A stretch of 46,775 nucleotides of DNA from an uncultured Pseudomonadales bacterium. GTDB lineage: Bacteria; Pseudomonadota; Gammaproteobacteria; Pseudomonadales; Azotimanducaceae. Under the pieces are notes generated by a model, which saw only the letters and a list, made by a program, of their open reading frames with translations, had not been told where the DNA came from and searched no databases. The DNA is taken from assembly GCA_938017975.1 (NCBI GenBank), contig CALIKQ010000055.1:1-46775 (forward strand). The letters run 5' to 3'. Below, piece by piece: positions 1-46,775 of the stretch (within the stretch, counting starts at the first letter, position 1; the number at the start of each line of letters is the position of its first letter). A program made the translations under genes and the position numbers.

Positions 1-3
1 AGA

Positions 4-79
<76 letters not shown>

Positions 80-232
80 AAGCCCTATTGAAAGGCAGGC
101 TTTCATGGAAAGGCGCTCATTAAACCCAAGCCGACTCAAGCAGTCAAGCACATCAGAACATCAGGCTGGATGCCGCCCTGAATATCGCGCACAATTTCTC
201 CCACTGAACCCACGTGAATTGAGCCTGAACCT

Positions 233-1003
233 ATGAGAGAAAAACGCACTGCCTTAATTACTGCCGGCGCTTCTGGCCTCGGTCTCGTAATTGCAGAGAC
301 CCTTTCAAAACGTGGCATTGCAATCCACATCCTGGACCAGGATGAATCTGCTATTGCTAAAGCACAATCACGCCTGCCCAATGCATCCTTTAGTACGGGT
401 GATGCAGCGTCTCATCATGATGTCGGGGACATGTTCAAAAATTTCACCTCATCTGGGCTTAAGCTCGACTACCTGATTAACAACGTCGGTATCGCTGGTC
501 CCGCGGGACTGACCGATGATATCGAGCCAATCGATTGGGACAGAACCTTGGCTGTTAATCTCAACAGCGCCTTTTATGTGACCCGACTGGCAGTGCCGCT
601 ATTGCGCGCGACGCGTGGCGTGATCGTCAACATTTCCTCTACCGCCGGCTTATTTGGTTGTCCCCATCGCTCACCCTATGTGGCCTCAAAGTGGGCGCTC
701 ATCGGATTGACCAAAACTTGGGCTATGGAATTTGGCCCGGACGGTATTCGCGTTAACGCAGTGTGTCCCGGCAGCATCGAAGGTCCGCGCATCGACGGCG
801 TGATTGACCGGGATGCAGCAAACCGTGGCCTCGATCCTGCTCAGGTCAGGGCGAACTATCAGAATCAAACCTCTATGCGAACCCTTGTGACCGCGGAGGA
901 TGTTGCCGAAACGGTTGCTTTTCTGTGCAGTGACGCTGCTCGCCACATCAGCGGTCAAGCGCTCGCAGTCGATGGCCACACAGAAACTTTGGCAAGCTCA
1001 TAG
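233..1003 (+). CDS. SDR-family NAD(P)-dependent dehydrogenase
   Basis: A 256-residue classical short-chain dehydrogenase/reductase. The nucleotide-binding motif TAGASGLG is at residues 10-17; the first Gly of the usual TGxxxGxG is Ala here, a variant also found in functional members. NNVG is at about 83-86. The catalytic Ser is near 136, with Tyr149 and Lys153 (YxxxK). The C-terminal end 'SGQALAVDGH' is typical of FabG/3-hydroxybutyrate dehydrogenase-like enzymes. It probably oxidises a hydroxyl or reduces a keto group on a small metabolite in the cytoplasm. It lies 130 bp upstream of a gamma-butyrobetaine-hydroxylase-like dioxygenase and a BKACE, so a 3-hydroxy/3-keto substrate in the same pathway is plausible, but the sequence does not fix the substrate. 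No strong Shine-Dalgarno sequence is visible before the ATG. Confidence 0.9.
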   Translation: MREKRTALITAGASGLGLVIAETLSKRGIAIHILDQDESAIAKAQSRLPNASFSTGDAASHHDVGDMFKNFTSSGLKLDYLINNVGIAGPAGLTDDIEPIDWDRTLAVNLNSAFYVTRLAVPLLRATRGVIVNISSTAGLFGCPHRSPYVASKWALIGLTKTWAMEFGPDGIRVNAVCPGSIEGPRIDGVIDRDAANRGLDPAQVRANYQNQTSMRTLVTAEDVAETVAFLCSDAARHISGQALAVDGHTETLASS

Positions 1004-1133
1004 TTCGGTTTTATTGGCTAAACCTGTTTCAGACCCGAGTAACAGCAGACTCAGGCCCTAAGGCTCGACTCTGAGCACAGCCTTTTCAGCACCGCAACGG
1101 AGTGCCACAATAAGTCATCCATTGAGCGCAATC

Positions 1134-2360
1134 ATGACAACCATTTCATCTAATCCCCCTCCGACGCCAGACTTCTACCAGTATCCGCCGGCGCCCATCC
1201 AACGGGCCGAAATCAGTCCCGAAGGTGACTGGGTGACCCTATTTTGGGAAGACGATAGCGTTTTAGCGTGTTACTACCTTTGGCTGCAGGAGAATGATTT
1301 CGATCAAGGTGGCATTGACCGAGCAACGCGAGAGGGCCTACTCGACCCAGCAGAGCTCGTTCTTGAGAAAAAGATTAAAAACGCGCTGATTGATGAATTT
1401 GGGCATTTGACCATCGAGTGGTTAGCGGGTCCCGTCGCGCACTTTAACAGTGGTTGGCTTAAGACGCTTGCCGCAGACCACCATCGCGCTGAGGCTTTTA
1501 TACCGCCTTGCATCCCATGGCGCCGGATCGACCTTCCAGCACCGCCGCAGCACTGCGCTCAGCAGGTTCAAAAAGATGCCAACGCTATGGCCGCATGGCT
1601 CAATGATCTCGCGCGCTATGGTGTGACACTGCTGGTGAATGCGCCGACACAACCTGAATTTTTATTGGCGTTCTCTGAATCCATTGGACCGATCCGTGAC
1701 AGCAATTTTGGTCGCCTTTGGGACGTTCATGCCGATCAGGCACTCGCTGGAAAAGCGGAGACCAACTCCACCGCCAATACTGGCCTGCGCCTCGGACCCC
1801 ACGCAGATCTACCCACGCGCCAGCTACCGCCAGCTTTTCAATTCCTGCACTGTCTGCGCAACGAAACGCTCGGTGGAGCCTCCACGCTGTGCGATAGCCT
1901 CGCAATTATTGAGCACCTTAAGGCACATCAGCCAGACGACTTTAACCGACTGACATCGCACCACTGGATCTTTTTTAATCGTGGCCCAAACCTAGATCAC
2001 CGCTGGTCTGGACCGATCATCGATTATAGCAATGCCGGCCGATGCCCCATCATCCGGGCATTTTATCCAGTAAAAGCTTTTCCCGATATGCCGAAAAAGG
2101 ACATTCCTGGCGCTTACCAAGCGCTTCGGCGGTTTCAGCAGCTTGCCGCAAGCGATCAGTTTGAGCTCCGCTTCACCCTCCAACCGGGTCAAGTTTTATG
2201 TTTTGATAACCATAGGATCCTCCATGGACGAGATGCGTTTTCTATGCAAGGCGTGAGACATCTCCAGGGGATCTATATTGACCGGGATGAAATTGATTGC
2301 AGAACCCGGGTCGCCAATCGACTCGCTGATAACCATGCCACACCTTCCGAGGAACGCTAA
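1134..2360 (+). CDS. gamma-butyrobetaine hydroxylase-like 2-oxoglutarate/Fe(II) dioxygenase
   Basis: About 408 residues from the ATG at 1134; an in-frame TTG at 1122 would add four. The architecture matches gamma-butyrobetaine and trimethyllysine hydroxylases: an N-terminal DUF971-like domain (about 20-110) followed by a TauD/TfdA double-stranded beta-helix. The Fe(II) ligands are visible as GPHADLP (His223, Asp225) and distal His364 in 'ILHGRDAF'; Arg375 is the likely 2-oxoglutarate anchor. The N-terminal domain lacks the Cys cluster that binds zinc in characterised butyrobetaine hydroxylases (residues about 50-70 contain no CxC or CxxC). This is therefore a divergent member, and hydroxylation of butyrobetaine to carnitine is only a hypothesis. 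The next gene starts inside its stop codon (TAATG), so the two are translationally coupled. Confidence 0.82.
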   Translation: MTTISSNPPPTPDFYQYPPAPIQRAEISPEGDWVTLFWEDDSVLACYYLWLQENDFDQGGIDRATREGLLDPAELVLEKKIKNALIDEFGHLTIEWLAGPVAHFNSGWLKTLAADHHRAEAFIPPCIPWRRIDLPAPPQHCAQQVQKDANAMAAWLNDLARYGVTLLVNAPTQPEFLLAFSESIGPIRDSNFGRLWDVHADQALAGKAETNSTANTGLRLGPHADLPTRQLPPAFQFLHCLRNETLGGASTLCDSLAIIEHLKAHQPDDFNRLTSHHWIFFNRGPNLDHRWSGPIIDYSNAGRCPIIRAFYPVKAFPDMPKKDIPGAYQALRRFQQLAASDQFELRFTLQPGQVLCFDNHRILHGRDAFSMQGVRHLQGIYIDRDEIDCRTRVANRLADNHATPSEER

Positions 2361-3274
2361 TGCCACTTGCCATGAGAAAGAACGTCTTTATCACAGCTGC
2401 GATCACAGGATCTGGCGGCACCCAAGACCGAAGCCCGCATGTTCCTCGCAGTCCTAGGGAAATCGCCGATGCGGCGATCGCTGCAGCTCAGGCTGGGGCT
2501 GCGGTCGTGCACTGTCATGTCCGTGATCCTGAGACGGGCGCACCTGCAAGAGATGTCTCACTGTATCTAGAGCTCACCGAATATATCCGTGCATCCAACA
2601 CGGATGTCGTTTTAAATTTAACCGCGGGCATGGGCGGCGACTTAGTGCTGGGCTCACCCGAGGCACCCCTACCCCCGAACCCCGTTGGTACCGATATGGC
2701 CGGCGCATCAGAGCGTGTTGCTCACCTTGCTGCTTGCCTGCCTGAAATCGCAACGCTCGACTGCGGCACAATGAACTTCGCAGAAGCTGATTACGTGATG
2801 ACGAACACACCGGGAACCCTTCGCTCCATGGCCAGCAAAATGACGGAGCTGGGTATCCAAATCGAAATAGAAGCGTTTGATACCGGGCATCTCTGGTTTG
2901 CTAAACAACTGGTCGAGGAAGGATTGATTCAGGACCCAGTGATGGTTCAGCTCTGTATGGGCATCCCATGGGGCGCGCCAGATGACCTCAACACCCTAAT
3001 GGCGATGGTGAACAACGTCCCCTCAGGATGGCTTTACTCTGCTTTTTCAATCGGAAAAAACCAAATGCCGTATGTTGGCGCCGCTGTGCTCGCCGGGGCC
3101 AATGTGCGAGTGGGGCTGGAAGATAACCTTTGGCTGGAACGGGGCGTGCTGGCCAACAATGCACAATTAGTCGAGAAAGCCTGCGGCATCATTGATGCGA
3201 TGGGTGTGGCCATCATGACCCCTGAGGAAGTTCGACAGGAATTAGGTCTGATTAAACGCGACCCACCTGGTTAA
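2360..3274 (+). CDS. beta-keto acid cleavage enzyme (BKACE, DUF849), possible 3-dehydrocarnitine cleavage
   Basis: A 304-residue TIM-barrel protein of the BKACE family, which condenses a beta-keto acid with acetyl-CoA to give a CoA ester plus acetoacetate. The zinc ligands of the family are recognisable: His51 and His53 in 'VVHCHVRDP', and Glu254 in 'VGLEDNLWL'. The N-terminal 'FITAAITGSG' and the GMGGD segment also fit. Members of this family cleave 3-dehydrocarnitine to betainyl-CoA and acetoacetate. The carnitine dehydrogenase-like gene at 11.5 kb and the betaine demethylation operon make that the leading candidate here. Other beta-keto acids remain possible because specificity rests on a few active-site residues. 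Its ATG overlaps the upstream stop by one base. Confidence 0.88.
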   Translation: MPLAMRKNVFITAAITGSGGTQDRSPHVPRSPREIADAAIAAAQAGAAVVHCHVRDPETGAPARDVSLYLELTEYIRASNTDVVLNLTAGMGGDLVLGSPEAPLPPNPVGTDMAGASERVAHLAACLPEIATLDCGTMNFAEADYVMTNTPGTLRSMASKMTELGIQIEIEAFDTGHLWFAKQLVEEGLIQDPVMVQLCMGIPWGAPDDLNTLMAMVNNVPSGWLYSAFSIGKNQMPYVGAAVLAGANVRVGLEDNLWLERGVLANNAQLVEKACGIIDAMGVAIMTPEEVRQELGLIKRDPPG

Positions 3275-3325
3275 ACCGATCGATGCTACCCCGCTGAATT
3301 AACGAGACATTTAAGTGCTGCCGCC

Positions 3326-4654
3326 TTACTGCTCATAAGAATCAGACAACGACTGATAGATCGCAACCGATAAATCATCGCGGAATCGATGGGGTGATCT
3401 GAACAGCTGAATCAAGCCTACAGCAATAATCTGCTCAACAGGGTCCATCCAATACACCGTACCAGAGGCTCCGCCCCAGTCGATTTCACCGGCTGAAGAC
3501 AAAACGCCTCGACGGACGGGATCAATATAGACGCCAACGCCAAGGCCGTGGCCAGCGCCCAAACCCAACGTTGGATTATGGTCTGGCCCTATATTGGCAT
3601 CCGAGATCGCTTTCGGTAGATGGTCGCGCATCATCAGCGCCACAGTTTTTGGACTCAAAATCTGACGGTCACGAAAACGACCTTGGGCGCGTAACATCTC
3701 CAAAAAGTTCAGGTAGTCTTGCGCAGTTGAAAAAAGCCCAGCTCCTCCAGAGTCAAATTGCGTCACCCGCTGGGGGCCAGCAAAAGGTGGCCCCGAGGTC
3801 ACAACGAATTCTGAGGACTCAGGGTTATAAGCCTGCATCGACGTCAAACGGTGCGCTTGATCAGCCGCCACGCTGAACGACGTGTCTTTCATGTTCAGCG
3901 GATCAAAAATACGCGCCTTCATAAACGCCTGCAGGGTTTGACCCGACACTCGCTCAACTAAGGCGCCTAAAACATCAGAAGCATAGCTGTAGCCCCAATC
4001 TGTTCCGGGTTCAAAGACCAAGGGAAGCTGGGCCAATCGTTGGGTGAATTCAGCCAAATCTGCGCTTTGATCAAGTTTTAACTGCTGCTGCATTGCGCTG
4101 AGCGGATGCTCACCACGGAAGCCGTAGCTCAATCCTGACATATGCGTAAAAAGATGACGTACTGTCATCTCATTGATTGCCGGCCGAATCGCGTGTCCAT
4201 CGAACACCCCCATCTCTTTAAACTCCGGTAAATATCTCGCCACAGGATCATCAAGATGAAATTCACCCGCCTCATAGAGCACCAGTCCAGCCACCGCGGT
4301 TATCGCTTTGGTCATCGAATAAATCCGAAAAAGGTCATCGGGCTTTAGCATCTCTGGATTATCCAGGCCACGCGCCCCCCGGGTGACAGACGCAATCACC
4401 CGCCCATTACGACTGACCATCACCGTCATTCCAGGCACTTTTTTATCTTCGACGTAGGCGTCCACAAGGGCAGTCACGCGGCCAAGCCGACTAACATCAA
4501 TCCCTTCATCCGCAGGAGTCCAGGCCTCGCCAGCAATTGCCGGAATGGTTACGACCAGCTTGTAAAACAGAAGACCACAAATCAAAAGCATCATGCCCAG
4601 CCGATTGTTGCGTTCTATAGGTTTCATCGCTTTATCCAGAGCAGTCTGCTTCAT
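3326..4654 (-). CDS. exported beta-lactamase-family serine hydrolase
   Basis: 442 residues from the first ATG; an ATG at 4627 (433 residues) gives a cleaner signal peptide, with a basic start, a hydrophobic stretch 'MMLLICGLLFYKLVV' and an Ala-rich cleavage region. The serine beta-lactamase/class C esterase fold is indicated by SMTK (Ser113 and Lys116 of the longer form), the Tyr motif near 222 (GYSYASD) and a C-terminal 'WGGASGTVYW' in place of the KTG box. The WGG form is usual in EstB-like esterases and not in true beta-lactamases. It is probably a periplasmic or membrane-anchored esterase or peptidase of unknown substrate. It ends 52 bp after the convergent BKACE gene and is divergent from the solute-binding protein gene at 4794. 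Confidence 0.9.
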   Translation of the reverse strand: MKQTALDKAMKPIERNNRLGMMLLICGLLFYKLVVTIPAIAGEAWTPADEGIDVSRLGRVTALVDAYVEDKKVPGMTVMVSRNGRVIASVTRGARGLDNPEMLKPDDLFRIYSMTKAITAVAGLVLYEAGEFHLDDPVARYLPEFKEMGVFDGHAIRPAINEMTVRHLFTHMSGLSYGFRGEHPLSAMQQQLKLDQSADLAEFTQRLAQLPLVFEPGTDWGYSYASDVLGALVERVSGQTLQAFMKARIFDPLNMKDTSFSVAADQAHRLTSMQAYNPESSEFVVTSGPPFAGPQRVTQFDSGGAGLFSTAQDYLNFLEMLRAQGRFRDRQILSPKTVALMMRDHLPKAISDANIGPDHNPTLGLGAGHGLGVGVYIDPVRRGVLSSAGEIDWGGASGTVYWMDPVEQIIAVGLIQLFRSPHRFRDDLSVAIYQSLSDSYEQ

Positions 4655-4695
4655 TTACTGCATCAAGTACTGCATCAAGGTTTACAGCATCAAGG
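4655..4695. repeat. degenerate 13-15 bp tandem repeat, 3 copies
   Basis: Three imperfect head-to-tail copies built on TTACTGCATCAAG, TACTGCATCAAGG and TTTACAGCATCAAGG. They lie immediately upstream of the serine hydrolase start, in the 139-bp divergent promoter region shared with the solute-binding protein gene. Unit length and sequence drift between copies. The repeat might hold a regulator site in multiple copies or might be a slippage product; the sequence alone does not decide. Confidence 0.6.
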
Positions 4696-4793
4696 TTTCA
4701 AAAATCTCTCGCCGTCCTAGGCCGCTGGCAATCCAAGCGCCGAGCGCCGTGGGTGTCGCGCAAAGGCCTCACCAACGCGTGGTACTATAGATC

Positions 4794-6281
4794 ATGCGCT
4801 TACAAAACGCCCTGATCACTGGTTTAGCCCTCGCCGGGTTACTAACGGCAACGTTCAGTCATGGTGGGGGGACTTTGCGCGTCTCCCACGCACTCGAGTA
4901 CGGTGGCGCTGAAAACCTCAATCCCTATGATCCCAACCGTTTTACCCCAACAATTTATTTTTTGTATTCGCGGCTGGTACGGCCAAACGATCAGGATGCG
5001 CCGTCGCCAGACCTTGCTCTGACTTGGTCAAGCAACCCTGAGTCGAACCGCTGGCGTTTTGTGCTTCGGCCGAATGTCAGATTCCATGATGGCAGCGCGT
5101 TCGACGCCGAAGACGTCGCCTATTCCTTGCAGTTTCTACTGGACCCCGAGCTTGATTCACCCCTAATTTCCACGCTGGGGATTATTGATAGGGTAGAGGT
5201 CATTGATCCCCTGACCGTTGACATCCATCTTGCCCAAGCCCATGCCGATTTTCCTGTGCTGCTGATGGATTACCGCGCAAGGATCATTCCGGCCGGCATC
5301 GGTCTCAACATCCGCGAGACCGGCATCGGTACCGGCCCTTTTAAGCTTGCCCTCAATGATCCGGAAGGCATCAGCCGAGTAATTGCAAATCCAGATTATT
5401 TTCTGGGCCCGCCAGGGCTTGATCAAATCGAAATCATTGGCGTCAATGACGCCAATGCCCGCATGCAAGCACTACTCTCGGGACAACTAGACTACGTCGA
5501 ACGCGTCAGCCCACGACTTGCGCCGCTCTTTCGAGATAATCCAAGCTTTAATCTGCAGCGCTTTCCAACGGGAGAAATGAACCATATCGCGTTTCGAACA
5601 GATGTTCCGCCGTTTGACGATCCCAGAGTGCGTAAGGCGCTCAGGATCGCGGTAGATCGCCAAGCACTGATCAACACCGCCATTGGCCGCGGCGGTGCTG
5701 TGGTGGCCTGTGATGCGCCAGTGTGGCCAGGAGACCAATATCGTCTGCACCGAAGCTGCGAACAAGATCAAACAGAAGCAAAAAGGCTTTTGGCAGAGGC
5801 TGGATTTGAAAATGGTTTGACCTTTGATCTTTACACCACCGGACTGTTCGCCACGGGTATTCCCATCGCCGAGGTGTACCAACGCCAATTGGCAGCCATT
5901 GGTGTGACCGTGAACATTGTTGTTGCGCCGGCGGATGGTTACTACGGCGACGTTTGGTTAAACAAAGCGGCTTGCGTGAGCTACTGGGGGCATCGACCAG
6001 CAGATCAGTATTTAAACGAACTCTATCGTGCCGGCGGCAGCTGGAACGAAACCTACTGGAATCGCCCAGACTTTGATCAAATACTCGATTCAGCAAGAGC
6101 TGAACTTGATTTCGAAAAGCGACAGGCCCTTTATTTTCAAGCCCAAGACCTACTCTTTGAACAAGGCGGCAGCTTCATGCCCTTTCATTACGTCAACCAC
6201 CGCATTGTGAGCGCGGACGTTCAAGGGTTTGACGACATTATGGAGTTTTCGGTCAGGTGGTACCGAATCAGTAAACCTTAG
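4794..6281 (+). CDS. ABC transporter solute-binding protein, peptide/nickel class (SBP_bac_5)
   Basis: A 495-residue exported protein. The signal peptide is within the first 23 residues (MRLQNALITGLALAGLLTATFS). The mature part reads like family 5 binding proteins: 'NPYDPNRF' near the start, 'PSPDLALTWS', 'FHDGSAFDAEDVAYSLQ' (the family signature) and 'DDPRVRKALRIAVDRQALI'. There is no lipobox Cys, so it should be soluble in the periplasm. It would deliver an oligopeptide or another small organic solute to the permeases encoded convergently at 8123-9927. The family name does not fix the ligand, and the neighbouring amine catabolism genes allow a methylated amine or a peptide-like substrate. 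Unusually, it is transcribed towards its partner genes and not with them. Confidence 0.9.
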   Translation: MRLQNALITGLALAGLLTATFSHGGGTLRVSHALEYGGAENLNPYDPNRFTPTIYFLYSRLVRPNDQDAPSPDLALTWSSNPESNRWRFVLRPNVRFHDGSAFDAEDVAYSLQFLLDPELDSPLISTLGIIDRVEVIDPLTVDIHLAQAHADFPVLLMDYRARIIPAGIGLNIRETGIGTGPFKLALNDPEGISRVIANPDYFLGPPGLDQIEIIGVNDANARMQALLSGQLDYVERVSPRLAPLFRDNPSFNLQRFPTGEMNHIAFRTDVPPFDDPRVRKALRIAVDRQALINTAIGRGGAVVACDAPVWPGDQYRLHRSCEQDQTEAKRLLAEAGFENGLTFDLYTTGLFATGIPIAEVYQRQLAAIGVTVNIVVAPADGYYGDVWLNKAACVSYWGHRPADQYLNELYRAGGSWNETYWNRPDFDQILDSARAELDFEKRQALYFQAQDLLFEQGGSFMPFHYVNHRIVSADVQGFDDIMEFSVRWYRISKP

Positions 6282-6302
6282 CGTTTACCAATACTGGGCT
6301 CT

Positions 6303-8123
6303 TTACGAATGCGGCAAGACTGCGTCAAGGAGTTCTCGCGTGTAAGGATGCGTGGGTTGCTCGAAGATCTCCCCGGTTGCTCCAGCCTCGCAAATTCTGC
6401 CATGACGCAAAATAATCACGTGATCTGCTAAGGCGCCGACCACCGGCAAATCATGCGATACAAAAAGCACCGTCAGCTGTCTTTGTGTCCTTAGCATCTT
6501 GAGAAGTTGCATCATCGATGCCTGAACAGAAACGTCCAACGCCGAAGTAATTTCATCGCACAGCAGCAAATCGGGTTTGGCTGCGAGCGCCCTTGCAATC
6601 GCGACGCGCTGCCGCTCTCCTCCAGACAGCTGCCCAGGGAACCGACCCAGATAATCGTACGGCAGTTGAACGCTGTCCATGAGATCGCGCGCCTCCGAGA
6701 AGCATTGCGCTGCAGAATACTGGAAATACAGTCGCAGCGGCCGCTCGATTATCTGACGAATCGTTTGGCGAGGATTCAAAGAAGCATCTGGGTTTTGAAA
6801 AACGAGCTGGATTTTCCTCAAGACCTCAGGATCTCGCTGCCCCACCGGAACCAACAAATCATGCTGACCCAAGAACGTTGCAGCACCGCTTAAACCCGGT
6901 TGAAGACCCGCCAAGGTTCTGAGAATTGAGCTTTTGCCGCTACCAGATTCCCCCACCAAACCTAAAGTTTGACCCTGCCGTAGCTCGAGACTCACATCGG
7001 CAACAACGCGTTCTGGCGCGCCATGCAACCACCGGTGAATGAGGCCTGTGGATTGGTAGGTCAACGCCAGATCTCGGAGCTCCAATACAATCCCCTGGTC
7101 AGGGGCGAGCGACCCCGCCGCCTCATTTGATTGGAAATCAGGCAATTGGAACGGCGTAATCGATGCTTGTTGACTGCACTTAACACAATGGCCCTGGGTA
7201 TCAATCATGGCTGGTTTTTGGCTTCGGCAGATCGGCTCCGCAAACAGGCAGCGCGCTTCAAACGCACAAGAATCTTTGTGTGCATTCAACGGCTCGAGTA
7301 ACCGACCTTGCATTGTGTCGGGCATCAAGGCTTGTCCGAGCCGAGGTACACTGGCAAGCAACGCTTGGGTATAAGGGTGGCCTGGGCGCTTCATCACCGT
7401 TTCCTGAGTGCCTGCCTCAATAATTTCACCTGCATACATCACAGCAATTTTCTGGCATGTCTTTGCGATGACGCCAATATCATGACTGACAAAAACCATC
7501 GCAGTCTGGGTTGTCCTACCGATTTCGGTCAACAACTCAAGCACCTGAGCCTGGGTGGTAACATCTAAGCCCGTTGTCGGCTCATCAAGAAGCAGCAACT
7601 TAGGAGCCCCGGCCAGCGCCATCGCAATGGCAACACGCTGTTGCTGGCCGCCCGACAGTTCGTGCGGATACCGCTCGAGCAAAGCCTCCGGCGCAGGCAG
7701 CTGAACCCGCTCAAACAGCTCAATTGACTTCCTTTGCCAGTGAACAGCCGGCACATCAGAATGTAATCGAAGCGCCTCAAACATTTGCACTGCGATTTTT
7801 AATGTGGGTGTTAGGGCCTGACCCGCATTTTGAGGAATGAGCGCCATGGCGCCCCCTCTGAGCTGCTGAAGCCCGTCGCGAGAGATCTGTTCAAGATCTT
7901 GGCCTTCAAACAAGACTCGTCCGGAGAGCCTTTCAAGGCCGGGTTTAAAATATCCCATGACCGACAGCAGCAAAGTGCTTTTCCCGCACCCGCTCTCTCC
8001 CACAAGGCCCAGCGTCTCACCCGGGCCCAACGCTAGGTCCGCCTCATTGACCAGCAACACCGGCTCGCTATCGATCGGCCGGTAGCCCACCGAGACTTTC
8101 TCAAGACGCAGCAGATCGTTCAT
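6303..8123 (-). CDS. fused double ATPase of a peptide/nickel-class ABC importer (DppD-DppF type)
   Basis: A 606-residue protein with two complete ABC ATPase domains. Domain 1 has Walker A GESGCGKS (about 42-49), signature LSGGQ (156-160) and Walker B LLLLDEP. Domain 2 has Walker A GESGSGKS (about 391-398), signature LSGGE and Walker B LLLCDE. Between them is the Cys-containing C-terminal region of oligopeptide ATPases (Cys residues near 286, 292, 299, 313 and 316). In Dpp/Opp systems the two ATPases are usually separate proteins; here they form one chain. Its start overlaps the stop of the upstream permease gene by one base, so the three transport genes form one minus-strand operon. It ends 22 bp from the convergent solute-binding protein gene. 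Confidence 0.95.
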   Translation of the reverse strand: MNDLLRLEKVSVGYRPIDSEPVLLVNEADLALGPGETLGLVGESGCGKSTLLLSVMGYFKPGLERLSGRVLFEGQDLEQISRDGLQQLRGGAMALIPQNAGQALTPTLKIAVQMFEALRLHSDVPAVHWQRKSIELFERVQLPAPEALLERYPHELSGGQQQRVAIAMALAGAPKLLLLDEPTTGLDVTTQAQVLELLTEIGRTTQTAMVFVSHDIGVIAKTCQKIAVMYAGEIIEAGTQETVMKRPGHPYTQALLASVPRLGQALMPDTMQGRLLEPLNAHKDSCAFEARCLFAEPICRSQKPAMIDTQGHCVKCSQQASITPFQLPDFQSNEAAGSLAPDQGIVLELRDLALTYQSTGLIHRWLHGAPERVVADVSLELRQGQTLGLVGESGSGKSSILRTLAGLQPGLSGAATFLGQHDLLVPVGQRDPEVLRKIQLVFQNPDASLNPRQTIRQIIERPLRLYFQYSAAQCFSEARDLMDSVQLPYDYLGRFPGQLSGGERQRVAIARALAAKPDLLLCDEITSALDVSVQASMMQLLKMLRTQRQLTVLFVSHDLPVVGALADHVIILRHGRICEAGATGEIFEQPTHPYTRELLDAVLPHS

Positions 8124-8971
8124 TAGAGCACCCTAGCCTGAGTTCGATCTAGGCCCAAGGCCTTGGCCAATGCATCGGCAACGAGGTTAATCCCTATGAT
8201 CAGCGAACTCAGTGCGATCATAGGCGCCAGCACAGGCCATGGCGCCAGTGACATATAGATGCGCGCATTGGCGATCATTAATCCCCAGTCGGGCGTCGGC
8301 GGTGTAACTCCAAACCCTAAAAAGGATAAGGCACTGAAGGCGAGAAGCATCCAAGACCAACGCATCGCACTCTCGACAAGCAGGACATCGCGCACGTTCG
8401 GTAAGATCTCCTTTACGACAATCGTTAATGTACGCTCTCCTCTCGCCCTGGCCGATTGCACGTAATCTTTGACGACTTCATCAAGTGTCGCCGCCCTCGC
8501 CAATCGAACGACTCCGATGCCATAGAAAAACCCAAGGGTCAAAATCATCACCATGGGTTCGTTACCGAAGCTTGCAATAATCAGCAGCAAGAAAATCATG
8601 AAAGGGATCGCCAAAAAGGTGTCAACCGTGCGCATGATCCATTCATCTACGCGTCCGCCCTTGAGCCCTGCAACCATCCCTAAAAAGCTGCCCCACGTGA
8701 TGGCAATGATGGTGCCAAAAACAGTAACCAGAAGTGCCTGCCGACCGCCGAGGAAAGTTCGTGTGAGCACATCCCGCCCCAAGGTGTCGAGCCCAGCCCA
8801 GTGCTGCAGACTTGGCCCCATTGCATCGAGCACCTCGCTTTGCGCATTAAAGTCGTAGGGCACAATCAGTGGCGCGACCAAAGCGAGTCCGCAATGGAAA
8901 AGAACTAACCCAAGACCGATGCGCCCTGAGGGAGACCGAAGCAGGGCCATCAACAGCGAATGGCGGGTCAC
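8123..8971 (-). CDS. ABC importer permease, DppC/OppC type
   Basis: A 282-residue integral membrane protein with about six hydrophobic helices. The N-terminal helix is followed by a periplasmic segment containing 'HWAGLDTLGRDVLTRTFLGGRQAL', the hallmark of DppC/OppC permeases. The cytoplasmic coupling loop is recognisable as 'VQSARARGERTLTIVVKEILPN' near 165-190, where the EAA motif docks on the ATPase. 'FLGFGVTPPTPDWGLMI' near the C-terminus is also typical. It pairs with the DppB-type permease encoded just upstream (4-bp overlap) and the fused ATPase just downstream (1-bp overlap). Confidence 0.95.
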   Translation of the reverse strand: MTRHSLLMALLRSPSGRIGLGLVLFHCGLALVAPLIVPYDFNAQSEVLDAMGPSLQHWAGLDTLGRDVLTRTFLGGRQALLVTVFGTIIAITWGSFLGMVAGLKGGRVDEWIMRTVDTFLAIPFMIFLLLIIASFGNEPMVMILTLGFFYGIGVVRLARAATLDEVVKDYVQSARARGERTLTIVVKEILPNVRDVLLVESAMRWSWMLLAFSALSFLGFGVTPPTPDWGLMIANARIYMSLAPWPVLAPMIALSSLIIGINLVADALAKALGLDRTQARVL

Positions 8972-9927
8972 TGTGCTGCTCCTTGCCGCGTTCGGAGTTT
9001 AGGGTTGAGCAAAAGCGTCGCGATATCCGCCATTAAATTGAGCCCAACATAGATCGAAGCCATGAGTAGCGCGAGCGCCTGAACCAATGGAAAATCACGA
9101 TCTGCGATCGCGTTGACTGACAATCTACCAATTCCTGGATAATTGAAAACGACCTCAACCACCAGGACCCCACCCATCAACCAAGCAATGTTCAGTGCGA
9201 TCAGATTAATGGCGGGTAGTAGCGCGTTCGGCAGTGCATGACGCAAGACCTGCCGTGTCTTTGATAATCCTTTGAGCTCGCTCATCATCACGAAGTCGCT
9301 GGCGAGCACATCGATCATACTGGACCTGACCATGCGCATAATGTGCGCCACCATGACAAGCATCAAAGTCAGCACGGGCAATCCAATTTGCCCAAAGACC
9401 TCAATAATCGGCGCATCGACTCGCATGATCACGATACCCGGCAACCACCCCAAGTAGACGCTGAAAAAGGAGATCAACAGCGTGCCAGTAATAAACTCTG
9501 GAATGGTCATGAAAAAAATGGCTGCAGAGGAAATGAAGAGATCTGCTTTTTTGTCCCGCCAGAGCGCGGCGAGCACCCCAAGGAAAATCGCCAGCGGTAT
9601 GCCCAGTGCCGCAGCCGTCAGCCCTAAGATTAAGGTGTTTCTAAATCGGGGCCCGATCACACTTTCGAGCGGCTTACTTCGCTTAATGCTTTTACCCAGA
9701 TCACCTTGCGCCAAGCCTTGTGCCCAGGCGATATAGCGCACATAGGCTGGCTCGTTCAGGCGATGTTCCACTCGGCAGTTGTCGAGGCGCTGGCCCTGAG
9801 CCATCTGTCCCAAAAATGCTTCGCAAGCGTCACCCGGCAATAATTCGACCGCAATAAAAACCACTAAAGACACTACCCAAAGCGTCACAAAAGCAAATAA
9901 AAATCGAAAGGTAATGAGACGCAGCAA
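8968..9927 (-). CDS. ABC importer permease, DppB/OppB type
   Basis: A 319-residue membrane protein with an N-terminal helix, a periplasmic segment and a five-helix core, as in DppB/OppB. The segment 'YVRYIAWAQGLAQGDLGKSI' is the family's conserved periplasmic motif. 'LKGLSKTRQVLRHALPNALLPAINLI' is the EAA coupling loop. 'VVEVVFNYPGIGRLSVNAI' near 260-280 is also characteristic. It is the first gene of the minus-strand transport operon and overlaps the next permease by 4 bp. No binding-protein gene lies in this operon; the only candidate is the convergent one at 4794-6281. Confidence 0.95.
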   Translation of the reverse strand: MLRLITFRFLFAFVTLWVVSLVVFIAVELLPGDACEAFLGQMAQGQRLDNCRVEHRLNEPAYVRYIAWAQGLAQGDLGKSIKRSKPLESVIGPRFRNTLILGLTAAALGIPLAIFLGVLAALWRDKKADLFISSAAIFFMTIPEFITGTLLISFFSVYLGWLPGIVIMRVDAPIIEVFGQIGLPVLTLMLVMVAHIMRMVRSSMIDVLASDFVMMSELKGLSKTRQVLRHALPNALLPAINLIALNIAWLMGGVLVVEVVFNYPGIGRLSVNAIADRDFPLVQALALLMASIYVGLNLMADIATLLLNPKLRTRQGAAQ

Positions 9928-9998
9928 TGATTAACCTATTGTCTTAAACCATGACAGAGCGAGACCCGTCTCGGACTCGTTTGTTCTTGATGTCCAGA

Positions 9999-11021
9999 TC
10001 ACCAAGCGCACAAACCCAATTGGGCGCCTTGTTGCAAAGCTGTCTTAGTCGTTGCATTGGGTATTAATTCAGCAGCGCCTTTGTTACACACGAGGGTTTG
10101 ATCACCATGGCCAGCGAGGTCGAGCAAGATCTGGTCGAGATGACGGTACTGAATGTCATGCCCCTCATCAGGGTAGGCACGAATGGTCACAGATGCCTGC
10201 GGGAAAACATCTCGCCAAACCTCAAGACTTTGGGCGCCCAGGACTGCATCGGCGAGGCCTGCATAGACAAAAACCGGCGCCTTCACTGACGTCATATCGA
10301 TCAAGCCCTCTTGACAGTAAAGCTTGATTTCATGATCCAGCGGTGCAGGATCAGCCAATTGTCCCCGCATAAAGTGCGCGCGTGCACCCTCGTCAAACGC
10401 AGTGTCTTGAAAGCCGGTGACCTGATGCATTGGACTGTCTGAGCCAAAAGCAAAGAACTGCATGGGATAGCGCAACAAATCGCGATAAGCGCTGGCAGGC
10501 GAATCTGCGGCGCACCGCTGACCACCGCCTAAGGAAGGAGCGGTTGCGGCCAAATGAACGGAGCGCAGTTGCTCGGGATTACGGCTTGCGATCTTTTGGG
10601 TATAGGGTCCGCCGCCCGAAATACCAAACACTGAAAACTGCTCGATTTGAAGGTGCGCTAAAACCTCCTCAACATCTTCCGCAAAATTCGTCATCGTGAG
10701 CGCCGGGTCGAACGGCGTCTGTCCAAACCCATTACGTTCGACGGTGATAAACCGCAGGCCTAAGTCGGCGCGAAAGGTCTGCAAAAAGTCTAACAGCCTT
10801 AGCGCTCGTACCGATGTGCCAAGACCGCCGGTAAAAACAACCGCTCGTCCATTTGGGTCGCCATCATCAATAAAATGGATGACACGCCCCTGCGCGCCTT
10901 CGACCTGTTTTACCGTCGGACCCAGCCCATCGAATTTTTGGGGAAAGTCGATTGGGGCAGCATCAACATTGACCTCGATCAAAAGTCCTAGTAACAACAC
11001 CCACTTCATTGTCCTATACAT
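9999..11021 (-). CDS. exported alpha/beta hydrolase
   Basis: 340 residues (336 if the second ATG at 11009 is used, which starts at MKWVLLLGLL). A signal peptide covers the first 20 or so residues. The alpha/beta hydrolase fold is supported by an oxyanion region 'VFTGGLGTSVRALRLLDFLQ', the nucleophile elbow GISGGGP, a candidate acid in 'VYAGLADAVLGAQSLEVW', and the catalytic His in 'YPDEGHDIQYRH'. A Cys-containing cap and tail (Cys residues near the C-terminus) suits a periplasmic location. The substrate is unknown. The gene stands alone between the ABC permease operon and a 437-bp intergenic region. Confidence 0.88.
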   Translation of the reverse strand: MYRTMKWVLLLGLLIEVNVDAAPIDFPQKFDGLGPTVKQVEGAQGRVIHFIDDGDPNGRAVVFTGGLGTSVRALRLLDFLQTFRADLGLRFITVERNGFGQTPFDPALTMTNFAEDVEEVLAHLQIEQFSVFGISGGGPYTQKIASRNPEQLRSVHLAATAPSLGGGQRCAADSPASAYRDLLRYPMQFFAFGSDSPMHQVTGFQDTAFDEGARAHFMRGQLADPAPLDHEIKLYCQEGLIDMTSVKAPVFVYAGLADAVLGAQSLEVWRDVFPQASVTIRAYPDEGHDIQYRHLDQILLDLAGHGDQTLVCNKGAAELIPNATTKTALQQGAQLGLCAW

Positions 11022-11458
11022 CTGTTAACTCCACCGATCTGTCTTTCATCACTCGATGCTCACCTTTCTAGCGCTTGTTATAGGCAACGCTTTGTATCTC
11101 CAACACTGCACAACCACGGCCTTAGCTGAGAGCGATTATAAGCCGATCAAGCAGCGCCCTCCTGCTCCAATTGGCTCTAAAACCCGGATTTTCAGCCCGG
11201 CCATAGCTCTCTACGCCCGCAAAAACCAGCCGTTGCTATGCGCTTTTTGACCCCGTTGCACCAATCGGAGATTGTAGGACGCTCTGCATTCCAGCCTTCG
11301 ACAGATAAAAAGAAAATCAACAAATTGCTCTATTGCCGGCCACAATGCAACCGACCATACTGCGGTGCGAGGCTCTGATCGAATGATTCAGCGCCCAATG
11401 CCGTGCAAAAGGCGTGTGATGTGTCCAATCCTTTAACCATCATTTAAAGAGCATAGAT
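11022..11458. other. intergenic region, no convincing gene
   Basis: 437 bp between the divergent alpha/beta hydrolase and carnitine dehydrogenase-like genes. A 64-codon open frame at 11056-11250 has no recognisable family and no good ribosome binding site, so I do not call it. The stretch probably holds the promoters of both flanking genes. An AAAGAG sequence seven bases before the ATG at 11459 can serve as that gene's ribosome binding site. I see no tRNA or clear riboswitch. Confidence 0.5.
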
Positions 11459-12394
11459 ATGATTCAGAGCGTTGCAGTGATCGGAACCGGCGTTATTGGT
11501 ACGGGCTGGGCCCTCCGATGTTTGGCCGGTGGACGGCGGGTCGAGGCTTTTGACCCAAGCCCAAACTTCGAGACCCAGCTTGAAGCCGAGATAGAGAGGC
11601 TTTGGCCTGTTCTTGAAAAACGCGGTCTCGGTACCCATGCCGACCCATCGCAGATTCGTTACCATCCCTCCATTGCCGAGGCCTGTGCCGGCGTTGATTT
11701 TGTTCAGGAGTCAGCCCCTGAGGTACTCGCCATAAAACAAACCTTGCATGCAGAGATCGATGCAGCTTGTCCACCAGAGGTCATTATTGCATCGAGTTCC
11801 TCGGGTTTACTGCCGAGCGAGATCCAATCCGTTTGCGCGCACCCAGAACGTTTGCTGATCGGACACCCGTTTAATCCGGTCTATCTGCTGCCGCTCGTCG
11901 AAGTCGTCGGCGGAAAAAACACACAACCTGCTGCCCTGGATGCTGCCTCTGATTTCTATCGGCAACTTGGGATGCGTCCCCTACGCGTCCGGAATGAAAT
12001 CGAAGGATATCTGTCTGACCGTCTCCAAGAAGCGCTTTGGAGAGAGGCGCTGCATCTGGTAAATGATGGTATCGCCACCACTCAAGAACTCGATGATGCA
12101 ATCACCTACGGTCCAGGCCTACGCTGGGCGATGATGGGTACCTGTTTAACTTTTCACTTAGCAGGAGGCCAAGGGGGTATGCGGCATATGCTCGAACAAT
12201 TTGGTCCAGCGCTTAAACTCCCCTGGACAAAGCTCGAGGCTCCGGATCTATCAGAGAGGCTTATTGACGAAATGGTGGCAGGCACTGCTGCACAAGCCGG
12301 CTCAAAATCTATTGCTGAGCTTGAATCCATGCGGGATCAATGTCTGATCGAGATCATGGAAGTCGTTGAAAAGTACAGGTCAGCAGGGCTCTAG
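11459..12394 (+). CDS. lcdH: L-carnitine 3-dehydrogenase-like 3-hydroxyacyl dehydrogenase
   Basis: A 311-residue member of the 3-hydroxyacyl-CoA dehydrogenase superfamily, with an N-terminal Rossmann motif VIGTGVIGTGW (8-17) and DPSP after beta-2. The catalytic His136 is in 'IGHPFNPVYLLPLVEVV', and the central domain contains 'YGPGLRWAMMGTCLTFHLAGGQGG'. That last segment and the overall length match L-carnitine dehydrogenases better than fatty-acid HADs. The reaction would be L-carnitine plus NAD+ to 3-dehydrocarnitine, which a BKACE such as the one at 2360 can then cleave. It is a monocistronic plus-strand gene with an AAAGAG ribosome binding site. Lambda-crystallin or gulonate dehydrogenase-like activity is the main alternative. 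Confidence 0.83.
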   Translation: MIQSVAVIGTGVIGTGWALRCLAGGRRVEAFDPSPNFETQLEAEIERLWPVLEKRGLGTHADPSQIRYHPSIAEACAGVDFVQESAPEVLAIKQTLHAEIDAACPPEVIIASSSSGLLPSEIQSVCAHPERLLIGHPFNPVYLLPLVEVVGGKNTQPAALDAASDFYRQLGMRPLRVRNEIEGYLSDRLQEALWREALHLVNDGIATTQELDDAITYGPGLRWAMMGTCLTFHLAGGQGGMRHMLEQFGPALKLPWTKLEAPDLSERLIDEMVAGTAAQAGSKSIAELESMRDQCLIEIMEVVEKYRSAGL

Positions 12395-12462
12395 ACCGCC
12401 GAGTAGCAGTCCACTTCAAAGCCGTCGAGATTTATCACAACTAGAGTGGGACTCTGCCGAGC

Positions 12463-13419
12463 TCATTCGGTCCACTTAATTTCAGCGCCTTGAACCCGAG
12501 GGGTGTCATCGACCAGTTCTGCCGGGAACCCTGGCGCGCGAAGTTCGAGCGCACAAGCCTCTTCTAGACGCTTAACAATCATCGAGGACCAAGCCCGCGC
12601 GCCAAACCGGCGCTGGCCATCGTTAAAAATACGACCCAAAAGCGGTGAGATCTCCAAAGGGATCGAATGGGCATCCGCGACCGCCTGAAACAGGCCCAGA
12701 TCCTTTAATACCAAGTCCATCGTGAAATTAATGTTGTAACTACCATTTAAAATGACCTGACTCTCGGTCTCGTGTACAAACGAATTTCCTGAAGAAACGC
12801 GGATGGCTTCATAGGCGAGACCCAGATCGATGCCCGATTTTTCCGCAACGGTTAGTGCTTCTCCGACAGACGTCAGATTAGCGAATGCCAAATAATTGGT
12901 AATCACTTTTAAAATCGAAGCAGAGCCGAGTTCCCCCGTATGAAGAATATCCTTTCCCATTTCGGCCAGCACAGGCATCACCCGCTCAAAGGCGGACCTT
13001 GATCCTCCAGCTAAAATGGCAATGTTGCCGGTTGCAGCGCGATGACAGCCGCCGGAGACAGGCGCCTCAACTGTCTCGCCACCCCGGCGCCGAACCTCCG
13101 CGTCGATACGTTGGATTTCTTCGCCATCGGTTGTCGACATCTCAATCCAAATCTTTCCTGGACTCAAACCCTCAAGCACGCCGCCCACGCCCTCAAGAAC
13201 CTCAGCCGAGGCGCTCGGTGACGGTAAACAGGTAATGATCACTTCACAGTGCTTAGCAAGTTCAGCCGGAGAATCCGCCCACCCGGCACCCTGGTCGACA
13301 AAAGGTTGCGCCAGGGTTTTATCAAGGTCGCGAACCGTGAGCTCGATATTAGGCGCGCTCAGTAGGCTGCCTGCCAGCTGACGACCAACATTGCCTAAAC
13401 CGATAAATCCTGCTTTCAT
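12463..13419 (-). CDS. beta-hydroxyacid dehydrogenase (HIBADH family)
   Basis: 318 residues from the ATG at 13419, chosen because AAAGGAG lies seven bases upstream and because the protein then begins MKAGFIGLGNVGRQLAG, the Rossmann motif. A longer upstream frame (to 13482) has no such support. The family signature 'APVSGGCHRAATGNIAILAGG' and the catalytic Lys region 'SILKVITNYLAFANLTSVGEAL' place it with 3-hydroxyisobutyrate, tartronate semialdehyde and glyoxylate reductases. The substrate is a small beta-hydroxy acid, not determinable here. It is convergent with the carnitine dehydrogenase-like gene and divergent from the phosphodiesterase-type gene at 13509. Confidence 0.92.
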   Translation of the reverse strand: MKAGFIGLGNVGRQLAGSLLSAPNIELTVRDLDKTLAQPFVDQGAGWADSPAELAKHCEVIITCLPSPSASAEVLEGVGGVLEGLSPGKIWIEMSTTDGEEIQRIDAEVRRRGGETVEAPVSGGCHRAATGNIAILAGGSRSAFERVMPVLAEMGKDILHTGELGSASILKVITNYLAFANLTSVGEALTVAEKSGIDLGLAYEAIRVSSGNSFVHETESQVILNGSYNINFTMDLVLKDLGLFQAVADAHSIPLEISPLLGRIFNDGQRRFGARAWSSMIVKRLEEACALELRAPGFPAELVDDTPRVQGAEIKWTE

Positions 13420-13508
13420 TCTCTCACTCCTTTCGTGATTGATGGGGTTCGACGGAGTCCCATTAGAGGTCAAAGTCTTCATAATTCATAGAGGGCCTAC
13501 AGACGTGT

Positions 13509-14516
13509 ATGAAATCATCACACCGCAAAGTCTCAAGCAAAGCCTCCCTTCTCGGGCTGCTATGCTTCATGAGTGCTTCTATTATGGATAGTCCCGCGCA
13601 AGACGCAGTATTGTCTCAGCCCAAAGCCATTGTGATATTACTCGATGGCATCCCCGCAGATGTCATCGAAACCGTCGACACGCCAACGATCGATGCGATC
13701 AGCGCCCTCGGGGGATATCGCCGGGGTTATGTCGGCGGCACCATTGGTGGACTGAGCGAAAGTCCCACGATTTCAGCCGTCGGCTATCAGACGATGTTAA
13801 CGGGCACTTGGGCCAACAAACACAACGTATACTCCAATGAGATCAAGGCGCCGAACTATGCTTATTGGGACTTTTTTCGAATCGCAAAAACTGCCAACCC
13901 TCGGCTAAAAACAGCGCTGTTTTCAACTTGGGAAGACAATCGGACCAAATTGCTGGGCGAGGGCCTGGCCGATGCCGGTGGCTACAAACTCGATTACTTT
14001 TATGATGGCCTGGAACATCAGACCGAAGCTTACCCACACGATGCTGATGCCAATTACATCAAAGCCATCGATCAAGCTGTGGCCGAAGATGCCATTCGTT
14101 ATATCAAAAATGAGGCGCCAGATCTGTCGTGGCTTTATCTGCAGTACACCGATGACGTCGGGCACGCGATGGGCGACAGTGATCAATTGCGAGGAGCGGT
14201 TTCTGGCATGGATCATTTACTCGGCGGGCTATGGCAAGCAATCGAGCAGCGCAGAAAAACCGAAAACGAAGACTGGTTAGTCCTGGTCACCACAGATCAT
14301 GGCCGTGATGCCAAAACCGGCAAACATCATGGCGGTCAATCCGATCGAGAAAGAACCATTTGGATTGCGACCAATCAACCGAGCATCAATCGATCCATTG
14401 ATCGAGAAGCAAAGATGGTGGACATTTTGCCGACCCTGCTAGAGCACCTTCACATCAGGGCCCCGGCAGAGATCGCTCAACAGCTCGATGGAACCTCATT
14501 GTTCACCGCTCCCTGA
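13509..14516 (+). CDS. exported alkaline-phosphatase-superfamily phosphodiesterase/pyrophosphatase
   Basis: 335 residues with an N-terminal signal peptide (about 1-30). The alkaline phosphatase superfamily metal-binding pattern is visible: 'IVILLDGIPAD' at the first metal-binding Asp, the nucleophile region 'SPTISAVGYQTMLTGTW' after about 80 residues, then 'YTDDVGHAMG' and 'VTTDHGRD', and a C-terminal His in 'KTGKHHGGQSDRE'. It resembles type I phosphodiesterase/nucleotide pyrophosphatases. It probably acts in the periplasm on a phosphodiester or sulfate ester; the exact substrate is unknown. The nucleophile identity (Ser or Thr in that motif) should be fixed by alignment. Confidence 0.87.
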   Translation: MKSSHRKVSSKASLLGLLCFMSASIMDSPAQDAVLSQPKAIVILLDGIPADVIETVDTPTIDAISALGGYRRGYVGGTIGGLSESPTISAVGYQTMLTGTWANKHNVYSNEIKAPNYAYWDFFRIAKTANPRLKTALFSTWEDNRTKLLGEGLADAGGYKLDYFYDGLEHQTEAYPHDADANYIKAIDQAVAEDAIRYIKNEAPDLSWLYLQYTDDVGHAMGDSDQLRGAVSGMDHLLGGLWQAIEQRRKTENEDWLVLVTTDHGRDAKTGKHHGGQSDRERTIWIATNQPSINRSIDREAKMVDILPTLLEHLHIRAPAEIAQQLDGTSLFTAP

Positions 14517-14636
14517 TCGCATGACGCGGCCGCATCATGCGGGGGCAATTCTCAAAGCGGTGAAAAGTCGAGCCTCGTCAGAAAAAGCGCACGGATCTGA
14601 TCCACCAGCGACGCGAACAAAAAAATGCGCCTGCAT

Positions 14637-15080
14637 TTAACCCTGAGGCGCAGCACCGGCCGCATTCTGCATTCGCCGCAATTCTTCCCAACCAAGATAA
14701 CCGGTGAAGTGATCGTTATCGAAGAATATTACGGGTCCATTACAGATAAACAGGTATTCCGTGTCCTCTAATGCCGTCGTCTCGCCATGCAACATGCCAT
14801 TGGGCTCATAAACGTAGTCGCCGGCGTTTAAAACGCCATCTCGCACTTGAAGCTTGCCGCTCAAAATAAAGGTGTGCGATCCGCTTAGGTGTTTGTGCGG
14901 ACCTGCGGTGTAACCTTTCAACCAGCGAAACAAAACCGCCCATGAACCGCTCTCCGAACCGGTGTACAAGATCTTCATGAACGATTTCTCACCGCTTGGC
15001 ATCCACTCCATTTTGGACGCCTCGACCAAGGTGTCCATAAGCTCACTATTAACGGGCGATATCTCTTGGGATAGGGCCAT
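14637..15080 (-). CDS. cupin-domain protein, dihydroxyacetophenone dioxygenase-like
   Basis: 147 residues from the ATG at 15080, supported by AAAGGAG a few bases upstream; the frame extends to 15164 without a ribosome binding site. A single cupin barrel is suggested by 'YTAGPHKHLSGSHTFILSGKL' (the first His/Glu-type metal motif) and 'GDYVYEPNGMLHGE' (the second motif). The C-terminal 'GPVIFFD-NDHFTGYLGWEEL' recalls 2,4'-dihydroxyacetophenone dioxygenase and acetylacetone-cleaving enzymes. It may be a small metal-dependent oxygenase or a non-enzymatic sensor. It sits next to a glyoxalase-like gene on the same strand, 126 bp away. Confidence 0.82.
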   Translation of the reverse strand: MALSQEISPVNSELMDTLVEASKMEWMPSGEKSFMKILYTGSESGSWAVLFRWLKGYTAGPHKHLSGSHTFILSGKLQVRDGVLNAGDYVYEPNGMLHGETTALEDTEYLFICNGPVIFFDNDHFTGYLGWEELRRMQNAAGAAPQG

Positions 15081-15206
15081 TGTTATCTCCTTTGATTGCG
15101 AAAAACTTAGATTGCGAAAAACTGATTGTAAAAACCGCGGCGCGCCCCAATGACTTTTAACCAATGCACTGAATCAATCAACCATTAAGAAAAGCGCACC
15201 CATACC

Positions 15207-15701
15207 TCAGCCCCGGGCTGGGAAAATGAGCCCACTCAAACCCTTTGGAGAAAGAATTTCGATCCAATAACCATCAGGGTCACGCAAAAATGCCAGCCCC
15301 TTCATATTGCCATCATCCGGTCGTTTAACATACGTCACCCCAAGATCATCAAACCGCGCGCAAGCGGCATAAACATCTGGAACCGAAATTCCGATGTGAC
15401 CAAATCCTCGCGGCTCATCATTGCCGTGGTGATAGCTAAATTCCGGATCGGACTCTGTCCCGTGATTGTGGGTCAACTCCAGCAGCGCAGGTTGTTCGAA
15501 CACCCAAGCCGCACGCGCTGCTGGCGCCTCCGGAGGCTCTGATTGCGGGTAACCCAGAAAAAACAGTGAAAACTCATTATCGGGAAAATCAAATTGATCC
15601 AGTAATGTCATCCCAAGCACGTTCTGATAAAAATCCAAGGACGGCGCAGGGTCCTTAATCCTAAGCATGGTCTGGTTGAGCACGTAGTCTTGGGTTTCCA
15701 C
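15207..15701 (-). CDS. gloA: glyoxalase I-like protein (VOC family)
   Basis: A 164-residue vicinal oxygen chelate protein closely matching lactoylglutathione lyase, which isomerises the methylglyoxal-glutathione hemithioacetal. It has '[23 protein letters not shown]' at the N-terminus, '[11 protein letters not shown]' in the middle, '[14 protein letters not shown]' and '[13 protein letters not shown]' at the C-terminus. The Gln, Glu, His and Glu metal ligands fall in these four segments. Length and spacing fit the long proteobacterial form with the extra loop. It is probably a single-gene detoxification function. Confidence 0.93.
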
Positions 15702-15871
15702 AATTTTCTCCTCGCGTCGGTATCTTCAACAACACCATAGCACATGACTTCCTGGTCCCAAGTGACCTCAGACAAGGGCTTTCTGGGCGGCAGAAGCGCG
15801 CTTGAAGGCAACCAATCGGTCGTGCCAAAACAGTAACGGTTTTTCTCTCGAGTCCAATTCTGATACTTTGA

Positions 15872-18334
15872 ATGTTTCTACATAGTGACAACACTGCGAT
15901 GAAACAACCTCCTCAGGATGCTGAGGTCATCATTATTGGCGGCGGCATCATCGGTTGCTCGATTGCCTTTCACCTCACACAAATCGGCATCAAGGACGTG
16001 GTGCTATTTGAGCGCCAGAAACTAACATCGGGCACAACCTGGCATGCAGCAGGTCTTGTTGCCCAGTTGCGCGCGTCGCAGAATATGACTCGCTTAGCTC
16101 AATATACCGCCCAACTTTTTAAGGACCTGAGTAGCATCACAGGCCAGGAGACCGGATATCAGCAAACCGGATCTCTTACTCTTGCCCTAAATCCTGAACG
16201 GCTTGAGGAACTCAAGCGCCAAGCCACGTTGGCCCGCGCATTTGGAATCGATTGCGAGACCATTTCGCCAGAGGACGCGCTTCACTATTGGCCAGGATTA
16301 AACCTTGAGCAAGCGATTGGCGGCGTCTATCTCTCCGGCGATGGGCAAACCAATCCCATTGATACCACACTTGCCTTTGCCAAAGGCGCCCGCCAGAGCG
16401 GCGCACAGATTATGGAGGACACTGAAGTCGAACGCCTGCTCATCGCGGGTGATCGCGCCGTCGGCGTCCAGTTGCGTTCGGGTGAGTCGGTTCGGGCCAA
16501 GACCGTGGTCCTCGCAGGCGGGATGTGGTCTAGACAATTCGCAGCCCAACACCAAGTCACCTTGCCGCTCCACGCGGCAGAGCATTTTTATCTGGTAACA
16601 GAGCCCATCGCCAGCTTCACCTCAATGCGCCCGACTCTGCGAATTCCAGATGAGCAGACCTACTATAAATACGATGCTGGCAAACTACTTTTGGGCGCCT
16701 TCGAGCTCAACGCAAAGCCCTGGGGGATGTCGGGTATTCCCGATGAATTTTGCTTCGATGCGCTACCTGAAGACTTTTCACATTTTGAACCCATTTTAAA
16801 TCAAGCCGTCAACCGGTTCCCTGAACTTGAGCAGGCCGGGATTCAACTGTTTTTCAATGGCCCAGAAAGCTTCACCCCTGATAATCGCTACCTGCTTGGG
16901 GAGACACCAGAGATCAAAAAGCTCTTCGTTGCCTCAGGCTTTAACTCCATCGGAATTCAATCCTCTGGTGGTGCAGGCAAGGTCTTGGCGGAGTGGATCA
17001 AACAAGGCACGCCTCCAATGGACCTCTGGGATGTCGATATTCGCCGCACCTTTCCGTTTCAAAATAGCGACCATTTTCTTTATGAGCGAACCCAGGAGTC
17101 TTTGGGCTTACTCTACGATCTGCACTGGCCAGACCGACAGTTTAAGACAGCACGAGATCAACGCCTCAGTCCTTTACACCATCGCCTCACTGCAAATGGT
17201 GCACTGATGGGTGAAGTCGCAGGTTTTGAGCGGCCGCTGGTCTATCAAGCAGAGGGGGAATCCTACGAAGGTGTTTACACCTACGGACAGCCCGTCTGGT
17301 TTGACGCTTGCCAGAGGGAGTGCGATGCGATTCATCAAACCGTGGCATTTTTTGATCAATCGAGTTATCCGATCTATGCGCTCTCCGGCGCATCTAGCCT
17401 GTCTTGTTTGCAGTGGATTTGCGGAAGAGACATGGATCTTGAGATCGATCAAATCGTCTACACCCAGCTTCTCAACAGCTCCGGCGGGATAGAGGCTGAT
17501 GTCACCATCGTCCGCTCTGCCGCCAACGAGTTTCTCATCACCGGCGGCTGTGCAACAGAGAGACGGGATCGGTTCTTTTTGAAGGCCCATGCCAAGACCT
17601 TTGGCTGCGCATTGACCCGCCGAGAAGACCTTTGCACCCTAGGGCTGATGGGTCCCCATTCTAGAAACCTGCTGAGCTTACTGACCGATGATCAAAATTG
17701 CGCAGCGCTGCACTTCTATCGCAGCATGAAGACCAGCATTGCCGGCGCAATGATCCGAATCAATCGCCTCAGCTATGTGGGAGAACTCGGCTTTGAATTG
17801 GTCGTTGATCGCGAACATGCCGTTGATATCTTTGACCGTATTAAAACCCAAGGGCAGCCACTTGGTCTGACATTGGCTGGCTTTTACGCGATGAATGCCT
17901 GCAGGATGGAGAAAGGTTATCGACATTGGGGGGATGACCTTACCGATCGCACAACCCCTTTTGAAGCAGGCTTAAAGTTTTGTGTAGACCTTGAAAAACC
18001 GGATTTCATCGCTAAGCCTGCCCTGCAGGCACTGCCCAAAAAGCTTCCTGCAAGGCTGGTCAATATTGCCATCCTGAGCGAATCCCCGCCCTTTATGATT
18101 CATGATGAGCCGATCTTCTGCGGCGACCACCAGGTCGGCCTCACCACCTCCGCAGCCTGGGGGCATCGCATTGGGCGGAGTCTTGCTGTTGCCAGCGTCG
18201 CTCACTCCAACGGCGTGTCAAAGCGCTGGCTTCAAGAAAATGACTTTGAAGTTGAGGTCGCCGGCCAACGCTATCCCATTGAAATTCAATTCGACGCGTT
18301 TTTCGATCCGTCTGCAATACGGCTTCGCAACTAG
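15872..18334 (+). CDS. dimethylglycine/sarcosine dehydrogenase-like FAD-GcvT fusion protein
   Basis: 820 residues from the ATG at 15872; a second ATG at 15899 (811 residues) is equally possible, and neither has a clear ribosome binding site. The N-terminal FAD oxidoreductase domain (about 15-390) has the dinucleotide motif [10 protein letters not shown] and '[12 protein letters not shown]', whose His is the covalent flavin attachment site of dimethylglycine dehydrogenases. The C-terminal half is an aminomethyltransferase (GcvT) fold that would pass the released one-carbon unit to tetrahydrofolate. It is a paralogue of the protein at 26090-28543. It is followed 47 bp later by the selenoprotein gene, suggesting an operon. 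The substrate is a methylated amine; dimethylglycine or sarcosine are the best guesses. Confidence 0.9.
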
Positions 18335-18381
18335 CTTCTCGTGGGAACCCCCATTACACTCTTAAGAAAAGGAGCGCTTTT

Positions 18382-18930
18382 ATGCCCAGAATTCGACTTG
18401 TTCCAGATCAAGAGCTACCCCCAGAGACCTTGCAGCAGGTCACCGCAATGGAGGCCGCCGGGCAAGATACGGCGTTGACTCGAGGCCTGGCTAACGCGCC
18501 AGAATTCTTCAAAAGCTATTTCTCCTTTTATCTTCCAGCAAGACAAGGCCACAGTCTCGATGAGGCGCTCATTGAATTGGTTCGCCTCAAGGTCGCCAGA
18601 CTCAATGACTGCTTTACCTGACTGAATGCGCGGCTTCTGCAGGTTGCAGAAGGAGAAACCCCTAAGTTGACCGAGGCAAAAATTGCTGAGCTCGATGCCG
18701 ACGAGAATCAATTCTCTAGGGAGGAAGTGCTCGCACTCGACTACGCCGAGAAACTCGCACACAGCCATCACTCAATGGATGATGCCTATTTCGACAGACT
18801 TAGAACTGTCTTCAGCGATGAGCAAATCGTCGAGCTGGGTATGCTGATTGGGCAATTTATCGGATTTGGACGCTTACTGGCCGCGCTCGATCTCGAGCCC
18901 AAAACCTGTCCAATCCCCAATGCTGATTAA
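18382..18930 (+). CDS. AhpD/carboxymuconolactone-decarboxylase-like selenoprotein (Cys-x-x-Sec)
   Basis: 182 residues if the TGA at 18619-18621 (codon 80) is read as selenocysteine. The frame is open on both sides of that codon and the two halves make one typical AhpD-like all-helical protein. The N-terminal half ends 'LIELVRLKVARLNDCFT' and the C-terminal half contains 'ALDYAEKLAHSHHSMDDAYFDRLRTVFSDEQIVELGMLIGQFIGFGRLLAALDLE'. The TGA replaces the second Cys of the family's CxxC redox site (Cys77-Phe-Thr-Sec80), followed by Arg84. A bacterial-type SECIS hairpin lies 12 bases downstream. AhpD-like selenoproteins with this motif are known from marine metagenomes. The start has a good AAAGGAG site. 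The likely role is thiol/selenol peroxide or disulfide reduction. A split pseudogene is the alternative, but the TGA position and hairpin argue strongly against it. No selA/selB/selC/selD is in the window. Confidence 0.9.
18634..18652 (+). promoter_or_regulatory. bacterial SECIS element of the AhpD-like selenoprotein
   Basis: A perfect 7-bp stem, CTTCTGC (18634-18640) with GCAGAAG (18646-18652), closes a 5-nt loop AGGTT. The loop starts 19 nt after the in-frame TGA, and its first G is 21 nt after it, inside the 16-37 nt window of bacterial SECIS elements. Stem length, small loop and an early loop G followed by U match the bacterial consensus; the loop resembles the GGU loop of E. coli fdhF. 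It would recruit SelB with Sec-tRNA during translation. The element is part of the coding sequence. Confidence 0.85.
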
Positions 18931-18950
18931 CCCCGATACCGTTATTGGGG
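18931..18950 (+). promoter_or_regulatory. hairpin between the selenoprotein stop and the next ribosome binding site
   Basis: CCCCGATA (18931-18938) pairs with TATTGGGG (18943-18950) around a CCGT loop, eight pairs with one G-U. The stem begins directly after the TAA stop at 18928-18930. Its 3' arm contains four of the six G residues (18947-18952) that are the only ribosome-binding-like sequence before the TTG start at 18962. There is no downstream T-run, so it is not a normal intrinsic terminator. Translational coupling is an inference. Confidence 0.55.
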
Positions 18951-18961
18951 GGACATACTAA

Positions 18962-19273
18962 TTGGTCTATCAACTCCGCCAATATCAGATTCACTCAGGT
19001 CAAATGGATCGCTGGATGGGCATTTTTAATGAGCACATTAGGCCCCTGCATGAAAGACTGGGTATCCCCATCATCGGCTCTTGGCAGAGCGAGGGTCAAA
19101 AATCCTTTATTTGGATCAGGGCCTTTGACAGTGCCGCAGCTATCGAACGTAAAGAAGCCGATTATTTTTCAGCGCCGGAGCGCCAGGCTTTGGGAGATTT
19201 ACCACAAACTCTGATCGCCTCGATGGCGATCACTGTCATGACCCATACTGACCAAGCGCATCTTCCAGCCTAG
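18962..19273 (+). CDS. NIPSNAP-family small protein (TTG start)
   Basis: A 103-residue protein with the ferredoxin-like alpha/beta barrel signature of NIPSNAP proteins: 'YQLRQYQIHSGQMDRWMGIFNEHIRPLHERLGI' followed by 'IIGSWQSEGQKSFIWIRAFDS' and 'FSAPERQAL'. It starts at TTG, with a run of six G residues nine bases upstream as the only ribosome binding candidate. It lies 31 bp after the selenoprotein stop, so it is likely co-transcribed with the flavoprotein and the selenoprotein. NIPSNAP members are small dimeric proteins with poorly known roles; no catalytic function is assigned here. Confidence 0.85.
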   Translation: MVYQLRQYQIHSGQMDRWMGIFNEHIRPLHERLGIPIIGSWQSEGQKSFIWIRAFDSAAAIERKEADYFSAPERQALGDLPQTLIASMAITVMTHTDQAHLPA

Positions 19274-19296
19274 CCCAACTGCTCTGGACGCGGGTT

Positions 19297-20646
19297 TCAT
19301 TTGCCCCGACGCCATGCGCCCAGTTTGAGCCCCAACGCGATCAATGTGCCAAAAAGCACCATGCCGATGGCTCCCGATGTGAAGATCACTTGAAGTGCCC
19401 CACCGAAAACAGACACCCAGATCGCAGCCACACCTACAGACACAGCAAATCGCAAAACCGTAGCCAAGATCGGCCAGGTCATCGCAGCAGCGCCTTGGCT
19501 CGCAAAGTAAAGAACCAAACCAATACCAAGAAACGCATACGCAGGACCAACGATTTGAATATAGTCCTTTGCGGCACGAAAGGTTTCAGCGTCCTCTGTG
19601 AAAGCCGGTATCCAGACCTCTGGGAAAATGGCTAAAACCAGACCAACACCCCCTGCAATGCAGCCCGCCCAAACGCTACCAATCCAACCCGCAGCTTCCG
19701 CCCGCGTAATATTGCCAGACCCCATACAGGTTCCCACAATTGTGGTCAGGGCAGTGCCCATTGAGAAAACAATGGGGATCATCAAAAACTCGATTCTAGT
19801 TCCTATCCCGTAACCCGCCAAAGCAGCAGCACCAAACTGCCCCACCAAGGCGGTCAAACCAAGAATGGTGGCCACTGTGAAAATAGGCGACAAGCTTGCA
19901 GGCCGCGCCACTTTCAAGATTTCTTCGAAAAGAGGACGGCTGAGCTGAAGCTGGCCAAGTTTTAATTGAGCGGGCGTAGAATTGCCCATCAACCGAAGCA
20001 CAAATAACAGCGACATCAGGCTCGCGACACTGATTGTGGAAACCGCGGCACCCATGAGACCGAGTTGAGGCAGACCAAACCAGCCCAGAATCAATCCCCC
20101 TGACAAAGGAATCTGAATCAAAGCCCCTAAGATCATGATCATGGCTGAAAAGCCCATCAAACCCATGCCGCGAAATACCGCGCCTAAGCTGCTGGAGGCC
20201 CACACCGAGAAACCCCCTAAGAACAATACCCAGCAATAGTCAGCGGCAAGGTCTAATAATTGAGCTTCTCCGCCAAGCATGACCAGCAAGCTGCGTCCTC
20301 CGAGCGCAAACACGACAAGAAATGTCAGCGCGCCCAGGAGCGCTGTCACTAGGGCATGCCAAATCAGCTGTTCGGCCTTGTCCCGCTGACCCGCACCTAA
20401 AGATCGTGCGATGGAGGCAGAAATTGCGCCGCCAAGCGCCCCGCCTGACATCGTCTGCACAAGCATCAACAAAGGAAAAACCAACGCCATGGCGGCCAGT
20501 GCTGAAGTTCCGAGCTGACCAATAAACCAAACCTCAGCGAGAGTGACCGCCGACTGGACCGCGAACGCTAGCGTACTCGGCGCAGTAAGCTTGAGCAGTA
20601 CACCATTAAGCGGCGCTTCAAGCAGCCAACGCGTTCGATCATCCAT
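19297..20646 (-). CDS. MATE-family multidrug/toxin exporter
   Basis: 449 residues from the ATG at 20646; the frame runs open to 20736 but the extension lacks family similarity. About twelve hydrophobic helices form two six-helix bundles, as in DinF/NorM-type transporters. 'LNGVLLKLTAPSTLAFAVQSAVTLAEVWFIGQLG' at the N-terminus and 'RPASLSPIFTVATILGLTALVGQFG' at the start of the second bundle are characteristic. It would export cationic compounds using a sodium or proton gradient. It follows soxG by 219 bp on the same strand, so it may be the last gene of the amine operon or have its own promoter. Its substrate is unknown. Confidence 0.92.
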   Translation of the reverse strand: MDDRTRWLLEAPLNGVLLKLTAPSTLAFAVQSAVTLAEVWFIGQLGTSALAAMALVFPLLMLVQTMSGGALGGAISASIARSLGAGQRDKAEQLIWHALVTALLGALTFLVVFALGGRSLLVMLGGEAQLLDLAADYCWVLFLGGFSVWASSSLGAVFRGMGLMGFSAMIMILGALIQIPLSGGLILGWFGLPQLGLMGAAVSTISVASLMSLLFVLRLMGNSTPAQLKLGQLQLSRPLFEEILKVARPASLSPIFTVATILGLTALVGQFGAAALAGYGIGTRIEFLMIPIVFSMGTALTTIVGTCMGSGNITRAEAAGWIGSVWAGCIAGGVGLVLAIFPEVWIPAFTEDAETFRAAKDYIQIVGPAYAFLGIGLVLYFASQGAAAMTWPILATVLRFAVSVGVAAIWVSVFGGALQVIFTSGAIGMVLFGTLIALGLKLGAWRRGK

Positions 20647-20865
20647 AATGGCTCTTCTCTTCTCGGAGGCGGCATGAATCGGGATTCGATTAAATATCAG
20701 AATATTCGTTCTGAAATGAGCTGTCAATATCGTCAATCATCAAAAGAGATGAGCCGCTGAAGGGAAAATCGATGTTGCGTCCGGGAGGATCAAAAAACAC
20801 GCTGGAGCAACCGAAACTGATTATTTGGGGCGAGCTTTTTACTTGCGGAGGCTCGCGCCCTGACC

Positions 20866-21462
20866 TTAGGCGGAGGTGATTCCGAGCCCATCTGCTCCTA
20901 TCCGCGCCGTCATCCACGACAGCACGTAATCAGCAAAGGTTCTGCGCACACTGATCGAATATCGAGGTTCATCTGAGATCTTCGCGATCAACACATTGGC
21001 CTTGGCAAAGCCGCTCTGCGCGCATTGGCCAGGATTAAAACTCAGCGGATGAAAATCGAGCGTACAACCCTTGCTCAACAGATCAGTACTCTCCGAACCC
21101 GAAACCTCTAGGGTTACCATCCCGCCGGAGAGATCATTGATTGCAGCAAAAGCATCGCTTAACCGAGTGCGCAGTTCACCGACCATGTCATCGATTCGAT
21201 GACTGGGGGCCATAATCATCCATTCGCTGGGACCCAACCAGAGGGCCCTCAAGTCACCTTCACTCAATTGGTGTGTATTGGGGGTTAGAGGCAGGGACAC
21301 GCCTGTCACTGCCTTGATCACCGATAGAAAATTAGGATTGTCCACTTCGCCGCGCACATTGACGTGTCCAAGATCAGTGCGTAACCGCACATCAACTCGC
21401 GGGTCGCTCGGTACGGCCTTGGACAACCAATTTTCGACTCCATGTTGCGGCTGCTCAGACAT
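20866..21462 (-). CDS. soxG: sarcosine oxidase gamma subunit
   Basis: 198 residues from the ATG at 21462, chosen because AAAGGAG lies about nine bases upstream; the frame extends further but overlaps soxA. It has 'LWLGPSEWMIMAP' and 'GGMVTLEVSGSESTDLLSKGCTLDFHP', and the C-terminal 'SVRRTFADYVLSWM' is typical of SoxG. It forms the small subunit of heterotetrameric sarcosine oxidase (alpha, beta, gamma, delta), which oxidatively demethylates sarcosine to glycine and yields 5,10-methylene-tetrahydrofolate and hydrogen peroxide. Its start lies within the last bases of soxA (8-bp overlap), as expected for coupled subunits. Confidence 0.95.
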   Translation of the reverse strand: MSEQPQHGVENWLSKAVPSDPRVDVRLRTDLGHVNVRGEVDNPNFLSVIKAVTGVSLPLTPNTHQLSEGDLRALWLGPSEWMIMAPSHRIDDMVGELRTRLSDAFAAINDLSGGMVTLEVSGSESTDLLSKGCTLDFHPLSFNPGQCAQSGFAKANVLIAKISDEPRYSISVRRTFADYVLSWMTARIGADGLGITSA

Positions 21463-24400
21463 TTTGTCGTGCTCCTTTGGGATCATAGAAGACGGATTCA
21501 GTAACCTCCACCGGAACCACTTCGCCATTGGCTGAATGCACCAACAATCGGTCTCCCCGGCGTTTGCGACCGCCCACCAATAAAGCCAAAGCAATCGGAT
21601 GGCCGAGCGCTGCGCTCGAATAGCTCGAGGTGACATGTCCCAGCAGCGGCATCGGCGTCACGATCGGCGCGTCTTCGGTGATTTGTCCGCCCTCGGGCAA
21701 AACGGTTCGACCGTCCACGGACAATAGTCCCACCAGTTGCTTACGATCCTTTCGTCGGCTATCAGGCCTCGCCAAAGATCGGCGACCTATGAAATCCTTG
21801 TTTTTGGACAGCATCCAGCCCATTTTTAGGTCACCGGGCGTCACAGAGCCATCGGTATCCTGACCGACAATGACGAATCCCTTCTCAGCCCGCAGGACGT
21901 GCATGGTCTCTGTGCCATAAGGCGTCATATCGAAGGCTCCGCCAGCCTCATAGATGGCCGTCCACAACCCTGCGGCGTAGCGACTATCTACATTGACCTC
22001 GAAGGCCAGCTCGCCGCTAAAACTGACCCGAAACAACTGCACCGCGATACCATTGAGTGTCGCTGGCCTAACCGTCATGAACGGAAATGCTGATGCCGAG
22101 AGGTCCTCGCTACAATCCAGCTTCTCGAGCACTGCTCGGCTTTTAGGGCCAACCACTGCGATCGTGGAGTATTGATCCGTCAGAGATGTCAGGTGCACCT
22201 TTAGATCCGGCCATTCCGTTTGGAGCCAAAGCTCTAGCCAAGACAATACATTCGCGGCGCCGCCAGTCGTGGTGGTGAGGTAATAATGATCAGGACCGAG
22301 CCGCGCCATCACCCCATCGTCCATCACCATGCCGTCCTCTCCTAACAAGAGGCCATAAGCGCATCGACCGATGCTCATCTGATCCACATCGTGGGTGTAC
22401 ATCCTATTTAGAAACTCGGTTGCATCCGGGCCTTGGACATCAATTTTTCCTAGGGTCGAGGCATCCATCATTGCAACGGATTGCCTAGCCGCTCGACATT
22501 CACGCGCAACCGCCGCGTCCATATCCTCCCCTGTCCTTGGAAAGTACCAAGGCCGCAACCACTGCCCCACAACCTCGTGGGGCGCGTTTTGTGCTTGATG
22601 CCAGTCGTTCATTGCCGTGGTCCTGGTAGGTTCGTACAGATCCCTCACCGATTCGCTGGCGCAGACCGCGAAGCTCGTCGGCGTATAGGCGGGCCTAAAG
22701 GTTGTGGTCCCGACCTCGGGAATTGCTCTTCCCAGCGCTTCTGCCAAAATCGCCATGCCATTGATATTGCCAAGCTTGCCTTGATCCGTCCCAAAGCCCA
22801 GCGCCGTGTAGCGCTTAACATGTTCAACACTTTCAAAGCCTTCGCGGACAGCCAACCTAATATCAGATACCGAGGTGTCATTCTGGAAATCAACAAACTG
22901 CTTGGGTGGTCGACCTGACGCCTTAGCGGCCGGTACCGACCACAATGCCTCGAGCGGCGCTTGGGTCCAGTCCTTAAGTTCTGGTAAAGGCACCTCCACC
23001 GACTCAAACCCACACCGGGTTGCTGCGACAGCCCCAGCTTGAACTCCGCTTTCAAGGCAATCTTTTAAGTTAAAAATGCCATTACCAGCGCCTACCGAGA
23101 TATTGTGGACAGCATCATTAGGCTTTGGCAGGAACGCCTTGAGGCCGTCATCCCAATGTAGTTGCCCCCCCGCTTGGGAATGCAAATGCACCGCCGGGCT
23201 CCAGCCTCCAGAGACGGCAACCAAATCGCAACGCAGCGTCATTGCAATATCGGTCTCAGACGCGCCCTCAACCCTTCGGCCAACCTGAACCCCTTTGACC
23301 GCTTGCCTACCGATAACATCGCAGACCACATGACCGGCCATCAAGGGAATACCAAGCGCATCAAAGATTGTTTTGATTTCGCCCGGTCCCTCGGACCGAG
23401 CATCAATCACAGCAACAACCGTAATGCCTGCCGAATGCAAGTCGATGGCCGTTTGGTAGGCCGAATCATTATTGGTAAAGACCACGGCCCGGTCCCCAGC
23501 TTTCACTGCATAGCGGTTAAGGTAGGTTGATACCGCCGAAGCCAACATCACGCCGGGTCGATCGTTGTTACCAAAAGCCAGGGGGCGCTCAAAAGCACCT
23601 TGGGCAAGCACCACTTGGCCTGCACGCACTCGCCAGAGTCGCTCCCTGACACCCGATCGCTGCATCACCGGTAGATGGTCGTGGCAACGTTCCGCAAGCG
23701 TCAGAAAATTATGATCGAAATAACCAAAGGCAGTGGTTCGAGGTAAGATCCGAACATTTTCAAGGGATTCAAGTTCCGCGATTTGCGCCGCGAGCCAGGC
23801 GCCACTGAGATCCCCATCAGCGCCCGGCGCTGCGCTCAAAAGACTACCGCCAAACTCATTCTGTTCATCGGCGATGAGAACGCGCGCTCCGCTTCGCGCG
23901 GCCGACAGGGCTGCCATGAGACCCGACGGCCCAGCACCCACAACCAACACATCACAATGAATGTTTTGCTGTTCGTACTCGTCCGGATCGGCCTCATCCG
24001 GGGCTATGCCAAAACCTGCCATCGCACGAATCACTCGTTCATACAGGTCCCAAAATCGTCGCGGGTACATGAACGTCTTGTAGTAAAACCCTGCACTTAA
24101 AACACCGCTGACCGTGTCATTGATCGCACCAAGGTCGAATTTGACGCTCGGCCAACCCTTTGTTGTGCGCGCCTCGAGGCCTTCAAAGAGTTGCACCTGC
24201 GTTGCCCTGGGGTTTGGAATCGCTCGATCGCCGGAACCAATCTGCATGATGGCGTTGGCCTCTTCTGCGCCGGCAGCCATGATCCCCCGGGGTCGGCGCA
24301 ACTTAAAACTCCGGCCGACGAGCCTGATGCCATTGGCGAGCAGGGCTGAGGCAAGGGTGTCTCCCTCCAGACCTGTTAACTTCTGACCGTTGAAGGTGAA

Positions 24401-24466
24401 ATTTAAGACCCGGCTGCGGGCAACCCGAGCATCACGTTCTAGGCGGTAGGGCTGACCGGTGCTCAC
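21455..24466 (-). CDS. soxA: sarcosine oxidase alpha subunit
   Basis: 1003 residues from a GTG at 24466. This start overlaps the soxD stop (GTGA) and has GGAGG seven bases upstream; an in-frame extension to 24604 lies inside soxD and is not coding. Domains in order: an N-terminal 2Fe-2S-like fold with 'FTFNGQKLTGLEGDTLASALLANG', a pyridine-nucleotide-disulfide type domain with 'VLVVGAGPSGLMAALSAARSGARVLIADEQ', and a C-terminal aminomethyltransferase (GcvT) domain binding tetrahydrofolate. Length and order equal those of known heterotetrameric enzymes. It houses the NAD+ and folate sites, while SoxB holds the flavin chemistry. Confidence 0.97.
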   Translation of the reverse strand: MSTGQPYRLERDARVARSRVLNFTFNGQKLTGLEGDTLASALLANGIRLVGRSFKLRRPRGIMAAGAEEANAIMQIGSGDRAIPNPRATQVQLFEGLEARTTKGWPSVKFDLGAINDTVSGVLSAGFYYKTFMYPRRFWDLYERVIRAMAGFGIAPDEADPDEYEQQNIHCDVLVVGAGPSGLMAALSAARSGARVLIADEQNEFGGSLLSAAPGADGDLSGAWLAAQIAELESLENVRILPRTTAFGYFDHNFLTLAERCHDHLPVMQRSGVRERLWRVRAGQVVLAQGAFERPLAFGNNDRPGVMLASAVSTYLNRYAVKAGDRAVVFTNNDSAYQTAIDLHSAGITVVAVIDARSEGPGEIKTIFDALGIPLMAGHVVCDVIGRQAVKGVQVGRRVEGASETDIAMTLRCDLVAVSGGWSPAVHLHSQAGGQLHWDDGLKAFLPKPNDAVHNISVGAGNGIFNLKDCLESGVQAGAVAATRCGFESVEVPLPELKDWTQAPLEALWSVPAAKASGRPPKQFVDFQNDTSVSDIRLAVREGFESVEHVKRYTALGFGTDQGKLGNINGMAILAEALGRAIPEVGTTTFRPAYTPTSFAVCASESVRDLYEPTRTTAMNDWHQAQNAPHEVVGQWLRPWYFPRTGEDMDAAVARECRAARQSVAMMDASTLGKIDVQGPDATEFLNRMYTHDVDQMSIGRCAYGLLLGEDGMVMDDGVMARLGPDHYYLTTTTGGAANVLSWLELWLQTEWPDLKVHLTSLTDQYSTIAVVGPKSRAVLEKLDCSEDLSASAFPFMTVRPATLNGIAVQLFRVSFSGELAFEVNVDSRYAAGLWTAIYEAGGAFDMTPYGTETMHVLRAEKGFVIVGQDTDGSVTPGDLKMGWMLSKNKDFIGRRSLARPDSRRKDRKQLVGLLSVDGRTVLPEGGQITEDAPIVTPMPLLGHVTSSYSSAALGHPIALALLVGGRKRRGDRLLVHSANGEVVPVEVTESVFYDPKGARQNV

Positions 24467-24756
24467 GCCTCGTCCTCCGTCAGCGTCGGGGAGGTATCTT
24501 CTTGAAGCTGATAGCTCCGGCGGATTGCATAGGTCACAGTATGACGCTCGACACCAAACCATTGCCGGCAGCCTTGGCTGTGATTCCAAAGTTCCCGGTG
24601 CCAACCCTTTGTGTTTTTACGCATAAAAAGATAGTCCGCCCAGGCGGCGTCATCGAGCTGGTCGGGCTGCAGGGGCCGGGCAATATCGGCTTCTCCACCG
24701 GGTGAGAATTCAGATTCGTCTCGCTGTCCGCACCAAGGACACTCAATCAACAACAT
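24463..24756 (-). CDS. soxD: sarcosine oxidase delta subunit
   Basis: 97 residues from the ATG at 24756, preceded by GGAGGA; a longer frame to 24804 overlaps the end of soxB. The zinc-binding pattern of SoxD is present: Cys6 and Cys9 in 'IECPWCGQRDE', then His59 and Cys63 in 'WNHSQGCRQWF' (His53 nearby). The family's 'YLFMRKNTKGWHRELW' is conserved. It is a small structural, zinc-binding subunit of heterotetrameric sarcosine oxidase. It starts 16 bp after the soxB stop and its stop overlaps the soxA start codon. Confidence 0.96.
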   Translation of the reverse strand: MLLIECPWCGQRDESEFSPGGEADIARPLQPDQLDDAAWADYLFMRKNTKGWHRELWNHSQGCRQWFGVERHTVTYAIRRSYQLQEDTSPTLTEDEA

Positions 24757-24772
24757 GCTTTGTCCTCCGCCA

Positions 24773-26026
24773 TCAGTGCGCCACCGCCGCTGCGCCGTGT
24801 TCATCTATTAAAGCGCCTGATTCAAAACGCCCGAGGCTGAAGGCTTCATTCAATGCGTGGGCCTTGTCATGTGCCATGGTGTGCGCGAAAACCCAACCAG
24901 AGCCAGGCGTGGCTTTAAAACCGCCGGTTCCCCAGCCACAGTTGAAGTACAGGCCGTTAACGGGAGTTTTACTGATGATGGGGCACGCATCTGGGCTGAC
25001 ATCAACAATACCACCCCACATCCTCAGCATCCTGACCCGACTGAACTGCGGAAATAACTCAACAATGGCTTGAACTGCGTGTTCGATGGTTGAAAAACTA
25101 CCGCGCTGGCCATAGCCCAGATAACCATCAATGCCGGCGCCGATCACCAGTTCGCCCTTATCGGACTGACTGATATAGCCATGAACCGCATTCGACATTA
25201 CAACGGTGTCGAGTACCGGTTTCAGCGGTTCGGAGACAAATGCCTGAAGTGGATGGCTCTCAAGCGGCAATCGAATTCCTGCCTTTTCCGCCATCACGCT
25301 GGCATGCCCAGCGGTCACGACCCCGACCCGATTTGACGCAATCGGACCTCTCGTCGTCTGGACGCCGGTCACTTGACCAGACTTGATATCAAATCCCGTT
25401 ACCTCACATTGCTGGATAATATCGACGCCCAACGCATCCGCTGCACGCGCAAACCCCCAGGCCACAGCATCGTGTCGAGCTACTCCAGCGCGTGGCTGAT
25501 AGGATGCACCGAGTATTGGGTAGCGCGCCGAAGGCGATGTGTTCAGACCAGGAATTGCGTGGGCCAGGGTTTTTGCGGAGACCATCTGAGCATCAATTCC
25601 GTTAAGGCGATTGGCTGCAACCCGGCGCTCTATGTCCCGCATATCTTGCAAGGAATGTCCGAGGTTATAAACCCCGCGCTGAGAAAACATGACGTTGTAA
25701 TTAATATCTGCGCTGAGTCCTTCCCAGAGCTGCATCGCCTTCTCATAGAGCAGCGAGGACTCCGTCCATAAGTAGTTAGAACGCACAATGGTCGTGTTTC
25801 TTCCGGTGTTACCACCGCCGACCCAACCCTTTTCTAACACCGCGACATTCTTGAGCCCTTGTTCCTTCGCCAAATAGTAGGCAGTGGCAAGACCATGACC
25901 TCCACCACCGACAACAATGGCGTCATAGTGCGGTTTGGGCTCTGGGTCCCGCCAAGCGCGTTGCCATTTTTGGTTACCACTCAGCGCATTTTTTACGAGA
26001 GAAAAAGCTGAATATCGCTGCACCAT
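24773..26026 (-). CDS. soxB: sarcosine oxidase beta subunit
   Basis: 417 residues. The N-terminal FAD-binding fold '[23 protein letters not shown]' is near 34-56, followed by '[17 protein letters not shown]', characteristic of SoxB. '[19 protein letters not shown]', '[32 protein letters not shown]' and the C-terminal '[29 protein letters not shown]' complete a standard beta subunit that carries FAD and covalent FMN. It catalyses sarcosine oxidation. A GGATAGG ribosome binding site precedes the ATG. It lies 63 bp downstream of the dimethylglycine dehydrogenase-like gene. Confidence 0.97.
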
Positions 26027-26089
26027 CAGGGCCTATCCTTTTTCATTGCTCTACCTAAAAAAGATTGAAACATTTCTGCCCTCTCACCC

Positions 26090-28543
26090 TCACGCCTGCT
26101 GGGTCACGTTACGTAACCGGGTATTTTCAGGATCAAAGGGACTCTCCTTCACCACCACCGCAGAATAGGCTTTACCAAGGATGTCGATCGCGACCACTGT
26201 GCCAGGCTCTGCATACGCAGGGCTCATCATCGCGAGCGCGAGCGACGCGTTACACCTGAAGCCAAACCCTCCACTGGTGGCCCGTCCCACCAGTTCGCCG
26301 TTTACGGTCAATGCATTGTTGCCGAGCGCATCGGCATCCACTACATCCATGACTTCAAGGGTCACCAATTGACTGCCAGACCCAGCCTCCTGCCAATCGA
26401 TGAGCGCCTGTCTTCCGAGAAAATCACCTTTGTCCAAATCAACAAAACGGTCGAGTCCTGACTCAAAAGCTGAGTATTCGATTGACAGCTCTGTCCCCAC
26501 GGTCCGATAAGACTTTTCTAACCGCATGGTGTCCATCGCACGAATGCCAAAAGGCTTGAGCTCAAGATCGGCTCCCGCCTCAAAGAGTGCATCGAAAATT
26601 GTATTCTGATATTCGATGGGGTGATGCAACTCCCAACCCAGCTCGCCAACGAAGTTAACCCGCAATGCCTTCACTGGAGCGCCGCCGACCAGGATGTCCT
26701 GGCCCGTGAGCCATCGAAACTTTTTGTTCGAAAAATCAGCACTCGAAACTCGCTCTAGGAGTTGCTTGGATTTAGGCCCAGCAACAACCAAAACGCCCAT
26801 CGCCGACGTCAACTGGGTAAAAACAACCGAACCATCCTTTGGCATATGTTTTTTAAGGTAATCATGGTCCAGTCGCTGAAGCGCACCGGCTGAGACAAGG
26901 TAATAACTCTCGGCGCCTTCCTTGAGAATCGTAAACTCCGAATGCACCCCGCCGCGCGTGTTCAACGCGTGACACAAACTAATACCACCCACTTTTTTCG
27001 GTGCTTTATTTGCGACGAAATAATTTAAGAACGCCGCGCTACCTGGTCCTGAAATCCGGCACTTTGCAAACGCTGTCATGTCCAGCAAGCCCACATGCTC
27101 GGTCACATGCGCGACTTCGCGCTTGATCGCATCAAACCATTTAGATCGCCGAAATGACCAATGATCTTCTTGCGGCTCTCCTTGGGCAACAAAAAAGTTT
27201 GGCCGCTCCCAACCAGATTTTTGTCCAAACACCGCGCCCATCGCTTTGAGGCGGTCGTAACACGGCGCCGTCCGATGCGGTCTTGCAGCCGGGCGCTCTT
27301 CATCTGGGTAGTGCGTGACGAAAACATGCGCATACGCTTCTTCGGTCTTTTTAATCAAATAGTCTTTTGTGACATAGTCCCCAAACCGACGAGGGTCAAC
27401 GCCCAACATATCGATGGTCGGTTCACCTTCGACAATCCATTCCGCCAATTGCCATCCTCCGCCGCCCGCGGCAGTAATGCCAAAGCTGTGGCCCTCGGTT
27501 AACCAAAACTGCTCAGCATCCCAAGCCGGGCCGATGATTGGATTACCATCCGGGGTATAAGCGATCGCACCGTTATAGACCTGCTTAATGCCCACCTCAG
27601 CAAACGCGGGCACTCGCGCCATCGCTGCCTCAATGTGGGGCGCTAATCGATCTAGATCCTCTTGGAATAGCTCATACTCAGCCCGCGGGTCTGGACCATC
27701 CACATAGCATGCCGGTGCACCCTCTTCGTAGGGCCCTAAAATAAATCCGCCATTTTCTTCGCGCAAATACCACGACCCGTCAGATTCTCGCAGGACGCCC
27801 AATTCTGGCTGACCAGCAGCCCTGCGCGCTTGCAGCTCGGGATGCGGCTCGGTGACGATATACTGATGTTCAACCGGCATAACAGGCACATCGAGTCCTA
27901 TCATCGCACCGGTCTGGCGTGCGTAGTTACCGGTAGCAGAGATCACATGCTCACAGCTGATGTCGCCCTGCTCGGTTTTGACGATCCAATTATCTGAAAA
28001 CCCTCTTTCAATGGCGATCACAGGCGTATTACGGTAAATGGTCGCTCCCCGCGCTCTGGCGCCTTTTGCAAAAGCTTGGGTCAGATCCGCTGGTTGTATA
28101 TAACCATCGTCAGGGTGGTAGATTCCGCCGACAAGACCATCAGGGTTGCACAAGGGCCATAGCTTATGAATTTCTGCGGCGGTCAAAAATTGGACATTCA
28201 CACCTATTGTCCGCGCGGTCGCAGCATACTGATAGTACTCATCCATTCGGTCATCGTTCATTGCCAGTCGAAGATTGCCAACTTGGTGAAAACCCACCGC
28301 CTGGCCAGTCTCGGCTTCGAGCGCTCGATACAACTCGACCGAATACTTATGAATCTGACCAACGCTATAACTCATGTTGAAGAGCGGCAGTAAGCCTGCT
28401 GCGTGCCAAGTTGAGCCTGAAGTTAGCTCAGCCTTCTCTAGCAAAACGACATCATCGCCCCAGCCTTTTTTTGCAAGGTGATACAGCGCGCCCGCACCCA
28501 CAACGCCGCCGCCTATCACAACCACTTTTGCTTGACTCTTCAA
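26090..28543 (-). CDS. dimethylglycine dehydrogenase-like FAD-GcvT fusion protein (TTG start)
   Basis: 817 residues, starting with TTG at 28543, supported by AAGGAG seven bases upstream. The N-terminal FAD domain has VVVIGGGVVGAGALYHL (7-23) and 'LTSGSTWHAAGLLPLF' with His47 as the expected covalent flavin site. The C-terminal half is a GcvT-type aminomethyltransferase domain: 'GFGIRAMDTMRLEKSYR'-like residues near 690, and 'TSGGFGFRCNASLALAMM' near the end. It would oxidise dimethylglycine to sarcosine and load the methyl-derived carbon on tetrahydrofolate. Placement between the betaine methyltransferase genes and soxBDAG fits the middle step of the demethylation route. The substrate is inferred from that order. 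Confidence 0.92.
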   Translation of the reverse strand: MKSQAKVVVIGGGVVGAGALYHLAKKGWGDDVVLLEKAELTSGSTWHAAGLLPLFNMSYSVGQIHKYSVELYRALEAETGQAVGFHQVGNLRLAMNDDRMDEYYQYAATARTIGVNVQFLTAAEIHKLWPLCNPDGLVGGIYHPDDGYIQPADLTQAFAKGARARGATIYRNTPVIAIERGFSDNWIVKTEQGDISCEHVISATGNYARQTGAMIGLDVPVMPVEHQYIVTEPHPELQARRAAGQPELGVLRESDGSWYLREENGGFILGPYEEGAPACYVDGPDPRAEYELFQEDLDRLAPHIEAAMARVPAFAEVGIKQVYNGAIAYTPDGNPIIGPAWDAEQFWLTEGHSFGITAAGGGGWQLAEWIVEGEPTIDMLGVDPRRFGDYVTKDYLIKKTEEAYAHVFVTHYPDEERPAARPHRTAPCYDRLKAMGAVFGQKSGWERPNFFVAQGEPQEDHWSFRRSKWFDAIKREVAHVTEHVGLLDMTAFAKCRISGPGSAAFLNYFVANKAPKKVGGISLCHALNTRGGVHSEFTILKEGAESYYLVSAGALQRLDHDYLKKHMPKDGSVVFTQLTSAMGVLVVAGPKSKQLLERVSSADFSNKKFRWLTGQDILVGGAPVKALRVNFVGELGWELHHPIEYQNTIFDALFEAGADLELKPFGIRAMDTMRLEKSYRTVGTELSIEYSAFESGLDRFVDLDKGDFLGRQALIDWQEAGSGSQLVTLEVMDVVDADALGNNALTVNGELVGRATSGGFGFRCNASLALAMMSPAYAEPGTVVAIDILGKAYSAVVVKESPFDPENTRLRNVTQQA

Positions 28544-28701
28544 AATCAGCTCCTTATTCCTAACTCCATGACCGCTTGCCTATCTCGTCTCGATTCTATC
28601 CGATTGGCACCTAGGTCACTTAATGACGGTGAACAACGTTGGACCGCCTATTATTCGGTGAAACGATCAGCCCGCACCCCTTATTCACACCGGTCTTGCC
28701 T

Positions 28702-30747
28702 TTATCCTGGGTCGGACAAAGCTGACCCACGGGTTTGGCGACCGCGCCGACGACCACCTCTGTCGCCCCTTTTTGCAATCCGACTACTCGGTCTGGATCG
28801 CCCAAGCTGATTAAACAGCAAAGGGAATTGATCACGCTTATTTGGGAATGCCATCGCATCGACAAAAAAATCCTGAAAGCCAGGTTCAAGTGCCGTCTCA
28901 ATTTTTGTAATTTGCTGCACCAATGATTCAATTTCGCGTCGAGCACTGACATTCAGCAGCGCAATCCTCGCTCCAGTACCCGCGGCATTACCTGCTGAGG
29001 AAACCTGAGCAAGATCACAATCTGGAATCAACCCAAGCACCATCGCGTAGGTCGTATCAATGTGCGCACCAAAAGCTCCCGCCAACCGCACTTGATCCAC
29101 AGACTCGATCTCTTCTCGAGCCAAAAGGAGCTTAATGCCGGCATAAAGCGCCGCCTTGGCCAACTGCACCTGCCTGACGTCGTTTTGAGTTACTACAATT
29201 GCTCGCTCGCCCTGCCAAAGCTGGTAGGAGAATGTCCGGTCATCGGCGATCACTCGAGCACTACGGTCAACCAGATTGCCATCGATCACCCCATCCTCAT
29301 CCACCACGCCAGCAAGGTACATCTCAGCAATGACTTCGATGATGCCCGAACCGCATATACCTGAGACACCCACCTTGGCAACGACTTCATCAAAACCAAC
29401 CTCATCTGACCAAAGATCTGAACCGATGATTTTAAATTTGGGCTCCAAGGTTTCAGGGTTGATCCGAACGCGCTCAATTGCACCCGGCGCAGCCCGTTGT
29501 CCACAGCTAATTTGTGCGCCCTCAAAGGCCGGTCCCGTTGGGCTGGAACATGCCAATAATTTGCCATTGTTGGATAAGACAATTTCTGCGTTTGTTCCGA
29601 CGTCCACGACCAAAGACACACCAGCCTGGGCCTGAGGTGCCTCAGCCAATACCATTGCAGCCGCATCAGCCCCGACGTGACCGGCAATGCAGGGCAAGAC
29701 GTACACCTGTGCCCCGGGATTGGTTTTCATCGCGAGGCTTGCCGCATCCTGATCAATGGCCGCATCTGTGACCAGAGCAAAGGGGGCCGTGCCTAACTCC
29801 ACTGGACTGAGTCCCAAAAACAAATGGTGCATAATGGGATTTCCCGCAATGCTCAGTTCTAAAACGTCGCTAGGGACACAATCCACCTGAGCAACCGTCT
29901 CGTCAATCAACTGGTTGACCGCTGCTCTGACCACTTGGGTCATCTCTTCTCGCCCTTCTGGCTGCATCAAGAGATAAGAGACTCGGCTCATCAAGTCTTC
30001 ACCGAAGCGAATTTGAGGGTTCATCATCCCCGCAGAGGCGACGACCTCGCCATTACCCAAATCACACAAGTGACCGGCAATTGTCGTGGAACCGATGTCC
30101 ACCGCTAACCCGAACACTTGATCCTTGTAGCCTGGCCAAACCGCAACAACCCGGTCTGATCGATGCACCGCAACGGTGACCTGCCAGTTACCCTCACGAA
30201 GAGCGGGCTGAAGCGACTGAAGCACCGACGGATGACAAGACAATCCGTTTAAATCGAAGGTTTCCGTAAGCGCGATTTGCAATCGCTCCAAATCACCGGT
30301 TGAAGACTCAAGCATTGCTGGCTGCACTTCAACACAGTACAGCCGAGTTGCGGTTTCGAGCGCGATCGATCGACGTTCCGCCTCTTTTCTAATGAGTTGG
30401 CGATGCATCTGACTTTCAGGTGGAACATCAATGACCAGATCTCCAAGGACCTGCGCCTGACAACTGAGCCGCTGACCAGGGCGCAGCGTGAGTCTCTTAG
30501 CACTGTAACGCTGTTCAACTGCTGAGAACGAAGAGAGATGCGCGGCGCTCGAGGTGATGGCATGTTTTGAGAACTCACCATCACAGACCAGAACCTTACA
30601 ACGGCCACAAATGCCCCGCCCACCACAGACTGAATCAACATCGACACCCAAGATTCGAGCCGCATCTAAAACCGGGATGCCTTGCGGAACCTCACCGCGC
30701 TGACCAGACGGCATAAAAACGATGTTGGCAGTAGCAGAAGTCTTCAT
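28702..30747 (-). CDS. corrinoid-protein reactivating ASKHA-domain ATPase with N-terminal 2Fe-2S ferredoxin (RamA-like, DUF4445)
   Basis: 681 residues. The N-terminal ferredoxin-like domain has Cys41, Cys47, Cys50 and Cys96 (CxxxxxCxxC...C), a 2Fe-2S pattern. A linker is followed by the actin-like ASKHA domain: 'FGLAVDIGSTTIAGHLCDL' near 213-231 and 'VSLVVDVGTNAEIVLSNNGKLLACSSPTGPAFEGAQISCG' near 360-400. Such proteins use ATP to reduce inactive cob(II)alamin on methyltransferase corrinoid proteins back to cob(I)alamin. The last 33 residues contain ten Arg and one Lys and look disordered. It begins 12 bp after the tetrahydrofolate methyltransferase gene. Confidence 0.93.
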   Translation of the reverse strand: MKTSATANIVFMPSGQRGEVPQGIPVLDAARILGVDVDSVCGGRGICGRCKVLVCDGEFSKHAITSSAAHLSSFSAVEQRYSAKRLTLRPGQRLSCQAQVLGDLVIDVPPESQMHRQLIRKEAERRSIALETATRLYCVEVQPAMLESSTGDLERLQIALTETFDLNGLSCHPSVLQSLQPALREGNWQVTVAVHRSDRVVAVWPGYKDQVFGLAVDIGSTTIAGHLCDLGNGEVVASAGMMNPQIRFGEDLMSRVSYLLMQPEGREEMTQVVRAAVNQLIDETVAQVDCVPSDVLELSIAGNPIMHHLFLGLSPVELGTAPFALVTDAAIDQDAASLAMKTNPGAQVYVLPCIAGHVGADAAAMVLAEAPQAQAGVSLVVDVGTNAEIVLSNNGKLLACSSPTGPAFEGAQISCGQRAAPGAIERVRINPETLEPKFKIIGSDLWSDEVGFDEVVAKVGVSGICGSGIIEVIAEMYLAGVVDEDGVIDGNLVDRSARVIADDRTFSYQLWQGERAIVVTQNDVRQVQLAKAALYAGIKLLLAREEIESVDQVRLAGAFGAHIDTTYAMVLGLIPDCDLAQVSSAGNAAGTGARIALLNVSARREIESLVQQITKIETALEPGFQDFFVDAMAFPNKRDQFPLLFNQLGRSRPSSRIAKRGDRGGRRRGRQTRGSALSDPG

Positions 30748-30759
30748 TTCATTAATGAC

Positions 30760-31665
30760 TTATCGTGCGGACCGACGACGCCTGCCGCGCGCGCTTCGAC
30801 CACCATCGGTACCTTCTGCAGCAGGTACCCGGTACTTCTTGATCCACTGCGCGCAGTTAGGATCGTTGCCCATCATCATGTCGGCACCTAATACTGCTTG
30901 CATCACCTCATCGTGAAGCGGACTGGTGATTGCAGAGGTTAATCCGGCGGCAATTCCCATGGTTAAAAATGCCGCGTTCACGCCGTTGCGGTTGGGCAAC
31001 CCAAAACTCACATTCGACGCGCCGCAGGTGGTATTCACTTTTAATTCGTCGCGCAGCCGCCGAACAAGATGCATGACCTGAACGCCCGCGGTATTGATCG
31101 CACCGATTGGCATGACCAAGGGGTCGACCACGACGTCGCTACGCGGGATACCATAATCTTCCGCACGCTCCACGATTTTTTTTGCCACTTGATAACGCAC
31201 ATCCGGATCTTCTGAAATTCCGGTCTCATCATTTGAAATTGCGACCACTGCCGCACCATATTTCGCAACCAGTGGTAGCACCGTCTCCAAACGCTCTTCT
31301 TCACCGGTGACAGAATTCACCAACGGTTTACCTTGATAGACCGATAGCCCTGCCTCAAGCGCTGCGACAATTGACGAATCAATCGACAGCGGGACATCGG
31401 TGATCGATTGAACGAGCTGAACAACGGTTTTGAGCATTCCAGGCTCATCCGCCAGCGGTATCCCGGCATTCACATCGAGCATCTGGGCTCCTGCCGCGAC
31501 CTGGGCGAGCGCATCGGCCTCTACTCGGCTGTAATCCCCTCTGAGCATTTCCGCCGCAAGCACTTTACGACCCGTTGGGTTAATTCGCTCGCCAATCACA
31601 ACGAAGGGCAGGCCAAACCCCATCCGAACCTCTCGTGTGGGCGAGCTTAATACTAATTCTGTCAT
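30760..31665 (-). CDS. methyl-corrinoid:tetrahydrofolate methyltransferase (MtgA/MtrH-like)
   Basis: 301 residues from the ATG at 31665 (AAAAGGAA upstream). It is a pterin-binding TIM barrel: 'FVVIGERINPTGRKVLAAEM' at the N-terminus, 'QMLDVNAGIPLADEPGMLKTVV', 'PLSIDSSIVAALEAGL' and 'TTCGASNVSFGLPNRNGVNAAFL' are the family's folate-binding motifs. It should move the methyl group from the methylated corrinoid protein to tetrahydrofolate, giving 5-methyl-tetrahydrofolate. Its C-terminus ends in an Arg-rich tail, seven Arg in the last twelve residues. It is part of the minus-strand run after the small 'virulence factor' protein, with a 78-bp gap. Confidence 0.93.
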   Translation of the reverse strand: MTELVLSSPTREVRMGFGLPFVVIGERINPTGRKVLAAEMLRGDYSRVEADALAQVAAGAQMLDVNAGIPLADEPGMLKTVVQLVQSITDVPLSIDSSIVAALEAGLSVYQGKPLVNSVTGEEERLETVLPLVAKYGAAVVAISNDETGISEDPDVRYQVAKKIVERAEDYGIPRSDVVVDPLVMPIGAINTAGVQVMHLVRRLRDELKVNTTCGASNVSFGLPNRNGVNAAFLTMGIAAGLTSAITSPLHDEVMQAVLGADMMMGNDPNCAQWIKKYRVPAAEGTDGGRSARGRRRRSAR

Positions 31666-31743
31666 GAGAGATTCCTTTTCATTACATCCGATTTCCTGTT
31701 CACTACAACAGCCGATGGGCAACCAAATACGCCAATTTGCCCA

Positions 31744-32052
31744 TCAACCAAGCGCTTCGCCATGTGCGCGAATCATTCCCTCTAGTTGAGCATCTGAGTA
31801 TTGTGTTTCGAGCTGCTCTGCTCGCACCGCGAGTAACTCCGCCATGTCCATCGCCGTCTCAACCGTCTCAGACACCCGCCGCCACTCTGATAGGTAGGCG
31901 GTGCTACTACCCTTACCTGCGCGCATTGCAGCGCGGTCAACAGCTTCCTGAAAGCGCGCACTGAGCAGCACCTTCTGACGAACTCGACCGCGTTGGGCAA
32001 TGAGCTGGGATGGAATGTCACGCCAATAGACGGTGATCAGTTTGATCTTCAT
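31744..32052 (-). CDS. small 'virulence factor'-family protein of methyltransferase operons
   Basis: 102 residues from the ATG at 32052 (GGAA a few bases upstream; an in-frame TTG at 32064 adds four residues). It begins MKIKLITVYWRDIPSQLIAQRGRVRQKVLLSARFQEAVDRAAMRAGK, matching the short conserved family labelled 'virulence factor' in databases. I recall this family as a companion of MttB-type methyltransferase clusters. Despite the name, nothing here suggests virulence. It overlaps the 3' end of the DUF1638 gene. It is a soluble, mostly helical protein with no recognisable catalytic motif. It might be an assembly or accessory factor for the corrinoid methyltransferase; this is inference from context. 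Confidence 0.78.
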   Translation of the reverse strand: MKIKLITVYWRDIPSQLIAQRGRVRQKVLLSARFQEAVDRAAMRAGKGSSTAYLSEWRRVSETVETAMDMAELLAVRAEQLETQYSDAQLEGMIRAHGEALG

Positions 32053-32659
32053 GCTCAGTTCCAACGTTTTGACGGATCACCCCTTCAAGCAGCCCATATC
32101 CGCAATGCACTTGCTCAAACTGCAGCCCAAGACGATCTGCTGCGGATCTCGCGAGGGCCTGTAACTCGGGGTCCAAAACCTGCGATAGGTAAACGACTCG
32201 CCGGTAGTGCTTGAAATATTGCGCCAGCAATTGAGGGTGCTCATCAATTTTGAGCGCATCAATTACCAGCGTTTGGAAATGTCGCACTAAAAAATCAGTT
32301 AAATAAAACGTTCCGGGCTCGTCATCGGCCATCTGCTGAAAGCGACTCGATCCGGCATAAAACTCATAGCAGTGCGCGCCAGGTAACCTGGCAATCTCCC
32401 CAAAGGCTTGCTCGCTCTCGATGAGGCGGTCAATGGCTCCACCGGTACCGCAGTCGGCGTACCCTATCAAAATACGGGCGTACTCAGAGCGATGTGCGCG
32501 GATTTTTTGACGAAGTTTTCCGGTGATTTGCTCCGGCGTATTGTGGAGCCTGGCGTCGAGACAGATGATGTTCAGATCAATGAATTGGTACTGATTTTTT
32601 AGCGCTACGACTTCCCTCGCCAGCGCGCCACACGCAATGAGCAGCGTCGAGTCAGCCAC
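32018..32659 (-). CDS. DUF1638 protein in a corrinoid methyltransferase operon
   Basis: 213 residues from a GTG at 32659 that overlaps the corrinoid-protein stop by 8 bp; ATG codons further upstream (32716, 32731) are possible but would lie well inside the previous gene. The family core begins 'STLLIACGALAREVVALKNQY' and continues with 'NIICLDARLHNTPEQITGKLR', 'RILIGYADCGTGGAIDRLI', 'HCYEFYAG' and 'VHCGYGLLE'. Conserved Cys and Gly-rich turns suggest ligand or metal binding, but the function is unknown. The gene sits between the corrinoid protein and the methyl-tetrahydrofolate transferase, hinting at a role in cofactor handling. Confidence 0.82.
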   Translation of the reverse strand: MADSTLLIACGALAREVVALKNQYQFIDLNIICLDARLHNTPEQITGKLRQKIRAHRSEYARILIGYADCGTGGAIDRLIESEQAFGEIARLPGAHCYEFYAGSSRFQQMADDEPGTFYLTDFLVRHFQTLVIDALKIDEHPQLLAQYFKHYRRVVYLSQVLDPELQALARSAADRLGLQFEQVHCGYGLLEGVIRQNVGTEHEDQTDHRLLA

Positions 32660-33359
32660 GCGCAGCTTGCCGGTTGTGGAGCAAAAGCGGCGCCATTTGT
32701 GCGGCCTGAGCTGCATCTCGACAGTAAGCATCTGCGCCAACAGCCTGCCCGAACTCCTCGTTCAGCGGTGCACCGCCCACCAGCACAATGTAATCATCAC
32801 GGATTGAACGTTTCACCATCTCGTCAATGACCACTTTCATATACGGCATGGTCGTGGTGAGGAGTGCTGACATGCCCAAAATATCAGGTTTATGTTCTTC
32901 TAAGGCTGCCAAATAATCTTCTACAGAATTGTTAATCCCGATATCAATCACTTCAAAACCTGCGCCTTCCATCATCATCGCAACGAGGTTTTTCCCGATG
33001 TCGTGGATGTCACCCTTTACAGTACCGATGACCATTTTTCCTTTGGGCTCGACCCCGCTTTCAGCCAGCAAGGGCTCCAAAATCGCCATACCGCCTTTCA
33101 TGGCGTTTGCAGCGAGCAGAACCTCAGGGACAAAAAGAATACCGTCTCTAAAATCGATACCAACAATTTTCATCCCGGCAACCAGCGCTTCGTTAAGGAC
33201 GCGTTCAGCAGTCCAATCTCGGTCTAAAAGAATTTGCGTGCCTTCTTCAATTTCCTCTTTCATGCCATCGTAGAGGTCGTCGTGCATTTGCTGCACAAGC
33301 TCTTCGTCGTTTAATTCAGAGAGGATAATCTCTTCATCGTCATAATTTTCGTCAGTCAT
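32652..33359 (-). CDS. corrinoid (methyl-B12) protein of the MttB-type methyltransferase
   Basis: 235 residues with the two-domain architecture of MttC/MtgC/MtmC proteins. The helical cap includes 'LVAGMKIVGIDFRDGILFVPEVLLAANAMKGG'. The Rossmann-like B12 domain has the base-on motif 'GDIHDIGKN' (Asp117, His119, Gly122), with His119 as the lower cobalt ligand, plus 'LGMSALLTTTMPYM' and 'VLVGGAPLNEEF'. It carries the methyl group from the MttB-family enzyme to the tetrahydrofolate methyltransferase. The first 40 residues are strikingly acidic: 17 Asp/Glu against one Lys. A TAGGAG ribosome binding site precedes the ATG. It lies 44 bp downstream of the methyltransferase gene. Confidence 0.95.
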   Translation of the reverse strand: MTDENYDDEEIILSELNDEELVQQMHDDLYDGMKEEIEEGTQILLDRDWTAERVLNEALVAGMKIVGIDFRDGILFVPEVLLAANAMKGGMAILEPLLAESGVEPKGKMVIGTVKGDIHDIGKNLVAMMMEGAGFEVIDIGINNSVEDYLAALEEHKPDILGMSALLTTTMPYMKVVIDEMVKRSIRDDYIVLVGGAPLNEEFGQAVGADAYCRDAAQAAQMAPLLLHNRQAARG

Positions 33360-33403
33360 GACACGCTCCTACTGCACCCGTTAAAACCCATTCTTTCGCC
33401 CGA

Positions 33404-34939
33404 TTAATAGTCGCGATCTTCAAAGCTTGATTTTCGTTCATGCATAAAAGCTTGCAGGGCCTCGTCTAAACCTTGATCGAGGGCCGGGGGCACATAACTT
33501 TCAAGCATTTGCTTCCACTGTTCGTTGGCGCGAACCTCAGCCGTCTTAGCGCCATCTTGCTCCCACTGCTCAAAGCTGTTGTTATCGGCAATGGTCGAAC
33601 GATAAAACGCGGTTTCGAAGTTAGCCTGAGTGTGGGCCGCACCTAGGAAATGCGATCCTGGTCCGACCTCCTCGAGCGCATCAATGGCTTGCGCATTTTC
33701 AGAAAGATCAATCCCTTGAAGCAGAATGTCGAGCATATTGGCCTGATCAACATCCATCACAAATTTCTCGTAACCCACAGACAAGCCGCCCTCAAGCCAA
33801 CCCGCCGCATGAAGCATAAAATTGACTCCGCATAGTGCAGCAGTCTGCAACGTGTTTGCCGACTCGTAGGCCGCCTGAGCATCGGGGATTTTCGATCCGC
33901 AAAGCCCACCACCGGATCGGAAGGGCACACCCAGACGGCGCGCCAAAGCGGCTGCAAGGTACATAATCTTGCTCGGTTCAGGAGTGCCAAAGGTTGGCGC
34001 CCCCGACTGCATAGAAACAGCCGCAGCAAAAGTACCAAAAATTACTGGAGCACCCGGCCGTACCAGCTGAATGTATGCCATACCAGCCAGGGCTTCAGCG
34101 AGCACTTGGGTCACCGTACCAGCAACCGTCACCGGGGACATCGCGCCCGCCAGAATGAAGGGAGAGATAAGCGTTGCTTGGTTATGCTGTGCGTAAACGG
34201 TTGCCGCGCCCAACATTGTGGCATCGAACGTGAGCGGCGAATTAACGTTGATCAAGCTGGTCATTACTGTGTTTTGGTCAAGGAACGATTCGCCAAAAAC
34301 CAATTTACACATGTCGACGCTGTCTTGCGCCCGCTCTGCCGAAGTCACTGAGCCCATGAAGGGCTTATCACTGTATTTGATATGGCTGTAGACCATATCG
34401 AAGTGACGCTTGTTCACGGGCACGTCCACGGGCTCACAGACTGTGCCCCCCGAGTGATGCAGCCCCGGACTCATATAGGCAAGTTTGACAAAATTTTCAA
34501 AATCTCTGAGCGTCGCGTATCGACGACCGCTGTCTAAATCTCGGACAAACGGAGATCCGTAGGCTGGCGCAAGGACCAATCGTTTACCACCGATAATTGT
34601 GCTGCGATCGGGGTTGCGTGCGTGCTGCACATATTCAGCTGGGGCCGAAGCTCGGATGATTTCTCGGCACATACCTCGAGGAAAGCGGACCCGCTCACCG
34701 TCGACATCAGCGCCCGCCTCTTTAAAGAGTGCCAGCGCGCTGGGAAAATCTTTGAAGTCGAGACCAATTTCTTCGAGCACACGATCGGCATTGCGTTCGA
34801 TCAGCGCCAGGCCGTCATCGTCAAGCAACTCATAGAAGGGAATTTTCCTTTCGATAAAAGGCTTAATGGATTCAACGGTTCGGCGCGTTGCTGCTCGCCC
34901 GCTCCGTCCACCGGTACGACCCTGAGATCTTCTAGCCAT
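33404..34939 (-). CDS. MttB-family (non-pyrrolysine) methyltransferase, probable glycine betaine:corrinoid methyltransferase
   Basis: 511 residues from the ATG at 34939; a TTG at 34987 would add 16 residues but lacks a ribosome binding site. It is a TIM-barrel member of the trimethylamine methyltransferase superfamily, with 'LLDDDGLALIERNADRVLEEIGLDFKDFPSALALFKEAGA' and 'GTVCEPVDVP'. The frame has no internal amber codon, so no pyrrolysine. Non-pyrrolysine relatives include MtgB, a glycine betaine methyltransferase. The downstream dimethylglycine and sarcosine genes make glycine betaine the leading substrate, with other quaternary amines (carnitine, butyrobetaine, proline betaine) as alternatives. 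The N-terminal 20 residues hold seven Arg and look disordered. It is the first gene of the long minus-strand run. Confidence 0.9.
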   Translation of the reverse strand: MARRSQGRTGGRSGRAATRRTVESIKPFIERKIPFYELLDDDGLALIERNADRVLEEIGLDFKDFPSALALFKEAGADVDGERVRFPRGMCREIIRASAPAEYVQHARNPDRSTIIGGKRLVLAPAYGSPFVRDLDSGRRYATLRDFENFVKLAYMSPGLHHSGGTVCEPVDVPVNKRHFDMVYSHIKYSDKPFMGSVTSAERAQDSVDMCKLVFGESFLDQNTVMTSLINVNSPLTFDATMLGAATVYAQHNQATLISPFILAGAMSPVTVAGTVTQVLAEALAGMAYIQLVRPGAPVIFGTFAAAVSMQSGAPTFGTPEPSKIMYLAAALARRLGVPFRSGGGLCGSKIPDAQAAYESANTLQTAALCGVNFMLHAAGWLEGGLSVGYEKFVMDVDQANMLDILLQGIDLSENAQAIDALEEVGPGSHFLGAAHTQANFETAFYRSTIADNNSFEQWEQDGAKTAEVRANEQWKQMLESYVPPALDQGLDEALQAFMHERKSSFEDRDY

Positions 34940-35012
34940 AGTCCACACTCGTCGCCCTCGAGCGACCTGAACGGACGCTTTCGGCAAGGCAAATTTTCGT
35001 CTTATCGGAGCG

Positions 35013-35045
35013 GTTCTAGAGAGATTTCTCTTTAAAGATTAGAAC
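35013..35045. promoter_or_regulatory. nested hairpin upstream of the MttB-family gene
   Basis: GTTCTA (35013-35018) pairs with TAGAAC (35040-35045), and AGAGA can pair with TCTCT inside it. On the minus strand it falls about 75 bases before the methyltransferase start, in the presumed leader or promoter. It matches no riboswitch that I recognise. It might be a regulator site or a leader structure. Confidence 0.35.
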
Positions 35046-35262
35046 TTTTCCGGCCTTCCAAAGCGCGAGCGTAACCCATTTATTCTCGGTCAGCTATCAT
35101 TAAATTTAGGTGCCTTTTAGCCCTTTAAAAACGGGCTTTTAGCAGTATTGAGACCGCTGTTTGAAGCGCTTATTCATACGAATTTCATGCAATCTTTGGC
35201 GCTTTGATCTCGAGTGGTCATTCAAATGACAATCCAAAATTACCAAAATTAAAGGGAGGTGA

Positions 35263-35286
35263 ATGACCGAACAAAACGAGACTTGA
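35263..35286 (+). other. possible seven-codon leader ORF with a strong ribosome binding site
   Basis: ATG at 35263 is preceded by AAAGGGAGGTGA, one of the best Shine-Dalgarno sequences in the window. It encodes only MTEQNET before a TGA at 35284. Directly after it lies a 42-nt imperfect hairpin. It could be a leader peptide upstream of the amidohydrolase at 35558 or the dead start of a lost gene. Confidence 0.3.
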
Positions 35287-35288
35287 TC

Positions 35289-35330
35289 AGTTGCCGCTCA
35301 CAACGCGATAAAATTGCGGTGTTGGCAACT
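35289..35330 (+). promoter_or_regulatory. long imperfect hairpin after the mini-ORF
   Basis: AGTTGCC (35289-35295) pairs with GGCAACT (35324-35330). Inside, ACA and CGC (35300-35306) pair with GCG and TGT (35316-35322) around one mismatch, leaving a 9-nt loop. It starts two bases after the TGA of the mini-ORF, on the plus strand, about 230 bp before the amidohydrolase start. It could be an RNA leader structure or a DNA-binding site; no known family is recognised. Confidence 0.4.
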
Positions 35331-35557
35331 TGGTTTCAAGGTCACGCCAGCGTGCAGCGCTTGAGCAAGCACTCAGCAAACAGTTCTATTTGCTGAATGT
35401 GTCAATAAGGCTGACAGTGCGAGGCGCAAGCCTGCACGGACACTGTTAGTCTCGTCGACTCTCCTCGACATTAGAATTTCCAATTTTTGCTGGGGATTGA
35501 CAACAACCGGTGATCATTTGACGATGAGACCAACACCTTCTTTATCGGAGAATGAAA

Positions 35558-36745
35558 ATGACTTACGTCACTGACCGTGCGGTTCATGACGCAGATGCGC
35601 ATGTTATGGAATTGCCGCAGAAGATTCTCGATTATCTCCCCAAAAAACAGATTCAAGCATTTACTGAAAAAGCGAACAAACCAGTCACAGTCAGCGATGA
35701 CTTAGAGCGTGCCATCGCCCTCCAGGCCGACGCAAGCTTTAGGGCCGACGATGAATCGCAGCTGATGCTGCGAAAAAATCACTTAGCGCTAGGCGCTTTT
35801 ATTCCAGAGGACCGAATTAAAACCCTCGATCTATTGGGTTTCAAAAGTCAGCTCATTTTTACCACCGCTGCGCTTGGAAATTTTGGGCTCGATGAAAGGG
35901 ACCCAAAACTTGCGCAGGCCGCCGCCCGAGCGCACAACGCGATGAATACCGATTTTTGTGCCGTTGATGAAAGACTGCTTGCCACCGGCTACGTCCCGCT
36001 GAGTGACCTGACGGCTGCACCCAAGATTGCCGAAGCAGCGATCGCCATGGGTTGCAAGGGCCTGGTGATTCCTTCAGCCTGCCCCGCAAACCATAGCCCC
36101 AGCCATCAAGCATTGGATCGACTTTGGGCGATTGCCAGCGAGGCTGAGATTCCGATTCTGTTTCACGTAGGCGGCGAGGAGAAGATGGCGGCTGCCTATG
36201 CAAACAACGGCGGCGAGAAAGTACTCGATTTTCATGGCGGAGATGAGAATTTTACAGGGCTTTCTTTCATGGCGATTCCTCTCGCGATTTGGCAAACCAT
36301 GACCGCACTCATTTTTGATGGCGTGCTTGAGCGGTTCCCAACGCTGCGATTCGGGGCCATAGAACTTGGCGCCGCTTGGTTACCAAGCTGGCTAAAAACC
36401 ATGGACGCTGGCTTCGCAGCTTTCAAGAAAGGAGAGACGCGACTTCAAAAACTCTCTCTTCTGCCCAGTGAGTATGCCCGTCGGCAACTTCGCGTCACGC
36501 CTTACAGCCACGAGCCTACACAATGGATTCTCAACCAGAGCGACCCATCTATGCTGCTATTTTCATCCGACTTCCCTCACGTCGAAGGTGGGCGAAATCC
36601 TTTAAAGCGATTTGAAGACCAACTGCATGATGTTACCGAGGCCAATAAAGATCGCTTTTATCGAGATAATTTTGTGGATCTGATGGGAGAAGGGCTCGCG
36701 CCCCATCTTCGGCACACTAACCCTCAACCAACAACGCAGCATTGA
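35558..36745 (+). CDS. amidohydrolase-family metal-dependent hydrolase (amidohydrolase 2 type)
   Basis: 395 residues from the ATG at 35558, chosen over the ATG at 35552 because CGGAG then sits seven bases upstream. The N-terminal 'VHDADAHVMELPQ' carries the metal-binding DxH pattern. 'IPILFHVGGEEK' in the middle and 'LLFSSDFPHVEGGRNPLKRFE' near the C-terminus provide the further His and Asp expected in ACMSD-like amidohydrolases. The reaction may be a decarboxylation or C-C/C-N hydrolysis; the substrate is unknown. It is followed 38 bp later by the kinase-like gene, so the two probably form an operon. Confidence 0.9.
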   Translation: MTYVTDRAVHDADAHVMELPQKILDYLPKKQIQAFTEKANKPVTVSDDLERAIALQADASFRADDESQLMLRKNHLALGAFIPEDRIKTLDLLGFKSQLIFTTAALGNFGLDERDPKLAQAAARAHNAMNTDFCAVDERLLATGYVPLSDLTAAPKIAEAAIAMGCKGLVIPSACPANHSPSHQALDRLWAIASEAEIPILFHVGGEEKMAAAYANNGGEKVLDFHGGDENFTGLSFMAIPLAIWQTMTALIFDGVLERFPTLRFGAIELGAAWLPSWLKTMDAGFAAFKKGETRLQKLSLLPSEYARRQLRVTPYSHEPTQWILNQSDPSMLLFSSDFPHVEGGRNPLKRFEDQLHDVTEANKDRFYRDNFVDLMGEGLAPHLRHTNPQPTTQH

Positions 36746-36783
36746 ATCAGCGCCGCGAAACTTAAATTTTAGGGAGTCTAACC

Positions 36784-37878
36784 ATGAGCAACTTTCCACA
36801 AGCACCGGATGACATCACCTGCGAATGGTTAACAACAATACTGCGAGACAGTCACGCGCTGAGTGACGAGGGTCAAGTAGAAGCTTTCTCATCGATTTAT
36901 ATCGGTGGCGGCGTTGGACTGCTCGGCATGGTGATCCGAGTTTTTCTCAACTACAACCAAGACCTCACAGGTCCAGAATCTCTGGTAATCAAATTTGCTC
37001 ACCACCAGCCGGAGAATCGACAAATTGCCAACAACACCAGGCTTTACGAGCGGGAAGTAACCTTCTTCAACGAGATTGCTCCCGATCTCACCATTGCGAT
37101 GCCGAAATGTCACTTCGCTGCCTATGACGAGGCATCCGGGGGCAATGTTGTCGTTCTTGAGGATCTCTGTGACTACGCACTGGGTGATCAAATCGGGGGA
37201 ATTTCCGCCGATCAAGCAAGGATGGTGATTGAGAGCCTTACGCCTCTGCACGCCAAATTTTGGGATCGGGGCGAGACTGCATTCCCCGAGATGTTTCGAA
37301 TCGACTCTGACGATTTTATCAACCGTTCCACTCCCGGATTTCTCGGAAGCTGGGAGAGCGCCCTCGAGAGATTCCCAGATTTTTTCCCGGATCCATTAGT
37401 CGATGCCCTACCTCAGTATGTCAGCGGTTTAAACAATATCTACAAAGATATGGGGAACCGAACACTCACCGTCATTCATGGCGATGTCCGAATGGATAAC
37501 GCGCTATTTGGCGGTAGCAAGCCAGAGCTTCTGCCCGTTGTACTCATCGACTGGCAAAATGTCATGATCTCCAATCCTTTGTATGATCTTGCTTGGATGA
37601 CAGCAACGAGCATGACCGTCGCGACGCGGAGAGCCTGCGAAAAAGACCTGCTCAATCATTATGTCGCCTGCCTGCAGAAATCTGGCGTTGAACAATACAC
37701 GCTCAAACAATGTGAACAAGACTACGATATTGCACTGCTGTTCATTCTCCACTTCACAATACTGATTGCTGGCGCGTTCGATATCAGCGAAGAGAAAGGA
37801 AGAACTCTTGCAGAGACTGGCTTGCAACGGTCCATCGCCGCGGCTCTAGATCGCGATTGCTTGAGTTTAATCCGCTGA
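36784..37878 (+). CDS. aminoglycoside-phosphotransferase-fold kinase (ecdysteroid kinase-like)
   Basis: 364 residues of the protein-kinase-like fold. The N-lobe has 'YIGGGVGLLGMVIRVFLNY' and 'LVIKFAHHQPENRQIA' (the ATP-binding Lys). The catalytic loop is 'TVIHGDVRMDNALFG' and the metal-binding Asp follows in 'PVVLIDWQNVMISNPLYDLAWM'. This HGDxxxxN...DW pattern defines the APH/choline kinase/EcKL superfamily; similarity to DUF1679/ecdysteroid kinase-like proteins is suggested. It would phosphorylate a small hydroxylated molecule in the cytoplasm. The substrate is unknown. Its start has a run resembling GGGAG shortly upstream. Confidence 0.88.
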   Translation: MSNFPQAPDDITCEWLTTILRDSHALSDEGQVEAFSSIYIGGGVGLLGMVIRVFLNYNQDLTGPESLVIKFAHHQPENRQIANNTRLYEREVTFFNEIAPDLTIAMPKCHFAAYDEASGGNVVVLEDLCDYALGDQIGGISADQARMVIESLTPLHAKFWDRGETAFPEMFRIDSDDFINRSTPGFLGSWESALERFPDFFPDPLVDALPQYVSGLNNIYKDMGNRTLTVIHGDVRMDNALFGGSKPELLPVVLIDWQNVMISNPLYDLAWMTATSMTVATRRACEKDLLNHYVACLQKSGVEQYTLKQCEQDYDIALLFILHFTILIAGAFDISEEKGRTLAETGLQRSIAAALDRDCLSLIR

Positions 37879-38578
37879 GCCCGCACCTTCCCTGGAAGCA
37901 CTGACAACACTGCAGGACTACTCGATTTTGTTCCCGAACTGAATTTTATCCGGCAAGACCCGACGCGCTCATCCGGAGAAGCTGTGATTCGTTTTGGACG
38001 CGCCTTTACCATCAACAATGCCTCGTCATTCAGATGACGCTCCGATCGATGCATCATTGTTGTGGCGAACACTTCAGAACGATCGTTGATCTGTCGAGAA
38101 CTAAAATCGCTTTGACATCCAAGCGCCGAGACAGCGCCTTCTGATTTCATTGGCCGTGGTCTTGTTTTCCTAACGCAGGTCGCAGATCATCTTGGTACAC
38201 TGACTGGAAAATTGAAAAATAAAAGCGAAACTTCCGCTGCTTCTTATGAGGCACTGCGTGCTGAGACGCTTTGAATGGAGCACTTCGAATAGAGCGCTTT
38301 AAATAGAACGCCTCGAATAGAGCGCCTCGAATGGAGCGCCTTGAATAGAGCGCCTTGAATACCTATCGGGTGATTCAGGCCCGATGAGTCTGAGAAATCA
38401 TACAACGCATTACTGAGGCCCAGAGATGAACCCAGGGTGACCCCACTTAAGCGCGACATTGTTCTTGCGGGGGGACACACCTATTGCACACCATTCGATT
38501 ATGGACAACCATCTCGCCCAGCGCGTTGGCATATGATAAACACCATTTAAGAAACTTAACCCAAAGAGGAAAATCCCT
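37879..38578. other. 700-bp intergenic region with a tandem repeat, no convincing gene
   Basis: No open frame here resembles a protein family. Minus-strand frames at 37722-38150 and 38244-38480 overlap the kinase gene or the tandem repeat and are not called. The stretch holds the 14-bp repeat at 38266-38363. An AAAGAGGAAAA ribosome binding site precedes the SDR start at 38579. A plus-strand stretch around 37910-38020 gives a faintly protein-like open run, but with stops and no family match. Confidence 0.5.
38266..38363. repeat. 14-bp tandem repeat, seven copies
   Basis: Seven consecutive 14-bp units, consensus GCGCCTTGAATAGA with one to four changes per copy: ACGCTTTGAATGGA, GCACTTCGAATAGA, GCGCTTTAAATAGA, ACGCCTCGAATAGA, GCGCCTCGAATGGA, GCGCCTTGAATAGA, GCGCCTTGAATACC. 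The unit is not a multiple of three, so it is unlikely to be coding. The copies differ mostly at transitions, suggesting an old expansion. Confidence 0.9.
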
Positions 38579-39649
38579 ATGGCACCAATACCACAAGGCG
38601 GAACAGTCGCAGTAACCGGTAGCGCGGGTTTCATCGGTGGTTGGGTTGTAAGGCTGCTACTCGATGAGGGCTATCGCGTGCGTGCCTGTGTTCGAGATAC
38701 GAACGATGACAGCAAAACAAATTTTTTGAAGTCGATGCCTGGATATGCCTCCGGTCGTCTCACGCTGCATGCCGCGAACCTGGACGAGCCCGGATGTTTC
38801 GACGAGATATTCAAGGGCTGTCACGGCGTCGCACACTTGTCCCATGTCTCAACTTACGATGATCAAGACTATGTCAGAGAAGTCTGTGATCACATCATCA
38901 ACAGTGTGAACCAATCTGAAACGGTTAATCGCGTGGTGGTCACATCAAGTATTGCAGCGGTGATTTCCGAACAGGATATCCAAGAGCTTGTTCGGCGGCC
39001 TGTTCTTTATGAAGATCGCTATCCTGATGAGCAGAATCCCAGACGCTCCCCAGAGCGTGGGCAAGGTTATTCGATGGGCAAAGTGCTCGCAGAGAGAGTA
39101 TTTGCCGAAGCGGCAGAAGCAAGTGGTCGCTGGGATGCGATCACCTGCTGTCCAGGTGACAATGTGGGTCCAATCCTCTCCCCGCACCAAAAAAACGGAG
39201 GTCCCTGGCAGCATCACGTTGAAACCATGTTGCTGGGAGAATATACGCAAAACGTCATTGGCGCCTATCGCGCTTGGTTCACAGTCGACGTGCGAGATAC
39301 CGCGGAAGCCCACATTCGAATGCTTGAAAGCGTCAACGTTGTCAATGGTGAACGCTTCATTGCTTGGTCAACCGATACCCGAAACGTCGAGGATGTCTGC
39401 GCCAGTATCGATCGTCTTCTTCCTGAACTCGGCTTCGCAGGGGCGACGCTTCACGACCCCCTTCCAGAGAAGGTCAAGGCTAAAGAAGCGATGTACCGAG
39501 CGATCTGGGGAGGTTGTGAATTACGGAACGACCGGATCAGAGAGACCCTCGGTATGGAATTCCGGCCGCTCGACGTCTCGATTCGCGATTGTGTAGAGTC
39601 GCTGATGTCAATCGCTGGCGTCGAGCCGGTGCGCGGCGCGTTGGAGTGA
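38579..39649 (+). CDS. NAD(P)-dependent epimerase/dehydratase-family reductase (extended SDR, dihydroflavonol reductase-like)
   Basis: 356 residues. The Rossmann motif 'VTGSAGFIGGWVVRLLLDEGYRVRACVRD' (12-40) is typical of dihydroflavonol 4-reductase and cinnamoyl-CoA reductase-like extended SDRs. The catalytic Ser is near 123-124 ('VVVTSSIAAV'), with Tyr164 and Lys168 in 'GYSMGKVLAE'. 'FTVDVRDTAEAHIRMLE' is the usual C-terminal motif. It would reduce a carbonyl on a small substrate with NADPH. It lies after the 14-bp tandem repeat region and probably has its own promoter. The function cannot be narrowed further. Confidence 0.9.
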   Translation: MAPIPQGGTVAVTGSAGFIGGWVVRLLLDEGYRVRACVRDTNDDSKTNFLKSMPGYASGRLTLHAANLDEPGCFDEIFKGCHGVAHLSHVSTYDDQDYVREVCDHIINSVNQSETVNRVVVTSSIAAVISEQDIQELVRRPVLYEDRYPDEQNPRRSPERGQGYSMGKVLAERVFAEAAEASGRWDAITCCPGDNVGPILSPHQKNGGPWQHHVETMLLGEYTQNVIGAYRAWFTVDVRDTAEAHIRMLESVNVVNGERFIAWSTDTRNVEDVCASIDRLLPELGFAGATLHDPLPEKVKAKEAMYRAIWGGCELRNDRIRETLGMEFRPLDVSIRDCVESLMSIAGVEPVRGALE

Positions 39650-39856
39650 AAGGTTTCTCAATTTTAGTCGCTTTAGCGCCAATCGATCCCAGACTTCCCA
39701 GGCGCGCAACCGTGTGTTCACGATCAGTTGGGATATCTGGTTTTTTCAAAATCTTTTTGAGAACTTGCCCTGGGCTTCGCGCTGAATTTCTAGGTTATGA
39801 CCATTGAGGGTTCACTCAAGGCCTCCGGTAAGGGCGGCGGCCCCCAGCATATGCCC

Positions 39857-40903
39857 TCAATTGACCGTTGGATCCGCTCCAACTTGAACCATTGTTTTGC
39901 CAAAGTTGTCACCCTTCAACATGGCAGAAAATGCCTCCGGCGCTTTCTCTAAACCCTGCCAGATATCTTCCCTAAACCCGATCAGTCCACTTTCCAGCCA
40001 AGCGCTCATCTCTCTCAAAAATTGATCCTGATAATCCTTCACGAAATTACCCACAAACAGACTGTGTATCTTCACGGACCGCTGGCTGAACACATCAGCT
40101 CCCGTCTGCTGCCAGCGCGCATGATTAGAAGCCGCGTCATCGTGGCCGTATTGAGAAATCAAACCGCAGAGACTGATTCGTGAAGACGAATTCAATAAGG
40201 GTAAAACAGCCTCAAACACAGCGCCGCCAACATTCTCAAAATAAATATCAACACCTTCGGGGCAAGCCTCGGCCAACAGCGCTTCAAAATGCTCAGCTTT
40301 CCGATTGATACAGTCATCTGCACCCAGGACTTGCCTGACATAGTCACATTTCTCGTCTGAACCAACGATGCCCACCACCCGACACCCTTTGAGTTTTGCG
40401 ATTTGTACAACGTTCTGCCCGACACCTCCGCTGGCTGCAGAAACAACGACGGTGTCCCCCGGCCTTGGCTGGCACTGCACATAAAGGCCAGCATAAGCCG
40501 TCAAACCCAACATACCGAGAACTCCAAGGGCCGTTGAGATCGGTGCGAGTGCTGGGTCAATCACCCGTGGATGCATGTAGTTGAATTCTGAGATGCCCTC
40601 CCCAACGAGACCCCACTCCTGCCATCCGCTTGTATTAAAAATGATATCGCCCTCGCGGTAGCTCGGAATGCGGCTTTTTAACACTTGAGATACCGTCCTG
40701 CCGTGACAAACCTCGCCTACGGTTTCAACGCCATTACGTCGCCGGCCCCATTGATACGGGTCTAGCGAAAGATAAATGGTCTTTACCAGCGCTTGACCCA
40801 TCTGAGGTTCTGGCACCGCTGATTGATTGAGCACAAAGTCCCCGTCGGTCGGCCAGCCCCCTAGGGGTGACCTTGCAAGATTCCAATGCTTATTGATATC
40901 CAT
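39857..40903 (-). CDS. NADP-dependent medium-chain reductase (prostaglandin reductase/leukotriene B4 dehydrogenase-like)
   Basis: A 348-residue MDR-family protein without zinc ligands. It has the N-terminal 'GQALVKTIYLSLDPYQWGRR' region and 'LTAYAGLYVQCQPRPGDTVVVSAASGGVGQNVVQIAKLKGCRVVGIVGSDEKCDYVRQVLGADDCI', a textbook nucleotide-binding segment. 'CPEGVDIYFENVGGAVFEAVLPLL' is the typical PTGR/alkenal reductase continuation. It likely reduces the double bond of an alpha,beta-unsaturated ketone or aldehyde using NADPH. It is convergent with the SDR gene (207-bp gap) and is a single gene. Confidence 0.93.
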   Translation of the reverse strand: MDINKHWNLARSPLGGWPTDGDFVLNQSAVPEPQMGQALVKTIYLSLDPYQWGRRRNGVETVGEVCHGRTVSQVLKSRIPSYREGDIIFNTSGWQEWGLVGEGISEFNYMHPRVIDPALAPISTALGVLGMLGLTAYAGLYVQCQPRPGDTVVVSAASGGVGQNVVQIAKLKGCRVVGIVGSDEKCDYVRQVLGADDCINRKAEHFEALLAEACPEGVDIYFENVGGAVFEAVLPLLNSSSRISLCGLISQYGHDDAASNHARWQQTGADVFSQRSVKIHSLFVGNFVKDYQDQFLREMSAWLESGLIGFREDIWQGLEKAPEAFSAMLKGDNFGKTMVQVGADPTVN

Positions 40904-41099
40904 ATTTTTCTGGCCCCCGAAGTTCTACTGTAATCGACACCAAGCTAGAAAGATCAGACCCCAGAGGGCATCCCGCATCGTCGCTCCGAGGATCTATTTT
41001 CTACCCGCCCCTCGATCTGCAAGCCCGCCGCCACGAGCCTATGGATGACCCAAACCTACGGTCGTGTACGACCTTTGACCAGCAGAGGTGGCAAAGCCA

Positions 41100-41876
41100 C
41101 TAAACCTCAGACTCAGAGACCGAGCTAAGGCAGTCAGGACAAATGCCATGGGTAAATCCAGTTTGGCTTTTCCGGCCTAAATAGACCTCCAAACTCTCCC
41201 ACGACTCGCCGTCCGTTTGGATGTTACGACACCAAGCACATAGCGGTAGAACCCCCTCTAATGCACTGATCTTGCTGGCAAAGGACTCAGCCATTGCAGC
41301 TTGACTTTGGGCCTCGGCCGCGGCGTTGACCCGCGCCAAGATTGCTTGGCGTCGTGCTAAGAACGTCGCATAAGACAACAACACGGCTAAAAACATCATA
41401 AAGCCATAATGCACCCAGTTAAAAACTCCCCCAAAAACTGCGCCAACCGCGACCCAGCAACCGAGCACTGTGCACGTCAATCCCATCCACCATCTTGGGG
41501 AAAGCACAAAGGCGCCGATTGAAATCAAGACCATTGCTATATTGGTTGATTGAATGTCTTGTTGCAGCAAATGCAGATGCACAAGACTGTTGAGTGCTAC
41601 GAGGAGGATCGCTCCAGCTACAAAGGGGTAGACCCAATCAATTTCGATACGGTGACCTCGGCAAATCAGTAACCCAAAGACAAACACCAGTGATGTCGCA
41701 CCTGCAAGCGTCATCATGATGGCTTGCGCCTCCCCTGATAACATCAAAAAATGGCCCAAGGTTAAGGTGGGGTACATAATGCAAAGTACCCCCAGGATAT
41801 AAGGCAATGCTGTTAAGAGCTCCCGTCGCATTTGAATGTCAGCATCGAGCGCGGCTTGAAAAGGCACGTCGGTCAT
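41100..41876 (-). CDS. membrane protein with a C-terminal Cys-rich (CxxC...CxxC) domain
   Basis: 258 residues: a membrane region of about six helices (20-172), a helical Ala/Gln-rich linker (178-205), then a compact C-terminal domain with Cys213/Cys216, His243 and Cys246/Cys249 ('LPLCAWCRNIQ' and 'GFTHGICPDCL'). That Cys domain is familiar as the tail of response regulators and sensor proteins ('LLPICxxCKKIR...HGICPxC'), where it may bind a metal. No kinase, GGDEF or receiver domain lies between the membrane part and the tail, which is unusual. A signalling or redox-sensing role is possible but unproven. A 12-bp palindrome lies 28 bp before the start. Confidence 0.75.
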   Translation of the reverse strand: MTDVPFQAALDADIQMRRELLTALPYILGVLCIMYPTLTLGHFLMLSGEAQAIMMTLAGATSLVFVFGLLICRGHRIEIDWVYPFVAGAILLVALNSLVHLHLLQQDIQSTNIAMVLISIGAFVLSPRWWMGLTCTVLGCWVAVGAVFGGVFNWVHYGFMMFLAVLLSYATFLARRQAILARVNAAAEAQSQAAMAESFASKISALEGVLPLCAWCRNIQTDGESWESLEVYLGRKSQTGFTHGICPDCLSSVSESEV

Positions 41877-42204
41877 ATCCGAGACTATGTGTGTTTCATG
41901 AGATGCTACATGTAGCCAGTTTGACCTGCGTATTGCAAGCCAGGCCTAAACCTTAGTTTGCCGCGTACCGAAGCGTCTAAATCACCAGAGCAAGCAGCGG
42001 GCAACTTTTAACGATGAGGTCGAACCTAGGATCATCAGGGTGCTTCAATGCACTGGAATGACTGGCCAAAATGACTCATCAGAAAACCTCGATGCCAAAG
42101 ATTCAGGAAGCGCTTGGGCAAACATCCCTGTCGAGGCCTGATCTTTTGCGTGAGGCCGGGCCTGTGAGATAGTAAAGCTCTGATCAAGACCGGCGAGGTA
42201 CACC
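41877..42204. other. divergent intergenic region
   Basis: 328 bp between the membrane protein (minus) and the alpha/beta hydrolase (plus). Apart from the palindrome at 41905-41916 and a GAGGT ribosome-binding sequence before 42205, I see no gene, repeat or recognisable RNA. Confidence 0.5.
41905..41916. promoter_or_regulatory. 12-bp perfect palindrome upstream of the membrane protein gene
   Basis: GCTACATGTAGC is a perfect inverted repeat 28 bp upstream of the start at 41876. It may be an operator for a dimeric regulator, but no regulator is encoded nearby. Confidence 0.35.
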
Positions 42205-43278
42205 ATGTCCAAATACGACCCCTTCAAACGAGGGCCCGATCCTGTAGGGACTCAGCAGTTCAGTTGGACCGACAGCAATCGTAACCACACGATGCCGGTT
42301 GATGTGTGGTATCCCGCAACCGAGGCGCATAAGGGACAAGATCTTGACCCAAAAACTCAAGCCGGTTTTGAAATGATTCCTGGAGCGGGCCTCTCTTATC
42401 AGCAGGCCGTAGAAAATGCAGCGCCAAAAAAAGACCGCTTTCCTTTGGTTGTTTTCTCTCATGGTTTCGGCGGGGAGAGACGCCAGTCTACGTTTTTCTG
42501 CACACATCTTGCCAGTCACGGGTACGTTGTCGCATCGATGGATCACGTCGGAAACACGACCACCGATATGCTGTCCGGCGAAGGTGCTGCAGGCGATCCT
42601 GAGGTCATCGATCGGTTCATCAAAAGCAGGCCCCTAGACGCCAGTTTTGTCATTGACGAGATGTTACGTGGCCAGTCTGGCCTTGAAGTTGACGCTGAAT
42701 CAGTCGCCATGGCCGGACACAGCTTTGGCGGATGGACCACCCTTAAGACCCTCGAAAGCGACGGTCGAATAAAAGCTGCATTACCACTGGCTCCCGCAGG
42801 CGGTAAGCTTGATCTTGATCCAGAGAATGTAATGGCGACCTCATTAAACTTTCAGTTCAAAAGATCTGTACCCACCCTTTTTATCGTCGCAGATCTTGAC
42901 TCGATTTTACCGCTCGAAGGAATGCGAGACTTGCATAGCCGACACCCAGGGCCCCACTCGACCGTTGTGCTACAAAATGCAGATCATTTTCATTTTAACG
43001 ATAACATCGAGCAAACCCACGATGGCTATCAAATGATGCTGGCCGGGATGGCCGAAGGCATGGAGGCCGAATCCCGTCATGGTTTAGAGGAGATGCTCGC
43101 AAAAATGAAACCTTCATCGGAGCTCGTCCCTGGCGCCCACGCTTACAGACTGATTAATGGCTTGGGACTTGCCCACTTTGATGCCGAACTACGAGGCGAC
43201 CCGGACGCAACTTCCATGATGCGCGGCGATCTCGTTGAAATCGCTGGGAAGCAGGGAATTCAAGTCGAATTGCTTTGA
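42205..43278 (+). CDS. alpha/beta hydrolase (platelet-activating-factor acetylhydrolase/dienelactone hydrolase-like)
   Basis: 357 residues without a signal peptide. 'RNHTMPVDVWYPATEA' at the N-terminus and 'RFPLVVFSHGFGGERRQSTFFCTHLASHGYVVASMDHVGNT' resemble PAF acetylhydrolase-type esterases. The nucleophile is Ser173 in 'VAMAGHSFGGWTTL'. A candidate Asp lies in 'TLFIVADLDSILPLEGM' and the His in 'LQNADHFHFNDN'. It is probably a cytoplasmic esterase or lipase of unknown substrate. A GAGGT site precedes the ATG. It is convergent with the protease gene. Confidence 0.9.
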   Translation: MSKYDPFKRGPDPVGTQQFSWTDSNRNHTMPVDVWYPATEAHKGQDLDPKTQAGFEMIPGAGLSYQQAVENAAPKKDRFPLVVFSHGFGGERRQSTFFCTHLASHGYVVASMDHVGNTTTDMLSGEGAAGDPEVIDRFIKSRPLDASFVIDEMLRGQSGLEVDAESVAMAGHSFGGWTTLKTLESDGRIKAALPLAPAGGKLDLDPENVMATSLNFQFKRSVPTLFIVADLDSILPLEGMRDLHSRHPGPHSTVVLQNADHFHFNDNIEQTHDGYQMMLAGMAEGMEAESRHGLEEMLAKMKPSSELVPGAHAYRLINGLGLAHFDAELRGDPDATSMMRGDLVEIAGKQGIQVELL

Positions 43279-43376
43279 GCAGCGGCGCTTCCTTGGCTCA
43301 CCCCCTCTACTGTGTGAGCATTTGATTTTCGAAGGCTTAAGGCGCTTTGAGGGTTTCGAGGCTTCGCCACCTCATG

Positions 43377-44165
43377 TCATTCTAAAAGGCATTGAACCCG
43401 TGCGATGGTCTTAAATGCACGTAATTCAGCCCCATTGACCAACCAACCAAGCGCTGCATCATGGTCATTTCGGAGTTTGATCAACGCTTCTGGCTTCGCA
43501 ACGCCCTCTGATTGAACAAAGGCCTTAAGAAGCCCTGGCGGGACGCTGAACGTCCGACCTCGGCGAGGAATACTGGCAATATGAAGCCCTATGATACCGC
43601 CAGTGGCGTCCAAAACCGGGGCCCCGCTTGCACCGCCCAATTCGGTTGGGGCCGATCTTGGATAGCGCTTTATTTCTGCCCAGTAGGAGACTTTCTGCTT
43701 CGCTTTTTTACCGCGACCAGGGACCCGCAGTGACCGCTCGCCCAAATACCGCTGCTTCAAGTCAAACGCTTGATTCTTTGGATAGCCATGCATTAGACCA
43801 ACTTCACCGGTTTCTGGATGCCTCGGAGAGAAACTCAGAGCACCAATCCCAATGTCAGGTTCCGTCAGCAATAAGGCAATATCAGATTGCGCATTCAGTA
43901 CCCACCGCTCAACGGGCAAAGAAGTTTCGCTGCTCTCAATATTCATGGCCTTACAGCTTATGGCAACGTGTCTTGCGGTAAGCCAAACACCGTCTGCAAT
44001 TTTAAACGCAGTACCTTGTGCTGCATCGCCATCGCTTTGAAAACGAAGATCAACAGCGAAACTTGCGCTGGTCCACAAGATGACGACCAGTGCCAGGCAC
44101 ACCGCATATTCTGAGGAACGGTTCGAAGCCAAATAAGGCAATGAGAGCCCTGCCTTAGTAACCAA
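43377..44165 (-). CDS. exported trypsin-like serine protease
   Basis: Up to 262 residues; the first in-frame TTG is at 44165 and another TTG at 44141 has a slightly better upstream sequence, so the start is uncertain. A signal peptide is clear ('YAVCLALVVILWTSASFA'). The chymotrypsin-fold triad is His66 ('WLTARHVAIS'), Asp95 ('AQSDIALLL') and Ser180 in 'LGGASGAPVLDATGGIIGLHIAS'. No PDZ domain follows, unlike DegP/DegS. It probably acts in the periplasm. It overlaps the end of the upstream DUF350 gene, implying co-translation. Confidence 0.88.
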   Translation of the reverse strand: MVTKAGLSLPYLASNRSSEYAVCLALVVILWTSASFAVDLRFQSDGDAAQGTAFKIADGVWLTARHVAISCKAMNIESSETSLPVERWVLNAQSDIALLLTEPDIGIGALSFSPRHPETGEVGLMHGYPKNQAFDLKQRYLGERSLRVPGRGKKAKQKVSYWAEIKRYPRSAPTELGGASGAPVLDATGGIIGLHIASIPRRGRTFSVPPGLLKAFVQSEGVAKPEALIKLRNDHDAALGWLVNGAELRAFKTIARVQCLLE

Positions 44166-44568
44166 TGGCCGCGGCGTTTAACAGCGCCACAGACAGTTTA
44201 GTCGCTCCCAAAATCAGCGCGGCGCTCATTTCTTCATTTTTTATTCGTTCGGCCAGACCTCTTAAAATAAGATCTAGTGAGAAAAAGACCAGCAGTTGCA
44301 AAATAATGGCGACTGAGCCCCAAATCACAATGTCCCAAAAATTGATGCTGGAGCCTAGAGCTGCTGCCAGAGGTAATGTGATGCCAAGCATCGCCGAACC
44401 TAAGGTCAATGCGGCGGCCTGGTTACCTTGTTGAATCAGTCGGTACTCATTGATCGGAGTGATCAGGAGATAGAGCACGATGCCCAGCGCGAGCATCAAG
44501 ATAGCGATGCTAAAATGTCCCAGCAAGATAGGAAGGCCGGAATAAAGCGTATCGAGAATGCCTTGCAT
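44155..44568 (-). CDS. DUF350-family membrane protein
   Basis: 137 residues from the ATG at 44568, which has AAGGAA six bases upstream. Four hydrophobic helices in two repeats are visible: 'HFSIAILMLALGIVLYLLITPINEYRLIQQGNQAAALTLGSAMLGITLPLA' and 'FWDIVIWGSVAIILQLLVFFSLDLILRGLAERIKNEEMSAALILGATKLSVALLNAAAIGY'. This doubled pattern is characteristic of DUF350 (UPF0719). Its molecular function is unknown; an inner-membrane location is certain from the sequence. It is coupled to the downstream protease gene. Confidence 0.9.
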   Translation of the reverse strand: MQGILDTLYSGLPILLGHFSIAILMLALGIVLYLLITPINEYRLIQQGNQAAALTLGSAMLGITLPLAAALGSSINFWDIVIWGSVAIILQLLVFFSLDLILRGLAERIKNEEMSAALILGATKLSVALLNAAAIGY

Positions 44569-44904
44569 ATGATTTCCTTGTGTCAACTGAGTCCTATGGG
44601 AACCTTACAACATTACGTTTTATTGCGATCCTGTCTGATCTTAACCGCTATGCCCTTGGAGCCTACCCTGATTACCGGCCTGTTTCGCAACCGCACCTCA
44701 ACAACCTCGACAACCCTAAACCAAAGAAGACCCATAATTGCGGAGCGGCTAGTCAAAAGAAGGAACACGCTTTACAGATACATCCTGTTTATAGACACAT
44801 CCTGGTTACAGACACATCTGGAGCGTTCTAACCATCGAAACTGTGAGTAGAAAATTTTATCTGTATCTACGAGGAACGCGGATAGGATCTTTGCGAGCCC
44901 GCGC
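44569..44904. other. intergenic region with a 17-bp tandem repeat
   Basis: 336 bp between two minus-strand membrane protein genes. Short open frames here have no family resemblance. The only structure I can support is the 17-bp repeat at 44771-44821. Confidence 0.5.
44771..44821. repeat. 17-bp tandem repeat, three copies
   Basis: Three adjoining units: TTTACAGATACATCCTG, TTTATAGACACATCCTG and GTTACAGACACATCTGG. Two to five differences separate the copies. It lies between the DUF350 and DUF4153-like genes. Confidence 0.85.
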
Positions 44905-46629
44905 TCAGCGGTCAATCTCAAAGTTGGCCCGGAAAACGGCCTCTCCAATAACCAGGTCTTTAAAAGGTGCTGATCGAAGCTCGGGAACAGAACCGTCGAC
45001 CATCTCCGCAGTCCAGGCACCAGCATCTCCATCATCATTAAGAATTTGCCTCGCCACTAAAGGCTTGGCCCGCCAGACCCCGCTGGCATCGGTATACACG
45101 GCTGCTCGCCAGAGTTCATCGGCTTCAAGCGGAATAAAGGCATAGTCACTTCGACCATCTTCATTCATATCGATTTTCACGACAAAAATGGAGACGCTTT
45201 GAGCCGAATTTAAAGGACTGAGGTCGCTGCCAACCATTGCTTCGGTCAAGCTGCCAGGCAAAACAAGATCAGCCGGATGATAGACCCAGGTGGGGCTAGC
45301 GCTGAGAACAGGGCGCCGACTCGGGCTTTCTATCTTAGCAAGCAGGTCGGCATCGCCCTCATCTAGAGATGCTTTGAGCTTCTCGATCGCGAGGTAGCCT
45401 GGCCTTGCCAGCTCCTGTCTGACGTAAAAAAAGTCGAAGGTATCGAGCATCACGTCGCCCCGTTCTAAACGAGCCATCTGACTGGCCAGGGATAACTTGC
45501 GAAAGTCCAACAAGGGTGAATTGGTCAGCAAGAGTCCAGCCAGCATTAAAACAGCGATCCTGGTGTTGCAGGTGGCTAAGCCATCGGTCCAACGCCAGCG
45601 CAACTTCCAAATCAGCCAGGTATAGCTGACCGAAAAAATTGTTAAAAAAACCCAGATAAAACCTGCCCAAAAACGCACAACGGTCCAACCGTATTGGTCT
45701 AATCGCGCAAAGAGACCCACCAAACTTAACGCTGATAAAATAATCAACACTGGCAGGAAAACTGTAATCAGTCGATGAATCTGTTCCGGGTAGGGCTGAT
45801 CGGTCACCCCGTCTTGATAAACCACGTTCAGGTAAAACAGAACCGCAAAGGCGATCGCCAACAGCAGCCCGGTGCCAAGATTGGTCGCCCATAATACGTC
45901 TAGCCCAGTGAACGGCAGCGAGGCGGAAAAGAGTACAGAGACCATCAACACCAGTGGGAGCAACAGCCTGATGAGCGCTCTCACCAGACGCCAAATTTGG
46001 TCAATAATACCGGTCAGCTCCTTAAAGACTGCGAGCCCAACGCTAAAGGCGATTGTGAGCGTAGGTATCAGAAACCAAGCTTCAAAAAAAATATCCTGGA
46101 AGAGCCTGATGCCAATCTGAGCAAACAAAGCCGCCCAGAGAACTAGCATTAAAAAAAATAGCCCAACAAAAACCGATGAAAAAATTCCCATCAATAAATT
46201 GCGCCAAGAAAAAAGCAACAGCTGTGCATAGGACCGCTCCATTCCAGAGCTTGCCTGTTGGACAAAAATCAATGCAATAAAGCTGGCCACCCCTGCGCTC
46301 AAGACACCCCGGACATTGAGCGCGTCGGTCTCAAAAGCATTGATGGGCGTGGCTTGAAAACCGAGATAAGCAGCGAGCAATCCGATCAAGATGCTACAGC
46401 CAACACCGAATCGAAGGAGTATCTGAGCATTGGCGCGGGTCAGCGCAAGCTGAAACCCCAGCGGCAACAGTACAGTCACGGCAAGAAGTGGATAGGCGAA
46501 AATCGGCGTCTTACTCGGCCAAACTTCAAATTGATACGCTTGGTACAGCGCCAGTAATGCCATGCCCTGAAACGCTGCTATTGCGAGCAAAGCCTTATAA
46601 GGCGGCGTTGGCGACTCGTGGTGGTTCAC
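44905..46629 (-). CDS. DUF4153-like multi-spanning membrane protein
   Basis: 574 residues. About eleven to twelve hydrophobic helices (roughly residues 12-390) include 'RLDQYGWTVVRFWAGFIWVFLTIFSVSYTWLIW', which is typical of DUF4153 proteins. The C-terminal ~185 residues are a soluble domain ('LLDFRKLSLASQMARLERGDVMLDTFDFFYVRQELARPGYLAIEKLKASLDEGD' onward) with an Asp-rich segment 'DMNEDGRSDYAFIPLEADELW'. The function of the family is unknown. A cell-envelope role is possible. It ends 318 bp before the DUF350/protease pair on the same strand. Confidence 0.82.
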   Translation of the reverse strand: MNHHESPTPPYKALLAIAAFQGMALLALYQAYQFEVWPSKTPIFAYPLLAVTVLLPLGFQLALTRANAQILLRFGVGCSILIGLLAAYLGFQATPINAFETDALNVRGVLSAGVASFIALIFVQQASSGMERSYAQLLLFSWRNLLMGIFSSVFVGLFFLMLVLWAALFAQIGIRLFQDIFFEAWFLIPTLTIAFSVGLAVFKELTGIIDQIWRLVRALIRLLLPLVLMVSVLFSASLPFTGLDVLWATNLGTGLLLAIAFAVLFYLNVVYQDGVTDQPYPEQIHRLITVFLPVLIILSALSLVGLFARLDQYGWTVVRFWAGFIWVFLTIFSVSYTWLIWKLRWRWTDGLATCNTRIAVLMLAGLLLTNSPLLDFRKLSLASQMARLERGDVMLDTFDFFYVRQELARPGYLAIEKLKASLDEGDADLLAKIESPSRRPVLSASPTWVYHPADLVLPGSLTEAMVGSDLSPLNSAQSVSIFVVKIDMNEDGRSDYAFIPLEADELWRAAVYTDASGVWRAKPLVARQILNDDGDAGAWTAEMVDGSVPELRSAPFKDLVIGEAVFRANFEIDR

Positions 46630-46775
46630 CGATTCACTGTGTCCTATCGTTTGAGAGAAGTCGTTTTAATGGCTCGGATGAATCTAATGGCTCGAATCAA
46701 CGCCTTGTAGGCTAAGTCGTCGTTGCTTGGGTTCGTGCCTCGCGCCACTTCTATCCGCATGCAGCCTTAATCTCC

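Follow-up and report, generated by a model that had tools for sequence, protein, structure and literature searches.

A probable AhpD-like selenoprotein encoded beside one-carbon enzymes in an uncultured Pseudomonadales bacterium

AhpD-like selenoproteins with a CxxU motif have been known from marine metagenomes since 2005, when 27 sequences were reported from a Sargasso Sea set (PMC1088965), and the preliminary description of the locus considered here was correct in mentioning them. Members assigned to COG2128 were also reported in 2006 (PMC1794560), and the 2008 survey of the GOS data contained 299 'AhpD-like 1' (COG2128) and 70 'AhpD-like 2' (pfam02627) sequences, which places them among the commoner ocean-metagenome selenoproteins; the accessible part of that survey states no physiological role (PMC2398784). 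A 2026 review includes AhpD-like selenoproteins in its list (PMC13188914). The AhpD-like protein PA0269 is described as reducing H2O2 weakly (PMC3141380).

The window, that is, the whole 46,775 nt stretch that was analysed, includes two apparently separate ORFs (18382–18621 and 18667–18930) that had been proposed to form one protein. They do lie in a single frame, as the only in-frame stop between the ATG at 18382 and the TAA at 18928–18930 is a TGA at 18619–18621, codon 80. The read-through product is a predicted AhpD-like protein of 182 aa, and its translation includes the predicted Cys77-Phe-Thr-Sec80 and Arg84. Neither half alone has a Pfam family match at E 0.001, and the joined protein matches CMD weakly (20.2 bits, under the cut-off of 23). 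A scan for frames with at least 70 codons before a TGA and at least 50 after it found 15 in the window, with 18382–18930 overlapping large ORFs least (0.07 versus 0.79–1.12). The features of the locus are as follows.

15872–18334, plus strand: DMGDH-like flavoprotein with DAO, FAO_M, GCV_T and GCV_T_C domains (Pfam; best solved relative 5l46)
18367–18374, plus strand: Shine-Dalgarno-like AAAAGGAG ahead of the ATG at 18382 (by eye, sequence only)
18382–18930, plus strand: probable AhpD-like selenoprotein gene, 182 aa, Sec at codon 80 (read-through frame, codon-80 comparison)
18619–18621, plus strand: UGA as presumed selenocysteine codon (66 TGA, 49 Cys and 1 CGA among 116 distinct sequences)
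18634–18652, plus strand: putative bacterial SECIS-type hairpin, 7 bp with the 5 nt loop AGGUU, 12 nt past the UGA (comparison)
18962–19273, plus strand: NIPSNAP-family protein, 31 bp downstream of the AhpD-like gene (PF07978, 37.6 bits)

A promoter and terminator scan found one promoter-like site (2.4 expected) and eight terminator-like sites (4.0 expected) and was not used as evidence.

A motif search for Cys homologues found none, and tblastn was used in its place. The first eight relatives, found with peptide seeds, were 59–95% identical and had TGA at codon 80 in all cases (8/8). The only seed that spans the site carries Cys, so any seed bias favoured Cys forms. Profile searches at E 1e-20 gave matches in 16 of the 293 genomes searched in the order and in 81 of the 206 in the family. 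At E 1e-30 the class gave 2 of 369, the window's genome and G584. The window's own genome is counted each time. The 74 genes located initially reduce to 51 distinct sequences (37 TGA, 7 TGC, 6 TGT and 1 CGA); matching positions indicate apparent same-genome duplicates among L018–L025 and several genome entries, and identical sequences were merged in all distinct counts. By our own count, the main match in the family search has the TGA in 64 of the 206 genomes, window included. All 34 TGA-bearing places added from this search have it at codon 80, though some overlap earlier stretches, and Cys was found in 37 of its 38 stop-free places (27 TGC and 10 TGT), the other being a decayed CGA copy. Combined, the 116 distinct 45 nt stretches, window included, comprise 66 with TGA, 34 with TGC, 15 with TGT and one with CGA. 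Among the 50 distinct sequences without TGA, 49 have the Cys that had been expected at this position in aligned homologues; the remaining one is the decayed copy. The comparison thus confirms UGA80 as a predicted selenocysteine codon, and we infer that it is decoded as such in the window's own species.

Three genomes (G329, G412 and G403) carry, along with the main Sec form, a second, more distant AhpD-like gene (L183, L184 and L185; 29–31% identity) in which the corresponding codon is also TGA (3/3). The decayed copy, L123 in G466 (about 2600–3400), has CGA at codon 80 and has lost part of its C-terminal half; its hairpin is still recognisable. In L018 (1484–2032), the same gene has UGA at codon 80 for Sec and TGA again as its terminator.

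The hairpin described previously, with 7 bp, an AGGUU loop and its first base 12 nt past the TGA, is present: CUUCUGC (18634–18640) pairs with GCAGAAG (18646–18652) around the loop at 18641–18645. As in bacterial selenoproteins, the stem-loop lies just 3' of the UGA and its small apical loop includes a G. Folded as a single sequence, the 50 nt are no more stable than shuffles (z −0.34), so it is comparison that supports the hairpin. In an early set, six or seven of the seven pairs formed in one register in 34 of 35 distinct stretches. We then used 33 of the 37 distinct Sec forms, having dropped two that were identical over 45 nt and one over 42 nt and excluded L113, in which the hairpin is shifted. 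In these, 92.6% of 231 pair cells were formed, both partners had changed at five of the seven pairs, and the covariation of 0.239 was reached by none of 500 shuffles. Related sequences can beat shuffles without any structure, but slid registers, which keep the relatedness, were only 35–65% paired with covariation of 0.052–0.122. Only the number of further pair types (6 versus 7.2 in shuffles) was not above expectation; all other measures stand out.

The larger comparison used 61 of the 66 Sec forms, leaving out L113, the distant second forms L183–L185, and L219, which is cut by a contig end. Pair cells were formed in 93.9% of cases versus 43–60% in slid registers. The 93.9% is inflated by the exclusion of L113 and two of L183–L185, each of which has 4–5 of the 7 pairs in register. 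Seven pairs were formed in 37 sequences, six in 22 and five in two, with the outermost pair failing in 23 of the 61. Two fully different pair types occur at five of the seven positions (for example 50 U-A/11 C-G, 43 G-C/18 A-U and 36 C-G/24 U-A). The 49 Cys stretches form only 1–5 pairs in the Sec-form register, and the decayed CGA copy still forms six. In a free scan, two Cys forms (L036 and L043) had 8-pair hairpins elsewhere, with scores like those of the weakest Sec forms. L113, a far relative at 38% identity, forms a slightly shifted 7 bp hairpin with a GGUC loop. Strong covariation supports a predicted SECIS-type element.

Selection past the UGA is purifying. Between the window and L018, dN/dS is 0.02 for codons 1–79 and 0.052 for codons 81–182; between the window and L019 it is 0.092 downstream of the UGA, and synonymous sites upstream are saturated. 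The 19 hairpin bases do not differ among the three. In a tree of 50 rows (the decayed L123 was dropped from it and from the residue-conservation alignment, leaving 50 of 51), Sec forms fall on one side of one branch (support 89/81, not starred), and L113 sits on a very long branch and is of unsure placement.

Used to query solved structures, the family profile returned 11 sequences at E 1, including AhpD-like, CMD-family and peroxidase-related proteins (2ijc, 2o4d, 7xw1, 2prr and others), with E values of about 3e-10 to 4e-10 for 2ijc and 2o4d. Glu65, 12 residues ahead of Cys77, and Cys77 itself are present in 50 of 50 sequences, and the AhpD-like CxxC appears here as CxxU. In a second count, Glu65 was found in 71 of 73 readable sequences, with Asp in L183 and Leu in L196. 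The proton-relay His of AhpD, four residues past the second Cys, is absent; Arg84 is found there in 50/50 and in 73/73 readable sequences. As Arg84 is common to Sec and Cys forms, it is not an adaptation to Sec.

Taken together, it is highly probable that 18382–18930 encodes one AhpD-like (CMD superfamily) selenoprotein, with Sec80 inserted by tRNA-Sec and SelB under the direction of the hairpin, a CxxU redox centre and a possible role in one-carbon metabolism. Judging from the comparison, tRNA-Sec with SelB would decode UGA80, directed by the hairpin 12 nt downstream. The redox centre would consist of Cys77-x-x-Sec80 with Glu65 and Arg84. Sec is a better nucleophile than Cys, and by analogy with AhpD-like proteins and general selenol chemistry the selenolate would most likely attack a peroxide or disulphide substrate, Cys77 would then form a selenenylsulphide to resolve the intermediate, and a reductant of the thioredoxin type would restore the centre.

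The neighbouring genes were proposed to be operon partners, and their positions are as described, with the flavoprotein stop at 18334 leaving 47 bp before the ATG, and the NIPSNAP gene downstream at 18962–19273. The flavoprotein has the domain set of dimethylglycine dehydrogenase and a nearly full-length match to 5l46 (390 bits). The partnership stands in part: the DMGDH-like gene lies directly upstream in three species and the NIPSNAP gene follows in six, all in the window's genus, and neither was found adjacent at the other loci, where neighbours were surveyed for 1.5 to 6 kb on either side, contig permitting. Among 54 loci including duplicates (E 1e-4), a 60–100% identical flavoprotein is upstream only in L018/L086, L019/L087 and L028, and a family-wide flavoprotein operon was rejected. 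NIPSNAP is next to the gene only in those and in L088, L090 and L091.

The species concerned form an orthologue group of six (the window's genome G000, G469, G461, G470, G462 and G463) whose tree fork is not starred. NIPSNAP follows the gene in 6/6, the five others being 52–69% identical to the window's. G469 and G461 have a flavoprotein 60–80% identical to the window's upstream, and G463, G470 and G462 have instead a GCV_T-type protein downstream, followed in G463 and G470 by an MTHFR-type protein (Pfam was run on the G463 copies); the G462 contig begins 578 bases upstream of the gene. A GCV_T (folate-binding) gene is close by throughout the group. Three other genomes of the genus (G458, G460 and G464) have a different lineage of the gene and other neighbours.

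Because the genus neighbourhood combines folate-dependent one-carbon enzymes with NIPSNAP, the selenoprotein may protect the pathway from reactive by-products. A more specific proposal is that the Sec form of AhpD is a dedicated partner of tetrahydrofolate-dependent demethylation in this genus, acting in a module with NIPSNAP and a GCV_T-domain enzyme to clear peroxide or some other reactive product that methylamine oxidation yields. The enzyme in question would be the DMGDH-like flavoprotein in three species and a GcvT/DmdA-like protein in three (two with an MTHFR-like protein). We regard this as doubtful. Besides the partner, two further proteins of the window score above the Pfam cut-off for GCV_T, which makes chance proximity a serious alternative. 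Literature searches returned no paper joining AhpD with NIPSNAP, and none whose title or abstract opening links dimethylglycine dehydrogenase to a bacterial selenoprotein.

A substantial possibility, though not the one that we favour, is that the selenoprotein does not serve to reduce peroxide but catalyses thiol-disulphide exchange or some other reaction of the CMD fold, and that it lies beside the flavoprotein by accident. The weak activity of PA0269 (PMC3141380), the Arg in place of the AhpD His, the reach of the profile to the debrominase Bmp8 (6ohi, E 0.004) and the different neighbours outside the orthologue group all point this way. Against it stand the top matches among solved structures, which are AhpD-like, CMD-family or peroxidase-related, and the recurrence of NIPSNAP and a GCV_T gene across the six-species group.

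A one-carbon island occupies 20866–34987 on the minus strand of the window. It encodes SoxG-, SoxA- and SoxB-like proteins, a second DMGDH-like flavoprotein, an RACo-like protein, a pterin-binding methyltransferase, a B12-binding protein and an MTTB-family methyltransferase. An Rfam PYLIS_3 (mttB) match (33805–33903, minus strand; 49.3 bits) lies inside the complete 527 aa MTTB-family ORF (33404–34987, minus strand). As this ORF has no in-frame TAG, the match reflects mttB homology and not pyrrolysine use.

The expectation that the same genome would carry selA, selB, selC and selD held for selC and selD. A tRNA-Sec with anticodon UCA is at 7251–7341 of contig C24 (RF01852, 45.8 bits, just under the gathering threshold of 47), and SelD is encoded by a 745 aa fusion ORF at 8814–11051 of that contig, about 1.5 kb from it. 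The segment spanning both (7251–11051, L026) also contains, between them, a 397 aa ORF that is cytochrome P450-like by eye. A tRNA-Sec is likewise found on the selD stretches of G260 and G293, and none on that of G039. In the window's own assembly, which is 96.5% complete, SelA was not found, SelB gave nothing over the cut-off and their usual syntenic neighbours were also not found. Among the 14 other genomes of the genus, a SelA match is absent also in G461, G465, G469 and G470, the last of only 8 contigs. By our own count, 54 of the 64 TGA-bearing genomes have a SelA match, 50 of them over the cut-off. SelA is also present in 10 genomes of the family in which the AhpD-like gene gave no hit, so co-occurrence does not discriminate; with SelA widespread in the family, we dropped it as proof.

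In relatives, selB directly follows selA in 13/13 loci and in 9/10 of a second set, the tenth being at a contig edge, and TIGR00475 names this selB in all three cases tested. Within the genus, the pair occurs with lol-, ApbE-, DCD- and mla-like genes (names from our own reading; the LolC/E-like neighbour scores 295.7 bits with TIGR02212, cut-off 362.45) beside a repetitive gene, and in 6 of 10 genomes a contig ends at most 2.3 kb from selA. The window's own assembly gave no close orthologue of the MlaE-, DCD- or ApbE-like neighbours, and LolC/E-like matches there reach at most 45 bits. In this assembly and in G470, the DCD-, MlaE-, ApbE- and LolC-like queries matched only at 21–36% identity, the MlaE-like part having no match at all. 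Orthologues of the flanking genes were found at 52–100% identity in G461, G463, G467 and G459, where the LolC-like query came from G467 itself, G459 was queried with LolC only and G463 had no close DCD-like match. A LolC-like match of 78 bits in G469 (73% complete) suggests that part of the block may be present there; its absence from the 8 contigs of G470 could reflect a separate replicon or a repeat-driven break. The lolCDE genes are essential in well-studied Gammaproteobacteria. As the syntenic neighbours are missing along with selA and selB, a missing contig is likelier than loss of the two genes.

Loss of selA and selB in this species, leaving a relic gene from which only a truncated protein is made, is accordingly improbable, given their adjacency in relatives and the absence of the MlaE-, DCD-, ApbE- and LolC/E-like neighbours too. 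In its favour is the failure to find SelA and SelB in the window's own assembly. Against it, in G461 the flanking genes are present on contigs C67 and C10 where selA was likewise not found. Retention of tRNA-Sec and SelD and a dN/dS of about 0.05 past the UGA argue against a relic and for a working selenoprotein gene. Reading of the UGA by another tRNA (a reassigned code, a suppressor or plain read-through) to give Trp, Cys or another residue is, on the sequence evidence, very improbable: non-TGA relatives have Cys and none has Trp, a UCA tRNA-Sec is present, UGA is also a stop in L018, where TGA terminates the same gene, and the hairpin covaries. We rejected as a negligible prospect that an ordinary Cys gene has recently acquired a nonsense mutation or contains a sequencing error. 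A single base separates TGA from TGC and TGT, and Cys is found in 49 of the 50 distinct relatives that lack the TGA, but TGA occupies this codon in as many as 66 distinct sequences, the hairpin covaries and selection beyond the UGA is purifying.

Compared with known systems, the predicted selenoprotein is best matched in NCBIfam by TIGR01926 (peroxidase-related enzyme; residues 3–173, 47 bits, curated cut-off 81.8), followed at a distance from their cut-offs by two '(seleno)protein' models, NF053654 (44.8 bits versus 310) and NF041238 (25.8 bits versus 175). None of the four models matched at E 0.01 exceeds its own cut-off, and for this reason the gene may well be split or omitted in standard annotation. 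PA0269 (2o4d) matches the profile with 43 bits over the CxxC region and, as Glu36-Cys48-Cys51-His55 in the published description, shares a Glu placed 12 residues ahead of the first Cys and a relay residue four past the second (PMC3141380). Unlike PA0269 and M. tuberculosis AhpD, the protein has Sec for the second Cys and Arg84 in place of His55/His137. The upstream flavoprotein resembles dimethylglycine dehydrogenase (5l46, 4p9s) over nearly its full length, by sequence. With the marine-metagenome AhpD-like selenoproteins, the gene shares the CxxU motif, the family, Cys homologues and a SECIS-type hairpin, and, from the published descriptions, it likely belongs to one of the GOS or Sargasso Sea subfamilies; the accessible text of those reports names no one-carbon gene neighbourhood (PMC1088965, PMC2398784). 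If the gene is indeed a partner of demethylation, this would provide a physiological role for a marine AhpD-like selenoprotein, and the recurrence of the neighbourhood in one genus makes a role in one-carbon metabolism testable. The kind of protein, AhpD-like with CxxU, is already known, and the new lead is its location beside enzymes of one-carbon (methyl-group) metabolism.
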